NCBI GenBank assembly: GCA_900074885.1
Contig: FJUW01000074.1
Coordinates: 215,865-279,864, forward strand
Origin: Rhynchosporium graminicola
Taxonomy: Eukaryota > Ascomycota > Leotiomycetes > Helotiales > Ploettnerulaceae
DNA: 64,000 nt
Direction of reading: 5' to 3'
Shown here: positions 1 through 64,000 of the stretch, piece by piece
Layout: every line of letters starts with the position of its first letter
Numbering within the stretch: the stretch's first letter is position 1
The notes under the pieces: model-generated
What the model was told of the DNA's origin: nothing
Seen by the model: the letters and a program-made list of their open reading frames with translations, nothing else
Databases searched by the model: none
Made by a program: the position numbers and the translations under genes

Positions 1-1068
1 TTCCACATCACGGTTGGCCGAACAAAAAGGTCGGCTTGTGAGCCGTCCCGCCCCACGACTTTCCGGCAGACAAAATGCGATGCTGACTGCGTTTACGTAG
101 CTGAGGTGCATAGAGGCGTAGTCGTAAACTCAGATATTGGATTTTGGGTTTCGGGTGTTACGGAGACGACACCCAGGAAGGGCAGCCTGAATGTTAATGG
201 GAAGATTAAGCGAGGTTCTAGTGTGTGTTCTAATTTGTACGACAGACCATGAAATAGGATAGTTTACTTTAGTGATTAATGTGGACAGTGACGGGTTTAA
301 TTGTTCTTGCGTGTGCGTGAGTCCTTGAACCGAATTTCTAATTGCTACATTAGATACGGGCGAACGTCTCGTGGCCTGTCGCTAAACTGGCCACGGCAAG
401 GCGAGATAAATCCATCTTCAAGAAGCTAGAGATTCCACTGTTACATGATTAGCTACGCTGCCCTAATTTAATGCCCCAAATCATTCCCTTTTTATTCGAA
501 TTGAAATCTATCAACATGAGACTTTGCATGACTTAGCTGACAGAATATGCTACCCACGGATCAATGAAAGCTGGTTGTGTAGCCTGCCAGTGTTTGATCA
601 CTACGAAAGCCATTCACTTCATTCACATCATTATTTGCCTGACATCATTCAAGCCAGAGCTTTAGAAGTCCGATGTCGACCACCATACAACAGACATGGC
701 CTAAAAGATCAAACTGAGCGCAAAAAACAAATATCAACATAGGCTCTTCGAAGGGTCTTTCAACGAGAATGTTTTTGATTTGACTTCCTATGGAATCATT
801 TACTTTGCATCGCTCCCATACTGAAAATCGGGGATATTCCCTAGCGACTAAGAAGTCTTCAATACCGACACTCATCATCGTATACTGAGGTTTCTCCGTC
901 TTTGACGATTCGCTCCCATCCACTTCATCATTATTCCTACTGAAAACGCAACTCAGATCACAAGCATCCAGAACTTCGCGAGGTATTGACTATCAGCACC
1001 TACCTATAATCCAAGAAAGAATCAAGCAATATAGGAGAGTTGTCACAGCCTTTGCATGGATTGGAGGC
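1..1068. other. Intergenic, no supported gene
   Basis: I see no gene I can support here. Two overlapping open stretches (524-742 plus, 645-923 minus) have no splice logic and no recognisable protein. No tRNA cloverleaf or repeat was found by eye. Confidence 0.5.
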
Positions 1069-1645
1069 TTAACCGCAAGGTTGACCTGGGTGACCGCAGC
1101 GAGGTTCTGCCTCTGGGATGGCATCACGCAAAGCCAAACGATGGCCTGAATTTCCGCGTCGTGGCTCTGGCTCGGCAATAGTGAGGTGATCGGTTGATGA
1201 AGGGACATAGCAAGTGGCGCCTTCGATGAAACATTTGCAACCTTCTCCGCAGTGATCGTCGCTGCTGCAGACTTGAAGGGTCATGTTAGACTATTACGTG
1301 GTCATGAGGACGAAACACGTACCGCCGCCGCACAGTGCCCATTCTAGGGTGATACGATGATGAGATGATTGAACGACTGATGCTTCCTTGTGTGCAGTTG
1401 GAATGTAGCAGGTCTTTGATATCGGGAAGCATTTGCAGCCAGCGTCACAATCATTGTCGGTGCTGCAATCTTCGCTGTCTCCGGCTGTGTATAAATTTAG
1501 ATCGCGTGGGTAGTTTTATATATAAGAAGGACTTACATCCACAGGCCGCGAAGTGAAGGGTTGTACGGAAGTTGGCTGATTGCTTGCGGGGTGCAGCAGT
1601 CGCAAGAGCTAGGAAGAGAGCGAGAAGTGCTGTGGATGCTTTCAT
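1069..1645 (-). CDS. Small secreted cysteine-rich protein, tandem knottin-like modules
   Basis: Three exons on the minus strand (1645-1537, 1484-1323, 1271-1069) give 157 aa; the introns are 52 and 51 nt and both are phase 1. The protein starts with a signal peptide (MKASTALLALFLALATAAP). Two modules follow with identical spacing, C-x5-C-x3-C-x-C-x6-C: CSTDNDCDAGCKC...TCYIP and CSSDDHCGEGCKC...TCYVP. An extra Cys lies before each (AACG and LCGG), and each intron falls at the same place relative to its module, so the second module is an exon duplication. The spacing resembles squash-inhibitor-type cystine knots; that fold is inferred. The tail, rich in E, P and R, ends EAEPRCGHPGQPCG, close to the alpha-pheromone WCGRPGQPC that I recall for Botrytis/Sclerotinia. 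An apoplastic effector, an inhibitor or a pheromone-related precursor are all possible. The reading frame stays open across both splices, which supports the model. Confidence 0.72.
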
Positions 1646-1756
1646 TTTGCTAAGGTCCAGTTTCTGTGAGATTTGAGATTATAGTGGGATCAGAGTTCAA
1701 GAAATCTGGTTGGAATGCAGAGGTTAGGGGAGTATAGAGGCTGGCTAAACGACGTG

Positions 1757-1763
1757 CTATATA
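1757..1763 (-). promoter_or_regulatory. Possible TATA box
   Basis: TATATAG on the minus strand lies about 110 nt upstream of the start codon of the secreted cysteine-rich protein. The spacing would suit a short 5' leader. No experimental support. Confidence 0.35.
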
Positions 1764-2224
1764 GTAGTGGAGAGGATCGATACACAGAGCTAACACTTAT
1801 GTTGACTACTTGTAGTGACATGAGATCGGCGCAATTTACCACTCGGCGCTATAGAAAGCTATTGAGTACATTCTGATACGGGTGAACAATAGTACAAGCT
1901 CACAGAATCCCTTGCACATGTGATCAGCTGCACCCAAAACAATCAAATCGATTGTACAAAGACAAAGATGGCATGATGTTCGTCAGTTTGGGCTGCACCG
2001 GACTTGACGACGCCAGCCCCTTGATGTTTACTTTGATATCTTCACCGGACAAAAGTTCAAGGTGTCTCTATATCTTTTCATTCGACCTATTCATATAATA
2101 GATCTCGTTCTGAGCATCTGAATTATGCTAATTTCATTCTGATAGTTGAGAGCGTATGAGATAAGGTCGTTACAGAACCACCAGATAGATCTGTTACACG
2201 GAACTGAGACTGGAGTCACGTTCA
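1764..2224. other. Intergenic, nothing recognised
   Basis: No open frame of note, repeat or RNA gene was recognised in this stretch. Confidence 0.5.
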
Positions 2225-2957
2225 TTAATCCGTGCTGCACAAACTATATTGACTCATCAGAGGGGCAACTTGCAACGGCTTTGCTGCTGTGATGCTGTCA
2301 CACAAAATCCCCGTTCCAAGACTGTGGTCCTTCGAATATAGTTCGAGAAGTCCCTTCTTGATCACCAGCTCTGGTCTCATGCCCTTGATAAAGGAGATGC
2401 TGTCTCGGGTCTGCTCCAAATGCACACTCCCGTATCCAAGTAAGTCCGCAAATGTGCCCGGCTTGACATCCTTTCCTTCTTTCTCCTCATCCCAAAGGAC
2501 GTCAAGCGCCTGAGTCTTTGTCAAATTTTTCCTATGCGTGATTTTTTTGAAAAGTTGATCTCGTGAGTAGCCTCTAAGCATTCCTGTACGCCAACTTGTA
2601 CCCCTTCGTCTCCTCACCGCCATCTCCAATAACCTTCATTGCAAGAGCAGTTTCAGGAAGTCCGCTCACCGAAGGGTTGGTCAATCTCAGAGCGTTGTTC
2701 AGAGATCCGAAGACAGTGTCGAGGACGTGAACGGTCCACGATAGGCCACAGAGATGGAGCCACTTGAATATTGGGCGCTGAAACCAGAAGGGCATGGGTT
2801 GCACTCCCGAATTCCAGAATTTCCAGATGCTCTTCTCCGAGCAAGAGGTGACGGGTAAATATTTCGAGAAGAAAACAATCTCAAAGTCTGAGCGGACGTC
2901 TGGACTGGCTTCTGTAGTCGATATACCGAACGTCCTTGCGGAACTCTCCGGGCACAA
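2225..2957 (-). pseudogene. Possible broken gene, function unknown
   Basis: Two protein-like minus-strand frames overlap without a common start. One runs 2957-2574 (ending ETKGYKLAYRNA then stop) and the other 2629-2225 (from GYSRDQLFKKITHRKNL to the stop at 2225). No clean intron joins them; a frameshift near 2580 would. Further upstream a third frame (about 2975-2880, containing SPKFIVPGEFRKDV) also looks coding, so more than one frameshift may be present. I do not recognise a domain. It sits beside a cluster of divergent, partly damaged genes, which fits decay. The alternative is a gene with introns I have not resolved. Confidence 0.35.
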
Positions 2958-3381
2958 TGAACTTAGGAGATAGTTTAAATTCTTGGGATGAATGAGTCAT
3001 CAGAAGAGAACAGACAATAGTATAGAACGCTGCGTGTAGATATATTCCAACCCATAATGCATAAAAGCATCAAAAACACGTCGTTCATTTCCCGCATGCC
3101 GAATCTACTTGATCTCACAATTGTTCCACTTCTGCACTTCTCCTGCGAGCGACCGTTTGAAAGGGTATCAAATGGTGGCATTGCAACGTAGAGCTGGATG
3201 GATCCGTATGTTTGCCTTCGCGCTGCGGCCTGACCATGAGGGCATCTGCGATGTTGCCAAATTATGAATTTTGATGATCGAATTTTCAGCGGAACTTCCC
3301 TTCTTGTGTTGCCTGACCCTTACGACACTTCATGATTGTCTATGTCCAGATCCCAGCATCACGGAAACATAAATTACTACC
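2958..3381. other. Intergenic or fragment of the broken gene
   Basis: Apart from the short coding-like frame at its left edge, nothing was recognised here. Confidence 0.4.
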
Positions 3382-4314
3382 TTAGTCATGTAGAATGTGG
3401 ACTTTCAGCGTATCTTTGTTTTCGGTGCTCCATATTAAGCCTGTAAATCTGAAGATGTATGTCAGTATTTGAACGGATACTGGAATAGTTTCCATACCGG
3501 TTGGCTCAAGATCCTTGTCCTCGTTCCAGGCAGTTTTCAGGCGACTATGTCTGAAGACATCGATGTAAATACTCTCCGGGAAGACAACATGTTCGCTCTT
3601 CTGTCTCTCCAACATACAAGTGGAGCTGACTGATAATTGGGAGGACCCTTCCACGACGATTGTCATGCATTAAAGAGACCACAAAGCAACTCTTTCGTCT
3701 TATACTATGTCGAAACAAAACTCGGCCCTTCTGTGTTTCTCATTGGCACGGTTCTGTTGGATGAAGTATTGGATAGTGTCCCAACAGTAGTCAAGATCAC
3801 TCAATGCAGTAGTTTCTGCTTCCCGGTTGCTTCCTTGTAGCGGGACGACTTTCAGTTCATGAATGGCCTTATCCAGATGTACATTGCCTGTCAATCTGAG
3901 GACATGTGGTTCAAGCCAAGGAAAAATCTGATCGCCAGATTTGGTCAAATCAAGAGGTACAATCTTTTTGCCCTGTCCTCCAAACGAAAGCTGAATTACT
4001 ACCGTATTCTCTCGAGATAAGCTTCCTATCTGGGTCGATGTTGCTGGGTTTGAACTGGATGTCGAAGGAGGAGGCACCGTCGAGGATGCATCGTGGTATG
4101 GTCGTGATTCAGCAACCGAGGTGGCCGTTCTCACAGATGATAGAGGACGCTGATATGCTGTCTGACCGGAATCACTTTGTGGGGGGTGTCCGCTGGTATC
4201 ATGCGGATGATCTTGTCTCGTGTGTATAGAATTGGTTGAAAATGGATGGCCATATTCTGCCTGCGCCGCAGCAGGAGGAGTGGGCACCGGGGGCTGTTGT
4301 GTCCAGCTATCCAT
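3382..4314 (-). CDS. Hypothetical protein, Pro/Ser/Thr-rich N-terminus
   Basis: The start ATG is at 4314. The first block (4314-3700, 204 codons) has about 95 disordered residues rich in P, S, T and Q, then a folded-looking part (VVIQLSFGGQGKKIVPLDL, later LDYCWDTIQYFIQQNR). A second coding block lies at 3666-3382 and is itself split by a clean 56-58 nt phase-1 intron that begins gtatgg near 3499 and joins EPTG to LIWSTENKD, ending HILHD. The junction between the two blocks (about 3620-3710) is not resolved: only a weak donor would keep the frame, so either an intron is mis-modelled or the gene is broken there. No known domain is recognised. Its size and neighbours suggest it belongs to the same local cluster of fast-evolving genes. 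Confidence 0.42.
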
Positions 4315-4482
4315 TCGATCAAGCGCAATATGGTACGGTGAGTCGGATGGGCCTACGACATTGTAAGTGACTGGGAGCTAGATAGCGCGGTGAACGGGTT
4401 TAATCATAGGTTAAAATTGATTAGAATCGGGCAGACCCGATTCAGGTTTTCCGAAGGGAAGTGATTGACTGTACAATTATAG

Positions 4483-5157
4483 CTAGCACGAACCTTCCAT
4501 TCTTGCACCCCGAGATCTCTGCATACTGTTCCCAAGCAGTACGTCCGCAAACTGAATGTGTTCCGGACGGACGATGTAGAAGTAAGAGCTATCGGTTATA
4601 GTGTCGTCCTGTCTTTTCCAGGTAAGCCGGATTCTTTCATTAACTTCAATCCCTTTGCCTCCAAACTCTATTGTATACGGACTGCTGATCGATTCACGAG
4701 TAACTCCAGAAAACCTCTGCAGCTTATCTATACCGATCAAGTACTCGGCACACCCGCTTGAGCTTGCTAGTAATGGAGACTCTCCTCCTGAATGAAGTAC
4801 CATTATGCGGTCTATGCTCTGTTGCCGATGTGATCGGGCTGGTCCGCTTGCACTTGAACTTAATGATGGTGACAGTGGCAAATTTGATCCACCATGTATG
4901 GTATTGTAGGCACGAGGTGTCGTTGGAACTTGATTCGAAGGCGACAACGCTTTCAATGTTTCCCACTCATGTCTCTCGACCAAGGCCTGGATTTGAGTCC
5001 TGGACTGGCCTACAAACATAGTAAAATGAATTTCTGCTCGGTTTTTAACCACAGTAGTGATGTCTTCGTTCAAGTTTTTCTCACACAGTAACATTGCAGC
5101 GGCCAACGGAAACACTTGAACCAGGAACATTGCGTTGCTAAAGGCCGCAGGATCCAT
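4483..5157 (-). CDS. Protein with degenerate retropepsin-like domain
   Basis: Single exon, 224 aa, from ATG (MDPAAFSNAMF) at 5157. Residues about 1-75 are helical, then comes a Ser/Pro-rich linker (about 76-115), then a domain with the layout of eukaryotic retropepsin-like proteins. The flap and strand pattern is FGGKGIEVNERIRLTW followed by FYIV...FADVLLGN. Where an active enzyme has D-[ST]-G-x-[ES], this protein reads LHSGGES, so the catalytic Asp is replaced by His. The plus-strand gene at 7459-8256 has the same domain and is also inactive. The helical part has weak likeness to the C-terminal segment of the 5918-6916 and 9238-10252 genes. A protease role is unlikely; a binding or sensor role is inference. 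A missed upstream exon is possible. Confidence 0.5.
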   Translation of the reverse strand: MDPAAFSNAMFLVQVFPLAAAMLLCEKNLNEDITTVVKNRAEIHFTMFVGQSRTQIQALVERHEWETLKALSPSNQVPTTPRAYNTIHGGSNLPLSPSLSSSASGPARSHRQQSIDRIMVLHSGGESPLLASSSGCAEYLIGIDKLQRFSGVTRESISSPYTIEFGGKGIEVNERIRLTWKRQDDTITDSSYFYIVRPEHIQFADVLLGNSMQRSRGARMEGSC

Positions 5158-5917
5158 TATCACGCTCAATTATGATCCGAAGAGTGGGTCACTTGAGAGG
5201 TTGGTACCTCGATGCGGGTTGCTGCGCTGCGCGCTGTACGGAGCACAGCAGCGGGGATACGGCTACAGCTGATTAATGTTAGCTGCGGCGACTGGTGCGA
5301 CTACGCATTCCTCATACTCACGCGGCAAAGGATGAATCAGATATTTAGTGCAAGGTCTCTGAGTTTCTTAAGTCGCTCTCGTGTTGAGCTGTCAGTTCTA
5401 CCCAACATCATCGTGATGAGGAAAACCTCTGCCGAGTAGGGTACGACTCGCGGGGCTTATTGGATCTGGATTGCATGTAGGCAACAGGTGGCTGCCAATA
5501 GCGAGCTGGGTTCAACGGAATCCCTGCTAAGACTTTCACCATAGCGTTGTTTCATACCTTTCCTCTCATTGATATGTCTCTCGGTCTTATAAAGTGGTGA
5601 AATAGTCAAGTCCTCTCTATGAATCCTAAGAAACGCCTTTTCGGGGACTCTCAAGGCCTTCACGACGGTTTTACGATCATTTGTTTTGGTATGCTCGACT
5701 ATCTCGCTTACAGGGCGGAGAACAAAGGTAATGGAGAGCACTTCGCTATTGTGCAAGTCTTTTGCTCTTCTAGATTTCTACGTCGTGTATATTTTCGGCT
5801 GGTATAACAATTTATACGCCCACTCATCTATGGAACCACCGGCATGCAATTCCCTCAGTTTGACTACTAAGCTTGGAAATGACCAATCCCGCCTAGCATG
5901 AAAGAGCACCATGCATG
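5158..5917. other. Intergenic with one unsupported open stretch
   Basis: A minus-strand open stretch at 5756-5457 (about 99 codons, containing ALRVPEKAFLRIHREDL) has no ATG and has a stop just upstream. It could be an exon remnant of a neighbouring gene. Nothing else was seen. Confidence 0.35.
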
Positions 5918-6916
5918 TCACCGCTCAGAATGTCGGTTTGCCATCCGTTCTTGATGGTCAAGAAGACATTTGAATGTGGCGAAGTCCGTAGGGTACGCGA
6001 ACTGAGCTGCAAATCCAGAGGCCCTGTTATTCTCAATCCTGACACGCATATCCTCCCACAGATCTTTCCCGATCGGGCCCAAAAGCTGAATCGCCGTGTC
6101 TTTCGCAGTATTTCCAGCTATGATGCGATCGAATCCTTCGTTGTCGAATGTGATTTCATTATCAAACTCTTCCATGCCTTCCAACCCCATTGAAGCAATA
6201 TCGAATTTGTTGATAGTAACCAAATTAGGGCCTTTGAAATTCATAACCGTCAGCATCTGTCTGTATTAAGGTCGTCTCGAACTCCAACAGGGAATTTACT
6301 AGACTGACCATTGGGCTGACCATCTTTGACAAGGCATGCTAGTTTCAAACCATGTGTACCTCCGGCGACTTCACCCAGTCGTCGATCGATGCGGTTCACC
6401 ACCTCCACGTTTGCGATGACTGTATTTTGGACCATTTGCGTAAGTCCAACATTAGCCAGCTGCACTCTCAGGCTCAGGTTGAATTTTGTGCGACTGAAGT
6501 CAGACATTATGACGGCAAGCTTTTCCTCCTCCTTTGTGCCGTGTATGAAATGATGAGCAATTTGTCGCATATGCCCTTTGGATCCTGGGTTCAAGTCTCT
6601 GAGATATTGAACAAGCATCCTCGTAACACCCTCAATGTTTTCGAGCTCCAATGCCACGAGCGCAGTCTGCAGTGCATATTCTTCACGGATGATCTCGACC
6701 ATGGTTACCACGCTTTCGATTTCTTCTAAATGCCGGTGAAGGATTGCATTCAAGTTGTTGTGACGATCGTAAGCCTTCTTCGCTCTGGTTATCAGACGAA
6801 ACGCCACTTCCAGTAACTGTGCAACGGAGGCCGCAACACCAATGACTTCGGCCTAGATGACAGTTAAATCAATGATCATCGAGTGAACAAATGAACGATT
6901 AGTTGTTACTCACCAT
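5918..6916 (-). CDS. Fungal STAND-N-terminal-like family protein (paralogue 1)
   Basis: Three exons: 6916-6914, 6852-6309 and 6231-5918, giving 286 aa. The first exon is only the ATG, followed at once by gtgagt; the 61-nt intron ends ctag and coding resumes AEVIGVAASVAQLLEVAFRL. The second intron (77 nt, 6308-6232) has a TGCTGAC branch site 17 nt from the acceptor and joins QPNG to PNLVTINKF. The N-terminal part (AEVIGVAAS..., then long amphipathic helices with HLEEIESVV and VQYLRDLNPGSKGH) resembles the fungal N-terminal domain found on STAND/NLR-like proteins; no NTPase follows. The C-terminal part holds a family signature, NTAKDTAIQLLGPIGKDLW...ENNRASG, also seen in the 9238-10252 gene. 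Such stand-alone proteins are common in Leotiomycete genomes and their role is unknown. An earlier out-of-frame ATG upstream argues for caution on the start. Confidence 0.72.
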
Positions 6917-7458
6917 TCCCAGACGCGGAGCTGGCAGCTGCCGTAGTGATGGAGTATGAAAAAGGAAGGGAAATGCTTTCAGGATCCTGTAGTGTATCTG
7001 TATGAAAAATTTCGTCCTGTCTGCATGATTGATTGCCACGATGCGGTGTCATGGGAGAAGCGGACGGCTGCCCGCGGGGCTTTACTGCAAAGGCGGTTCT
7101 AGAATGGAGGAGCAGCTGCGCATACAAGTATGGCTCAATGTATGTGAGAACATCTCGGCTAGCATAGCTGAAGAAATCACATTGAGCGTTAACAAAAGAA
7201 GCTGAGGATATACTTGGTCCAGAAAATGTGTAATAGCCGAGGACTCGATGGCTTAACACCTCACCTCCTCTTCTGGGGAATCTTCCGTAGACGGCTCGTA
7301 GTTGCCTTGTTTCAATATCCCTGCCTCGACGCCCGAGTAATACTGAAGTACCCCAAATCATCAACCAGGGCTGAGTTTATAAGCATCAGATATTCCCCGC
7401 CTTCCTGAATTCTTCCACAACCAAAGCTGAACTTCTCTCAAATCGGCGCATCGCAGTC
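6917..7458. other. Upstream region of two divergent genes
   Basis: This lies between the divergent genes at 5918-6916 (minus) and 7459-8256 (plus). A minus-strand frame, 7361-6906, is open for 151 codons but has no protein-like pattern and overlaps the neighbouring start codon out of frame. It is either a long upstream ORF or chance. Confidence 0.4.
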
Positions 7459-8256
7459 ATGGGTGTGAACACAGACCTATCTCCCCCACGACCCAAGCAA
7501 TTTGCTCAAGCTCTCAGCAAGTTCACGGGCAATGTAGCTCTGCTCAGTTCGAGTATCAGTGATAACATCGCGAAGGATTACGCCGTCCAGTTCTGTGGCC
7601 CTGTTGCTTGTCAAATCAGAAACGAGCAAGTACGCCCTTTTCAGCTGCATGACACATTCTTCACCGAGTAGACCTGACATGAGAGCCGACCACTTAGATA
7701 CAGCTTGAACTTCCACTATCATGCAAGTGAGCCAGCCAGCGGCGGGAGACTTCAAGGCGGAATGGTTCCAAATGCACGAGCATCCGTATCCGATACAGTC
7801 TTGCGGCCGAGAGCAGCAGAAAAAACGGTAAAGACGCCCGAGACATACCCAATCATGGTAAGTCTTCAAGTTTCGTGCAGGATATATTGCGCCAACATCA
7901 ACTAGGTCTCATGTAATAGGCACGTATCGGACGTCCAGGTGTCACGCCACCATACGATCAATCTTCGCAATTCTAAGAACAACGTCTTCCCAGTAATTGC
8001 TACCGTTGAGCCCAACATTGCCGGGAATTGGATCGCCTGTCGCATTGTCAAGCGTCTTGATTTTCAGCACGAAGAGGCAGCAGAGCGCAAATGTGTCCCA
8101 GTCATCAATGGGATTCCCTTTAGGGACACGAGGATATATGTAGACCTGGCTTTTGGAGGTTCGATAAGTGGCCAATATTGCCTGCACCGATTCTATGTCG
8201 TCAATAACTGTACAGCATTTGATGTGATTTTCGGCAATGAAAGGCACGCAGATTGA
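7459..8256 (+). CDS. Divergent gene: family fragment plus retropepsin-like domain
   Basis: The first block, from ATG 7459, runs to about 7630 and contains DNIAKDYAVQFCGPVA, matching the signature NTAKDTAIQLLGPIG of paralogue 1. The last block (about 7939-8256) encodes a retropepsin-like domain: PNIAGNWIACRIVKRL, then IYVDLAFGG, HRFYVV and FDVIFGNE before the stop. In place of the catalytic D-[ST]-G it has E-P-N. Between the blocks, candidate donors and acceptors (gtacgc at 7631, gtgagc at 7724, gtaagt at 7859, and atacag, ctag and ccag acceptors) can be combined, but I could not find one set that keeps the frame throughout. It may be one gene with 2-3 introns or two decayed pieces. It is the plus-strand counterpart of the 4483-5157 gene. 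Confidence 0.4.
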
Positions 8257-9234
8257 CTCCTGAGAAGGAAGGCGGGGGTGTGGTCAGTATCTTGGAATGG
8301 AGACACACCCACGATGGCGCATACTGTCTCAGCGAATCATATGCTATGTGAGAGGTTGAGGTACTTGTTAGTAGGGGGGTTCTGTTTACACATGATTACA
8401 AGTTACTAATAGGCTTTCTTGCCAAGTGACTAGTATTACTAAACATTAGCCTTCATGTTATACTATATCATCGTCTTCTAAGAAAAAGTGTCCTTCTCCA
8501 GATACTAGATACTCCTAGTAGTGTAGAGGTTCAAGACTACGAATTCGCTGAAACTGATACTATTGGTTCAATTCCATAAGTTTAAGTTGACCTTCTCGAC
8601 CCTACGAACATTAGGGCATTAGCCATAAAATAATAATCTTTCAGAAAGCTAGCTTATTAACCATCGTTCTTATACTTCCCTTCTATACAAGAGTCATCAT
8701 TACCGAATTTCCTTTATACTTAGATCTATACAGATCTAACATGAGTAATTAAATACTTGAATAACGTTGACTCCAGCTATTTTGAGGCATACAGTTTATA
8801 GTTAAGTTGATTTTCTAACCTTTGCATTTACCTCAGCTAGATATATATAGCGAGGCCTGTAAAAGGTCGAAAGGTTTGTCACATGAACCTCAGATTTGCC
8901 GGGACGGGACAGAGTAAAGAGCTAGTCCACCCATGATAACAGCTTCTCTGCAATTGGGTAACGACTCTTCTATATCGGCAACGTAATATAGGCTGCTGAA
9001 GCCAGAGCAAGCTTGACACATGCGGTGACCCGGAAATGAGATAAAGGCTGTAAAGAAGATGTAGGTGCGACTTATAATGAGAGCTATTTCGCCTTTGCCC
9101 CATCAAAAAAAAGCAGGTACGGCTTACCTTGCCCGTCGCTGCCAACTGGATCCCTCTTAGACAACAAGTACCTGTCGACTACTCCACTTCTACAAATCAT
9201 TGACTCGAATATCGGAGAACTCTCAAACAAGGAT
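8257..9234. other. Intergenic; AT-rich island of probable old repeat
   Basis: From about 8360 to 8870 the DNA turns TA-rich and stop-dense on both strands, unlike its flanks and like the RIP-mutated block further right. It is probably an old transposon remnant too decayed to name. The rest shows nothing recognisable. Confidence 0.4.
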
Positions 9235-9237
9235 ATG

Positions 9238-10252
9238 ATGGTATGGATTAGTCTTCGGATATAGAAAGCTCAACGGTATAAGATTGGCCCCCACATAGCT
9301 AACTCCTACGGCTTCCAGGAAGTCCTTCGCGCTACTATCGAGGCGGCCAATGCCTTAAATACCGCTTCGGAGCTAATACCAGCGGCGATGAGTCTGAACT
9401 CGAGTGTGAAGACAGAACTTCAGTCATATGAGATCGAGGTCGACAGATCCAAACGGCTGATTGATGTTATTCGTAGTCAAATAAGCCTACAGACATCGGG
9501 GGTGGTGGCCGGTATCAGGATGATCCAGAGTCACGGCATGCTTCTTGGAGAAGACCTTATGCGTATTAAACAGAAGGGTAACATATAGATTTCTACAAGC
9601 TCAGGTTTGAAGATGTATCCTGAGTACTAATGTTATGGTAGATGGGGCGTACCTGAAGAAGACTTTGGAAATGCTTCGCACCCAAAGAATGGCTGTCACT
9701 CAGCAGGTCAGACTCGCAACTGTCGGTCTTAGCAAATCGGATGGGACAATCAGAGTCCAAACGAGGATCGTTGAGTCAACCAATAAGGCTGTCAAGACAG
9801 CTCTGGGGAACGAAAACGGTCTTGTGTTCGCGACCTTTCTTGCCAAGCTGAAGAAGGCTCCTGACAGTAAGTCCGCATTAATGGCTCGCCAATCTCTGGC
9901 TAATTATCTGCGTCTCGCTCTAGCAACTGGCGAGATACGCTTGACGAATCGTGAATATGAAAAGTTAAAAGCGCTTCAATTCAAGACCACGCATCCGGAA
10001 ATGGACATTGTCTCGACAGATGTCAAGACAAGGATCATATGCAATTGTCTCGCGAAGGATCAAGCCATCCAGATACTGGGATTCGTAGCAAGTGATCTCT
10101 GGGCCGAAATTGCTTTCGTCAAGATTGAGGGACTTATTGCCACGGACCAAGCAATACAGATCGCGCAGCCTGTGAGTATGGAAGTGTTCTTGGAAGTGCT
10201 TGATCGGCAAGAGAAACGGATCGCAATCGGCCGAGTAAAAGAGCTTAATTAG
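9238..10252 (+). CDS. Fungal STAND-N-terminal-like family protein (paralogue 2)
   Basis: Three exons: 9238-9240 (ATG only; an ATG just before it at 9235 would add one Met), 9319-9577 and 9642-10252, giving 290 aa. Introns are 78 and 64 nt; the second has a CTAAT branch site and joins KQKG to GAYLKK through a split codon. Exon 2 opens EVLRATIEAANALNTASEL, matching the start of paralogue 1, and continues with long helices. Near the end it carries the family signature (NCLAKDQAIQILGFVASDLW) and finishes with LEVLDRQEKRIAIGR, aligned with LLDHQERMANRHSER of paralogue 1. The two proteins share architecture, the ATG-only exon and length but little identity, so the duplication is old or fast-evolving. 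No NTPase or catalytic domain is seen. Confidence 0.7.
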
Positions 10253-11239
10253 GGATCGCAGTCAATCTCCCTCGCTTCGCAGGGGAATTTTATGATGCTT
10301 GTCACTACCTAAGGGCAAAGTTCCATGTGTTGATAGATCTTGCAAAATTAGCCGAATGTACACAAGGGGGGTGGGTCAGGTGTGGGGATGGCTCGGTGTT
10401 TGGGTATTCATCCTGGAGAAAGTTTTTGTCCATTCAATTTTCAAGACTCTGTAGCAAACCTTTTGAGATAGGCGAATCGCAGCCAGCCATAATACAGTGT
10501 ATATCCTGTGGACCTATTGTTGCGTTGTCAGCCAATTTGTATTGTCATTAACCTACACTAAACCATACTCTGTGAAACACATGTTGGCATCACAAGGCGA
10601 ATGAACTCACAGGACTTTACTGAAGACCTCATCATAACGGAAGAAAGCAGCACCAGTCTCCAAGTCTCCACTGATTTAGAATCACTATACCGATGCCGCT
10701 TTGTCCCCGGCCATTCTCTCTGACTTTGAAATGGGATGGCAAGCACTGAATGCTACATTGGGAATGAAATAGCAGTGCAATTTTCAGGTTCATCAAGTCA
10801 TCAGAAGGAACGGAAATTTTGTGGAACTTCGAACCCATGCCGTCAGCTTTCGCTTTTGTACGAGTTAAGATTCATGCAGTGTGTTGTGACTGGCATAGAC
10901 GCATATATGAGATCCTGATGTAGGTAGGTACCTAGTTTTGTTGACAATCTAAGCGATGCCTCCTCTTCCGAGCCTTGGCAGAAATGAAATGCGCTAGAAA
11001 TGAAGCTTCTGTAGAATCACCTTGTTGACAGGTGACGGTGTACACCGCCTTCAACAGAATTTCTCCTTATGACTTGTAGAATCCAAACCGGAAGTATTGG
11101 TTGGGGAACGGGAAACGAAAATTCACGACGCTTTATTCAGGAATTCTTTCAATTGATGTGTTTATTGGGGTCTGAGAAACGGAACATGCATTATGTTCAG
11201 GCATGTCATATATTCGTACCATAATGAACATTACGAATC
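10253..11239. other. Intergenic with possible fragment of the local family
   Basis: A short plus-strand frame at 10736 reads YIGNEIAVQFSG, close to the AKDYAVQFCGP signature of the local family, and may be a relic of another copy. No gene model can be built. Nothing else was recognised. Confidence 0.3.
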
Positions 11240-12678
11240 CTAAAATCTAGCCTCGACCTTCTTCGCCACGTCCTGCAAAGCCCAAGCACTGCTTTTCGTC
11301 TTACTCCTGACACTTGTAGCCTGTGCCTCAGTGAATCCCTTCGCCTCAACCGCAGGGTTGTAACCCAACTTATTCCTCTTACCAACCTCGGCCGAGTCAA
11401 CTCTAGTGTTTGTCTTGCCATCAGCACGCTTGTATACAGTAACCACAACAGCACCGCCCAGACCAAGATTGTGTTGCAAAGCAACTCGCGTGTCGTCGAC
11501 AAGTCTGTTATTGGCCCATCCACGCAAATGCCAGACGAGCTCGGCGCACTGCGCGATACCAGAGGCACCAAGAGGGTGGCCCTTGGAGATAAGTCCGCCA
11601 GAGGGGTTGATGACGACCTTTCCACCGTATGTGATACCGCCACTGCGAACAAGCTCATGGGCTTTTCCAGGAGCGGATAGGCCGAGTGCATCAATGACGA
11701 TCATCTCATTTGCAGAGAAGCAGTCATGAAGTTCGCAGACCTTGACATCATCTGGAGTGACCTTCGCTTCCTCCATAGCGACCTTAACAGCATATTTCGT
11801 CATGTCGAAACCCATAAGATCGATAGCGGATCGACTGAACAGACTTGGGGAGTCGGTAGCGAGACATTGACCAGCAATCAGGACGGCCTGCTCCTTCAGA
11901 TGTGGACGTTGGTCGAGGAAATCCTGCGACACGAGAATGGCAGCGGCGCCTCCGTCGGAGGTTGGGCAGCATTGGAGCTTGGTGAGGGGTTCGTGGATCA
12001 TAGGTGCGTTCATGATTTGTTCCAGAGTGTATACGTCTTGAAATTGCGAGTATGGGTTTCGTTGGGAGTGCTCGTGGTTGACGCGGGCGATTTCGGCGAA
12101 GTCTGCGTTGGTGGCTCCGTATCTACGAGTTTATCAGTTAGTAAAAGCTCCATATTGCTGGATGGATTAAGAGGGGCAGCATACTTCTCCTTGTATTCCC
12201 GACCAGCATTTCCAAACATCTGTGCAGCTCCAGGAGCATTTGTAATACCACGAGTCTCCTTCATCATGTCTCCAGATGTGCCAGTTGGGTTGCTACGATC
12301 ATTCCAGAAGCTCTGCAGACTTCCCGGGTTCATCTTCTCGAATCCGACAACCATGATACAATCTGCACCGCCGTGGCTGATGACATTACGGGCAAGATGG
12401 ATTCCTGTCGAGCCGGTCGAGCAATTGTTGTTGACATTGTAGATTGGGATTTGGGTCATGCCGAATTGGTAGAATACTCGCTGTCCGCAGGTAGAGTCGC
12501 CGTAGCAGTAGCATGCAACTCCTTGGTCTACATCGTCGTAACTGATTTGGGCGTCTAGGAGAGCTTTTATACCGGCTTCGAATCCGAGCTCTGTATAATC
12601 AACTTTTCCTCTAGGCTTGATGAACTTGGTCATGCCCACGCCGAGGACGTAGCATGGCTCGTTACGCTTGATGACCAT
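11240..12678 (-). CDS. SCP-x type thiolase (peroxisomal 3-ketoacyl-CoA thiolase family)
   Basis: Two exons, 12678-12185 and 12122-11240, with a 62-nt intron in phase 2, give 458 aa. The start is MVIKRNEPCYVLGVGM; upstream in-frame codons contain no ATG. The nucleophile Cys is at residue 86 in VNNNCSTGSTG. The second half has CELHDCF, NPSGGLISKGHPLGASG and a C-terminal HNLGLGGAVVV, the signatures of the SCP2/SCP-x thiolase branch. The thiolase cleaves 3-oxoacyl-CoA to acetyl-CoA and a shortened acyl-CoA in peroxisomes. No sterol-carrier (SCP2) domain follows, as in fungal thiolase-only members. The C-terminus EARF is not a canonical SKL-type PTS1, so import may use a variant signal or a partner. 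Family call secure; substrate range not inferable. Confidence 0.93.
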
Positions 12679-15600
12679 ATTGGAGATGTGATGCAAGGGA
12701 GGCTTCTTGTATTGTGGTTTCACAGGCGATGTAGAGTGGCTGAGTGGAAAATTGATGTATTATAATCTGTCAACTGCGTACTGTATCACAAAGGGAACTG
12801 GATATTAATATATAGGACTGTACAAGTCCGACGACGTTATTATACACTTAGAGCTCCCTCCGCATGGAGGATCTCGATAGCCCCGGCTTTGGGAACGAAT
12901 GCGGGGGGCTAGCCGAACCGAGGCTGCGGGGTGATTCATGCTTTTACAACCAGTACCTATGACCAGGGGGATGGGCCCGATTATCCGGCTTGCATGTGCG
13001 ATTGTGATATGTTTCCCAACCTCACATAAGTTTTTACCTAGGTGTTGGTTTGAGATATGCATGAAATACTGTAGTTTGCGGCGATGATCTCTGATCAGCA
13101 AAGGTAAGTGCGGTTCTTGGAGCTCTCTGTGCACTTTGGCCGATGATCTGCCATGGTTAAACGGCACGTGATTACCTTCCCGGCATCTACGAATTCGAAG
13201 TGTAGACTACACAGTGTGTGGCAGAATTAAGCATAAATATCGACTAGATTCAAGGTTGCGGCCGGGCCCATTCGCTTAGTGTGGTCAAACTGCCAAAGTC
13301 AACCAATAACCCGCTTAAGCCCTCTCTGCCAACTCCGCTCTCTCCACCTTACTCGCAACTACTGAAGGCATCTCAACCATCAACTCTCCCTAAGTTGACT
13401 TCCAGCCATAAATTCTTAGCCCTGTATATTTTTTACAAATCGGGCTCACATTTAAACAGTGCTGGGCCTGCAGCATTCAGCAACACATCTATCTCAATTC
13501 TCAGCGCTTCTCTAACCTGACTCGTCAAACATCCTTCTTAGTAAACCTCGTCGAAGTCTAACTGGCAACATCTTCCCAATAACGCACGCCATTCTCTGCA
13601 AAATATTAGCCATATTCGTTTCATGTCGCTCTGCTGACCCTGGCTTGCATCGCGGCGAGAGCTGACTCTATGATTGAGAGATATAGCTTTACTAGATAAG
13701 AGATGTGGAAAGTTGGCCAGATTGTCTTGGAATGGTGTAAGGGCAGCGGTTGAAGTCGCGAGCCTTTCTCTAGGGTCATTCGAGTAATTTCATAGATCTG
13801 GTGAGAGCGAGTCGAGCCTCTGCCACGTCTTGTCACTCAAACAGTTGGCAGGCAGACGATGGCGGTTTGGATCTTTTCAGAAGATGGTGACAACACCGAT
13901 TGACCGCAAGGACTCTTGGAGCATTCATCTATGAACTCCGTATAAGCCGATGGCCAAGAAAATTCATGCAAATCCATACCATGAAACGCTAAAAGCTCTG
14001 TGACATTATCTCAATCACCATAAACCTTCCACCCCTCAATACATCCATCCCATGATCCAGCACTTTCGAGTTCCACAGTATATTGGCTCTACTGTTATGG
14101 ATCCAATATATCCCGTCTCCCCGATCAAAAATACATTTGAAGGCTGAAGCAGCTCCTAGATGACCAGAATGCAGCGACATACCCTCCTTTGTAACTTCTT
14201 TCACATCAAATTTTACGGATGCAGGGTGAAGAGTTCTTAAGTTCTGATATGTGGTTGAAAGTGCCCTTCCTTTCGACGAAGAGCGTATGAGACACGTGCT
14301 ATATTGTTCCCACAATGAATAGGTTCTGATGAAGAATGTGGAGGACATCCCTTCCGACATAGCCTGTCTGTAGATGGGATGTCAGACTTGACTCTTGTTA
14401 ATCTGTCTACATCTCGAAAACGTGGCCGCTTAGTTGCTCTAATCTGTTTCAAACGCGGAGATACTGCGATAGAAAAAACTCCAGCACAAGGGATAAGACT
14501 CTTCGGAGGCATCCTATAAATATAAGTGTTAATATTTGAGATTATGTCGAATTGCGCGATACTCGGAATATGTCTTTGTCAGAGCTGGTGCTAGGGACTA
14601 AAAACAAATTACTCCCTCCTTCAATCTCAAACGAGAAACTGGTGTCTTACGAATACGATCTGCGGGGTCATTTATCAATATGAAGTCAACAATAATGTCG
14701 GCACCTCACTATTAACTTTCCACAAATGTTAGCCTGCTTCTCGATAACGAGCGATACATGAACTCAGTCGCTCTTCGACACCTTTTGTTTTGTGTGGATT
14801 TGTTAAATCGAGACCGCATTTGGGCGAGTCTAGTTCAGTTCGCGGGAATGTCGACGCAAGCTATCGAGATCTTGAGCTTCGAAGGATTTATAAAGTCTTA
14901 TGATGCATCACGTAGCCAATCTTTTCAAAGTTTGTCTGGACCAAATTATGAACAGTATTCTTTATCCTCTTAAAAAATCGTCTGTAATCCTCGAAATCTT
15001 CGGACCTCGAGCCAAAAAACGAGTTTCGAAGATTGAGATCTCTCGTGGCCGATTCATTGCAGTAAAGATTTGCGAATAACCTCACAGCTCATCCCCTTAA
15101 CCACAAAAGCCTGCTTCTGAGTATGAAAAGCATGATTATCAAATTATCAACCTCGATGATGTTTATCTGCTTAGTGACTCTATTGGTGTCACTAAAAATT
15201 TAGCTATACTACTTCATTTGCCGATAATTCTAATGAAGATGGTCGTCGCTCTCTTCGTCTCTCTTCTGTCTGAATCGTCACAGTACCATATGCCTTATCC
15301 GCAGTGAGTATCACTCAAGCCATAGCATATTTAGAAATGGAGTTTCGAAGGGGTGAACACTCGGAGGCTCGTCGTCCCTGGGGATTCAAAGGTGGATCGA
15401 ATCGGTGTGGCGATATACTTCATACTCGACTTGACAACTTGATGTTGTTGATTATGTGGTACCCTTAGCCCAGGATGTAAGTCACGGCTGTTGTTATTCA
15501 TAGCTCCGTCGTTGTATAGTATTCCATATTGCATGTCTCATTCTCTTTCAATGTTTCGATTCACGAAGACTTCGCTGGGCAAGATCTAGAAACATGATAT

Positions 15601-16333
15601 CAAATAAATATCCAGAACATTCATGAAACGCAACATTCATCACGCTGTTCACCTTCAATGAACTTCAATACTGCGCTTTTATATTACTGCACAGGTAAGA
15701 AATGAAATAACGGGTACTATCAAGCCCACTCGGATATAAATTTAGGCTAAGACTGACTTCAACCCTCACAAACACGAAAGTTCCCATGCTGTTTAGTAAA
15801 TGTCGGTAAACAATAATACAACAAGTAATTTATTACCAGATAGAATGAATTTAATGAGACTACAGAGCTTTAAAGAGAATCTATGTCAATATCTCCTAAT
15901 ACCACAGCCTCGCTCCTCGTTTCGACCTTATCTTCCGAGTACAGGAGAGGTCCTGAAATCAGCACCCATATTTCACGAGAGAGAAACGCATCTGTGTGGA
16001 AATATCAAAATAATCGTAAGATATACGCTGCCAAACTAGCTTCAGTGTCTGTTTGCTAGCGGTGATAGAATCAGTAGTACACCAAGCAATATAACCGCAA
16101 TTAGTGCCAAGAGTCCTAATTGGCTAATTCACTTGCATTCTCAATCCTGCCTAGTTCTCGCCGTCTCGAAGGAGAGGTTTAACTAGCCTCGAGTACAAGA
16201 CTCCATATCCTCAATCTCATCAACCAGTTCCTAAACGCCCGATGTTTCCTATTCTAATTCTTCATTTCGAATATTCTCAAGAGTCAAATCATGATTTGAC
16301 ACATGCCTTTCCCACATGTACTTATCCCTAATG
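12679..16333. other. Long intergenic stretch with weak open frames
   Basis: No gene can be supported in 3.6 kb. On the minus strand, frames at 14512-14401 (MPPKSLIPCAGVFSIAVS) and 14360-13989 could be joined by short introns, but each choice gives a different unrecognised product of 55-150 aa. Plus frames at 13281, 14758 and 15800 look random. Base composition drifts towards AT after 14.9 kb. Confidence 0.45.
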
Positions 16334-18401
16334 CTACTTCTGCCATTTCCACACTCTACCGTGCTGCACAGGCGTATCAAAGATCTTCCCAGGGTTCATA
16401 AGCCAGTGCGGATCAAGTGCTTGTTTGATACTCTTCATCACGCCAAGTGTGTCAGAACCAACTTCTTGGAGGAGTTCTGCTTTTCTAAAGAGGCCGATTG
16501 AATGCTCGCCCTGGAATTACATGTCAGCTTAATTATACAACCCAAACCCACCTCAGGTACCATACAAACCAAGAAACTGGAATGCTTTATGGAAGAATGT
16601 TTGAGAAGCATGAGGAAAACGGGAAAGAGATGGACGGTATGCGAGGGTTAAAGGCAAGGGGAAAGGCGGACGTACGCTAGAAGTCCCTTCCATCTCCAGA
16701 GCTTTCGTAATCATATTCTTAACATGTGTATCAACAGCTGCTGTTTCCTGGGCGTCTTCACTATGAAACATGATAGCTTCGTGAAAATTTCCGTCCCCGA
16801 GATGGCCCACGACCGAGGAAAAGAGACCGAGTTCCCTGCGGCCTTTTTCTGACTCCTCTATCACACATAGAGGTCAGCATCTTCCTATCGCTTACTTGTG
16901 GAGATCAAGAAATGGAAGTGCAAGAGGAAAGGGTGAGACAAGGGAAAACTTCCTACCGATTATATCCGCGAGCCTACTGACAGGCACAGCGATGTCCGTC
17001 GTCCACAAGCTAGTACCCTCCGGTCTTGCAGCCAATAAACTCCACAGCGCCTGTTTCCTGCCACTCCAGATAAGATCTTGCTCTTTCTGATCCTTCGCGA
17101 ACTGGAATCCACTACCATTATTTCTCTTAGAAATAGCCTGAATCTCTTTGATATTATCAGCAATACTCCCCTTCGTGCCGGAGAATTTGAAAAACAGCGT
17201 CGGAGCTTTTTCCCACACTTTCGGCGCAGTGTGGCCTTGTTCGTTAAGAACTTCCATCATCTTCTCATCCAAAAATTCGAGTGCTGCTACTGGAACACCG
17301 GCTCGCATCACTGCTGTAGCCGTCGCAGCTGCGTCGCGAACGGAAGGGAAGGTCACGACTCCTACGTTGAATTCTTTAGGCACAGCTGCCAGCTTCAACG
17401 TAATCTCCGTAACCAGACCCAGCGTCCCTTCACTCCCCACAAACAGACTATTAAGATTATACCCCGCCGCACTCTTCCTACTCCTTCCCCTTCCTTTTGT
17501 CTTGATAATCTGTCCATCAGCAAGTACAACTGTCATATTCAACACCCAATCTTTCATCGTCCCGTATCGCACCGCATTCGTCCCGCTACAATTCGTTCCG
17601 ACCATACCCCCGATCTGGGCGCTGGGACTTGGATCTACCGGAAAAAACAATTTACTGTCTTTGATCTGAGTATTGAGGTCAACCCAGTTACAAGAAGGCT
17701 GGACGACGATATCCATGTCATCTTCATGGAAAGCGACAATTTTATTCATATGTTTGAAATCGATGCTTAGCCCGCCGTGGGGAGCGGAGAAATTCCCTTC
17801 TAGCGAAGAGCCGCCGGAGAAAGCTGTCATGGGGACTTTGTATTTATGGCATATTGTCGCCAAGGTTGATACTTCAGCTGTTGATTTTGGGTAGACGACT
17901 GCGATTGGCAGACTATCGATATTTGAAGGCGACCATTCAGAGAATCCATGGAACCTCAGATCTTCTGCATCTGTACTGATGCTTTCTGTTCCTAAAGCTT
18001 CTGAGATCTCGTTGATGGCCTGTCACGTGGTTAGATAAAGTGTTGATAGTGGAGGGTTTGGCAGAAAAGGAGCGTCATCGAAGTACCTTCTCCATATCCT
18101 TCACATTTCCATACCTTGGCACCTTAAATTTATCATCTCGCGCATAATCAATATTTAACTGTTGTGCTTTCTGGTACGCTCGTCCTGTCACCCATGCTAG
18201 ACCGAAACCTGCTCCGAAAGCGAGGCCGGTGAGAGGGCCACGTCCTTGGAAGCCGCTTCCTACGGAGCTATTCGATGATGACTTTGAGGAGGAAGATTTG
18301 TAAGGTTTCGATTCGAATGTGCTTTTACATCGTTTGGTGGTTGGGGTTTTGACGCATGCTGCTATGTTGCGGAGCGTACGTGCTCGCGTTATGTGGGACA
18401 T
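16334..18401 (-). CDS. DLD1: D-lactate dehydrogenase (cytochrome), mitochondrial
   Basis: Four exons (18401-18087, 18019-16957, 16857-16676, 16510-16334) with introns of 67, 99 and 165 nt give 578 aa, against 587 for yeast Dld1. The N-terminus is an Arg-rich presequence (MSHITRARTLRNIAACVK), then a Ser-rich stretch and one membrane helix (LTGLAFGAGFGLAWVTG), as expected for an inner-membrane flavoprotein. The FAD-binding PCMH fold covers about residues 140-320 (PIAVVYPKSTAEVS, TAFSGGSSLEGN, IGGMVGTNCSGTNAVRYG, GSEGTLGLVTEITLKL). The C-terminal cap holds VGHLGDGNFH and GEHSIGLFRKAELL, ending NPGKIFD. It oxidises D-lactate to pyruvate and passes electrons to cytochrome c. Every splice keeps phase (0, 1, 0). 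Confidence 0.94.
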
Positions 18402-19382
18402 TTTCAAGTGGTTGACATGTAGTTGAATGTAAAGCTTTTAGTGAGATTAGTTGATTTCAGGAAGCCGAGGACGTAATGGTCCTTGCTGACATGCGCGTAG
18501 ATTGCATGGCTGCGTTGTTTTAGTGCATGAGGTCGGAACGAGCTGTCTTCGCTTGAAACCTAAACGAGTCGGAGCCGAGAGTAACGAAATAAGCGAAACA
18601 ACTGCGGACGTCTGGAATGATTTTTGATTTTACGGTCATTGATTTGATATCTCCGCGTCCAATAAACTTCCCAAAGTTCAATCCTCGATGATATCCTGAT
18701 TGATTCAAGTAACATCCAAGAAAACTTGCTGATGGTTCCTCTTGTGACTTCCAAAATACCAAATAAACCTTCCCCTAATGAGCCTAGACCTGCTCGAAAT
18801 GTCAGAAAGCAGAACGGTAACAGCTTGTCCTTTTTGCTCTCGAATCTTTTCCTTGAACTTCATAGATCTTCATTTGCCTGACACCTAATTCACCTGAGGA
18901 CGTTTACGCTAGGATCCTGATTATCGAGAAATTTGAAGTTTCGCCACGCGAGACTCTAATGCAGTTCTTCGTTGGCTCGAATCACAGATCTCGCATTCAC
19001 GAACTAGAGACGGGAAGACTTCAATGCTGTGAAATTGTTTTAGGATATGGTTGGAAAACGTATCGAAATGTGACGAAGGTCGTGGTTGTTTCTAAAGGGG
19101 ACACTGATACTTTGTGTGAAAAGAAAGAATGCCATCATTGGTGACACAATGAATTGTTCTTGTTAAAGGAGTAGCAGTACCAAAGAGTACCTCATCTCAA
19201 TCGCCGGACGCGGATTCTGACCGCGCTAAATGATATCTCTACAGCACTCCACTCCCACACCTTCGGTCTGGTCGAGCGGAAGGAAGAAACATCGTTCAAG
19301 AGTTTGCGCACGATGAGCCTTTGCATTGGGATTATAACGTAACAGATTTAGTTTATCGTTAGCTGAACTAACAAGAAGGGTA
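18402..19382. other. Intergenic, nothing recognised
   Basis: This lies upstream of the D-lactate dehydrogenase gene and downstream of the PP2C gene. A minus frame at 18762-18520 is open for 80 codons but has no protein pattern. No other feature is seen. Confidence 0.5.
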
Positions 19383-21363
19383 TCATAGTTTAGCCTTTGG
19401 CTCGACTGCTGAGGCGCTGGCTTCCTTGTTTACCACAACGTCGCCGCTTTTGTCGCCATTGCCGAAGAATATGACTTCAACTGTCAAATCGTCGCTATGA
19501 CTCTTGTTAGCATGCATGTTTACTTAGTGGAATTTCGCATACTCTGTGACAGGAGTCAAGGGAGAACATACCGATACCTCCTCGAATACGGAGCTGGCAG
19601 CGTCAACAACGCACAAACCATATCCTTATCTTTTCCACCCAACGCGTTCCTCACAAGATGCGTGGCAACATTCTTGTCTTGTACAACGAACCTCTCCGTT
19701 TCCTTCGCTGTAACACCCCACTGTCTCTGTCTCACCGGTGTCTTCTGTCCTTCTTCATTCATACCCTCTCTCTTCTGCTCCTTCCCATCCTTTGTATACT
19801 CAACAGGCAACCCTTTTTGTTGTGTCGAGAACATCTTGGCCCATGAGCTCCCACCACCATTGGAGTCATTAGATTGCTTCTCGATCCACTGCCCGACCAA
19901 TCCGACAACTTCTTCGTTAGTGAGCATCTCCCATAATCCATCTGTGGCCAGTACCACGAAATCGCCTTTGGAAGGTTCAATTTTGGTAGATGTTACGACT
20001 GGCTCGGCGGTTACGTAGGGTGGGGTACGGAGGAGTTGTGATGGTGTACGACCGAAGAAGGATTGCTTTAGACGTTCAGACACTTCGCGGGACCATTTAT
20101 ACGTAGCGTCCCCGAAAGCCCTTGAAGGTTCCAAGCCTCCTAGCACGCGGCCATTGCGAATAACATTTGGCTCGCCTGGGTGCTCTTTACGCATCCGTGC
20201 TTCTTCGTCAGGATTGCTTCCCGTTTGATCAACCGATAGAGGTGTTGCAACCCATTTGCCTGAGTCTCCTCGTCGTCCCAGAACGGCACGCGAATCGCCA
20301 GTACAGGCTACATGTAGAAGTTTGGTGTTGGTGTCGTAGAAAGAGAGGAGAGCACAAGAGCCAGAGAGGGCTGGGGCGAGTAGCTCAGCAGCGATGGGTT
20401 TCGAGTTTGATTTTAGAACCTTTTGGACGGATTCGTGAACGATTTCGTGGTCGAGTCGATTGAATCCTGTTTTCATAGCCGCTTGTATAGCATCGATTGA
20501 CGGCGAGTCCACTGCTGGGTCAGAGAGTGTGGCTTTGTATGTGGAATTCAATTCGCGGGCGACGAAGGATATTAGGACTTGTCGAAGTTTGGCGGATGTT
20601 GTCCAGCCACTATTGTTGTTAGACTGTCCAATTGAGTCGAGAATGAGACTTACGAGTGGCCGTCAAAAACTCCCCAGAACATCCAATCACTAGACTCATT
20701 CTCCGCAGCTGTGGCAGTGGCCAGAGCTTGGGGCAACTCAATTATCTTTTCTACATGATCGTCCTCGATCGGATCATTGCTGGGTATTTGCACCACATCA
20801 TATCTCAAAACTCCTTTTCCCCTCCCTACGAAATAACTCTCCTCATTCCTCCGTAACTTCTGCGTCGCTTGATCCGGATTCAACATCTCCAGCACTTTCC
20901 TGCCTGATTCATCTGTATCCTTGGATATTGGTTCGTTGCCAGTGATAGACCCCGTGTACAGATTATCCGCACCAACAATCACAGCCTTCCTCCCCCAATC
21001 CTCGGTGCTAGCCGCAGCCGGAGCGTAAAGTGTAGACGAAGTAGTGAAGTCTCGAGACTGTTGTGTTTGAGCGCTAGATTGATCGCCAGCTTGAAGTTTG
21101 TATGTATACCAAGCTCCGTAACCAACCAAGCTAGAAACCAAAGCGACCGTAAATCTGCGGGTATACATTGATGGCGCTCCTTTCGAGACAGGTAGGTTGG
21201 CTGAAGATTTGGGCTTCGTGCTCGGATTTGCTCGTCCTGAAGAGTGTCGAATACCTAGAGCATAGCTTGAGGATTGGAAGGCTGAGCTGCGTGCTCGCAG
21301 AGAGATGCTGCTTCTAGGTACCAGGCGTGCGGTCCGGAATGCCCTTAGCGCTGCTCGACGCAT
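19383..21363 (-). CDS. PTC5: Mitochondrial PP2C phosphatase, pyruvate dehydrogenase phosphatase type
   Basis: Three exons (21363-20654, 20609-19572, 19494-19383), introns 44 and 77 nt, 619 aa. The N-terminus is a mitochondrial presequence (MRRAALRAFRTARLVPRSS) with a membrane helix at about 70-90 (FTVALVSSLVGYGAWYTYK). The PP2C motifs appear in order: MFWGVFDGHSGW (metal-binding Asp, split by intron 1), LHVACTGDSRAVLG, LGGLEPSRAFGDATYKW, DFVVLATDGLWEM and, across intron 2, RDDLTVEVIFFG. All metal-binding Asp residues are present, so it should be active. The long insert before the last motif and the GW after DGHS point to the Ptc5/PDP branch, which dephosphorylates the E1-alpha subunit of pyruvate dehydrogenase. 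The 44-nt intron is near the minimum for fungi. Ptc6 or Ptc7 is less likely. Confidence 0.88.
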
Positions 21364-21900
21364 TTGATTGTGGTTCTGGCTGCTCAGTGAAGTCAGAGGG
21401 TGACCGTGTTATTCTGAAAGTCTATCTAGGATAAATCGCGATCGAGGCCGAGGTCGTCAAATCTACGCTAGGCGACGTTAGATTGAAGATGTAAAGTTGA
21501 GGCTGGTGAATTGAGGGAAAAATACATACGGGAAGTATTGTGAGGGTATAGGAGATTTGATTGAGTATCATTCCATCGTGGGCAATTGATAAAAGAGCGA
21601 AGAGCCAGAATCAAATAAAATGAAACTACTTCTTGGGCGACTTTGTCTATTTGTCGTGCTTAATACCGACACTACTGCTGTCTTGTCTTGAAGCCTCACA
21701 TCCCTTTCTGGCCAGGGCGCACGATCCTGCCGGATTTCTGCCGATGAATGCGTCATTGGCCGGGAGCCACAAAGTCCGTTTCTGAACCTTCTACACTTAA
21801 TCAATTTTCGAATTGTAATAAATTTTTGAATATCGGAATGTACAACTAATGTCACCGGCACTTCTCTTCGACCTATTCCTACAAACGAAATACCTCCAAC
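21364..21900. promoter_or_regulatory. Shared divergent promoter region
   Basis: These 537 bp separate the divergent start codons of the PP2C gene (minus) and the TCF25/Rqc1 gene (plus). No clear TATA box is seen towards either gene, as is common for fungal housekeeping genes. Confidence 0.5.
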
Positions 21901-24303
21901 ATGTCCAGTAGACAACTACGGAAGCTGCAACAGCAGCGGGAACTCAAGCAGGCGCAACTCCAAATCCACGTAGAGGGGGGAGATTCCGAGGACGAGCCAG
22001 TCGCACCCACAAAAGCAAAGCCCAGCCTCTTCGCCAACCTTGCAGCACTCGAAGACGACAATGAAAACGACGAAGACGAGGAAGAGGATGAGAGGGAAGA
22101 TATCCCTGAGCCAGTAGAGACAATTACCCCACCTTCCACAGCTACGAAAGCGAAGAAATCGAAGAAGAAAAAGAAGAAAGCCAAGAAGGCGAAGGATGAA
22201 CCTGCAGAGAAAGAAGATGTCGACGATATCGATGCGGCGCTCCGTGATTTGGCGCTCAAGAAGCCGGCGGGGGGTGAACAGGTAGAGAGGAGGCTGACGG
22301 TCGATCCGGAGTATGAGAGAGTCTGCACGTTACTTGGGATCAATACGCAGCACTTGAAAGTAGCAAATGAGATGCGGAATCTGTTTGGGAAGGCTGCTAT
22401 AGAAGTTGTGGATGAGCCTGGTGGACGTGCAGGAAGAAGAGCCAGACCGCGGGGTCAGAACCAGCAAGTTGATTTGGAGACAGCTCTGAAGGGACAACAT
22501 CAACCTGGAAAGGGATTGTCGGAACTTACATTACGGAGAAATCTCTTCATTCAAGGAAAGGATGACTGGCCCAAAGCTACCACGGGTGGATTGACAATGG
22601 CTGTCGTTGATGATAAAACGGATGATGGGACTGTGGAATTCCGATATGTGCACGACAAGGCATATCAGGCTCTACAGCAGACTTTCCAAGGGTTTGTAGA
22701 GATGGGAGATCCTCAGAATTTGATTGGACTTTTGACACGGAGTCGTAAGTCTACCACTCTCTTTGTGAAAGGCCACCGCTAACACTATCTAGCATACCAC
22801 ATCTCCCTCCTCATTCAAGTCAGCAAAATTGCTAAAGATCAATCGGACCACGCCCTCTCAGCCGACCTCCTCGAACGCGCGCTCTTCAGTTTCGGTCGTG
22901 CCGCCACAACCCTCTTCCACGCTAAGCTCGCCCAAGGAAAAGCACGACTCGATTTTGCGCGACCAGAAAACAGAGAATTATGGCTCGCAGCTTATCAATA
23001 TATCAAATCCCTCCTCCAAAAAGGAACCTACCGCACCGCTCTCGAATGGGCGAAACTAATCCTGTCTCTGGACCCGGAAGAAGATCCCTACTGCATGCGT
23101 CTCCTAATTCACCAACTTGCCTTGAAAGCACGGGAATTCAATTGGCTGCTCGATGTCTCTGAATCTGAGATCCCCGAGATCTGGGCACCATCCCACCTAG
23201 GAAAATGCCACGCAGCATCGCACACCACTCCCTCCCTCGCTTTCGCCGCATTGCAACTCAAAGAGAGCGTACAATGCCGAAAGCTGCTTACAGATTCGAT
23301 GCAAAACCTTCCATGGCTTTTTACGCACCTCTTCAAAGAACTTGATCTCGATGCTCCACCCAGCATTTGGGGAATTATGCCACGCACAGATGCCGAATCC
23401 CTCTTCACAGAACTCTACGTCGTGCAGACAAAAGATCTATGGAATACACCTGAAGCTACTGCCCTGTTGATGGAAATCGCACACACGATACCGAAAGTCA
23501 ACGCTGATTCTATCCCTAAACTCGAAAATGCAGAAATGACACTCGATGTTGTGCGATTCGTTTATTTGGACAATACGCCTGCCATCATGGCCCTTGCGCC
23601 AAGCCAGTTGCTGCATAGGAGTAACAACTCGGACGCCGATCCTTTACCGCCCGATGTTAACGTGTATTCTTACGAATCCCAACGTAGCACTATTGAAGGC
23701 CGGTCTCATACTCGCGGTTCTGAAGGGCTGGGAGGCGATTTCTTCAATCCCCTGGCTGCTTTGAGAGCTATGATACCCGGCTTTCCACGAGGTTCAGATG
23801 ACGACGATCATGATGTCAACATCGAAGATTTCCCTGAAGCAATGAGGATGGAAATAGAAGCTGCAATCGCGAACGGCGTTATCCCACCTGAAGGCGTCCC
23901 ATTCCCTATTCGTGGAGGTGTACCTAGAGAGCTCAGAAGGCTGCAGGATGGGTATGTATCGGGTGAGAGCACGGAAGAGGATTACGATGATCAGGATGAA
24001 GCCAGTGATGCGGAGCCAGCGGATAGTATTGGAGGGGATTATTCACATGTGGAAGTCAGTTACGCCAGGAGACTTTTGAATATGCTTTGGGGAGGCGGTG
24101 GCAATGCCGCGAACGCTGCGAATGGCGCTGGAGCGGAGGAGAATGAGAATACAGATACAGATGAAGATATGCCGCCCTTAGGAGAGGTGAACCGAGTGGG
24201 TATGGTGGGTAGCTTAGGGAGCGTACATCCTGACACTTTACCTGCTGAGTTGAGACCAGAGTCTAGTGATGACGAAGATGAGGAATTGCCGGATCTGGTA
24301 TGA
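21901..24303 (+). CDS. RQC1: TCF25/Rqc1 family, ribosome quality control factor
   Basis: Two exons, 21901-22744 and 22793-24303, with a 48-nt phase-1 intron containing a GCTAACAC branch site, give 784 aa. The start MSSRQLRKLQQQRE is the conserved family opening. An acidic tract (about 55-72) and a Lys-rich tract (AKKSKKKKKKAKKAK, about 83-97) follow, then the conserved core from RRLTVDPEYERVC through FQGFVEMGDPQNLIGLL, YHISLLIQVSKIAKDQ and the helical-repeat part (FSFGRAATTLFH, LDPEEDPYCMRLLIHQLALKA). The C-terminus is acidic (DDEDEELPDLV). The yeast protein is a subunit of the complex that marks stalled 60S nascent chains with Ltn1 and Cdc48. Family call secure; the function is by orthology. 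Confidence 0.93.
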
Positions 24304-25297
24304 GCATAGACTATAGACAAACCCCGCTTGGGAGATGGAAGGTAGAAAATGGCTGGATAGATGTAGATAGAAATTTTCAGATCTGATTTGAACATCTTTG
24401 GTACCTAGCCTCCCAGTGTACGGTATATCCGTACACCAAAATCGAGCCGTATCAGAGGACAGCGACTTCTTCACAACCACTAATCAGAATTGATTGAAAT
24501 GCGTGCCACAAGATAGCAACGCTTCTTCCAAATAGACTAGTAGCATTGATGGAGTTTATCGCTTTGTTGATTATCTCACTGCGTTCCCTGCTGGAAGAGG
24601 TCTCACGATCCTTTACTTCCTTCTTGCCTGTTTGGTGTACGAATACTATTTATTACACACCATGAGCTAGCTATTTACACATGTCCTTTCCGCTGGAAGT
24701 TCAGCCACATGGTTCGTCGTATCGGAGAGCAATCTCTTCGAAAGCCCCCCAGCGAGCCAGAAGATCAGGTAAAACATGCGCATCGTTCCGTGCCGAGCCT
24801 CAACTCTCTCAATCGAGCTCATCTCATACTCCACAAACAAGGAAGGCCCTCACAAACATGCTCATATTCAGATTTCTCCGGGAGAAGGATGTCTCGCACG
24901 TACTGTGCCCATACCATACCATACCATACCACAACATAACATAACTTAGCTTGTAAGTATCTCCTTACAGCTCATATCCCGTCTCGTGCAAAGTAAATCA
25001 CATCCGAAGACCAAAACCCAGGACCCTGGTAAAACTGCCTCAAATGCCCGCACCGAAAGGGTACGGAGGAAACCCCGATGGGCCGCTCGCCATGTTTGCC
25101 AGGAGGCCGGCCATCACATCATTCCAGATGAGCAGGTTTCATCCCTCCCTGGTGTTTGGACATCGAGAAGTGCACGAGGCTCAACCAGTGTATCACGCTA
25201 GCGGCCGCGGACTGATTGCGTGCCCTCGATTAGAAATACCCTCAGACTTACTCACCTACAAGTGCAAGAACAACTTACCATACCTCCCTACGTGTCA
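24304..25297. other. Intergenic, includes a short pentanucleotide repeat
   Basis: The 3' side of the TCF25-like gene and the 5' side of the copper chaperone gene. Apart from the CCATA repeat listed separately, nothing was recognised; plus frames at 24681-24944 and 25044-25343 lack protein character. Confidence 0.5.
24909..24945 (+). repeat. CCATA microsatellite
   Basis: Four perfect CCATA units (24909-24928) followed by degenerate units CCACA, ACATA, ACATA. Confidence 0.85.
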
Positions 25298-25305
25298 TAT
25301 AAATA
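25298..25305 (+). promoter_or_regulatory. Possible TATA box of the copper chaperone gene
   Basis: TATAAATA lies 171 nt upstream of the ATG at 25469. The distance would imply a leader of about 130-140 nt. Confidence 0.45.
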
Positions 25306-25468
25306 CTCCTTCTTGCTCCTCCGTCTTTCTCTTCCGATTATAAAATCTCTAATTTCACGCTGCAACAACAAGCACCAAATCGATCACGTCGAGAAGAAGA
25401 TCGGAATCGTTTATTTGACTGATCGGAATATCAATACTACCCCGCTGTAAACCACCACCATCGCCAAG

Positions 25469-26132
25469 ATGTCCGCAGAACAAGACCATACCTACAAATT
25501 CGGGGTGAGCATGAGCTGTGGTGGATGCTCGGGGGCTGTTACTAGAGTGCTTGGGAAGTTGGATGGTGAGTCCTCTGCGGTGTTCTTTGTGTTGTTTGGA
25601 TTTGGAGGGGTGGGGGATGAAGCAGGGGAGGGAGGGAAGGTATAATATTGGGTTCCTCTTAGGGAGAAGGGCACAGTATTTTCGATTCAGAGACATTCCA
25701 TGGGAGAATGTGAGAGGAAAGAATGATGGAGTGGAAATCCGAGCTTGCGATTGAGGCATGGATGAGAAAAGAGCGATGGGAGTTAATCTACTCTAAATGG
25801 CCAGTGCTCGGAGGATATACATCCACCCCTCTCTCTCCCCAAGTTGGGCGGCTCTCTTCTCCTCTACAGAGACTCCAGGACTTAGCTTCTCCCGCGTCTC
25901 TACATTTCCTTCAATGTCTGCACACTTCAATTCTCGAGCCTTACATTGACATCCTCCTTCAGGTGTAAAATCCTTCGACGTCTCCCTCGACACACAAACG
26001 GCAACCGTCGTAACCGACTCCTCGTTGTCGTATGATAAAGTACTAGCCACCATCGCCAAGACGGGAAAGAAGGTCAACACCGGAGAGGCGGATGGGGAGG
26101 TTAAGAGTGTGGAGGTTGCTGCTGCTGCTTAA
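25469..26132 (+). CDS. ATX1: ATX1-type cytosolic copper chaperone
   Basis: Two exons, 25469-25565 and 25963-26132, phase 1, 88 aa (yeast Atx1 is 73). The ATG has a good context (CCAAGATG). It forms one heavy-metal-associated domain: the copper ligand motif MSCGGC lies at about residues 15-20, the intron falls right after GKLD, and the second half reads GVKSFDVSLDTQTATV then VLATIAKTGKKV, where the Lys pair matches the docking surface used to meet the Ccc2-type Cu-ATPase. It carries Cu(I) to the secretory pathway. The intron is 397 nt, several times longer than others here; it contains no open frame I would call, but could hold a regulatory element. The C-terminus ends in four Ala. Confidence 0.95.
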
Positions 26133-27796
26133 ATCCGCCAGGAGATATGTGGAATTGGGGATGGGATCGGAGAGAGGGTATGGGAGAGGGACAGGGATAG
26201 CGGACGGCGTTTTGGGCTAGAACGAAATGATAGGAATGAATGGATTTATGGCCTGATGATGCAGCGGATGTGTTTGATGTGATTTGCTTGAATTGAGCTG
26301 ACATAGTATTTCAAATCAATGGAAGGAAGTGATTAAAACAAGGCGGAGAGAGTACCAGCTATCCGTCCATCCTTTCATCCAACATGTGCCCCTTGAATTG
26401 GCGCACCTCAATATCAAGCTCCGTTTTTCTTGCCCAAAGTCTCGCCAACCAGGCACAAGATGTGTCTCCTGGTGCAAACTTATACCTAACTGGCTACCTA
26501 TCACACTCACCCACACACATCGCCTATCAACCTCACCCACACACATCGCCTGACACCATGATGAACAACCACAGATAATTATTCACAAAACTCTAGGGAA
26601 GAAAAGAAACATCTCATCCCACATCTTTCCTTTCCTTTCCTCCAGGAAAATTGAACCTCATGCGATGTGGAAGCTATGAACGCAGGGTCGGTCTTTCATT
26701 TCTCATCCTCTGTTTCAATTTTCGAAATATGTCAGGCCTCTCTTGTCCGTTACTTAGTGGGTTATATAACTTATATTTATATAGAGAATTGTGGATTGAG
26801 GATGGAAATCGATATCGAAGGAAATCAATAGAAAGATAACATGTTTACTGTTTTCCGTAAGCGAGGAATCAAGATTCAGGACCTCGGGCTCGGGAATGCA
26901 CTCGAGAATAGCAGAACTACGAGAACAGCTAAGGGATCCTGAGTATTTCTAGACGATTAAGGCCCGGTTAGCTGATGATTCAAGATATCAATCTGGCTAT
27001 TATCTGGATCTTGGGTTGGTAGTGTTACAGTATTTCCAAATTGCGCATGAATGAAATATTCCACGCTCTAGCAAGAACCCTTTGTTTTCGGTCCCAGTCC
27101 CTATCTTCACACCCTCGGCTTTATAACCCCTGAACAGCCCTACGAAACCCACCATGGCGTCGCTTGATACTCTCCCACTCCCATCAACCTCCGCATATCT
27201 ATCTACCTTCGCTTATCTATCTTCACCGTATCGACACAGCCATGCTAAGAAGACCTCTCCCCCTTTCGCGCTTAGAGCTAAACTACGATAAAAAATCGAC
27301 GATTAAGTAGTACAAGCCCTCCCCTAGACTGAATACCAGACTTGCTATCATGTAGCTAACCCAGCTGCAGCTGATGGAATAAAGCCCAGTAGTCTTAGTC
27401 AAGCACAGGCACTCTGAAGGGCGAATTTTTTCTGGAGATGATTGAATCGTGGAGGAGGATTTATGGATATACTGTTACCGGACGGAAAGTTATATATATC
27501 TGTATTATGCTATTAGTATTACCTTAATATGTGCTCAGCGATGAAGAAAAGAATATCGCAATTTTGTCTTTTCCCGGTAGCCTAAAGAATGTTCAGAAAA
27601 TGTAATGATGAGCTTTCAAAGTAATGAAGTCATCTTATGATATGTTCGTAACTTATCTAGGGAGGTATCAAGGCAACGGCATTAAAGACACAAGCCCAAC
27701 ACAGGACAAGAAATTTTGTTTATCATCGCTGTGGCATTCCGAATATAGATACAATGAAATTAACGCCCCCAACCTTCTGACCCGCTGACCAACTAT
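26133..27796. other. Intergenic, nothing recognised besides a short direct repeat
   Basis: No gene can be supported. A 20-bp direct repeat is listed separately. Towards 27.2-27.7 kb the DNA is more AT-rich. Confidence 0.5.
26506..26551 (+). repeat. 20-bp direct repeat, two copies
   Basis: CTCACCCACACACATCGCCT occurs at 26506-26525 and again at 26532-26551, six bases apart. Confidence 0.85.
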
Positions 27797-29029
27797 CTAC
27801 CTTTGGATGACAACTTGCGAGTGTCCGCCAGTCTTGTCGACTACGGGAGCATCAAGCTCGAACCCAACCTCCAAATGCCAGTCCATAGAACCCTCAACGA
27901 TCGCCATTGCTCGCGCCATATTCCCTGCCGAGGAGAAATGGATGCGCTCCACAGCACCCGTTCCATCCTCGTAAACCAGTCCGAGGGACTGGGGACGGAT
28001 TCGCTTCCTCGTGTTTTGATCTTGCAACTTATCAAGCTGGGAAGAGAATGCGTACAATAGTCCGCCACCTAAGCGAGGCATTGTGATATCTTTGGTAGCA
28101 CAGTGGAGATGGAAGATTCCGATGTGTTTTACGCCTGGTTCGAAGCCGGTGAGAGTGTGTGTTTTGAGGTAGTCTTTAAGTGAGGGTCCGTTCCAAGACG
28201 GGAGCCAGTGTACGTTGAAGGCTATACCTGACGAGATGGCGTTTGGTGGGTTGGGGGTTTGGTCGATATTGTTCTTCTTCTGTACTGGCTTCTTGGATTC
28301 CTCGTTATTTTTCTGGACTGGCATCTTGAGTTCCTCGTGCTTTCTCTGTACTGGCTGCTGCGATTCCTTGCTACCCTCACTGATTGGAATGACCTCAAAA
28401 CCGACCCACAATTCCCACTCCTTTCCACTCACAATGAATCTCACAGCGCGATCGAGCGAGCTATCATCAAGCACGAAGTTCTTCCAATTTCCTCCTCCTC
28501 CGATCTTGTAAGCCATGAACATGATCTCGAGAAACGGACGAAACCCAGCCGCAAGATTCTGAAGCACTGTCCTAAAGAGAGGAGTGAAGGCAAACAGAGC
28601 TCTCCCTTGCAGCCATTTCACTGTGAGTAGGTTGATATCGAGGTCGCTCTCATACTCTTCGACGTGTATCTTGATACCTCCCAGACCCACAATGGGATTG
28701 GCTACAAAGTGGTGTGAGAGAAGGTCACCATCCAGGGCGTTATGCCATTTGAAGATGATAGGTTCGCCCTTGCTGATAATCGCGGTGGAGGAATATACCT
28801 CTCCAACATTTGTAGCCTCGATTTGTTTCTCATGGCTAGGTTCTGTTGTCTTGCTGGGTGTCTTCGTACTGGCTGTCGTCGTGCGGGCAGTCATCTGGCT
28901 GATTGTCGACTTGCCGGCCTCATTAGTCGCAACAGTCTCAAAAGACTTGGCACCCTCTTCGCTTTCCGAACGTCTCTTTCTTTTTCTATTTCCCTCATCT
29001 TCGTAATTGTTATTGGTCTTGGATGTCAT
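27797..29029 (-). CDS. Unrecognised protein with two related domains and an 11-residue repeat linker
   Basis: Single exon, 410 aa, from the first ATG (MTSKTNNNYEDEGNRKRKRR) at 29029; the frame is open upstream without an ATG. The N-terminus (1-75) is disordered and basic, with RKRKRR as a possible nuclear signal. Residues about 90-215 and 270-396 look like two copies of one beta-rich domain: each ends with a helix and strand pattern, DRAVRFIVSGKEWELWVGFE against ARAMAIVEGSMDWHLEVGFE. The linker (219-255) carries three copies of an 11-residue unit beginning [MKQ]PVQ[KR] (QPVQRKHEELK, MPVQKNNEESK, KPVQKKNN). I know no family for it. The balanced base composition and uninterrupted frame suggest a real gene; it borders the AT-rich block. 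Confidence 0.65.
   Translation of the reverse strand: MTSKTNNNYEDEGNRKRKRRSESEEGAKSFETVATNEAGKSTISQMTARTTTASTKTPSKTTEPSHEKQIEATNVGEVYSSTAIISKGEPIIFKWHNALDGDLLSHHFVANPIVGLGGIKIHVEEYESDLDINLLTVKWLQGRALFAFTPLFRTVLQNLAAGFRPFLEIMFMAYKIGGGGNWKNFVLDDSSLDRAVRFIVSGKEWELWVGFEVIPISEGSKESQQPVQRKHEELKMPVQKNNEESKKPVQKKNNIDQTPNPPNAISSGIAFNVHWLPSWNGPSLKDYLKTHTLTGFEPGVKHIGIFHLHCATKDITMPRLGGGLLYAFSSQLDKLQDQNTRKRIRPQSLGLVYEDGTGAVERIHFSSAGNMARAMAIVEGSMDWHLEVGFELDAPVVDKTGGHSQVVIQR
28264..28357 (-). repeat. 33-bp coding tandem repeat
   Basis: About 2.8 units of 33 bp within the linker of the 27797-29029 gene, encoding the [MKQ]PVQ[KR] repeat. Such repeats change copy number readily. Confidence 0.6.
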
Positions 29030-30117
29030 TGCTGCGCTTTGAAGGGTCAAAGGGGCGGGATGAAGAGTGTAGGGCTGGGGAAGTGCTTTGTCGAGGGCGT
29101 GGGGCTGTGCTGTTGATGCTATTGTCGCAGGCAAGGGAAATTGAAGAAGCCTAAGAGGTTTAAGAAGTGATTGCAAACCTCAACTGGATTGCAGGAAGCA
29201 AAGATGGAGAAATGGGGAGGGATGTTTCGTCGTGAGAATCGTTAGGTTGCGAAGTGAAACAGTGGTTACTGCGCGCAAGAAATTTCATATTTGTCGTGGG
29301 CGACGGGGTACGGGATTGGCCTGAGGCAGAAACAATGCGACAATATCAGAGTACTTCGAGATATTATTGAGATGTGTCTGGGTTAGTTAAAGGCTGGAAT
29401 ATTCGAAAGTGTTATGTCTGGGCGTTAACGTGGTTCGAGTGAGGTCTTGAGAGCTAAGCGAGACTTTGTTTACTCTTGGCGAGGATTTGGGGTCATAAGG
29501 AGACACTACATACACTACATGTGCCGTGATATTACGCGAGACGATTATACTTTTTGAAGAAGATTTTATTAGAGAAATAGAATGTTTGATACATGCGAAT
29601 GCTTCGTGATTATTAGGTCCGACGCGTTTAGGCTATTACCTGGAGGAAAAAACCTAGTAACGCCGCACTTTTCCTTTTTGAAGCCTGGTAATATATGCTC
29701 CTTATCTAAATTTTAGTAATAATTTACAAATGATTTAAGGGATACTAGCTAGATAACCCAAAGTTAATTACTTGATTAAAGACTATCTGGGCTTAGTAAA
29801 CTTATTTCTTACTTATAATAAATTATTAATTCGAGTATAGTATTTCGAAAGTGCTCCGGAATTACTTACTTAGATAATATCAGATCAATACGTAGTTAGC
29901 TAATATCTAAGCTTAGTGATATCGATTTTCTCTTTTTTCTCTTTAACTTTGCCCTAGATAAACTTACTTATAGATATACGCAGTATTCCGTATTAGGCTG
30001 ATGAATTGCATAGTAGATAAGGCTAGGCTATACTTAGGTCAGATTCATATGATAATTTCTATTATAGGAAACCCTTCATTGAAATATCCACAACTCTATA
30101 AGTATAATAACCTTAAG
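29030..30117. other. Transition into AT-rich DNA
   Basis: From about 29.5 kb the sequence becomes TA-rich and stop-dense in all frames. No protein-like frame survives. It is probably RIP-mutated repeat DNA without recognisable ends. Confidence 0.5.
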
Positions 30118-30299
30118 TGTAATAATCACTTGGTACGCTGAGGTAAATAGGCACAATGGAATAGTAGAACAGTCGCTGGAGGTTCGCTGGTAATGATCTG
30201 GTTGATACAGAAACTAATTGCTAAGGAGAGAAGGTTCTTCCTTCCTCTCTAATTCTGAAATACAGGAGTGGGAGGCACTAGGCGCACAGACCCATTACA
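30118..30299 (-). mobile_element. Solo LTR of the E1 family
   Basis: A 182-bp copy of the LTR that flanks element E1, in reverse orientation: read on the minus strand it starts TGTAATGGGTCTGTGCGCC and ends TATTACA. It is flanked by a perfect 5-bp target duplication, TTAAG (30113-30117 and 30300-30304). A single LTR with its own duplication is the product of recombination between the two LTRs of a former element. It keeps more C and G at CpA/TpG sites than the E1 copies, so it is less mutated. Confidence 0.92.
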
Positions 30300-30959
30300 T
30301 TAAGCCTTCAAAAAATATCAAGATAACTTTTCATTTATTACTACTATTATAACCCTAAGCTTTACCACGAGTTAATATTTGAGCGTCATACGGAGTACTA
30401 GTATTGCCTCAATTTTATTTAATACGGCTTCGAATAAAATCTCCTTAAATTATCTGCTTTCTCGGCGGTTTTGCCTCTAGTATTTACATGGAAAAGATTA
30501 CCGGCACATTACTTCAAGCCCGAGTTTTAAATAGCAGTATATAAAGCCGGTCTTATAAAATTGTATTAATATACTAACGGATTGCTTTTTTTAATATTAA
30601 CTATAATAAGAAATCTAGTTACAGTATTAGCTTAAAGATTAGAAGTAGTCGCTATCTTAGTAAGCTACACTTAGGTTAATATATAACATATTATCAGACT
30701 TATTTTATAAAATTATAAGGCAGATTATAATTATTATAATAATATCAGAAAGAACTTACTTTAATTTACCCTTACTTTTCTAATAATAAGAGAGGTATTA
30801 TGATTATTATTTTATAAATAGGTCTATGTATATATTTACGTCATATACTACGACTATCATCTCGCTAGTATGTCGAGTATCACCCTGTCCCGGGAATATA
30901 ACGCTAGAATACCCTTTACTCTTCAGTCGATCCTTTCGCTGTCTTGATCCATCACATCC
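30300..30959. other. AT-rich degenerate DNA
   Basis: TA-rich, stop-dense, without recognisable repeats or frames. Confidence 0.5.
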
Positions 30960-31720
30960 CTGCGCTCAAGGCCATCCGAGCAGCCCGCGCAATATTCTTG
31001 CTCACATGCTAGTACCCAACAAACACCTGCATCCAACCTTAGTACGCCTCGTCAACCTCCGCCTTAGTCATAGAATCCTAACTCTCTTGAGTAGTATAGC
31101 TCTAAAGCTCTCATTATATCATTCACTGAACTCGACAGCATACAGAGTCATGTTGTTCCACTTTGCGGCTAGTAGGGCGTTCATAAGTGCGGTATCAAGT
31201 TAAGCGAGGAATATATCGACTGGGATCTTTTTTTTAGGTCGAGCAAAAGGTCTATATAATGATCGATTTCTTCGTCAACCTTATTACCGTAATCAAGCAT
31301 ACAGTCGCATTTACTGTCCTTCTTTAGTGCCTTCTTAGTAATCGGGTAGTCTATGTCGTGGAGCCAGCTAATAGAGATCTTCAACTTGCCGTCTTTATCG
31401 ACCTTAGTATTAGAGTCCGACTTAGGAAGAGATCTCAAAGTTTACTTAGCTCCCTTTATCATCTTCGAATTATCTTTTATCTCCTACGCTTACCGACTAA
31501 CTCTACTTGTTTCGACCTGCACTATTAACTGCTCCGACCTTATTATTATTATTCGCAGACGCCTTCACATCTTGGTACGTTCTCGAGCCGGTTCTATAAT
31601 CTTTACTCTTTCCTAAAAACAAGCCCACTGTGCATAACTGCTGCTTTGATAGGGCCTCGTACCATTCCTTCCAGGCTCTAGACGCACGCCCCTTTCTGTA
31701 ATAACAGCAGACTAATCCAA
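30960..31720 (-). pseudogene. RIP-destroyed copy of the 32141-33200 gene
   Basis: Read on the minus strand, segments line up in order with the intact gene to the right: KGRASRAWKEWYEALSKQQL against KGRARKVRTSWYKGLSEQQL, SWLHDIDYPITKK against GWLHDMDGPTSKI, DHYIDLLLDLKK against DHFVDILLDMKT, LDTALMNALLAAKWNNMTL against LDDALIHSIPDAKWGNLTL, and GWMQVFVGY against GFMQAFVGY. Many TAG and TAA codons interrupt it, as RIP produces from CAG, CAA and TGG. The N-terminal exon is not recognisable. It is a tandem, same-strand duplicate 1 kb from its sister. Confidence 0.8.
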
Positions 31721-32140
31721 ACCGATATCGTGAGAGTATGCAAGTCAGTCCTATGTAGATATATTTAGATACGAACATATTATATTCAGAGATATCACCT
31801 AAAAGGAAAGCTTATATACGATATAGTATTCAAGATTATGATTAGTCGCTGTTTTATTAAGCTTCTCTTTAAGTCGAGATAGACTTTATGTCCTGTCTCC
31901 TGTTATAGTATCATTTAGCAGATTGAAATTATTAAAGAGATATTAATAGAATTTAGTTCCTCCTGAATTCACTTTATTATGATAACTTAATACTATCATA
32001 TCTAAACTTATTTATTAATATATGTATATTTATTTTATGCATCGGAGATCTCCTCTATCTCAGAACCTTGCTACTATCAAGGAACTCACCAAGCCATAAT
32101 CAGGATTTAAAAACCACTTTCCGCACGATCTCATTTTTTA
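31721..32140. other. AT-rich spacer between the tandem copies
   Basis: TA-rich, with no frame or repeat recognised. It probably held the promoter and first exon of the destroyed copy. Confidence 0.45.
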
Positions 32141-33200
32141 TTATTCTGCTCTCAATGATAGTCGTGTTGCTTGTGCTATGCCCTTACTAACATATTCATA
32201 GCCGACGAACGCTTGCATAAATCCCAAATTTGCAGATGCCTTCTCGACCTGTTCCTCTGTCATCTTGGCCCCAAATCTTTCCTGAAGTGTTGCCTTAAAA
32301 CTATCACTTCCTATCCATCTACTGATCTCTATAGCACAAAGAGTCAGATTGCCCCATTTCGCATCTGGTATGCTGTGGATCAGAGCGTCGTCAAGCTGGG
32401 AGAGAAGCCTGCCGAGTGTGAGGGTTTTCATATCCAGCAGTATGTCGACGAAGTGATCTACCTCTGATTCGCTGTCCATGTTGTTGCCTGCAGGTCTACA
32501 GTTACAGTATGTGATCTTTCCCGCGTGAATCTTTGAAGTGGGGCCGTCCATATCGTGTAGCCAGCCTACAGACATCTTTAAGGTTCCACTCTGATCCACC
32601 TGAGTAGCGAATCTCGACGCAAGAAGAGTACTTATAGCCTTGCTACTTCCTTTGACCTCCTTGGAAACACAATTCTTTGCCATTTCGGTATATTTTCGCT
32701 TTTTACCGGCTTTCTCATTGAGAGCATCATCTTCTGCTCTGTTGTTTGCGTCCTTGCCCCCATCCTCTGTCCCGTCCGGATCCACATCGTCGCTGTGTTT
32801 ATCGTTGCTTGCGGAAATTTTCGCGTCACCATACCTCCTCGATCTGCTCTTGGTATCCGATGCGAGACCTAAGGACAACCCCACTGTACCCAACTGTTGC
32901 TCTGACAAACCCTTGTACCAGCTTGTCCGGACTTTTCTTGCGCGGCCCTTGTCATCCCATATCTCCCTCGCCCTTTTGTTTCTCTCCTTGAGGCTGAGCC
33001 GAAGTAACAGCATGGACTGGCGATCGGTAAATTTATTGCCGGTTCCGATTGCTGGGATAGTCGATGCGATCTCTTGGTCGAGGATCGCATTCGCTGTTTT
33101 GGTCAGCTATGCGCGAACTGCGGAGCTCACTGCTCGGGGATACGAGATGAAGATGCTTACGAGTGATCTTCCGGAGAAGATCGAGATTTGATGCAGACAT
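32141..33200 (-). CDS. Unrecognised protein, intact member of a tandem pair
   Basis: Two exons, 33200-33161 (ATG TCT GCA...) and 33093-32141, with a 67-nt phase-1 intron (gtaagc...acag) give 330 aa: MSASNLDLLRKITPNAILDQ at the start and QATRLSLRAE at the end. Residues about 115-155 are a polar, charged segment (DGTEDGGKDANNRAED, then KKRKYTE as a possible nuclear signal). The second half is helical with regularly spaced hydrophobics. No known domain, signal peptide or membrane helix is seen. The gene is uninterrupted and of normal composition although its tandem copy is destroyed and transposons lie 1.7 kb away. Function unknown. Confidence 0.68.
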
Positions 33201-34960
33201 CGCGTTATGCCATTGATGTAGCGCTGGTTGTACTGTTGGTTGTATTATTATCTGTGTTTGGATCGTGTTGTAGTGATTTACAGGTGTGTTGATATCTCTG
33301 TTCTAAACTCGGAGTCGTCGTAACTATATAGAGGCCACCAGCAGACTCTAATCATTTTTCGCGATTCATTTGTGTCGCATCTTGATCAAGCGACAATGGT
33401 GCCTCATTCACTCGGAGAACAAGATCCAGGACAAGCAACCTTCTAGAAACCGTTTCACTTGCCCAATATTCAATGTTTCAGATTTTGAGAAAGGAAATTC
33501 ATAGAAAAATCTAATTATTGTGGCACCTTCATATTACTCCTTGATTCTCTTCACATTTCGCGCGCCAAGGTACTCTGTCATTGCTTTGTTTACTGTTCGC
33601 TACGCGAAGGCCTGTGCGCACGCATCGATATTATCCAGGTTCCCAAGAACCCTTCTCATTTCTTCGATATATGCGACGTTTTCGGCAAAATTCCGACTCT
33701 ACACATTGGACTGAAAACCAAGATTATTCATAAATCAGTTAGCTTCTGTAGGGTTTGCGTCTGCCCGTTCTGAAGATTTGACCGACATAATATTTCCTGC
33801 TTCGTGGTATTCAATTAACAGACATAACGTACGCCTTGCTCGACGAATTGATAACGAAAGATAGGAAGATATAGTAGAGATGGGTGGAGTACAGACTTGC
33901 AGTCTGTTCGGCTTCACTTTATAGCATAACAAGCAGCCACGACATCTGTACATGTGATAGCTATGTTTGTGCTGTTACAAGCCCCTCCGTCTTGTATGAT
34001 AAATCAGCTTGGGAGGGCGGAGGTTAATATTAGCTAAGAGTGGATGTTTAATCACTGCGTGCACACTGTGTTGTTTGACAAAGCTGTCTCAGGAGATTTT
34101 AGGTACGCAACTTATCTCCTGTTTTCTGCTTGACAGGGCGCGCGAGAGCGTAATGTTTCAGATGCTGACTTAAATCTTCAACTTGCGCTCAGACGAATGA
34201 GAATATTTAGCTTACCTTAAAAACAAAACTCAGAGTTTCCCGAGTTCGAAAGATTTCAAAATTTTGAAGCTTATCACATGATACGACGTAGCAAGCTGGA
34301 CATTCTGGCAATTTTTGATTCAGCGGTCATGAATCTCTTTCGTTGAACCCGTTATCTTCAATATGTAAGACATCGATTACTTGAATACCTTCTTTTATAT
34401 TCTATGGTCTCAACGCGAAGAGGTGGTTGGCGCGCCTCCGAAACCCTTTTGTGTCAGTGGAACAAGAATGTCTGAGGAACGTGGAATTCTGGTTCAATTG
34501 AGAGGAATTTGGAACCTCATAGTGGCTATGATGTAGGAATGCATCCTCCGTGCGCTGATGCTTAAGCTAATGAGAGTAATCAATGCGTTGTGTTGGTTCC
34601 GGCATTGGGGTATATAACTGTTGTAGAGCGCTATATTATAAGTGATCTGTTTCAAACGATAAAGGAGACTGCTGTGAAAAGTTTGTAGCCAAGGATTTGA
34701 AGCCTTGTGCTTTTAATCGATATCCATGGTACTATAGGTGGCTGACACTGGCTGTTGATAGTAACAAATGGACGACAACTTTGACTGGGCTCGATGCTAG
34801 AACTATTTTGATTGAACAGCCTGAGATCCTACACTATTAATAGTGGACTATCAATAGTGAATCCGCTTATTTGCTGAAGACGAAACCGTTTATGCTCGTG
34901 TGATGGCTGAAATGTGAATTTATAGATGGACGAGCAGCTACAGTATGAGAGTTGGAAAGA
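33201..34960. other. Intergenic, nothing recognised
   Basis: Moderately AT-rich. Open stretches at 33520-33714 and 33953-33735 look random. It ends at the target site of element E1. Confidence 0.5.
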
Positions 34961-34965
34961 TCTAC

Positions 34966-35147
34966 TGTAATGGGTCTGTGCGCCTAGTGCCTCCTACTCC
35001 CGTATTTCAGAATTAGAGAGGAAGGAAGAACCTTCTCTCCTTAGTAATTAGTTTCTATATTAACCAGATTATTACTAGCGAACCTCTAGCGACTATTCTA
35101 TTATTCTATTATGCTTATTTACCTTAGTGTACTAAGTGATTATTATA
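34966..35147 (+). repeat. E1 5' LTR
   Basis: Starts TGTAATGGGTCTGTGCGCC and ends GATTATTATA; same length as the 3' LTR and the solo LTR at 30118-30299. E2 is inserted 16 bp downstream, at the primer-binding site region. Confidence 0.93.
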
Positions 35148-35163
35148 TTTTAATTACTTTTAC

Positions 35164-35398
35164 TGTGACGCTTACTTTAGAAAGGTCTCAAAACTATATG
35201 AGTAATAAGATCTCATATTATTATGAATATGAAGTAGTAAGAATCACTTAAGAATCTATAACTAAGGAGTGAAGAAGTAGAGAGAGAAAGGAAGTATATA
35301 TATGAAAAGGGGCCCCTAAACTCTACTCGTATAATCTCGCTTAGTAATAAGTATTTCTACTAATAGGGAGAAACCTCTAAACCTGACTAGTTATTATA
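35164..35398 (-). repeat. E2 left LTR (3' LTR)
   Basis: 235 bp, TGTGACGCTTAC to GTTATTATA on the plus strand; paired with 41493-41727 and differing from it by transitions. Confidence 0.92.
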
Positions 35399-38300
35399 TT
35401 ACTCCCCCCTCTGAAAAAAGCTCGCCCTCGAGCGTTAGTCTATTTCCTTATTACTATTAAGGTAATCGTAATTATTAATTCTATCGTAGAAAGCTTTTAG
35501 CTAATTAAGTAGTTTAGCGGGAGGTCTAGCTTATGTTAAGTTATTAAGGTGGAATTATTATAGCTTAGTAAGAGCGTATTTAACGTTTATAGCGTTATAC
35601 TATATAAGATCGACGTCTTAATTTAACTAGGAAACTCGGTATAAGAGGCTATTACGCTGCTTATAGTATGTAAGTATATCTTCGATCTCCTATTTATTAT
35701 TACTAGTGATATTAATAAGTAGTAGCAGTAGTAAGGTTTATCCTAGTAAGGGGTCGTTTAGATACTTCTATAGCTTAGTAGTAGGGAATACGTTATATAC
35801 TTTTATACTAGTAGGGAGCTCTAGATAATAAGAGCTTCTGATCTTTTTAATTATATAGAAGAGTCCGTTAGTTAGGAAGTCGAGTTTTTTACTAAGTCGA
35901 GTACTCGTAAAGTAGTATATATCTAGCTAGATAAGATCGTCTATAGTAAAGTCGACTTTATAGTATAAGCGATTATAGAATTAGGATATCTTAGCTTATA
36001 TACGTTAGAAGCTTAATTAAGTAGTAGTCTAAGTATCGCGCAGACGATTAGCGTAATCTAGAGCTTACTAAGTATTTAACTTATTAATAAGCGTAATAGA
36101 GTTAGATAAGTCTTTCTAATTCTAATTAACGCGGGATATATATCTATAAATAATTTCAAAGGGTAAGAGACCTCTAAGGGATTCGTAAGGGAGAGTTATC
36201 TAGGCGTAATCTATAATAAGTAAGAATTCTAACTAGTTATCTTAATAGTAAGAGATAAAAGGTTATAATCTACGTTAGAGATATTAGTTATAGATCTCTA
36301 TTTAGCTATCTATTTATAAGTAGTCTACTGCAGAAAGCTATCTTTTAGTGCTAAGAATCGTAATAACTATAGTCTAAAAACAGGAAATGAATTAAGGCCC
36401 TCTATCAGAGGTAATAATCAATAGAGCTCCGAAATAGTAGTATATATAATATAAGTAAAGCTTTATAAGATCGCGCGTATTAGAGGTCTTTCGGTATAGA
36501 ATACTAATTACTTATTTATTAAAATAGTTAATAAATACGAGAACGTTATCGTAGCTATATTTATCGTAGTTAAAGCTATAGTAGTCGATTATAATATACT
36601 CCTATAGACGTGATAGTACGGGCAGAGGTTAGAGAAGGCTCGGTTTCTTATCGTATAGTACTTAAATTCGTCGGTAAGTATAATAGTTATAATAGTACTA
36701 GTTAATAGTTAAAGCGATTCCGTACTACTAGTATTATAATACTAGTAGTTATAAGGTCTTCTTTATACTTAGATAAGTAGTCTCTAATTAGTCGTATACT
36801 TCGCGTATAAGTAGTATACGAAAGTATAAAATATTAGGTACGATTAGTCTTTCTTTATAGAGTAGAAGATCTTTTTCTATAGTTAGTTTTCTAGGAGTAG
36901 TAGAGAGAGCTTATTTCCGTAATACTTAGAGTAATAGCATAATATAATTAGCGTTAAGTACTTACTATACTATAGAAAAGACTAGCGATAAGTCGGCGAC
37001 TTCTAAGGTGTTAATAAGCTTAAAGTTATCTATAGAGTCAAAGCTATTCCAGAGGTTACTTATAAGTAGTACTAGATCGATTTAGTCTTCGCGTAGTAGC
37101 TACTATAAACGCTAAGTTCTTTTAGCGTTATTCTAGTCGTCTAATTTATCTGTTCTGCGAGAGAGAGCGTTAGTAAGTAGATTATACTTCCTAGGTCGAT
37201 AAGTAATTATAAAGTTATAATCTGCGAGTAGCTAAGCATATTAAGCTTATTATGCGTTTAGCTATTTAGAGGTTATAAAGTACTTAAGAGCTTTATAATT
37301 AGTAATAACGCGGATCTGATATAGTATACCTACGAGCTCAGATCTCTAGTTACTAAAAGATCATATAATTATAAGCATTTCCTTATCGTAGATAGAGTAA
37401 TTAAGCTCGGTAAGTAGTATAGTCTTAGAGAAGTAAGCTACTAGGAACTAGTTTTCGTTATACTATTACGATAGTATACCTGCTATTACTTTATTACTAG
37501 CGTCTATTTCGATAATATAAGATAGATATTACTAATAGTAATAGAGGAGTAGTACCGAAGTAAGAGCGTACTTTAAGTGATTAAAGGTATCTTTACACTC
37601 CCTAGCGAACCGAAATAATACGTTATTTTTAGTAAGTTATATAAGAGGTTTTACAATAATTCTATAGTCTTTAATGAATTATTAGTAGAAGTTATAAAAG
37701 CTTAAGAATAATTATATGCCCTTAACTATAGTTAGGTAATTCTAAGATTATATAATATTAACTTTCTTAGGGTCTACCTCGATCCTAGAAGTAGAGATAA
37801 TAAATCTAAGGTATTTAGTACGAGTAACGTTGAATTTATACTTCTTAAGGTCAGCTTATAATCTAGCGTCTTATAATTATTATAGTACCTTATGTACGTG
37901 TAATTAATACTATAGTAAGTCGTTAGAGTAGATCAGAATATTATCTAGATATACTATATAGAAGTCGTCTAAGTAATCGAATAAGATATTATTTATATAT
38001 CGCTAGTATATCGCAGGGCTATTAGTCAGACCGAAAGGGAGTACCTTATACTTATATACACTATAACAGGTCCGGAAGGTTATATACTCTTTAGAGGCTA
38101 GATCTATTCGAATTCAGTAGAACGCCTAGCGAATATCTAGTTTAGTGAATATCTTAGTAGTAGAGATTCTAGCTAGCGTTTTATCGATTAATAGTAGTAG
38201 ATATTAATCCTTCCTCGTGAGGTTATTAAGTGCGCGAAAGTTAATATAGAATCTTAGACTTCTATTAGCTTTCTTAATAAAAAGAATAAGTATAGCGTAT

Positions 38301-41300
38301 AGTACTTAAGAAGGTTTAATAAAACCTTTAGCTAAGTTATTAGTAATATACGCCTTAATAACTTTAAGTTCTTTAGCCGATATCTTATATAAGAGGGAGT
38401 ATTTAAAGCTCTTCTTAGCTCTTTCCTTAAGCTTAATTCGGTAATCGTATAAGCGATAAAAAGGGAGAATATCGCTAGCTTCCTTAGAAAAGACGTATAC
38501 ATATTAGCTATACTCGTAAGGGATCTATAGTTCTAAATCTAATTCGCTTAAGCTAATAGTAAATTATTAAGCGGTTTTACGATGTTCCGTAAGGTCGATA
38601 GTTAAAGATATAATAGTAGTATTATATTACTAAACTATAATTCGGTTATTAAGAAGCTTATCTATCTCATAAAGGGTAGTAGAGAAGATCTTATCGTTAG
38701 AAGACTTCTAGCGTTTATATAAGAGATAGAAAGCTAAGCTGCTAATTATATAAATCTCTAGCGTAAGAGGCTCTAGAAGAGGTCTAAGTATACGAGGTGA
38801 TCTTAGTCGCTTCCGAAATATCGTAATAGTTATATTTATACTTTAAGTAGCTTCTATTAAGTCGCGAGATAGTGTTCCGAGTAACTATTAATCTATAGTA
38901 TGAATTGCACGAGTATAGTCTTATATGTAAGTCTTTAATATAGAGACTTCTAATTAGAGTTAAAATAGAGATTCACGCGGGATATAAGCGATAATATCGC
39001 TAAATCGTACGTACTTCGGCCGTATATTAGTAGCTTCTCTAGAGTATAAAGACTTCTCTTTACTACTTTATTCTTATTCTTCAGATAATAAACACTTAGG
39101 CTTATTATATCTATAATAAGTAGTATAAACGCCGGAGAAATAGTCCTAACTAATCGGCAGTAGTAATAGAGGGTTAGTTACTTATAGAATACTCTCTAGG
39201 GGAGAGTTTTAGATATTTTTATAGCTATAAGTCTCCCTAGAAGTACGCTTCCGAGCTAGTAATAGTCGTTTAATAATAGAGATAGAGTTAATAATAGCTC
39301 GAATATTAATAAGAGAGTTAGTTGCGCTTCGCTGTTCCTCGTACGCTTCTCAGAACTAATTAAGGCGTTCGTTTCGTTTGTTAGCGTTATGTTAATAGCG
39401 CTAGTAAGTATAGTATTTATATAAGTCCTTAATCTCGATCGGAGAGCTATAAACGTTACTAGGAGGAGTATATAGTAGCTAAATAATCTATTGTTTAGAA
39501 GTATCTAAGAGTACTTGATATTCCGAAAGCTAGGCTCTTCCGAGTATAATACTATAGTTTCTGAGAGTAGTAATAAGAAAGGGAGTAAATGCCTAAACAC
39601 GACGATCTACTATTAAATTAAGTATCGTATAGTAACTAATAGTACTACTATTAATACTATTAAAGTCTTTAATAAGAATTACATTTAGTAGAAGGTAAAT
39701 TAAAGGTTTTAAGAAAAAGGAAAGAGATTTAAGAAAAGAACGATTAATAAAATAGTATTTATTAGCTTCAGAATCGAGAAGTGCGAGTAGCTTATATAAG
39801 AGTCTATTCTTAGTAAGAGTAGCACGTATAGTAAACGATTAACTACTAAGAAGCTTCGTAAGGTTAAGATATTGTATATCTCGTATACTACTTAAGAAGG
39901 AGTCTTTCCTTAAGCGTAGTCTTTTACTAGCGGTTTAATATACTCCTAGGCGTTATTATACGTTTCTTTATTATTATTATCTTCTGACTCGCTATTAACG
40001 TCGTTATTAGTATTAATTATATTAATTCGATACGGAGTATTAGGTCGAGCTAACGATAAGCGTAAGTATAAAGTAAGCGTAAAGTAATAAGGAGTATTCG
40101 CTAGTAATTATGCATAAGGCGTATCGTTTCGTATAAAGTATAATACTTATTTACTAGTCGCACTAGTATTCTTAGGCGTAGGAAGACTAATTTGCGGATA
40201 AGAAGAGGAGTTAGTATTATGGCGCTAAGAGGAGGTATTTATAGGGCGTTCTTAAGTCGCGCTAGCTTTAGCTGAAGACTCGGAATAATAAGTTTTTTTA
40301 ATGAATTAACCTTAGTCTTTAGCTTATATAGCCTTAACGTATTCTTCTAGTGTCCTTGACGTTTGGTATTATTAGAAGAACTATTTCCGTAGCTATATAG
40401 GTAGCTTCTCTTATAAGTCTATTTTCAGAGTTAATTAATTATTTACTTTAGCTTTACGAGCTAGTGTACGAAACTTATAAAAGAATGTCTAGAAGGTCTA
40501 CTTATAATCTATCTTTAGCGCGGAGTAGCTAGCTCTTACAGTTTATTAGTCGTATAGATTAGATAAGAAGGAGACGAGTTAAGTGATTATATTAAGTGAA
40601 TTAATTATACTGCCTTCTTTATTATATTCTAGTTCTAAGAATAAGAGTTCTAGGTAGGTTCTAGCTATTCTTTCTATTTAGTTAAGTAACTAATCTTTAT
40701 AGTGATCTTTATTAATAAAGTAGCTAGAGTAGCGCTAGAGAGCGTTACGTATCTGCACTTCCTAGAGTTTTAGAGAGTAATCGATTCTATTAGAGAGCTT
40801 ATTTAGAAGGTTTAGTATCTTCTCTATACGCGTAGCGTATAATATTAATAATATTCCTCTAGTAGATTATTCTCGACGACGATTATTAGGCGTAGGAGTA
40901 GCGTTATCTTCTTTAATTAATAGTAGTAGTATTATACGCGATTAAACGTTATTAAATAATATAGACTTAGTAAAGCGCTAAGCAGTTAACTAGTATAGTT
41001 CTAGGAACTCGTCTTATAACTAATATAGTTCTGCAGATAAGTCAGCGTTTAATTATCTCTCTTCCGCGAGCTTCCTTTCTGCTTCTTATAGCTAGTAAGC
41101 GCGGTTTTCCTATAAGTTACTTATAGTTACTATTAATATAGGGGTATTATTAGGGAGGTTTAGGGACTTAGTAAGTTCGTTAATTATAGTAGGAGTTAGG
41201 GAGCTTAACTCGGACGAGGCGTTGTCGCGAGTACTATTTACTATAGAGAGAGGTAGGTTATAGCGAGTATTACGAGTCGCTGAAGAATAAGAGGTAGAGG

Positions 41301-41492
41301 GAGTCGGAGAACTAGTAGTCGATTTATCGGACTTAGGTTACTTCGGTTTAGGTGCTATTCTTTAAGTTTATACTTAGTATAGGCCTTCTCTGTATAGTAT
41401 AATCTCCTACGTTTAGTAGCTCTAAGTATAGAGGTATAATATAAGTAGATATTTACTATTTTCCTAGATATAAGTAAAAGAGTTATAGATAA

Positions 41493-41727
41493 TATAACAC
41501 TTACTCTAGAAAGGTCTTAAAACTATATAAGTAATAAGATCTTATATTATTATAAATATAAAGTAATAAGAATTACTTAAGAATCTATAACTAAGGAGTA
41601 AAGAAGTAGAGAGAGAAGGGAAGTATATATATGAAAAGGGGCCCCTAAACTCTACTCGTGTAATCTCGCTTAGTAGTAAGTGTTTCTACTAATAGGGAGA
41701 AACCTCTAAACCTGACCAGCCGTCATA
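41493..41727 (-). repeat. E2 right LTR (5' LTR)
   Basis: 235 bp, TATAACACTTAC to GCCGTCATA on the plus strand; followed by the TTTAC duplication. Confidence 0.92.
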
Positions 41728-41732
41728 TTTAC

Positions 41733-42870
41733 TTAACATTAGCCTAAATAGTTATAATAGCTTAAAGCGGAGAATCCTCTACTACGTTAATCCGACTTAT
41801 ACTCTAAGATAACTCTATTAGGGCCTAGATAATACTTAGCGATATACTAGTAGATAACCTTTTAGTTCTATAAGAGAAACTCCGATCGCTAAAGAAATAG
41901 AATAATATCCTAAATAATCTTATAGTTAAGTACTTACGAATATTCAGCGAAGACCTTATTTAATACCCTCCGGAAGTTACTATAAGAGTACGACTTTACT
42001 AAGCTTATATATCTGAAGACCTTACCCTAAGTATAGAGAGAGATACTAGTCGATTAGTAGCTCCTAAAGAATCGCTAATTCCTCGCTAGGATAAAGGTAA
42101 ATATATAATTCTACTGGAATACTAGGGCAGGAGCTAAAGAGAGCTTACTAAGTACTTATAGGCTTATAACTAAGTCTTCGATTATAATGCTAAAGGGTAT
42201 CTAACTGATCTCGTTAAGATTAAATAAGTAATAATATTATTTCGTAAGGAACTAGCGAACGCTTAGGAAAGGTTTAGGAAATATACCTTAGATACCTTTT
42301 ACGAGATAACCTAGGAAAGTTATAAAGAGTTCTTAGTGAATCTCTAGCTACTTCTTATCTTACGAAGGGTAGCTAACTTATAGGCTCACGAGAATACTTA
42401 CTAAAGGCTAGGTTAATTAATTAGAGAGTTTATAAATTACTTTAAAGAAAAAGAGGAATAACTCGAACCCTTTACTAAGCGCTAATTACGAGATATCTTA
42501 TTTAATAAGATCCGCTTAGAGATTCGCTAGAAAATCGTCGAGAATAGCTAAGCTAATAGACTTTAGACTTAAGACTAAGTTATTTCTACTATTACTTTTT
42601 AAGAGACTTATATCTTATCTAGAGATACTAATAGTAATAAAAGATAAAAGGAACTTAAAGAGTAGAAATATACGGAGTTAAACGCGAAGAAGGACGACTC
42701 GTATAAGTATTAGTAAAGAACTGATAATCGATAAGATAAGAGCTAATAAAGATAAGAAGAGAGGAAAGATCTAAATAGTATACTTATTAGGGATTAGCTA
42801 ATAAGACGGGATATCTCTAAGGTTTAGTGCTACTCTTATAACGAATATAGATATATCTCTCTGAACTATC
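41733..42870 (+). pseudogene. E1 gag relic
   Basis: Stop-ridden plus-strand frame after the E2 insertion. At 42828-42869 it reads CYSYNEYRYISLNY, which is a CCHC zinc knuckle with its second Cys, Gly-His and last Cys changed by C-to-T and G-to-A mutation. Confidence 0.75.
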
Positions 42871-42989
42871 TAAAATTAAATACTAGTAATACTAAAGATA
42901 AACGCTAAGGAAAGCTATAACTCGTAGTATCTTCTATATTCGGACCGGGTTTACCGGATAATAAGATAGAAATCTAAATAAAGATTCTA

Positions 42990-44569
42990 TCTTAAGGTAA
43001 GTAGAAATCGATAACTACCCTTATTAATAGTAGAATAGAAGATAACTTTATATTAAGACTAGTTACTAAAGAATACGAGCTTGAACTTACTAGCGAAGAA
43101 CTGAGGACTTTCTAGATACTTTCATAGAATAAAAGCGTTATCTTTAGTACTATAGTCGCCTAGGTAGAGATAGCTGATTCGATTAGATAGACTAGAGTCG
43201 ATACTCTTCGGCTAAGAGTTATTAATATACTAGGTATAGACCTAATATTAGAGTAGCTATAGTTAGAGGATATAGATCCTTAGATAAGCTTTAAGAATAA
43301 GTAGTAGAGGTTCCCTTATAATTTAAAGGACTCTAATAGCCTTAATATTATAGTACCTCGAGCTTTTACGACTCTTATTAACGAAGAGAAATCTCCTATA
43401 TACGCTATAATACTTAACTTACGTATAATACACTAGATAAATACTAGCGATACGCTTACTATTCCCTCTGTATATAGTAACTTTGAGGATATATTCTCTA
43501 AGGAGAAAGGAAGCGAGCTACCCCTATTAGAGGGCTATTAATACGCTATCGAGTTAGAACTAGGATTAAAGATATTTTATTCTCTAATCTATAACCTCTC
43601 TAAGAAGGAACTAGAGGTTCTTCGGGAATACCTCGACTTATTAGAGGCGAAAAGTTAGATAAGAAAGAGTAAGAGTCCTATAGGTATACTTATTCTTTTT
43701 ATACTTAAGAAAGATAGTAGCCTTCGATTATATATTAATTACTAGGCTCTAAATAAAATTATAATTAAGGATTAGTACTTTCTGCTATTAATTAGCGAAA
43801 CGCTAGATAAGCTCCGGGATACTAGAGTATTTACTAAACTAGACTTATAAAACGCTTACTACTATGTCCGAATTCGCTAGGGTAATGAATAGAAAACTGT
43901 ATTTCGTACCCGATATAAGTATTATAAGTATTAAGTTATATTATTTAGATTATTAAACGTACTAGCGACTTTCTAGGTATTTATTAATAATACGCTAGTA
44001 GGCCTCGTTGATATTACTTATATTATATATCTTAATAATATCCTGATCTATTCTACTAACTTATTATAATATGAATAATACGTCTACTAAGTACTAGAGA
44101 GACTTTAGTATATAAACCTCTTTATTAAGTTATTAAAATACTCCTTTAATACTAAAAGTATAAAGTTTCTAGGATATATTATCTCCTTAGCTAGCGTTTT
44201 AATAGATATAAGCCGGATAGATACTATTAGGGAATAGCTAGAGCTTGAAAGTATTAGAGATATATAAGTCTTTATCGGTTTTATAAACTTCTACTAGCGA
44301 TTTATTATAAGGTTCTTAGCGATTACTTAACTTCTAATAAGTTTAATAAGAAGTAAGAAGAAAGGGTAACTTACTCTTACTTTTAGATAGAGTACTATAG
44401 AAAGGGAGGCTTTTAACGCGTTAAAAGATACGTTTACTATAGTACCTTTTCTTATGCACTTCGATCCACTGAAGCCGAGAAAGCTAGAGACTAATACTTC
44501 TAGGTTTACTATCGCGGGAATTCTCTCCTAGCCTAGAGAGTAGCTAGCGAAAGAAAGGGAAAAGGCTAT
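42990..44569 (+). pseudogene. E1 pol relic: protease, RT, start of RNase H
   Basis: Protease relic LINSRIEDNFI near 43010-43055 (catalytic Asp changed to Asn). RT relics: FTKLDL...NAYYYVRIR about 43835-43880, FINNTLVGLVDIT about 43980-44015, active-site block YLNNILIYS about 44028-44055 (one Asp of the YLDD pair mutated). RNase H begins before the E3 insertion at 44575. Confidence 0.85.
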
Positions 44570-44574
44570 CTAGT

Positions 44575-44842
44575 TATAACGACACAAGACTCAAGGCGGT
44601 ATACAAGCAAGAATAAACAAGTAGGGAGGCTAAGAGCGATCTTATATAGTCTACTACGAAAGAAACAAAAAGATAAGGAAGGAAGAAGAAGAGAGATAGA
44701 GTGTAAAGCACCTTATATATATATACTAGTACTAGTCCGATACTATACCGGGTCGGATACTAGTTCTGCCGGGATACTTATGAACTTAGGCCCTATTATC
44801 TATCCTTCTTCTTATATGATATTCAGGTAAGCTATTGTTATA
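44575..44842 (-). repeat. E3 left LTR (3' LTR)
   Basis: 268 bp; same length as the right copy. Contains a TA microsatellite (CTTATATATATATAC). Its first ~105 bp are shared with the LTRs of E4. Confidence 0.92.
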
Positions 44843-45339
44843 TTACCCTCCCCCTAAGAAGAGTTTAACCCTAAGCTCGGAAAGTTATAGTTTATACTAG
44901 AATTAGTCTTTATTATAATTATTTTTATTGATATTCGCGTAATAAGCGCTAGCCGCTCTTTAGTAGTAGTAAATTCTTTATCAGGTTCTAACTAGTTATA
45001 TCGCTATAATAGTACTATATTAGTTGTAGCTTCTAAATCGGGCGGTAAGTAGTATTTACTTTATCTATTTATAGTAAGAGTCGAGTTTAAGTAAGGCGTA
45101 GGGTATATAAAAGAAGAGGTTTATTAATATTAGAGCCTTTCCTTTTTAACCGCGATAACTACTTTAACTTATAAGTTTATTCTCCTTAGACTATGATATA
45201 GCTCCTAGAGTAAGTATTATTACTAACTACTATAGTAGTCTACTATAATCTTATATATTAATCGATCTAATTAACTCTTCTCTTAATATAAGTAAGTTTC
45301 CTATCTTAGTCTTAAGGATAGTCCTTAAGTATAGTATAA

Positions 45340-46340
45340 GGGTTTCATAGATCTATAACGCTAACTCCTATAGTACCTTTACTAGTACTTACTAGTACTC
45401 TTTTAGTAGCATATTATATATATTACCTGCGGTATATTCGCGCTTTCCTTAAGATAAAATATAATAATACTCCTATTTTAGAACTCCTATACTTATTTAA
45501 TAAGCTTAACTCTAAGCTTTATAAGTATTATTTAGCGTTAAAGAGCAGTTATAAGTATATAAGTTACTTAAACCTAAACGTAGTTATATATACTAACGCG
45601 TTATAATTACCTGACTATATTAATACAGAGTATATTATTTTATCCGGTTTACTTCCTAGTAATAAAGCTAAGGATATAGAGCTAAATCGGAGTAGTATTA
45701 TAGCTACTTATAAGGCTATTAATCAGATCTATTATCTTGCGAAATCTGCTGCTCCTACTATTACGTTAGAGATTACTATTATATAATTAGTAGAGACTTA
45801 AGCTTTAAGGCGTTCTATAGAGAAAGTATTTAAAGAGTTAGAGTTTATTAAAGTAATAAGTTATAATCTTAAACCCTTAGATACTAGTACGATACTAACG
45901 CGATATAGGATTTAGATCTTTTAATAATCGATTCAGCGAAATCTAGGTTAATAGCTAAAATAATATTAAAGTAGATAAAGAAGTTAAATAATATTATATA
46001 GGAATTTGTAAAGAAAGCTATATTTAAAGCTATAATATCTAATACTAAGGGAAAGAGGAATTTACCTTCTAGTTTAGAGATAGTATCAGATCTAGATACT
46101 CTCGGACCTTCTCTAAAGAAGAAACCTTATAGGATTAGCTATTATACTTAGTCTACTACTAGGGCTATATTAGTAGATTTAAATAAGGAGTTAGATATAG
46201 TAGTTCCGGTTCTAGATATTCCAGAATTACTAAGAGCTCTAGAGAACTTAAAAGAGAAAGCTAGTAAAGTAGAAGTAGTTAAAGAAGTAGAGTTTTAGAT
46301 ATAGTATTATTATAAAGTATAATTAAGGGATTATCCTTAG
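45340..46340 (+). pseudogene. Extra ORF relic antisense to E3
   Basis: On the plus strand, opposite to E3 transcription and between pol and its 3' LTR, one frame stays protein-like for hundreds of codons with few stops, mostly of the TAG type RIP creates: from TLLVAYYIYYLRYIRAFLK through YYLALKSSYKYISYLNLN and LSGLLPSNKAKDIELNRS to about 45.9 kb, then in another frame KGKRNLPSSLEIVSDLDTL and DIPELLRALENLKEKASKVE. A frameshift or intron lies at about 45.93-46.0 kb. I recognise no domain. Regions of the same base composition elsewhere in the cluster are stop-dense, so the openness is notable. Confidence 0.5.
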
Positions 46341-46419
46341 TAATAAATTCTAATACTAATAACTATAATAGCTTATTATCCTCTAAGTAATTATAATTAT
46401 CTATTCTGTCTTCCTAAGC

Positions 46420-49400
46420 CTTAATCTACTAATCTAGTTTATACGGAGGTCTAGGTTTACTTAAGTTAGTAGCGTAGAAGTCTTTAAGCTTATACGGAGT
46501 ACTTATTAGGTCGGAAGCGTTATACTAAGTTAAGTCCGGGTTATAGCTTAGCTAGCTAACTTAATACTTCAGATTACCTCTTAGGAGCTATATAGCGAGT
46601 ATATCTTATAACTCTTACTCTTCTTAAGTAGAAATAACCTCCGGGGGTAAGTTTAGTAACTCCTAGCTTAGTAATAGGTTATCCGGGTCCTTAAAGAGTA
46701 ATTCGGAGGCGAATATATTATATATAGAGGATCCCGAGGGTAAATCTAGCTTATAAGAGTATCTGATCTTAGCTAGGACCTAGTATAGTCCTACTTAGAG
46801 GCTAGATAGCTTCTTACTTAGCTAGTAATTCTTAAGGTTCTTTATAAAGAGAAATACCTTATCTCTAACTTCCTAGTCGATACTGCGCTGTTTCGGGTCA
46901 GTTATAGCGCTTATCCTCTGCTAAGCAGCTAGTATATTAGCTTTTATAACCTCGATAGCGGATTTAGTATATTTAGCTAAGGATTTAGTATTAGTATAAT
47001 TAAGCTTCTCTTATAATATCGATACTATAAGTTACTTCTAATCTTAGCTATTCCGCAGTAGTATACTATATTTAAGGGTATATAGCGCTATACTAATAGA
47101 ATTATAAGGTAAGGTTACTTAGGCGCGGTTTATTATTAGTAGTAGTTCGCCCTAGTTACTCTAGTAGTAATTAACGAAGAGTCTAAAGCGTTAGTTAATA
47201 TACTAATTTATAATCTCTATTTATCTGTTAGTTTACTAGTAGAAGGAAATAGAGAGCTTAACTTTAACTCTAATTATATAGTAAAACTCTTACTAGAAGG
47301 ATAAGACTAGCTAAGCTCTTCAGTTAGATATAATTAACTCAGGGGTATATCCGAAACGATATATCTATTAGATAAATAATATCGCTATCCTACGAGTATC
47401 GATATTATAGTAATATAGTATCGATATAGAGTCTTTCCCTAAGTAATTAATAAATACTAATATCTTATTAAATCCTTAGTTATTAGGCGGGAAGTCCTTA
47501 AAATCTATAGCTAAGTACTATATAAGGTAGCTAAGTACTAGTAATAAGTAGAGGAATCCTTACTATTTTATCTATTTCAGATAAGAGTACTAGTAAGAGC
47601 GGTAATTATAAGTATACTATTTCACGTCCGATATAAGTCCTTTCTAGTANCTATCTAACTTACTTATTAATTAGGACCTTAGTAGTTATAAAGTATTCTA
47701 AGGATCGATAGTCCGTATATACGCTAGTATAGTATCGTAGAGATATGAGTTCCGGTCTCTATTTCCGGAAAGACTTAATAATAGTATATAGCTCCTTATT
47801 ATAGATCTTCTAGTTTAGTTTATATCTATTAAGAACGTAAGAGTAGAATCTAATTAGATACTACTAGTTATCTTTATATAATTAGGAGATAACTCTAGTT
47901 ATTATACTATTAGAAGTATTAGTTTCTAGTTTAGTTTATAATTCAGAGTCGAAATAGTATAGTTTCTGTACTAATAGTAGCTATTAATATAAATCGTCGA
48001 AGGACTTCTTGTAATTATTAGTAAAATTCTATAGTACTATAAGCCGAGTAAGCACTAAGAGAGGTTTAGCGATAAGGCTGAAATTCCGAATAAATTAATA
48101 GTAAAACCTATAGAATCCTAAGAAGGATTTTATAGCTATTACTATTTCGGGGTACTTCTAGTTTACTAATAATACTACTTTCTTAGGATCTAGCTCGATT
48201 CCGTTAGTAATAATAATATATCTAAGGTATTTAGTCCGAGTAATATAGAATTCGCTTTTCTTAATATCTACTTAGAGTCTAATATCTATTAAGCGTTATA
48301 GTACTAATTTAATATATTTCTTATATTCCTAGAGCGTTTCCGAGTATATAAGAATATTATCTAAGTAAGCTATATAGAAGTTATCTAAGTAATCTAGTAG
48401 TATATTATTCATATATCGCTAGTACGTACTAGGTCTATTATAGAGCCTAAAAGGTAGTACTTTATATTTATAGGATCCGAAGCGGGTTCGGAAAGTAATA
48501 TACTCCTCGGATTCGGGGTCTATATAGATATAGTTAAATATTACCCGGATATCTAGTTTAGTAAAGATTACTACTTTAGATATATAAGTTAAGAGCTTAT
48601 CGATCCTAGGTATTAAGTAGGAATCCTTTCGAGTAATCGTATTAAGCTTATAATAATCGATATAGAAATATAATCCTCTATTAGCTTTCTTAATAAATAG
48701 TATAAGTAATATAAAGGGACTTTAGCTAGATTCGATAAATCCCTTATCTAGGTTCTCTATAAGGTACTCCTTAGTTACTTATAGTTCGTCTATAGATTAC
48801 TAATATAAAAGCGAATATATATTAAGTAATAGTTCTTCTAAAATAATTTTATAATTATATAAGTAATATAATAAAAGAATATTAGAATCCCGCTTAGAAA
48901 AGGCTTCCTTAAGAGTATAGTACTATTCCGGTAGCTTTTCGGCTACGAGTTATTCAGTATCGGGATCCTTAGGAGAGTCGCTATTTAAATAGTCTTATAA
49001 GAGGCAGTTTATCTTATAGATACTAGTAAAGAATAATTCGGAACTTTTATATTTTATATTAAAGTAAAAAGCTATAGTACTAATTTAGTAAATCAGAACT
49101 AGTTTCTAGATCCTCGGAGATTAAGAGAAGCACTTATAGTAGGATTTCGGCGCAAGTATCTTTCTTAATAAATTCGGAGCGGGAAAAAGTTCGGATTCCT
49201 TAGCGATAAGCGGAAACAAGTTAAATAGTAAGGATAATACGTTAATATACTATATTACTACTATTTAGTATAATCGCTATTAGTCTAGCTAGTTTATAGC
49301 TAAGTCTCGCGCGTTAGCGTTAATTTAGTAAGATCGATTAATACTAAGTTTATAAAGTAATAGAGTTATAATTATCTCCTTATTATATTAGAGAATAACT

Positions 49401-49900
49401 AGATAGCGTTCCGATTATAGTAGCTTATAGTAGAGTATATCTAGCTTAACTTGAAATCGTCGTATCTATTTAATACTAATAATTATATCTTCTTATCCTA
49501 AATTAAGGAGAATAAAAAAGTAGTTATAAATACGCTTACTATTAATAGAAAAGTATAAACGTATAAAATAAGTAATATAAGTTCTAATAGACTATTAGAA
49601 CTTACGTATTAGAATAGAATAGAGTAGTAGCTCGATTTTAATACTAAGGGCCTCTAATAGTTATCCGGTAAGAGTGCGATTAATAAACAGATAACTATTC
49701 GCTCTGATATCGATTAAGCTACTTATAGAGACTCTTAGCCCGTTTATACTAACTATAGTTAAGTATATAAATTACTTATCTCTTATTAGGGAGTTAAAGT
49801 CTAGATTAGAGAGATTATACTTATATAGACTTAAGAAGGAGTTTTTACTTAAGCTTTATTATTTCCCTCTAGTATTAGTCCAGATTCAGAAGGTATATCT
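46420..49900 (-). pseudogene. E3 pol relic
   Basis: Minus-strand relics in order from right to left: reverse transcriptase (VLPF...RYMNNILLDYLDN at about 48.4 kb), RNase H, integrase with its C-terminal DLP module, chromodomain, and a tail like that of fungal chromoviruses (KLKDFYATNLSKPRPP). Right-hand limit approximate. Confidence 0.8.
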
Positions 49901-51586
49901 TCTACTATTTCCTTAGTTACTTAATCCTCTTCTGGAAATTCGTCGATTAACTAAACCTTAGGTAAGTTAAGGTAATCTAGCTTAATATAACTGAGCTATC
50001 TATAACTATAATACCTAGAGAGTTCTCCGGTCGAGGTAGTAGAGCGTTTTAGCGCGGAAAGAGTATTAGACTATACTAGGGTAAAGGTATATACGTATAA
50101 TATAAGAGTAATTTATTAAGAGGCTAAGCTTAGGGACTAGTAAGGAGTAGAACTAGTAGAGGTCGTAGTAGTAATAGTAGGCTTATAGTACTATACTAGA
50201 GTAGTAGCTTTCTCGGGATAAGTATATTCTGAGTTATAGCGACGTTTAGTATTAAAAGAAAGTAAGGATCTAACTATAGAAGCGTAGTCCTTATTCTACG
50301 TTAGTTTAATAATAAGAGTTAAAGCGCGTAAGGATAGTATAATCTTATCTTATATATAGAAGAACTACTTCTTCTTTTTAACTTTACTTTAGATAGTAGC
50401 ACTTTAAAATCGACTACGAAACTCGGCGAAAGTCTCGCGTATATAGCCGAGTTATTATATTTCTAAGTAGTAGAAAGCGTTATAATAATTATCTTCCTTT
50501 AAACTAGTAAGAAAGTTCTTCTCTAATAAGGAGATTATTTTATTATTAGTTTTAAACTCGTTAGTAAAGTACTAAAGCGTAAGATACTCCTTAGCTAATC
50601 TAGTAACTAGCTCCTATATAAGAACGCGCTAAGAGAAGTCCGTAAGGTAATAGTTAGCGTTTATAGCTAGCTAGTCTTATATCGATACTCTCTATTAGAG
50701 GAAAGTAAAGTCCGATCTATTATCTAAGAGCAGGATCTTCTTAGTAAGATAAGACTTCCTAAGGCGTGACTCTACTGATTCGGTAATAAGAGAGGGAGAT
50801 AGTTTATTAGGAATAGTATCTTCTCTCTTAGTACTACGTATCGGAATAGAGTTTATTAGCTTATTAAACTCTAGAATACGCGGAGATTACGATATTAGTT
50901 CTAGTAGGAGAGTCGAAGATAAGCGAGGGACCCCTATAAGGAACTTATCTTATATAGAGATTAGTCTATCTATAATATCTTCTAGAGAGTTATTCTTTTC
51001 CTCCTAGTCCGCTAATTATTATAAGAGGGAATAGATCAGGTTCGAGTTACCTGTAGTAGTAGGAGTACTTAGCGATTATACTCCTAGTGAATTTCGCTTT
51101 TATTTTCCTTTTTCTCTTAGTTAGTACTTCCTTAATAAGATATTAATATTCTCTAAGGTAAGAGATATTTAGAGTAAGGAAAAGTATAACAAATCGGGTT
51201 TAGAGGTAAAGCGAGGAGGATCGCGTTAAGTTCCCTTAGAACTAGAGGAGTTTTTAGTTTATTAGTTAAGAGCTATAATAGTAGCTTAAAAAGGGGTATA
51301 TTAGAGCTATTTCGGCGGTAATACGTAAAGGTTAAAGTTCCGGGGTATTTATTATATCTTCTTTAAAATCTATTTATAATTCCTTTATATTAAGAGGGTT
51401 ATTAAAAGAGCGTTAGTAAAGACCTCCTCTATTATACTATTTATAATAAGCTAAATTAAATCCTGATTTATAGTTATCCGAGAGATCTCTAGTATCTTAG
51501 CTATATACAAGTAGTTATTAAATAACTAACTTAGTAATAAGATATTATAGTAAGCTATCTCCGGCTATCTTAATCTTTTTATTTAA

Positions 51587-51854
51587 TATAATAACATAAG
51601 ACTTAAGGCGGTATATAAGTAAGAATAAACAAGTAGGGAGGCTAAGAGCGATCTTATATAGTTTATTACGAAGGAAATAAAAAGATAAGGAAAGAAGAAG
51701 AAAAGAGATAAAGTATAAAGCACCTTATATATATATACTAGTACTAGTCCGATACTATACCGGGTCGAATACTAGTTCTACCGGGATACCTATAAACTTA
51801 GGCCCTATTATCTATCCTTCTTCTCATATGATATTCAGGTGAGCTGTCGTCATA
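51587..51854 (-). repeat. E3 right LTR (5' LTR)
   Basis: 268 bp, TATAATAACATAAG to GTCGTCATA, followed by the TSD CTAGT. Confidence 0.92.
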
Positions 51855-51859
51855 CTAGT

Positions 51860-52011
51860 ACCCTATCGCGTTCTTTAGTGAAAAGCTAGAACTTACTAAG
51901 TTAAATTATAAAGTATATAACTAAGAACTCCTTATAATTATTAAGTGTTTTATATACTAGAGGTATTACCTTAAAGGTAGTATAGCCCTAGTTAAGGTAT
52001 TAATAGACTAT
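51860..52011 (+). pseudogene. E1 RNase H relic between E3 and E4
   Basis: Continues the E1 frame: AFFSEKLELTKLNYKVYN and ELLIIIKCF, then YWRYYLKGS, the usual RNase H landmarks. The frame is resumed after E4, which shows both insertions hit one formerly continuous gene. Confidence 0.85.
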
Positions 52012-52016
52012 AGTAA

Positions 52017-52218
52017 TATAACGACATAAGACTCAAGGCGGTATACAAGCAAGAATAAACAAGTAGGGAGGCTAAGAGCGATCTTATATAGTCTAGTACG
52101 AAGGAAACAGAAAGATATAGAGCTCTAAAGGAGTCTGCACCTTCTATATATATAAAGAGGGTATACCTAAGGCACCGATACTAGCCTATATCTGCTACGT
52201 ATACTATACGCTATTATA
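52017..52218 (-). repeat. E4 left LTR (3' LTR)
   Basis: 202 bp, TATAACGACATAAG to CTATTATA. Confidence 0.9.
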
Positions 52219-54021
52219 TTACTCCCTTCTAAGATAAAGGCTCGCCCTCGAGCCTTTAAAAGCAAATAAAAAACGAAAGAAAAGATAGTTAAATCAAGTC
52301 GAATTCCAAATAAAATCCAAGTAATTTTTAATCTAAAGCGTAAGACGCAAATCACTTCTTCTTCGTCTTCAATATCAGATAATCGCCCTTATAGTAACCG
52401 TACTTCTTATAGTAGTAACACTATACTTCCTCGATAGGTATTAAGAGCTCAGAAGACGTACTAACTATCGGTAGAGCTAGAGTAGCTCGAGGTATTAAAG
52501 GTAGTTAAGAGAGTTCTAAATCGAGTGCTATAAGAGAAGAGACTATAGCTGAATAATCAGTCTTCTAAGAGTACTTAATTAGAGCGGCAGCTATATGTAG
52601 CCGTATAATAAGCTTCGGCTAGAGGTAAAAGTACTACTCTGATTCAGCTATACCTCCGAGAATTACCGAGCTTTAGAACTTTATACGGAATTACAAAAAG
52701 GACTCTTTTTTTATTAAAAGCTTATGAAATTCGGTCTGATACTACTCCGTTTCGAGTCCGGAAAAGTAATAAGAAGCGAGTACTGAAATTATCTCTTTAG
52801 TAGAGAAGAAAGGCGTAATTTCCGAGAGATAATATAGTTCTAAGTAACCTCTTATAAAGCTAGAAGTAGAGCTCTAGACTAGCGCTTTATAAGTATGCGT
52901 AATTAGGTATTAGTCTAAATTAACTTCTAGTTAGTCCTGAATAAAAGCACGCTATTAGCTAAAAGATAAGTTAATCCCTATATTAAGATTATCGATACTT
53001 TTAGTTAGTTACGACTTACTAGAGGTCTATAAATTATTAATTAAAGAGTATTTAAAAGTAAGTTCTATTAGTAATTATAATACCGAGTTTACTAAAGGTT
53101 TAAGGTTTACCGAAGGTCTAGAGTTTATTAATTATACCTAAATACGTAAAAACTCGGCAAATATCTGTTCGATGCGACTAATACTAATAGAAAGCTCCCG
53201 AGTAGTCGATTCTATCTATAATTAATAGTCTTTAATCGATTGAAGTAATTCTATAGTAAGTACAGAATCGGAGGGGCTACGAGGGTATTCCGGTGAAGCT
53301 ATAGGAGCTAGCTGAGCCTTCTTAGGAGGTATAGTATTAGGTAAGCGAGGCTAAGCGAAAGTGATAAAATACTTAAAAGTTATAGAAGAAGCGAAAGTCG
53401 AAATCGAATTCTGAAGAAGCCGAAAGATTAAGAAGAGTTAGATATCTTCGTTAAGTAGATATAGAAAGTATTAAATTAAAAGTTCTAGTAAAGGGAGGTC
53501 GATTCTGCTGAGGGGGATAAATTATACTAGAGTATAGGGATTACGAGTCGAATTCTGATAATTTCCGCTAAGGTAATAAGCTATTTCGTCCTAGCTTAAA
53601 AGTAAGGTTTTTCGCTATTAAAGCTACTTTCAGAAGGTTAAAGTCGAGTGAGAGGATAATAAATATTAGGGCTTATAGGGAAGTTTCTATCTAAAATTCG
53701 TCTGCTATTTTACTTCGTACGCACGAAGGAACGAGTTTCGAAGTATCCGAGAGTAACTTCGTAGTAATACTAGTGCTTCTAAGGCTGAATTATATTTAAA
53801 TTCCTAGCTATCTGAGAGATCTCTAGAATCTCAGCTCTTTTGAAAACCTAACTATCGAATTCGTAATTAATAGTACTAACTATTTCTATATAATTCCGAA
53901 AATCTAAAGTAAGTAGAGATAACTTAACGAAGAGCTCTCTAGTAATTATACGTGCGAATCGAGTTTTCTAAGTAAGATATTATTTAATACTATCTCCGGC
54001 GGTCTTAATCTTTCTATTTAA

Positions 54022-54223
54022 TATAACGATATAAGACTTAAGGCGGTATATAAGTAAGAATAAATAAGTAGGGAAGCTAAGAGCGATCTTATATAGTCTG
54101 GTACGAAGGAAACAGAAAGATACAGAGCTCTGAAGGAGTCTGCACCTTCTATATATATAAGGAGGGTATGCCTAAGGCACCGATACTGGCCCGTATCTGC
54201 CACGTATACTATGCGCTGTCACA
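54022..54223 (-). repeat. E4 right LTR (5' LTR)
   Basis: 202 bp, TATAACGATATAAG to CTGTCACA, followed by AGTAA. Confidence 0.9.
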
Positions 54224-54228
54224 AGTAA

Positions 54229-56240
54229 CCTCCGTCACTTTATAACTACGATAGTATTAAGCTAGCGATAAGCTAGATAAGCTCTAGAGCTATCTAAGTA
54301 TAACTTTATATTAAGTTATAGATAAGGGAAAAATAATCCCGCTGATAGACCGTCGAGAAGGCCTAATTATAAGCTAGCGAAAGATAAGGAAAATATTATA
54401 CTCTTTACTTTATAAAATAAGCTATAAAGTGTAATTAAAGACAGGTTAATCTATATACCTAGTAAAGCTAGTGATATAATAGAGAGTAACCGGTATCCGA
54501 ACGATAGTATATCGTACTAGTTAACTCAGATTCTATAACTTACTAATAATACTTCTTTAAAAGGAGTATCGATCGAGGCTATAGATACGACCTCTACGCT
54601 TAACTAGCGATATATGCTTATGAAGCTTAATAGTTCATAGAACTTATTTAGAGGTCTAGATACTCTCTTAAGAGGCGCTAGCGAGAAGCCGGGCGCTAGC
54701 TAGTATAGCTATAGCTATAGCTATAGATATACTATACTATAGTTCTTTATAGCGAGTATTATAAGAATCGAAATAGTAAACCCTAAGTCGAACTCACTTC
54801 TCTTAACGCTTATAAAGCTATAGAAAAGAGACGCCTTTACTATTAAGAAGTTAGCTAGATTATAGAAAACTAGGGATATAGATTAGAGTATTAATAGCGA
54901 AAGACTACTTAGATACTAGCGAAAGGCTTATGTTCCGCTAGACGAAGCTATCTATACTAAAATTATAAAGATATACTATAATAATTTAACTATAAGCTAT
55001 TTTAGTTAAGATAAGACGCTAAAGCTTATCTAGCGAAAGTACTATTAGCAGAAGATAAAGCCAGATATTAAAGAATATATTAAAAGTTGCGATATTTATT
55101 AAAAGATAAAAGTAAGAAGAATAAAGATAGCTAGCGAGATATAAGCGCCTAGCTAGCTAAGTAAGCTATTTAAGTCTATAACTATAGACTTTATTATAGA
55201 TCTGCTACCTTATAAAGGGAGCTCTATAGGAAGAATCTCCGATAGTTTACTAGTAATTATTAATAGATATACTAAAGATATAGAGTATATTCCTTACTTA
55301 AAGATAATTAATACGCTAGGCTTAGCTCGGCTATTTATCGACTATTAGTTTAAGGACTACGGATTACCTGCGGTTATTATTACTAATAGAGGTTCTGTTT
55401 TCACTTCTAAGTTCTAATAAGAAGTATGCTTTTATCTCCGAATAATAAGAGGTCTTTCGACAGCGTTTTACTTATAAACTAATAAGTAAACGGAACGATA
55501 AAACTAAGCTATAGAAGTATAGCTATAGTATTTCGTATACTATCTTTAAGATAATTAGGTAGACCTGTTACCTATAGCGAAGTTCGCGTATATGAATATA
55601 TATTATAAGGCTATTAGAATAAGTCTAAATAAGGCTAGGTATAGAATTATACTAGATAGTCGCTAGAGTATTGAGGACGATCCTATAAGAGGAGAGATAC
55701 TTACTACTAAAGAAAGAGTAGAAGAAGTAATTAAGAAACGCTAAGAGCTAGAGAATAGCTAGCGAAGAACTAAAGAAACCTAAGCGAAGTAGTATAATAA
55801 GAACTATCGACTAGTCAAATTTAAAGTAGATTAATAAGTTCTACTCTTAGTAAAGAATATCAAAACTATTTGATCGAGTAAGAAGCTAGACTACTAATTT
55901 CTAAGGCTATTTAAGATTAGTAAAAGAATTAGAAAGCAGGTATATCGATTAGATTTACCTACTAAGTATAGTCAGCTATATAATATCTTCTATATCTTAC
56001 TATTAGAACTATACTAGTAAAGGCCCGGCGAGTCGCTAGAAATTATCTAACCTGATCTTATCGATAGCGAAGAGTTATAAGAGATTAAGTCCTTACTAGA
56101 CCGGCGAGTAGTTAGAGAGAGAGAATAATTCCTAGTAAGATAGAAAGAGTTTACTTCTACTTATAATTCTTAGGAGCTAAAAGAAAACCTCTAGGGACTC
56201 TAGAAAGAAATTAAAGCTCTAAAAAATTAAAACGCTATAG
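54229..56240 (+). pseudogene. E1 pol relic: RNase H end, integrase, chromodomain
   Basis: After E4 the E1 frame resumes. Integrase landmarks: ITIDFIIDLLPYKGSSIGRI (about 55.18 kb), then VIITNRGSVFTSKF (Asp changed to Asn, about 55.37 kb); the C-terminal module reads YRLDLPTKYSQLYNIFYILL (about 55.94 kb). The chromodomain relic EIKSLLDRRVVRERE then KEFTSTYNS is at about 56.08-56.16 kb. Pol ends by about 56.24 kb. Stops are frequent. Confidence 0.85.
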
Positions 56241-56449
56241 AAAGACTAGCGAAACGCTAGCGAAAGTGAAATAATACTTATAAAAGAATATATACTTTTC
56301 TGTTTTTTCCTATAGGGTTTTATAGTTTTAAAGGCATATTAGAGATTATAAATCTAATAAAAGTCTAAGAGGAAAAAGAGGTTTTATTATCTATATAGAT
56401 CGCTAGTAAACTAGCCCTTACTAGATAAACTCCGAGATATCGCTAAAGA

Positions 56450-57443
56450 AAGTTTATTTAGTAACCTCCTGATTAGTAGTATCTATATTCCTATCCGCGA
56501 CTTCCTCTCTATTAACCTCTAGCTATATATCTAGTGAAGCTACTTATAGAAAGAATCTAGTATAAATAGTATAGAAGTCTTTCGCTAAAGATTAGTAGAG
56601 AGTTCGCTAAAGAGAGTAATTTATACTATACGGAGATTACGAATTTCCTTTAGAAGAGTAGTATTTATAATATCGATAGTAGTAGTGACTTTAGCTATAG
56701 AGCGTAGTATATGCCCAGATACCTCAGCGATCGCCGATATAATACTAGAGGATAGCTTAATATTAGAATTAATAACTAGTTTCTAAGGAGATTTAATAGC
56801 TATAGTATTACTAACTTTAGAAGTATAATTAGCCTGCTTCTTCTCTGTATTAAAGCGTGCTTAGATAATCTTTAATACTTCTCTGGAACTCTCGCTTATT
56901 ACTACTTTTAAAGCTATATCTTATAATTAGCTGAGAATACTTATTAGGATAGCTAGAACCTCGCTAGCTATTAGCTAAGTATTCACTAGAGAGAAGAAAT
57001 TTATATTTATATCCTCGTAAGATTTACTTTTCTTAATATAGTTTATATACTTATTAGTAATAGAGTTAGGAGCTAAAGTATACTTTAACTTAGGGAATAA
57101 AGTATACTCGCTAGCGTATCGCAGGTAAATCTCCGGATACGGTATCTTCTTATTTACCTTAGTATAAGCTTTCGACTTTATTTACGTATTCTTTCGACTA
57201 GTATAAAGGGTCTTATTATAATAAGTAGAAGGGCTACTATCTTAGCTCGGCTCGCCTTTAGTATCCTCGTTATTATCTTTAGCTCGCTAGTAGTTAGTTG
57301 ATAACCCGCTAGCGACTACGGTTTTTCCCTTATTAATAAGAGTGAAAGTATTACTAGAAGGAAGGGTATCTTTAAGCGAACTACTAGCGGCGCGCTTACG
57401 AAAGTTCTTCTTAGGAGCTAAAAGATTAAGTTAGTATTACCTA
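56450..57443 (-). pseudogene. Extra ORF relic antisense to E1
   Basis: Between the end of pol and the polypurine tract, the minus strand (opposite to E1) holds one consistent frame of about 330 codons with only scattered TAG/TAA: LNLLAPKKNFRKRAASSS, TLPSSNTFTLINKGKTVVAS, KKIPYPEIYLRYASEYTLFP, KLKYTLAPNSITNKYINY, then ILISILS and VLKII. The KKNFRKR cluster could be nuclear-targeting. The plus strand of the same stretch is closed by stops in every frame. No known domain recognised. An env-like or gag-like role is not indicated. Confidence 0.55.
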
Positions 57444-57705
57444 ATACTTTATATTTATAACTTACGTATAGTTACTATTATTATTATTAGTTATTTAAGA
57501 AGAGAGAGAAGAGAGAAGGTTAGAGTTATATAGAGGAGTTACCTAGCGCTATACCCCGTATTCTAGCCTTACTAATAATAAAGAAGAATTAGAATAAAGG
57601 TGAATCCTAAAAGGAATATCTCGCTAGCGCCTCGCTGAAGTATCGCTAGCTAGGGCATTTTAACGCTTTCATTTCTAGGATAGAAGTATTTAAGAGGGGA
57701 GATAT

Positions 57706-57887
57706 TATAATAGGTCTATGCGCCTAGTGCCTCTTACTCCTATATTTCAGAATTAGAGAGGAAGGAAGAACTTTCTCTCCTTAGTAATTAGTTTCTATAT
57801 TAACCAGATTATTACTAGCGAACCTCTAGCGACTATTCTACTATTCCATTATGCCTATTTACCTCAGCGTACTAAGTGATCATTATA
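57706..57887 (+). repeat. E1 3' LTR
   Basis: 182 bp, TATAATAGGTCTATGCGCC to GATCATTATA; differs from the 5' LTR by transitions. Preceded by the polypurine tract and followed by the TCTAC duplication. Confidence 0.93.
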
Positions 57888-57892
57888 TCTAC

Positions 57893-60436
57893 TAGGACGA
57901 GTTTATGGATTATAACGTTCAGAAGCGAGATACTTCCCAAATCAGACTTTTTGTAATAAAGAATACTAAAAATGTTTGCTCTAAAAAAACGCCAAAGAAA
58001 ATATGGCAGGTAGAGAGTCAGGATCAGCCACAATATCCAATTTAATACAGATCTTGTAAAGTACGCTAGGCTCAGTTACTAATACTCGTTAATAGCGACC
58101 TCTCTTTCCGGGCGACCCAGTTATCGCCTGCTTTCTAGTAGAGTAGGCTCTTCCCGAAATACTCTTGACACCATTCCCTGCAGCAAAAAGCCGTACGTAT
58201 AAGCTTCCACTAGCACAAGATGTTATGACCTACAAAGGTCTTATCAGAACCGCTTTCAGCCATATACTATAGCGCGAGATGCTTAATTTGGAATAACCAT
58301 AGCTTTCAAGACAAGAACAGATGTAGTGAATGGGGTAATAACAGGGTCTCTATCTTTTGTAGCTGTATAGTACGATGGCCCTTACACCCCATTATTAAAG
58401 AAGAATGCGTGATCATACTTATTTTCATAATAATCTGGGACCTATGATAAAAGGTCTTTATGATTCGAATTTTTCTATACACGTGTGAGGATATGAAGTG
58501 CTTTAATATGTCTTTCTTATTCTGTCGGGATCAATATAGACTTGGTAGTACTTAAGTTGTAGTCGAACGAGATTCCATATCCGTTCATTAAATTAGCTAG
58601 GGCTGCAAAGCTGTTATCTATATCTCGGGAACCAGTTGAAGACTGAAACGAGTTTCATAGAAGACATTGATAGCAAACCACATCTGCAGATTTGACAACG
58701 TCTTGGATGTCTTGGACATCTCTGAACTTACGTATTCCATGGAAACGCACCATAGTGTTCGGTCCAGCATAATCGGGAGACGGGCGGAACAGATGATCTT
58801 CAGAGAAACCAGAGCCTAAATCGCCTGTGATGTTGAATCCTTGCTTCAGGATCATTGTCAGAGTTAATATCCGAAGCTTGGTTTGTTACGTTAGTCTAGC
58901 TCTCCGTCTACTTCTCCCTTGAAGTCAAGATTAGATCCTTCATATCACTGGTTAAGCTCGGACCACTAATAGTGTGGATATTGGATCGGCAAACCTTTTG
59001 TCGTCGTTGGTGGCTTGGTGCCAAGAGTGACCGAGGCAGGCAGATCTGACTTTCATCTTCGGTGAAAGGTTCAGACTGAAGTGGCTGAACCATGAGCGTT
59101 GGCACAGGGGAACCAGGGGTTATATTCAAAGCCTCGTCACACATCCCTCTATCACTGAGGACGAGGCTCAGCCAGTTACGATGTCTATCAAGGAGGACAT
59201 GACCACTGAAACAAGTAATCCCTACGACAAGCAAGCGAGGACTTTATGTTCCAGTCAGGTGGTAAATGGAATTACAAGCCATCTGGAATACATACGCAGA
59301 ATCAAGAGAGAGCTTAGGCCTTTGATAGATGAGATTTGCACTTGTATCGATCGATCTTCTAGCTCAAGCTTAGCCTGACCGCGGCCACTCACGAATGGCG
59401 GTAAGAATCTTCCATACACTTATTTCATTCTCTTATACACTCTATAGCTAGACAAAATTCCTCATATGATCTGCCGCTGCCTCTAAACGAGGTTGGGATG
59501 CCTCAATTGATCCAATGTGTGCAAAGCCTTTCCAACAAAAGTCTTTCCACATTTGCGTGGCGTTACGCGTGGCGTCACACGTGGCTCAAATGAAAGTATG
59601 ATTGTGGATTTTTGAAAATACTACAATTGAATTTGAGTAACAAAGTCACATCCTTTGTGTGGATCCTTGTACAGTACCTACGTACTGTGGCTACTTGATG
59701 GCTAGGATACATAAACACAAACCCTGAAAAGTACCTCTGGTACACTCTCCTCCACAATTAGAAAAGTCCTGGTCATACGATTACAAGTAGGCAACTGCCC
59801 TTGATGAGACTCGTAATAGAACCAGAGTAACTTTTTATTTGTCCCAGCCACAAGAAAGGATGTCCATCAAATGCCATCTCCATGGTCAATATCACGTGTT
59901 ATCTGCACACCCCCCTGACCTAACATGACTCTGCGGCAGGTCCGGCCTCTGATCTTCAACTTCGCCCGAACTCTAATATCTCCTTTCAGCGTGACAGCCA
60001 CCTTTTGGGAAACTTTGCTGATCTTCTCTCCATATTAACAGGACTCGACCAGGATATATCCATAAGACCGTGAGACACCGCCTGAACAGGGGCCTAAATT
60101 AGAACATCCTTCACAGTAAGGTTTGATTGCGTATCTCCCCCAAGTTAAGGTTCTGCGCATGGCATTTGATGGCTTGCCAACCACCGTGACTGAACTCTAT
60201 ATTTTCTACCGCAGTTTGGACATTCGATGTCATGCCAACCACCTGTACGAACTCTGAACTCTGAACTCTTTGCCAGAGTATTAAGTTGAGCCATTTTCCT
60301 CGAGAAGTCTGTTCATAACCATCCAGAGACTTGTTCTCATTCACGCATACTCCTCCTCACTGTTTCCTGCATTTGATTGATACCCTACTCCCTCCATCAA
60401 TACGTACAATAATTACACTACCTCGAAACCGTCATC
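57893..60436. other. Intergenic with one short unassigned frame
   Basis: Normal composition returns at once after E1. A minus frame at 58855-58655 (ATG start, 66 codons, containing HLFRPSPDYAGPNTMVRFHG) looks somewhat protein-like and may be an exon of a broken gene; it cannot be extended. Other frames (59234-58908, 59181-59378) lack support. Confidence 0.4.
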
Positions 60437-61890
60437 ATGAAGTACTCTTTAGCTTCCAGCCTCACTTTGGGGCTATCTGCATTGCAGGTGGTCAACGCCA
60501 GATACGTTATGTATGTCGATCAGTAAGTTTTGCCCGGCCCAAATCATCTTATCAGTGCCCCTAACTATCTCAGATTTCACTTGACGGATCTTCCAAACAA
60601 GACCGTGGCAGCTGGTATCGACACAGTGATAATGGCATTTGCCAATTCATCATTATTTGTCTCTCCTGCTGGAAATTACACCCCATTTGAACCGGTCAGC
60701 AAGATGCGATCCCGCTTCGACGAGGGTACGAAGATCCTCATTGCTTTGGGAGGTTGGGGAGACACAGACGGATTCTCTGCGGGAGCTGCAACCGAAGAAT
60801 CTCGAGCGGATTTCGCTAAGAACGTCGCGAACATGGTGAACAGTCTCGGCTTTGATGGCGCAGACATGGACGTAAGTGAATTAATCCATTGGAGGCCTCG
60901 AGATCCCATAGATCGTTCGGGGGAAGCTACCGAAGCTCAGAGTTCCTCGCTGACACTATCTAGTTTGAGTATCCTGGTGGAAACGGAGCAGACTACAAGC
61001 AGAAACCTAACTCCAGCAAAGTCTCTCAAATCGAAACATGGCCTCTTCTACTTGCCGCTATCAGAGCTGCTCTTGGTAAAGACAAGCTGCTGTCTATCGC
61101 AGCTCCAGCACTCCAGCGAGACATGATCGCTTATACACCCGAAAAGGCAGCCGCCATTTTTGAGCCTGTCGACTTCGTCAACATCATGACTTACGACTTG
61201 ATTACCCGCCGCGACAACATGACCAAGCATCACACTGATGTTGCAGGCTCACTTGCAGCCGTCGAGTACTATCTCGATGTCCTCCACCTTCCTCCAGTTA
61301 AAGCCAACCTCGGATTCGCATTCTACGCAAAGTATTTCTCGACGGATCCAGCAGCTCCTTGTGAGACCGGTCTGGGTTGTGAAACTGTTCTGCTGGAGGA
61401 TGAGAACGGAAAAGATACTGGCAAGAGCGGCGCATTGACCTTCGAGATTGCCAACTTGGCCCCCCCACCAACAAATCTTACCGTGAGTCCTGATGGATCT
61501 TGTGGTGCTGCTGCTGGACACTTCTGCCCTACTGGTGAATGCTGCAGCGCCTACGGATTCTGCGGAACTACCGCAGGTCACTGTTCGAGCTGTCTTGCGG
61601 ACTACGGAAAATGTGATACCGTTTCGATCAGCACGCTATTCAAACAGGCGTTGGGGAATGGGACCACCGACGAAGTTGCTGGCGGAGAGTACCACTTCGA
61701 TAAAGCCAATAACCAATTCTGGACTTGGGATACTCCTGATCTCATCCACAGAAAGTTCGAACAGATCGTCAAGGCAAAGAACCTCGGTGGTGTAATGGCA
61801 TGGAGCGCTGGGGAAGACAGTTATGATTGGAGCCGCATACTTGCACTTCAAGCCGGTGTCGCGGCTATGAAGAATTCTAACTGCCCATAA
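60437..61890 (+). CDS. Secreted GH18 chitinase with internal chitin-binding module
   Basis: Three exons, 60437-60522, 60574-60871 and 60964-61890 (introns 51 and 91 nt), 436 aa. Signal peptide MKYSLASSLTLGLSALQVVNA, then RYVMYVDQFH, the first barrel strand of GH18. Motif KILIALGGWGD is the substrate-binding strand; the catalytic motif DGADMDFEYP (residues 123-132, acid Glu130) is complete, with intron 2 between Asp128 and Phe129. At about 306-348 lies a hevein-type CBM18 (GSCGAAAGHFCPTGECC, AYGFCG) placed before the last barrel strand (LGGVMAWSAGED) and not at an end. It hydrolyses chitin outside the cell, in wall turnover, mycoparasitism or nutrition. DxxDxDxE with Ala and Phe in place of the usual residues is a subgroup feature. 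All key residues present. Confidence 0.93.
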
Positions 61891-63073
61891 ATTATGTAGT
61901 CTGGGTACAAGGATTGTCACGTCTTAATGAAATAATGTTAGAAAGTATAGTTTTACTCTTAGATAGCCTTCAATTCAATTCTTATCGAACAACACTATCA
62001 CTTCCTCTCCACCTAAGATGTATATGATGATTTATAAGTCGCACTTCCTTAGAACGACAAAGGGGGTACGATCAATGGCAATCAAAATCTTCTCAAGGAT
62101 GAATCAGATCGAGCACACTCGAAGCCTTTGTCACTGAACATATTTCAGACTCCTCAGTATTGAATTTCTATTTGGTATGAGTCTGAGTGCCGTGCCAACT
62201 AACGGTAATCCACGATGACTAGCACCGCTCTCGTTGGACTATCGAGAATCTCAGTTCTCGGTAGCTTTCGTACCGAACACCGGAGCAAAGGAGAAACCCT
62301 CCACGAGCACTCTTAGGTCCTTCGATCAGAGCTTAGCTAATGAAGTGACGCGGTACTTGGTGTCTCCAGAAGTGTGGAAAAATCCCACTGTGGATTTACA
62401 AGGGCAAATACACCAAACACTCCCTGCAAATCCACCGAAGATAGTTTCAGACTTCAGGAGCAACAGAGTCAATGGGATGGACACAGATTACTGATCTGGG
62501 TCCGTTGCTATGCAGTTGCTTAGGCTACACCTATTGTTTACATGAAATCTGCTCCCTCTCGTTAATTATTTTAGGCTTTTATATCCTAGTAAAACTCTAC
62601 ATCAGCCTCGACAACTACCGAAAGTCCAATGTGGCTAATAATCGAACTTGATTTATAAAGTTTCACACTAACTAGGGGCTGTCATCTGAGTCTAACCCAA
62701 TTTAATGCTGTCCAGGAAACCCAAAGTGGCGAGCTGTTTACTTTCGTATCCATGGTTGAAAACGACCGTATCGCTTCGACTGCGATGATTGAGAGTTTTC
62801 AAGGATTATGAGTAATGAAAACGGGCGCTTGATGGAGTGATGGTTTGAAATTGAGTTATTGGTTGAAAGACCGATCATAGGATCATGTAGGTCTACAGTT
62901 TTAGTCGCAATGGACACCGTATCCGAGCAAAGTTAAACGGATTTCATCAAAGTTCTGATTAAGTTGTAGCTATATTGTTCGCTCATGAGCATATAAGCGA
63001 AACTTTACATCTCATGAAAATCATCATTCATGAAGGGGTCAAGGAATCCTTCTGGCAAGCAAAAGACGACTTC
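61891..63073. other. Intergenic, nothing recognised
   Basis: Contains the 3' sides of two convergent genes. A plus frame at 62234-62494 has no ATG and no protein pattern. Confidence 0.5.
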
Positions 63074-64000
63074 TTACTTGCGAGCACCACCCCAGCTCCC
63101 CAAATACTGCCTCTCCATATCATCTGGCTTCTCAACAACGTCATCCGCCCTGCCAACCAAGACTCTCAAATCATACTCATCATTCTCAGTCAACGTCTGA
63201 TTCGAATCATGTTTACCACGTCCCAACATCGCACCCTCGTTTGACAAACTATCGGTCATTGACTCACCCGGACTCGACTTATCGAGCTCCGAGACCACCG
63301 GCCCAGCTTTCGACGCAAATCCTGCCTCGAATCTCGGCGCTTGTCTCGCCAATTCTCGCGGTACTGGCACTCGTGCCGAAGGAAATGGAGATTGTGTTGG
63401 TGACAGTGATGGGCGATTTTCGCTCGATTTGGCGTCCTCCAGCGAGGGCGCTGCGCCTAAACCCGGAGTCAAACCTCGCTTTACTAGGGATTGCAGCTGG
63501 TTCAAGACGATAAATTCGAGCTTGAGCTTGATAGCGTAAACCAAGGGATGTACAGTGCATTTCAGTGTGAATTTGTCGGTGTAGTCGAAGAGCGTTAGGA
63601 TGACATCGAGGGCGATGACGAGGAGTTGAACAAGGAGAAGAAGTCCAACCACTTTGCGTGTTTGCATTGGGTAGCCGATCTTGAGGAATTTGCGTGTGTG
63701 GTAGATGTATAGGCATGACATGATCGTTTCTTGAATGGTGAAAACAGTTTGCTGAATTCGTTCCATGATCTGCATCGGTCGATAATATGTGTTGTGATTT
63801 CTAGTCATGAGGCCGAATTCGAAGACGGCGATTGGTGTGTGGCAGACAAGCCCATCGATGAGGATAATGACGAGCAGCCATTTCAGTATGCGTTGGCTTC
63901 TGACGACCAAATGGAGACGAGACCACAGTACGATGGAAAAGCCGGTCACATTCATGATCCAGCCAATCTTACATATGACGACAACCAGAATCACTGGCCA
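63074..64000 (-). CDS. Integral membrane protein, DUF7703-like, 5' end outside window
   Basis: The frame is open from the window edge down to the stop at 63074 (308 codons), so the N-terminus is missing. The visible part has about four hydrophobic helices: ILVVVICKIGWIMNVTGFSI, ILKWLLVIILIDGLVC, then VVGLLLLVQLLVIALDVILT and a further one before the tail. Landmarks SRLHLVVRSQRIL and CTVHPLVYAIKLKLEFIVL fit the fungal DUF7703 membrane family. The cytoplasmic tail (about 110 residues) is rich in Ser, Pro and acidic residues and ends QYLGSWGGARK. Function of the family is unknown; a receptor-like role is sometimes guessed from topology. Confidence 0.75.
   Translation of the reverse strand, partial: WPVILVVVICKIGWIMNVTGFSIVLWSRLHLVVRSQRILKWLLVIILIDGLVCHTPIAVFEFGLMTRNHNTYYRPMQIMERIQQTVFTIQETIMSCLYIYHTRKFLKIGYPMQTRKVVGLLLLVQLLVIALDVILTLFDYTDKFTLKCTVHPLVYAIKLKLEFIVLNQLQSLVKRGLTPGLGAAPSLEDAKSSENRPSLSPTQSPFPSARVPVPRELARQAPRFEAGFASKAGPVVSELDKSSPGESMTDSLSNEGAMLGRGKHDSNQTLTENDEYDLRVLVGRADDVVEKPDDMERQYLGSWGGARK

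Follow-up and report, generated by a model that had tools for sequence, protein, structure and literature searches.

An alpha-pheromone unit, almost certainly derived from the species' own pheromone gene, at the C-terminus of a knottin-like protein of Rhynchosporium graminicola

A small minus-strand gene of Rhynchosporium graminicola, a fungus causing leaf scald on cereals, ends in a peptide resembling an ascomycete alpha-pheromone, which raises the question of where this tail came from and whether it may still be delivered as a pheromone. The analysed stretch of DNA is 64 kb long (referred to as the window), and RLALRDAIPEAEPRCGHPGQPCG followed by a stop is the minus-strand reading of its positions 1069-1140. 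The features of the gene are presented in Table 1.

Table 1. Features of the knottin-like gene and its pheromone tail. All were located on the minus strand of the window.
Feature	Position in the window	Strand	Remarks
Whole gene	1645-1069	minus	three exons, product of 157 aa
Exon 1	1537-1645	minus	start codon at 1645; signal-peptide-like N-terminus (MKASTALLALFLALATAAP...); first Cys of module 1
Intron 1	1485-1536	minus	52 nt, GT..AG, phase 1; 2 residues past the first Cys of module 1
Exon 2	1323-1484	minus	162 nt, a multiple of 3; remainder of module 1 and first Cys of module 2
Intron 2	1272-1322	minus	51 nt, GT..CTAAC..AG, phase 1; 3 residues past the first Cys of module 2
Exon 3	1069-1271	minus	remainder of module 2, linker, pheromone tail, stop
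Knottin-like module 1	1408-1543	minus	C-x7-C-x5-C-x3-C-x1-C-x6-C; contains intron 1
Knottin-like module 2	1210-1332	minus	C-x3-C-x5-C-x3-C-x1-C-x6-C; contains intron 2
EPEP spacer remnant	1162-1173	minus	beginning of the detectable pheromone-gene homology (blastn and register comparison)
Decayed pheromone unit RRGNSGHRLALR	1126-1161	minus	in register with RCGHPGQPCGKR
Dipeptide spacer DA-IP-EA-EP	1102-1125	minus	native counterpart e.g. DA-IP-EP-EA
Intact alpha-pheromone RCGHPGQPCG	1072-1101	minus	reported as a repeat (PMC10569646)
Stop codon	1069-1071	minus	immediately behind the last pheromone residue

The open frame 1069-1284 was not the gene: exon 3 covers 1069-1271 and the start codon lies at 1645. 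The position of intron 2 within module 2 is about the same as that of intron 1 within module 1. The N-terminus of the product contains a hydrophobic stretch up to ATAAP (judged by eye), and the tail-bearing protein is probably secreted. One RK, at residue 20, is located directly behind this signal-like start, and the sole KR or RR of the protein is the RR at residues 128-129, 28 residues away from the C-terminus. The window has an ordinary gene neighbourhood at 11240-24303 and 63074-63994. About 20 kb at 36001-56000 were AT-rich (GC 0.30-0.33), the next 4 kb had a GC of 0.38 and the remainder 0.40-0.50. The AT-rich block looks like repeat-rich DNA, and there is no open frame of at least 200 aa from 33013 to 61123. 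There were 16 long open frames; Pfam searches with 10 of them resulted in matches for five (thiolase, FAD-linked oxidase, PP2C, TCF25 and DUF7703).

The knot-like six-cysteine spacing was present in both modules (7-5-3-1-6 and 3-5-3-1-6), which shared 38% identity with each other (E 6.2e-4). No third such module and no further tail were found in the genome with a 67-aa query (10 matches, 9 candidates scored), which matched modules 1 and 2 and the pheromone gene described below and nothing else. With exon 2 as the query, cystine-knot peptides made up 11 of the 12 chains with an E of at most 10; the best E was 0.24, which is not significant. Module 2 alone as a query gave no sequence match, exon 3 gave one unrelated weak match to a ribosomal protein (E 0.52), and no Pfam family was matched by exons 2 and 3 up to E 10. 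The AlphaFold model was poor, with a mean pLDDT of 47.4 and its best region around module 1. Foldseek with this poor model gave 28 matches up to E 10, none of them at E 0.001 or better; EETI-II was superimposed with an rmsd of 1.0 over 24 columns at a non-significant E of 1.1, and a DCC-Draxin complex chain and scytovirin, both fitting at an rmsd of 12.6, were ranked above it. The squash-type inhibitor cystine knots, EETI-II and its kin, have the core spacing C-x5-C-x3-C-x1-C in common with the carrier modules. Unlike those inhibitors, loop 1 of the carrier lacks the Lys/Arg of trypsin inhibitors. The idea of a knottin precursor ending in a pheromone-like peptide was correct for the arrangement, but the modules can be called knottin-like by cysteine spacing and weak likeness only, and the PDB fold matches are hints.

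The 24-base pattern coding CG-x-PGQPC was found with zero mismatches at 9 places in the 55.3-Mb genome (121 contigs). Eight of these were in a single alpha-pheromone gene on contig C60 and one was in the knottin-like gene, while the reversed control pattern had 0 places in the whole genome. Within the 64-kb window, with up to 3 mismatches allowed, one match (0 mismatches) was obtained versus a mean of 0.09 expected, and at least one match occurred in 8 of 100 shuffles. The looser pattern C-G-x-x-G-Q-x-C listed 22 places without a mismatch, the 9 above and 13 others, and with one mismatch 359 places in all versus 255 for the control.

The search for the true pheromone gene in the same genome, suggested by an earlier note on this DNA, was successful. 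The gene on C60 (L009:4433-5035) encodes a precursor of 200 aa, in which RCGHPGQPCG occurs 8 times with spacers like KRDAIPEPEA. The reported likeness of the C-terminus to C-G-x-P-G-Q-P-C was therefore confirmed as a full match to the species' own RCGHPGQPCG, which fits completely and is the right comparator instead of the Botrytis-type WCGRPGQPC. The leading Arg, regarded earlier as an anomaly in place of Trp, is the native residue: RCGHPGQPCG is the sequence of all 8 precursor units. The decay of a Trp-type pheromone was thereby ruled out. By eye, the 200-aa precursor was without the middle and end stretches of the Diplocarpon and Mollisia precursors.

When aligned with a native spacer and unit, RDAIPEAEPRCGHPGQPCG was identical in 17 of 19 residues (89%), and two such matches shared the best E in the genome, 2.5e-4. 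The proposed comparison of the tail with ascomycete pheromone precursors also resulted in a link: with the pheromone precursor as a query, the tail protein of R. secalis was retrieved from the protein collection at E 2.8e-3. That search gave 25 matches among the best 7996 candidates scored, of which 24 were precursor-type proteins and the 25th was the R. secalis tail protein. Units starting with RCG were seen by eye in 13 of the 24 precursor-type proteins listed, some of which are fragments, and RCGHPGQPCG units in 2 of them, one from Diplocarpon rosae. RCGHPGQPCG is reported as a repeat in 7 of 14 species of Ploettnerulaceae, Drepanopezizaceae and Mollisiaceae (PMC10569646). The XA/XP dipeptide spacer given there as a mark of such units is present ahead of the unit, and the EA/EP-type spacer recognized earlier was confirmed as DA-IP-EA-EP. 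The precursor-type repeat number of two or more was not reached, the tail having one intact and one decayed unit, and a KR, RR or KK site behind the intact unit was absent, with the stop codon instead. The Lys-Arg ahead of the native spacer is replaced by Leu-Arg in the tail. In the C60 precursor, too, the second native unit has just one Arg behind it (CGRDAIP).

The DNA likeness to the pheromone gene spanned positions 1073-1173 of the window in blastn with short words. As short words were needed, and a 107-base query of tail DNA had no match beyond itself in the whole genome, this likeness is modest. EPEPRRGNSGHRLAL precedes RDAIPE and shares its frame and register with the native EPEARCGHPGQPCGK. 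The decayed unit was identical to the native one at 29 of 45 nt. None of 3000 dinucleotide shuffles and none of 3000 codon-order shuffles came as close, and 1 of 9822 window stretches did. Since the decayed stretch is in frame and in register, the tail consists of two tandem pheromone units, the first of which is decayed. The RR at 1156-1161 was created by a Cys-to-Arg change in this unit. The homology noticed at 1069-1140 was real but drawn too short, extending over about 1069-1173 with the second, decayed unit included. It is the upstream unit at 1126-1161 that can be termed a "decayed copy"; the unit flagged earlier is intact. The tail almost certainly descends from the species' own pheromone gene and, judged by its sequence, is a gene fusion of two tandem pheromone units with a knottin-like gene. 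Past the stop of the native pheromone gene, at L009:5036-5150 on C60, repeat remnants (PCGKRNAIPEP..) were observed in another frame.

The closest relative, R. secalis RSE6_05112, had an equal length, 155 of 157 identical residues and an identical tail. An assembly artefact is unlikely, as this record encodes the same protein. Oculimacula yallundae VTL71DRAFT_11221 (128 aa) showed 67% identity over 27% of the 157-aa query, in module 2. It shares a signal-like start and one module with the tail protein; in contrast, it has no pheromone tail, and module 1 has no counterpart in the alignment. No relatives of the carrier beyond these two were found in the protein collection at E up to 1 (196 candidates) or up to 10 (476 candidates). 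Relatives keeping the knottin part without the tail had been named as evidence against a pheromone link. This was the case in one of the two relatives, Oculimacula, but the descent from the pheromone gene stands: due to the precursor's own spacer and repeat register in the tail, the difference is read as a gained tail and not as chance. The tail was probably gained in the Rhynchosporium line, or else lost in Oculimacula. At about residues 84-108, VTL71DRAFT_11221 has another six-cysteine stretch (FCSGSCEHFTDCHWRCTCSWRKEC) in the place of the pheromone tail, and the 3' part of the gene may therefore change quickly.

When compared with the 8 native units one by one, the intact unit differed silently in 5-8 of 10 codons and non-silently in none; in the decayed unit, 7 of 10 codons were non-silent against each. 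The minimal number of changes relative to the pooled native codons was at least 11 in 36 nt for the decayed unit and 2 in 30, both silent, for the intact one. If the intact unit had changed at the rate of the decayed one, its peptide would have survived with a P of 0.0016-0.0027. With 5 changes in 30 taken as an intermediate rate, P was 0.027-0.035, and with the minimum of 2 in 30 the peptide survived in 23-25% of trials. It is likely but not proven that selection keeps the intact unit unchanged. The units may differ in age, or the donor unit may have been decayed already before the fusion, since the native gene carries a broken repeat beyond its own stop; gene conversion with the native pheromone gene is another possible reason. 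The conservation of the tail in a single close species, R. secalis, says little.

The tail could also be a recent neutral extension, derived from the pheromone gene and not yet decayed, on knottins that are functional themselves. The tail-less Oculimacula relative, the decayed upstream unit and the lost KR ahead of the spacer are consistent with this, as are the as few as two certain private changes on the intact unit, which luck would explain with a P of 0.23-0.25. However, the intact unit is perfect although its neighbour has at least 11 changes, the stop falls exactly at the pheromone end, and the R. secalis tail is identical. A neutral extension is possible, if on the unlikely side.

For the preferred reading, a chimeric gene supplying the species' own alpha-pheromone under the control of the knottin gene, the chances are about even. 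A small double-knottin gene would have gained two tandem units of the own alpha-pheromone at its 3' end, one of which decayed and one of which still specifies the mature pheromone residue for residue, directly followed by a stop. The preprotein would enter the secretory route, where a Kex2-type protease would cleave at the sole RR, which separates the knottin part from the tail, behind the LR before DAIPEAEP, or at both. A Ste13-type dipeptidyl peptidase would then strip DA-IP-EA-EP and free RCGHPGQPCG; trimming by Kex1 would be unnecessary, because the stop falls directly behind the last pheromone residue. The candidate peptide forms are RCGHPGQPCG, DAIPEAEPRCGHPGQPCG and the 28-residue peptide after RR. 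The freed RCGHPGQPCG would act on the fungus's own Ste2, and the pheromone output would be governed by the knottin gene instead of the pheromone gene. We infer the secretion, cleavage, receptor action and separate regulation of the tail protein.

The release of an active pheromone from the knottin-like precursor is plausible, with the balance at or slightly below even. Its weak point would be the LR instead of KR ahead of the spacer, Leu-Arg being a poorer Kex2 site than Lys-Arg. A cut at the RR alone would leave an 18-residue N-terminal extension, which is not obviously cleared by dipeptidyl peptidases. In the genome, a STE2 match (G000:C46:654394-655290, L020) spanned the whole profile and contained one in-frame TGA, for which an intron would be the simplest explanation. 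The P_proprotein (P-domain convertase) match covered 58 of 86 positions with one stop inside, DPPIV_N had three matches, and a MAT alpha-box match was detected. R. commune UK7 and the R. secalis isolate are both reported as MAT1-1, and KEX1 as missing only from the R. secalis genome (PMC5118889).

An untrimmed tail might instead stay on the knottin, N-terminally blocked, and bind Ste2 via its free C-terminus as a decoy or antagonist. In yeast, signalling depends on the N-terminal part of alpha-factor and binding on its C-terminal part, and the Glu-Ala-extended form is weak. The C-terminus of the tail is free and exact, and the KR ahead of the spacer is lost. The RR between knottin and tail argues for cutting, and a decoy seems quite improbable.

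A host-directed role of the tail in a small secreted cysteine-rich protein is very improbable. The genus is a cereal pathogen, the protein is knottin-like with a signal-like start, and the Fusarium oxysporum alpha-pheromone precursor has been reported as necessary for full virulence (PMC10057649). Against it, exons 2 and 3 are without a Pfam family, and PMC5118889, which describes the Rhynchosporium genome, does not contain the locus prefix RSE6 in its main text. A chance likeness of the tail was ruled out by the genome pattern counts, the protein match and the shuffles, and chance or convergence is scarcely credible, since the motif is short but the identical decapeptide, the precursor-specific spacer, the decayed unit in register and the donor in the same genome stand against it.

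The tail protein has the signal-like start, the RCGHPGQPCG unit and the XA/XP spacer in common with the alpha-factor precursors described from Leotiomycetes, which are Kex2-processed repeat proteins. Unlike these, it has one intact unit only, no adjacent KR, and two knottin-like modules ahead. By eye, none of the 24 precursor-type proteins listed, some of them fragments, had a knottin-like module. The precursors of ustiloxin-type peptides (dikaritins) are reported to be likewise cut by Kex2-type proteases (PMC7329392). A dikaritin cluster was rejected, as 0 of the 31 UstYa matches in the genome were located on the gene's contig, C103. No report of a pheromone-knottin fusion was found in the open-licence literature; the core CGHPGQPC was found only in PMC10569646, with neither "knottin" nor "fusion" in its available main text. 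The pheromone unit on a foreign carrier is a new variation on the dedicated repeat precursors.

The sexual cycle of Rhynchosporium has not been shown, yet most genes for it are reported to be kept and transcribed (PMC5118889). Autocrine pheromone signalling reportedly directs germination, hyphal fusion and aggregation in Fusarium oxysporum, where MAT1-1 is also reported to increase virulence (PMC13097639). A working second source of alpha-pheromone in R. graminicola, with one pre-trimmed, Kex1-independent pheromone per knottin carrier under its own promoter and the fungus signalling to itself, is unlikely; if true, the second source would perhaps be expressed during in-plant growth and in both mating types. 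The known sources of alpha-pheromones are dedicated repeat precursors, and here the signal would have escaped its own gene and regulation, which makes the tail protein a testable case of pheromone repurposing in Rhynchosporium.
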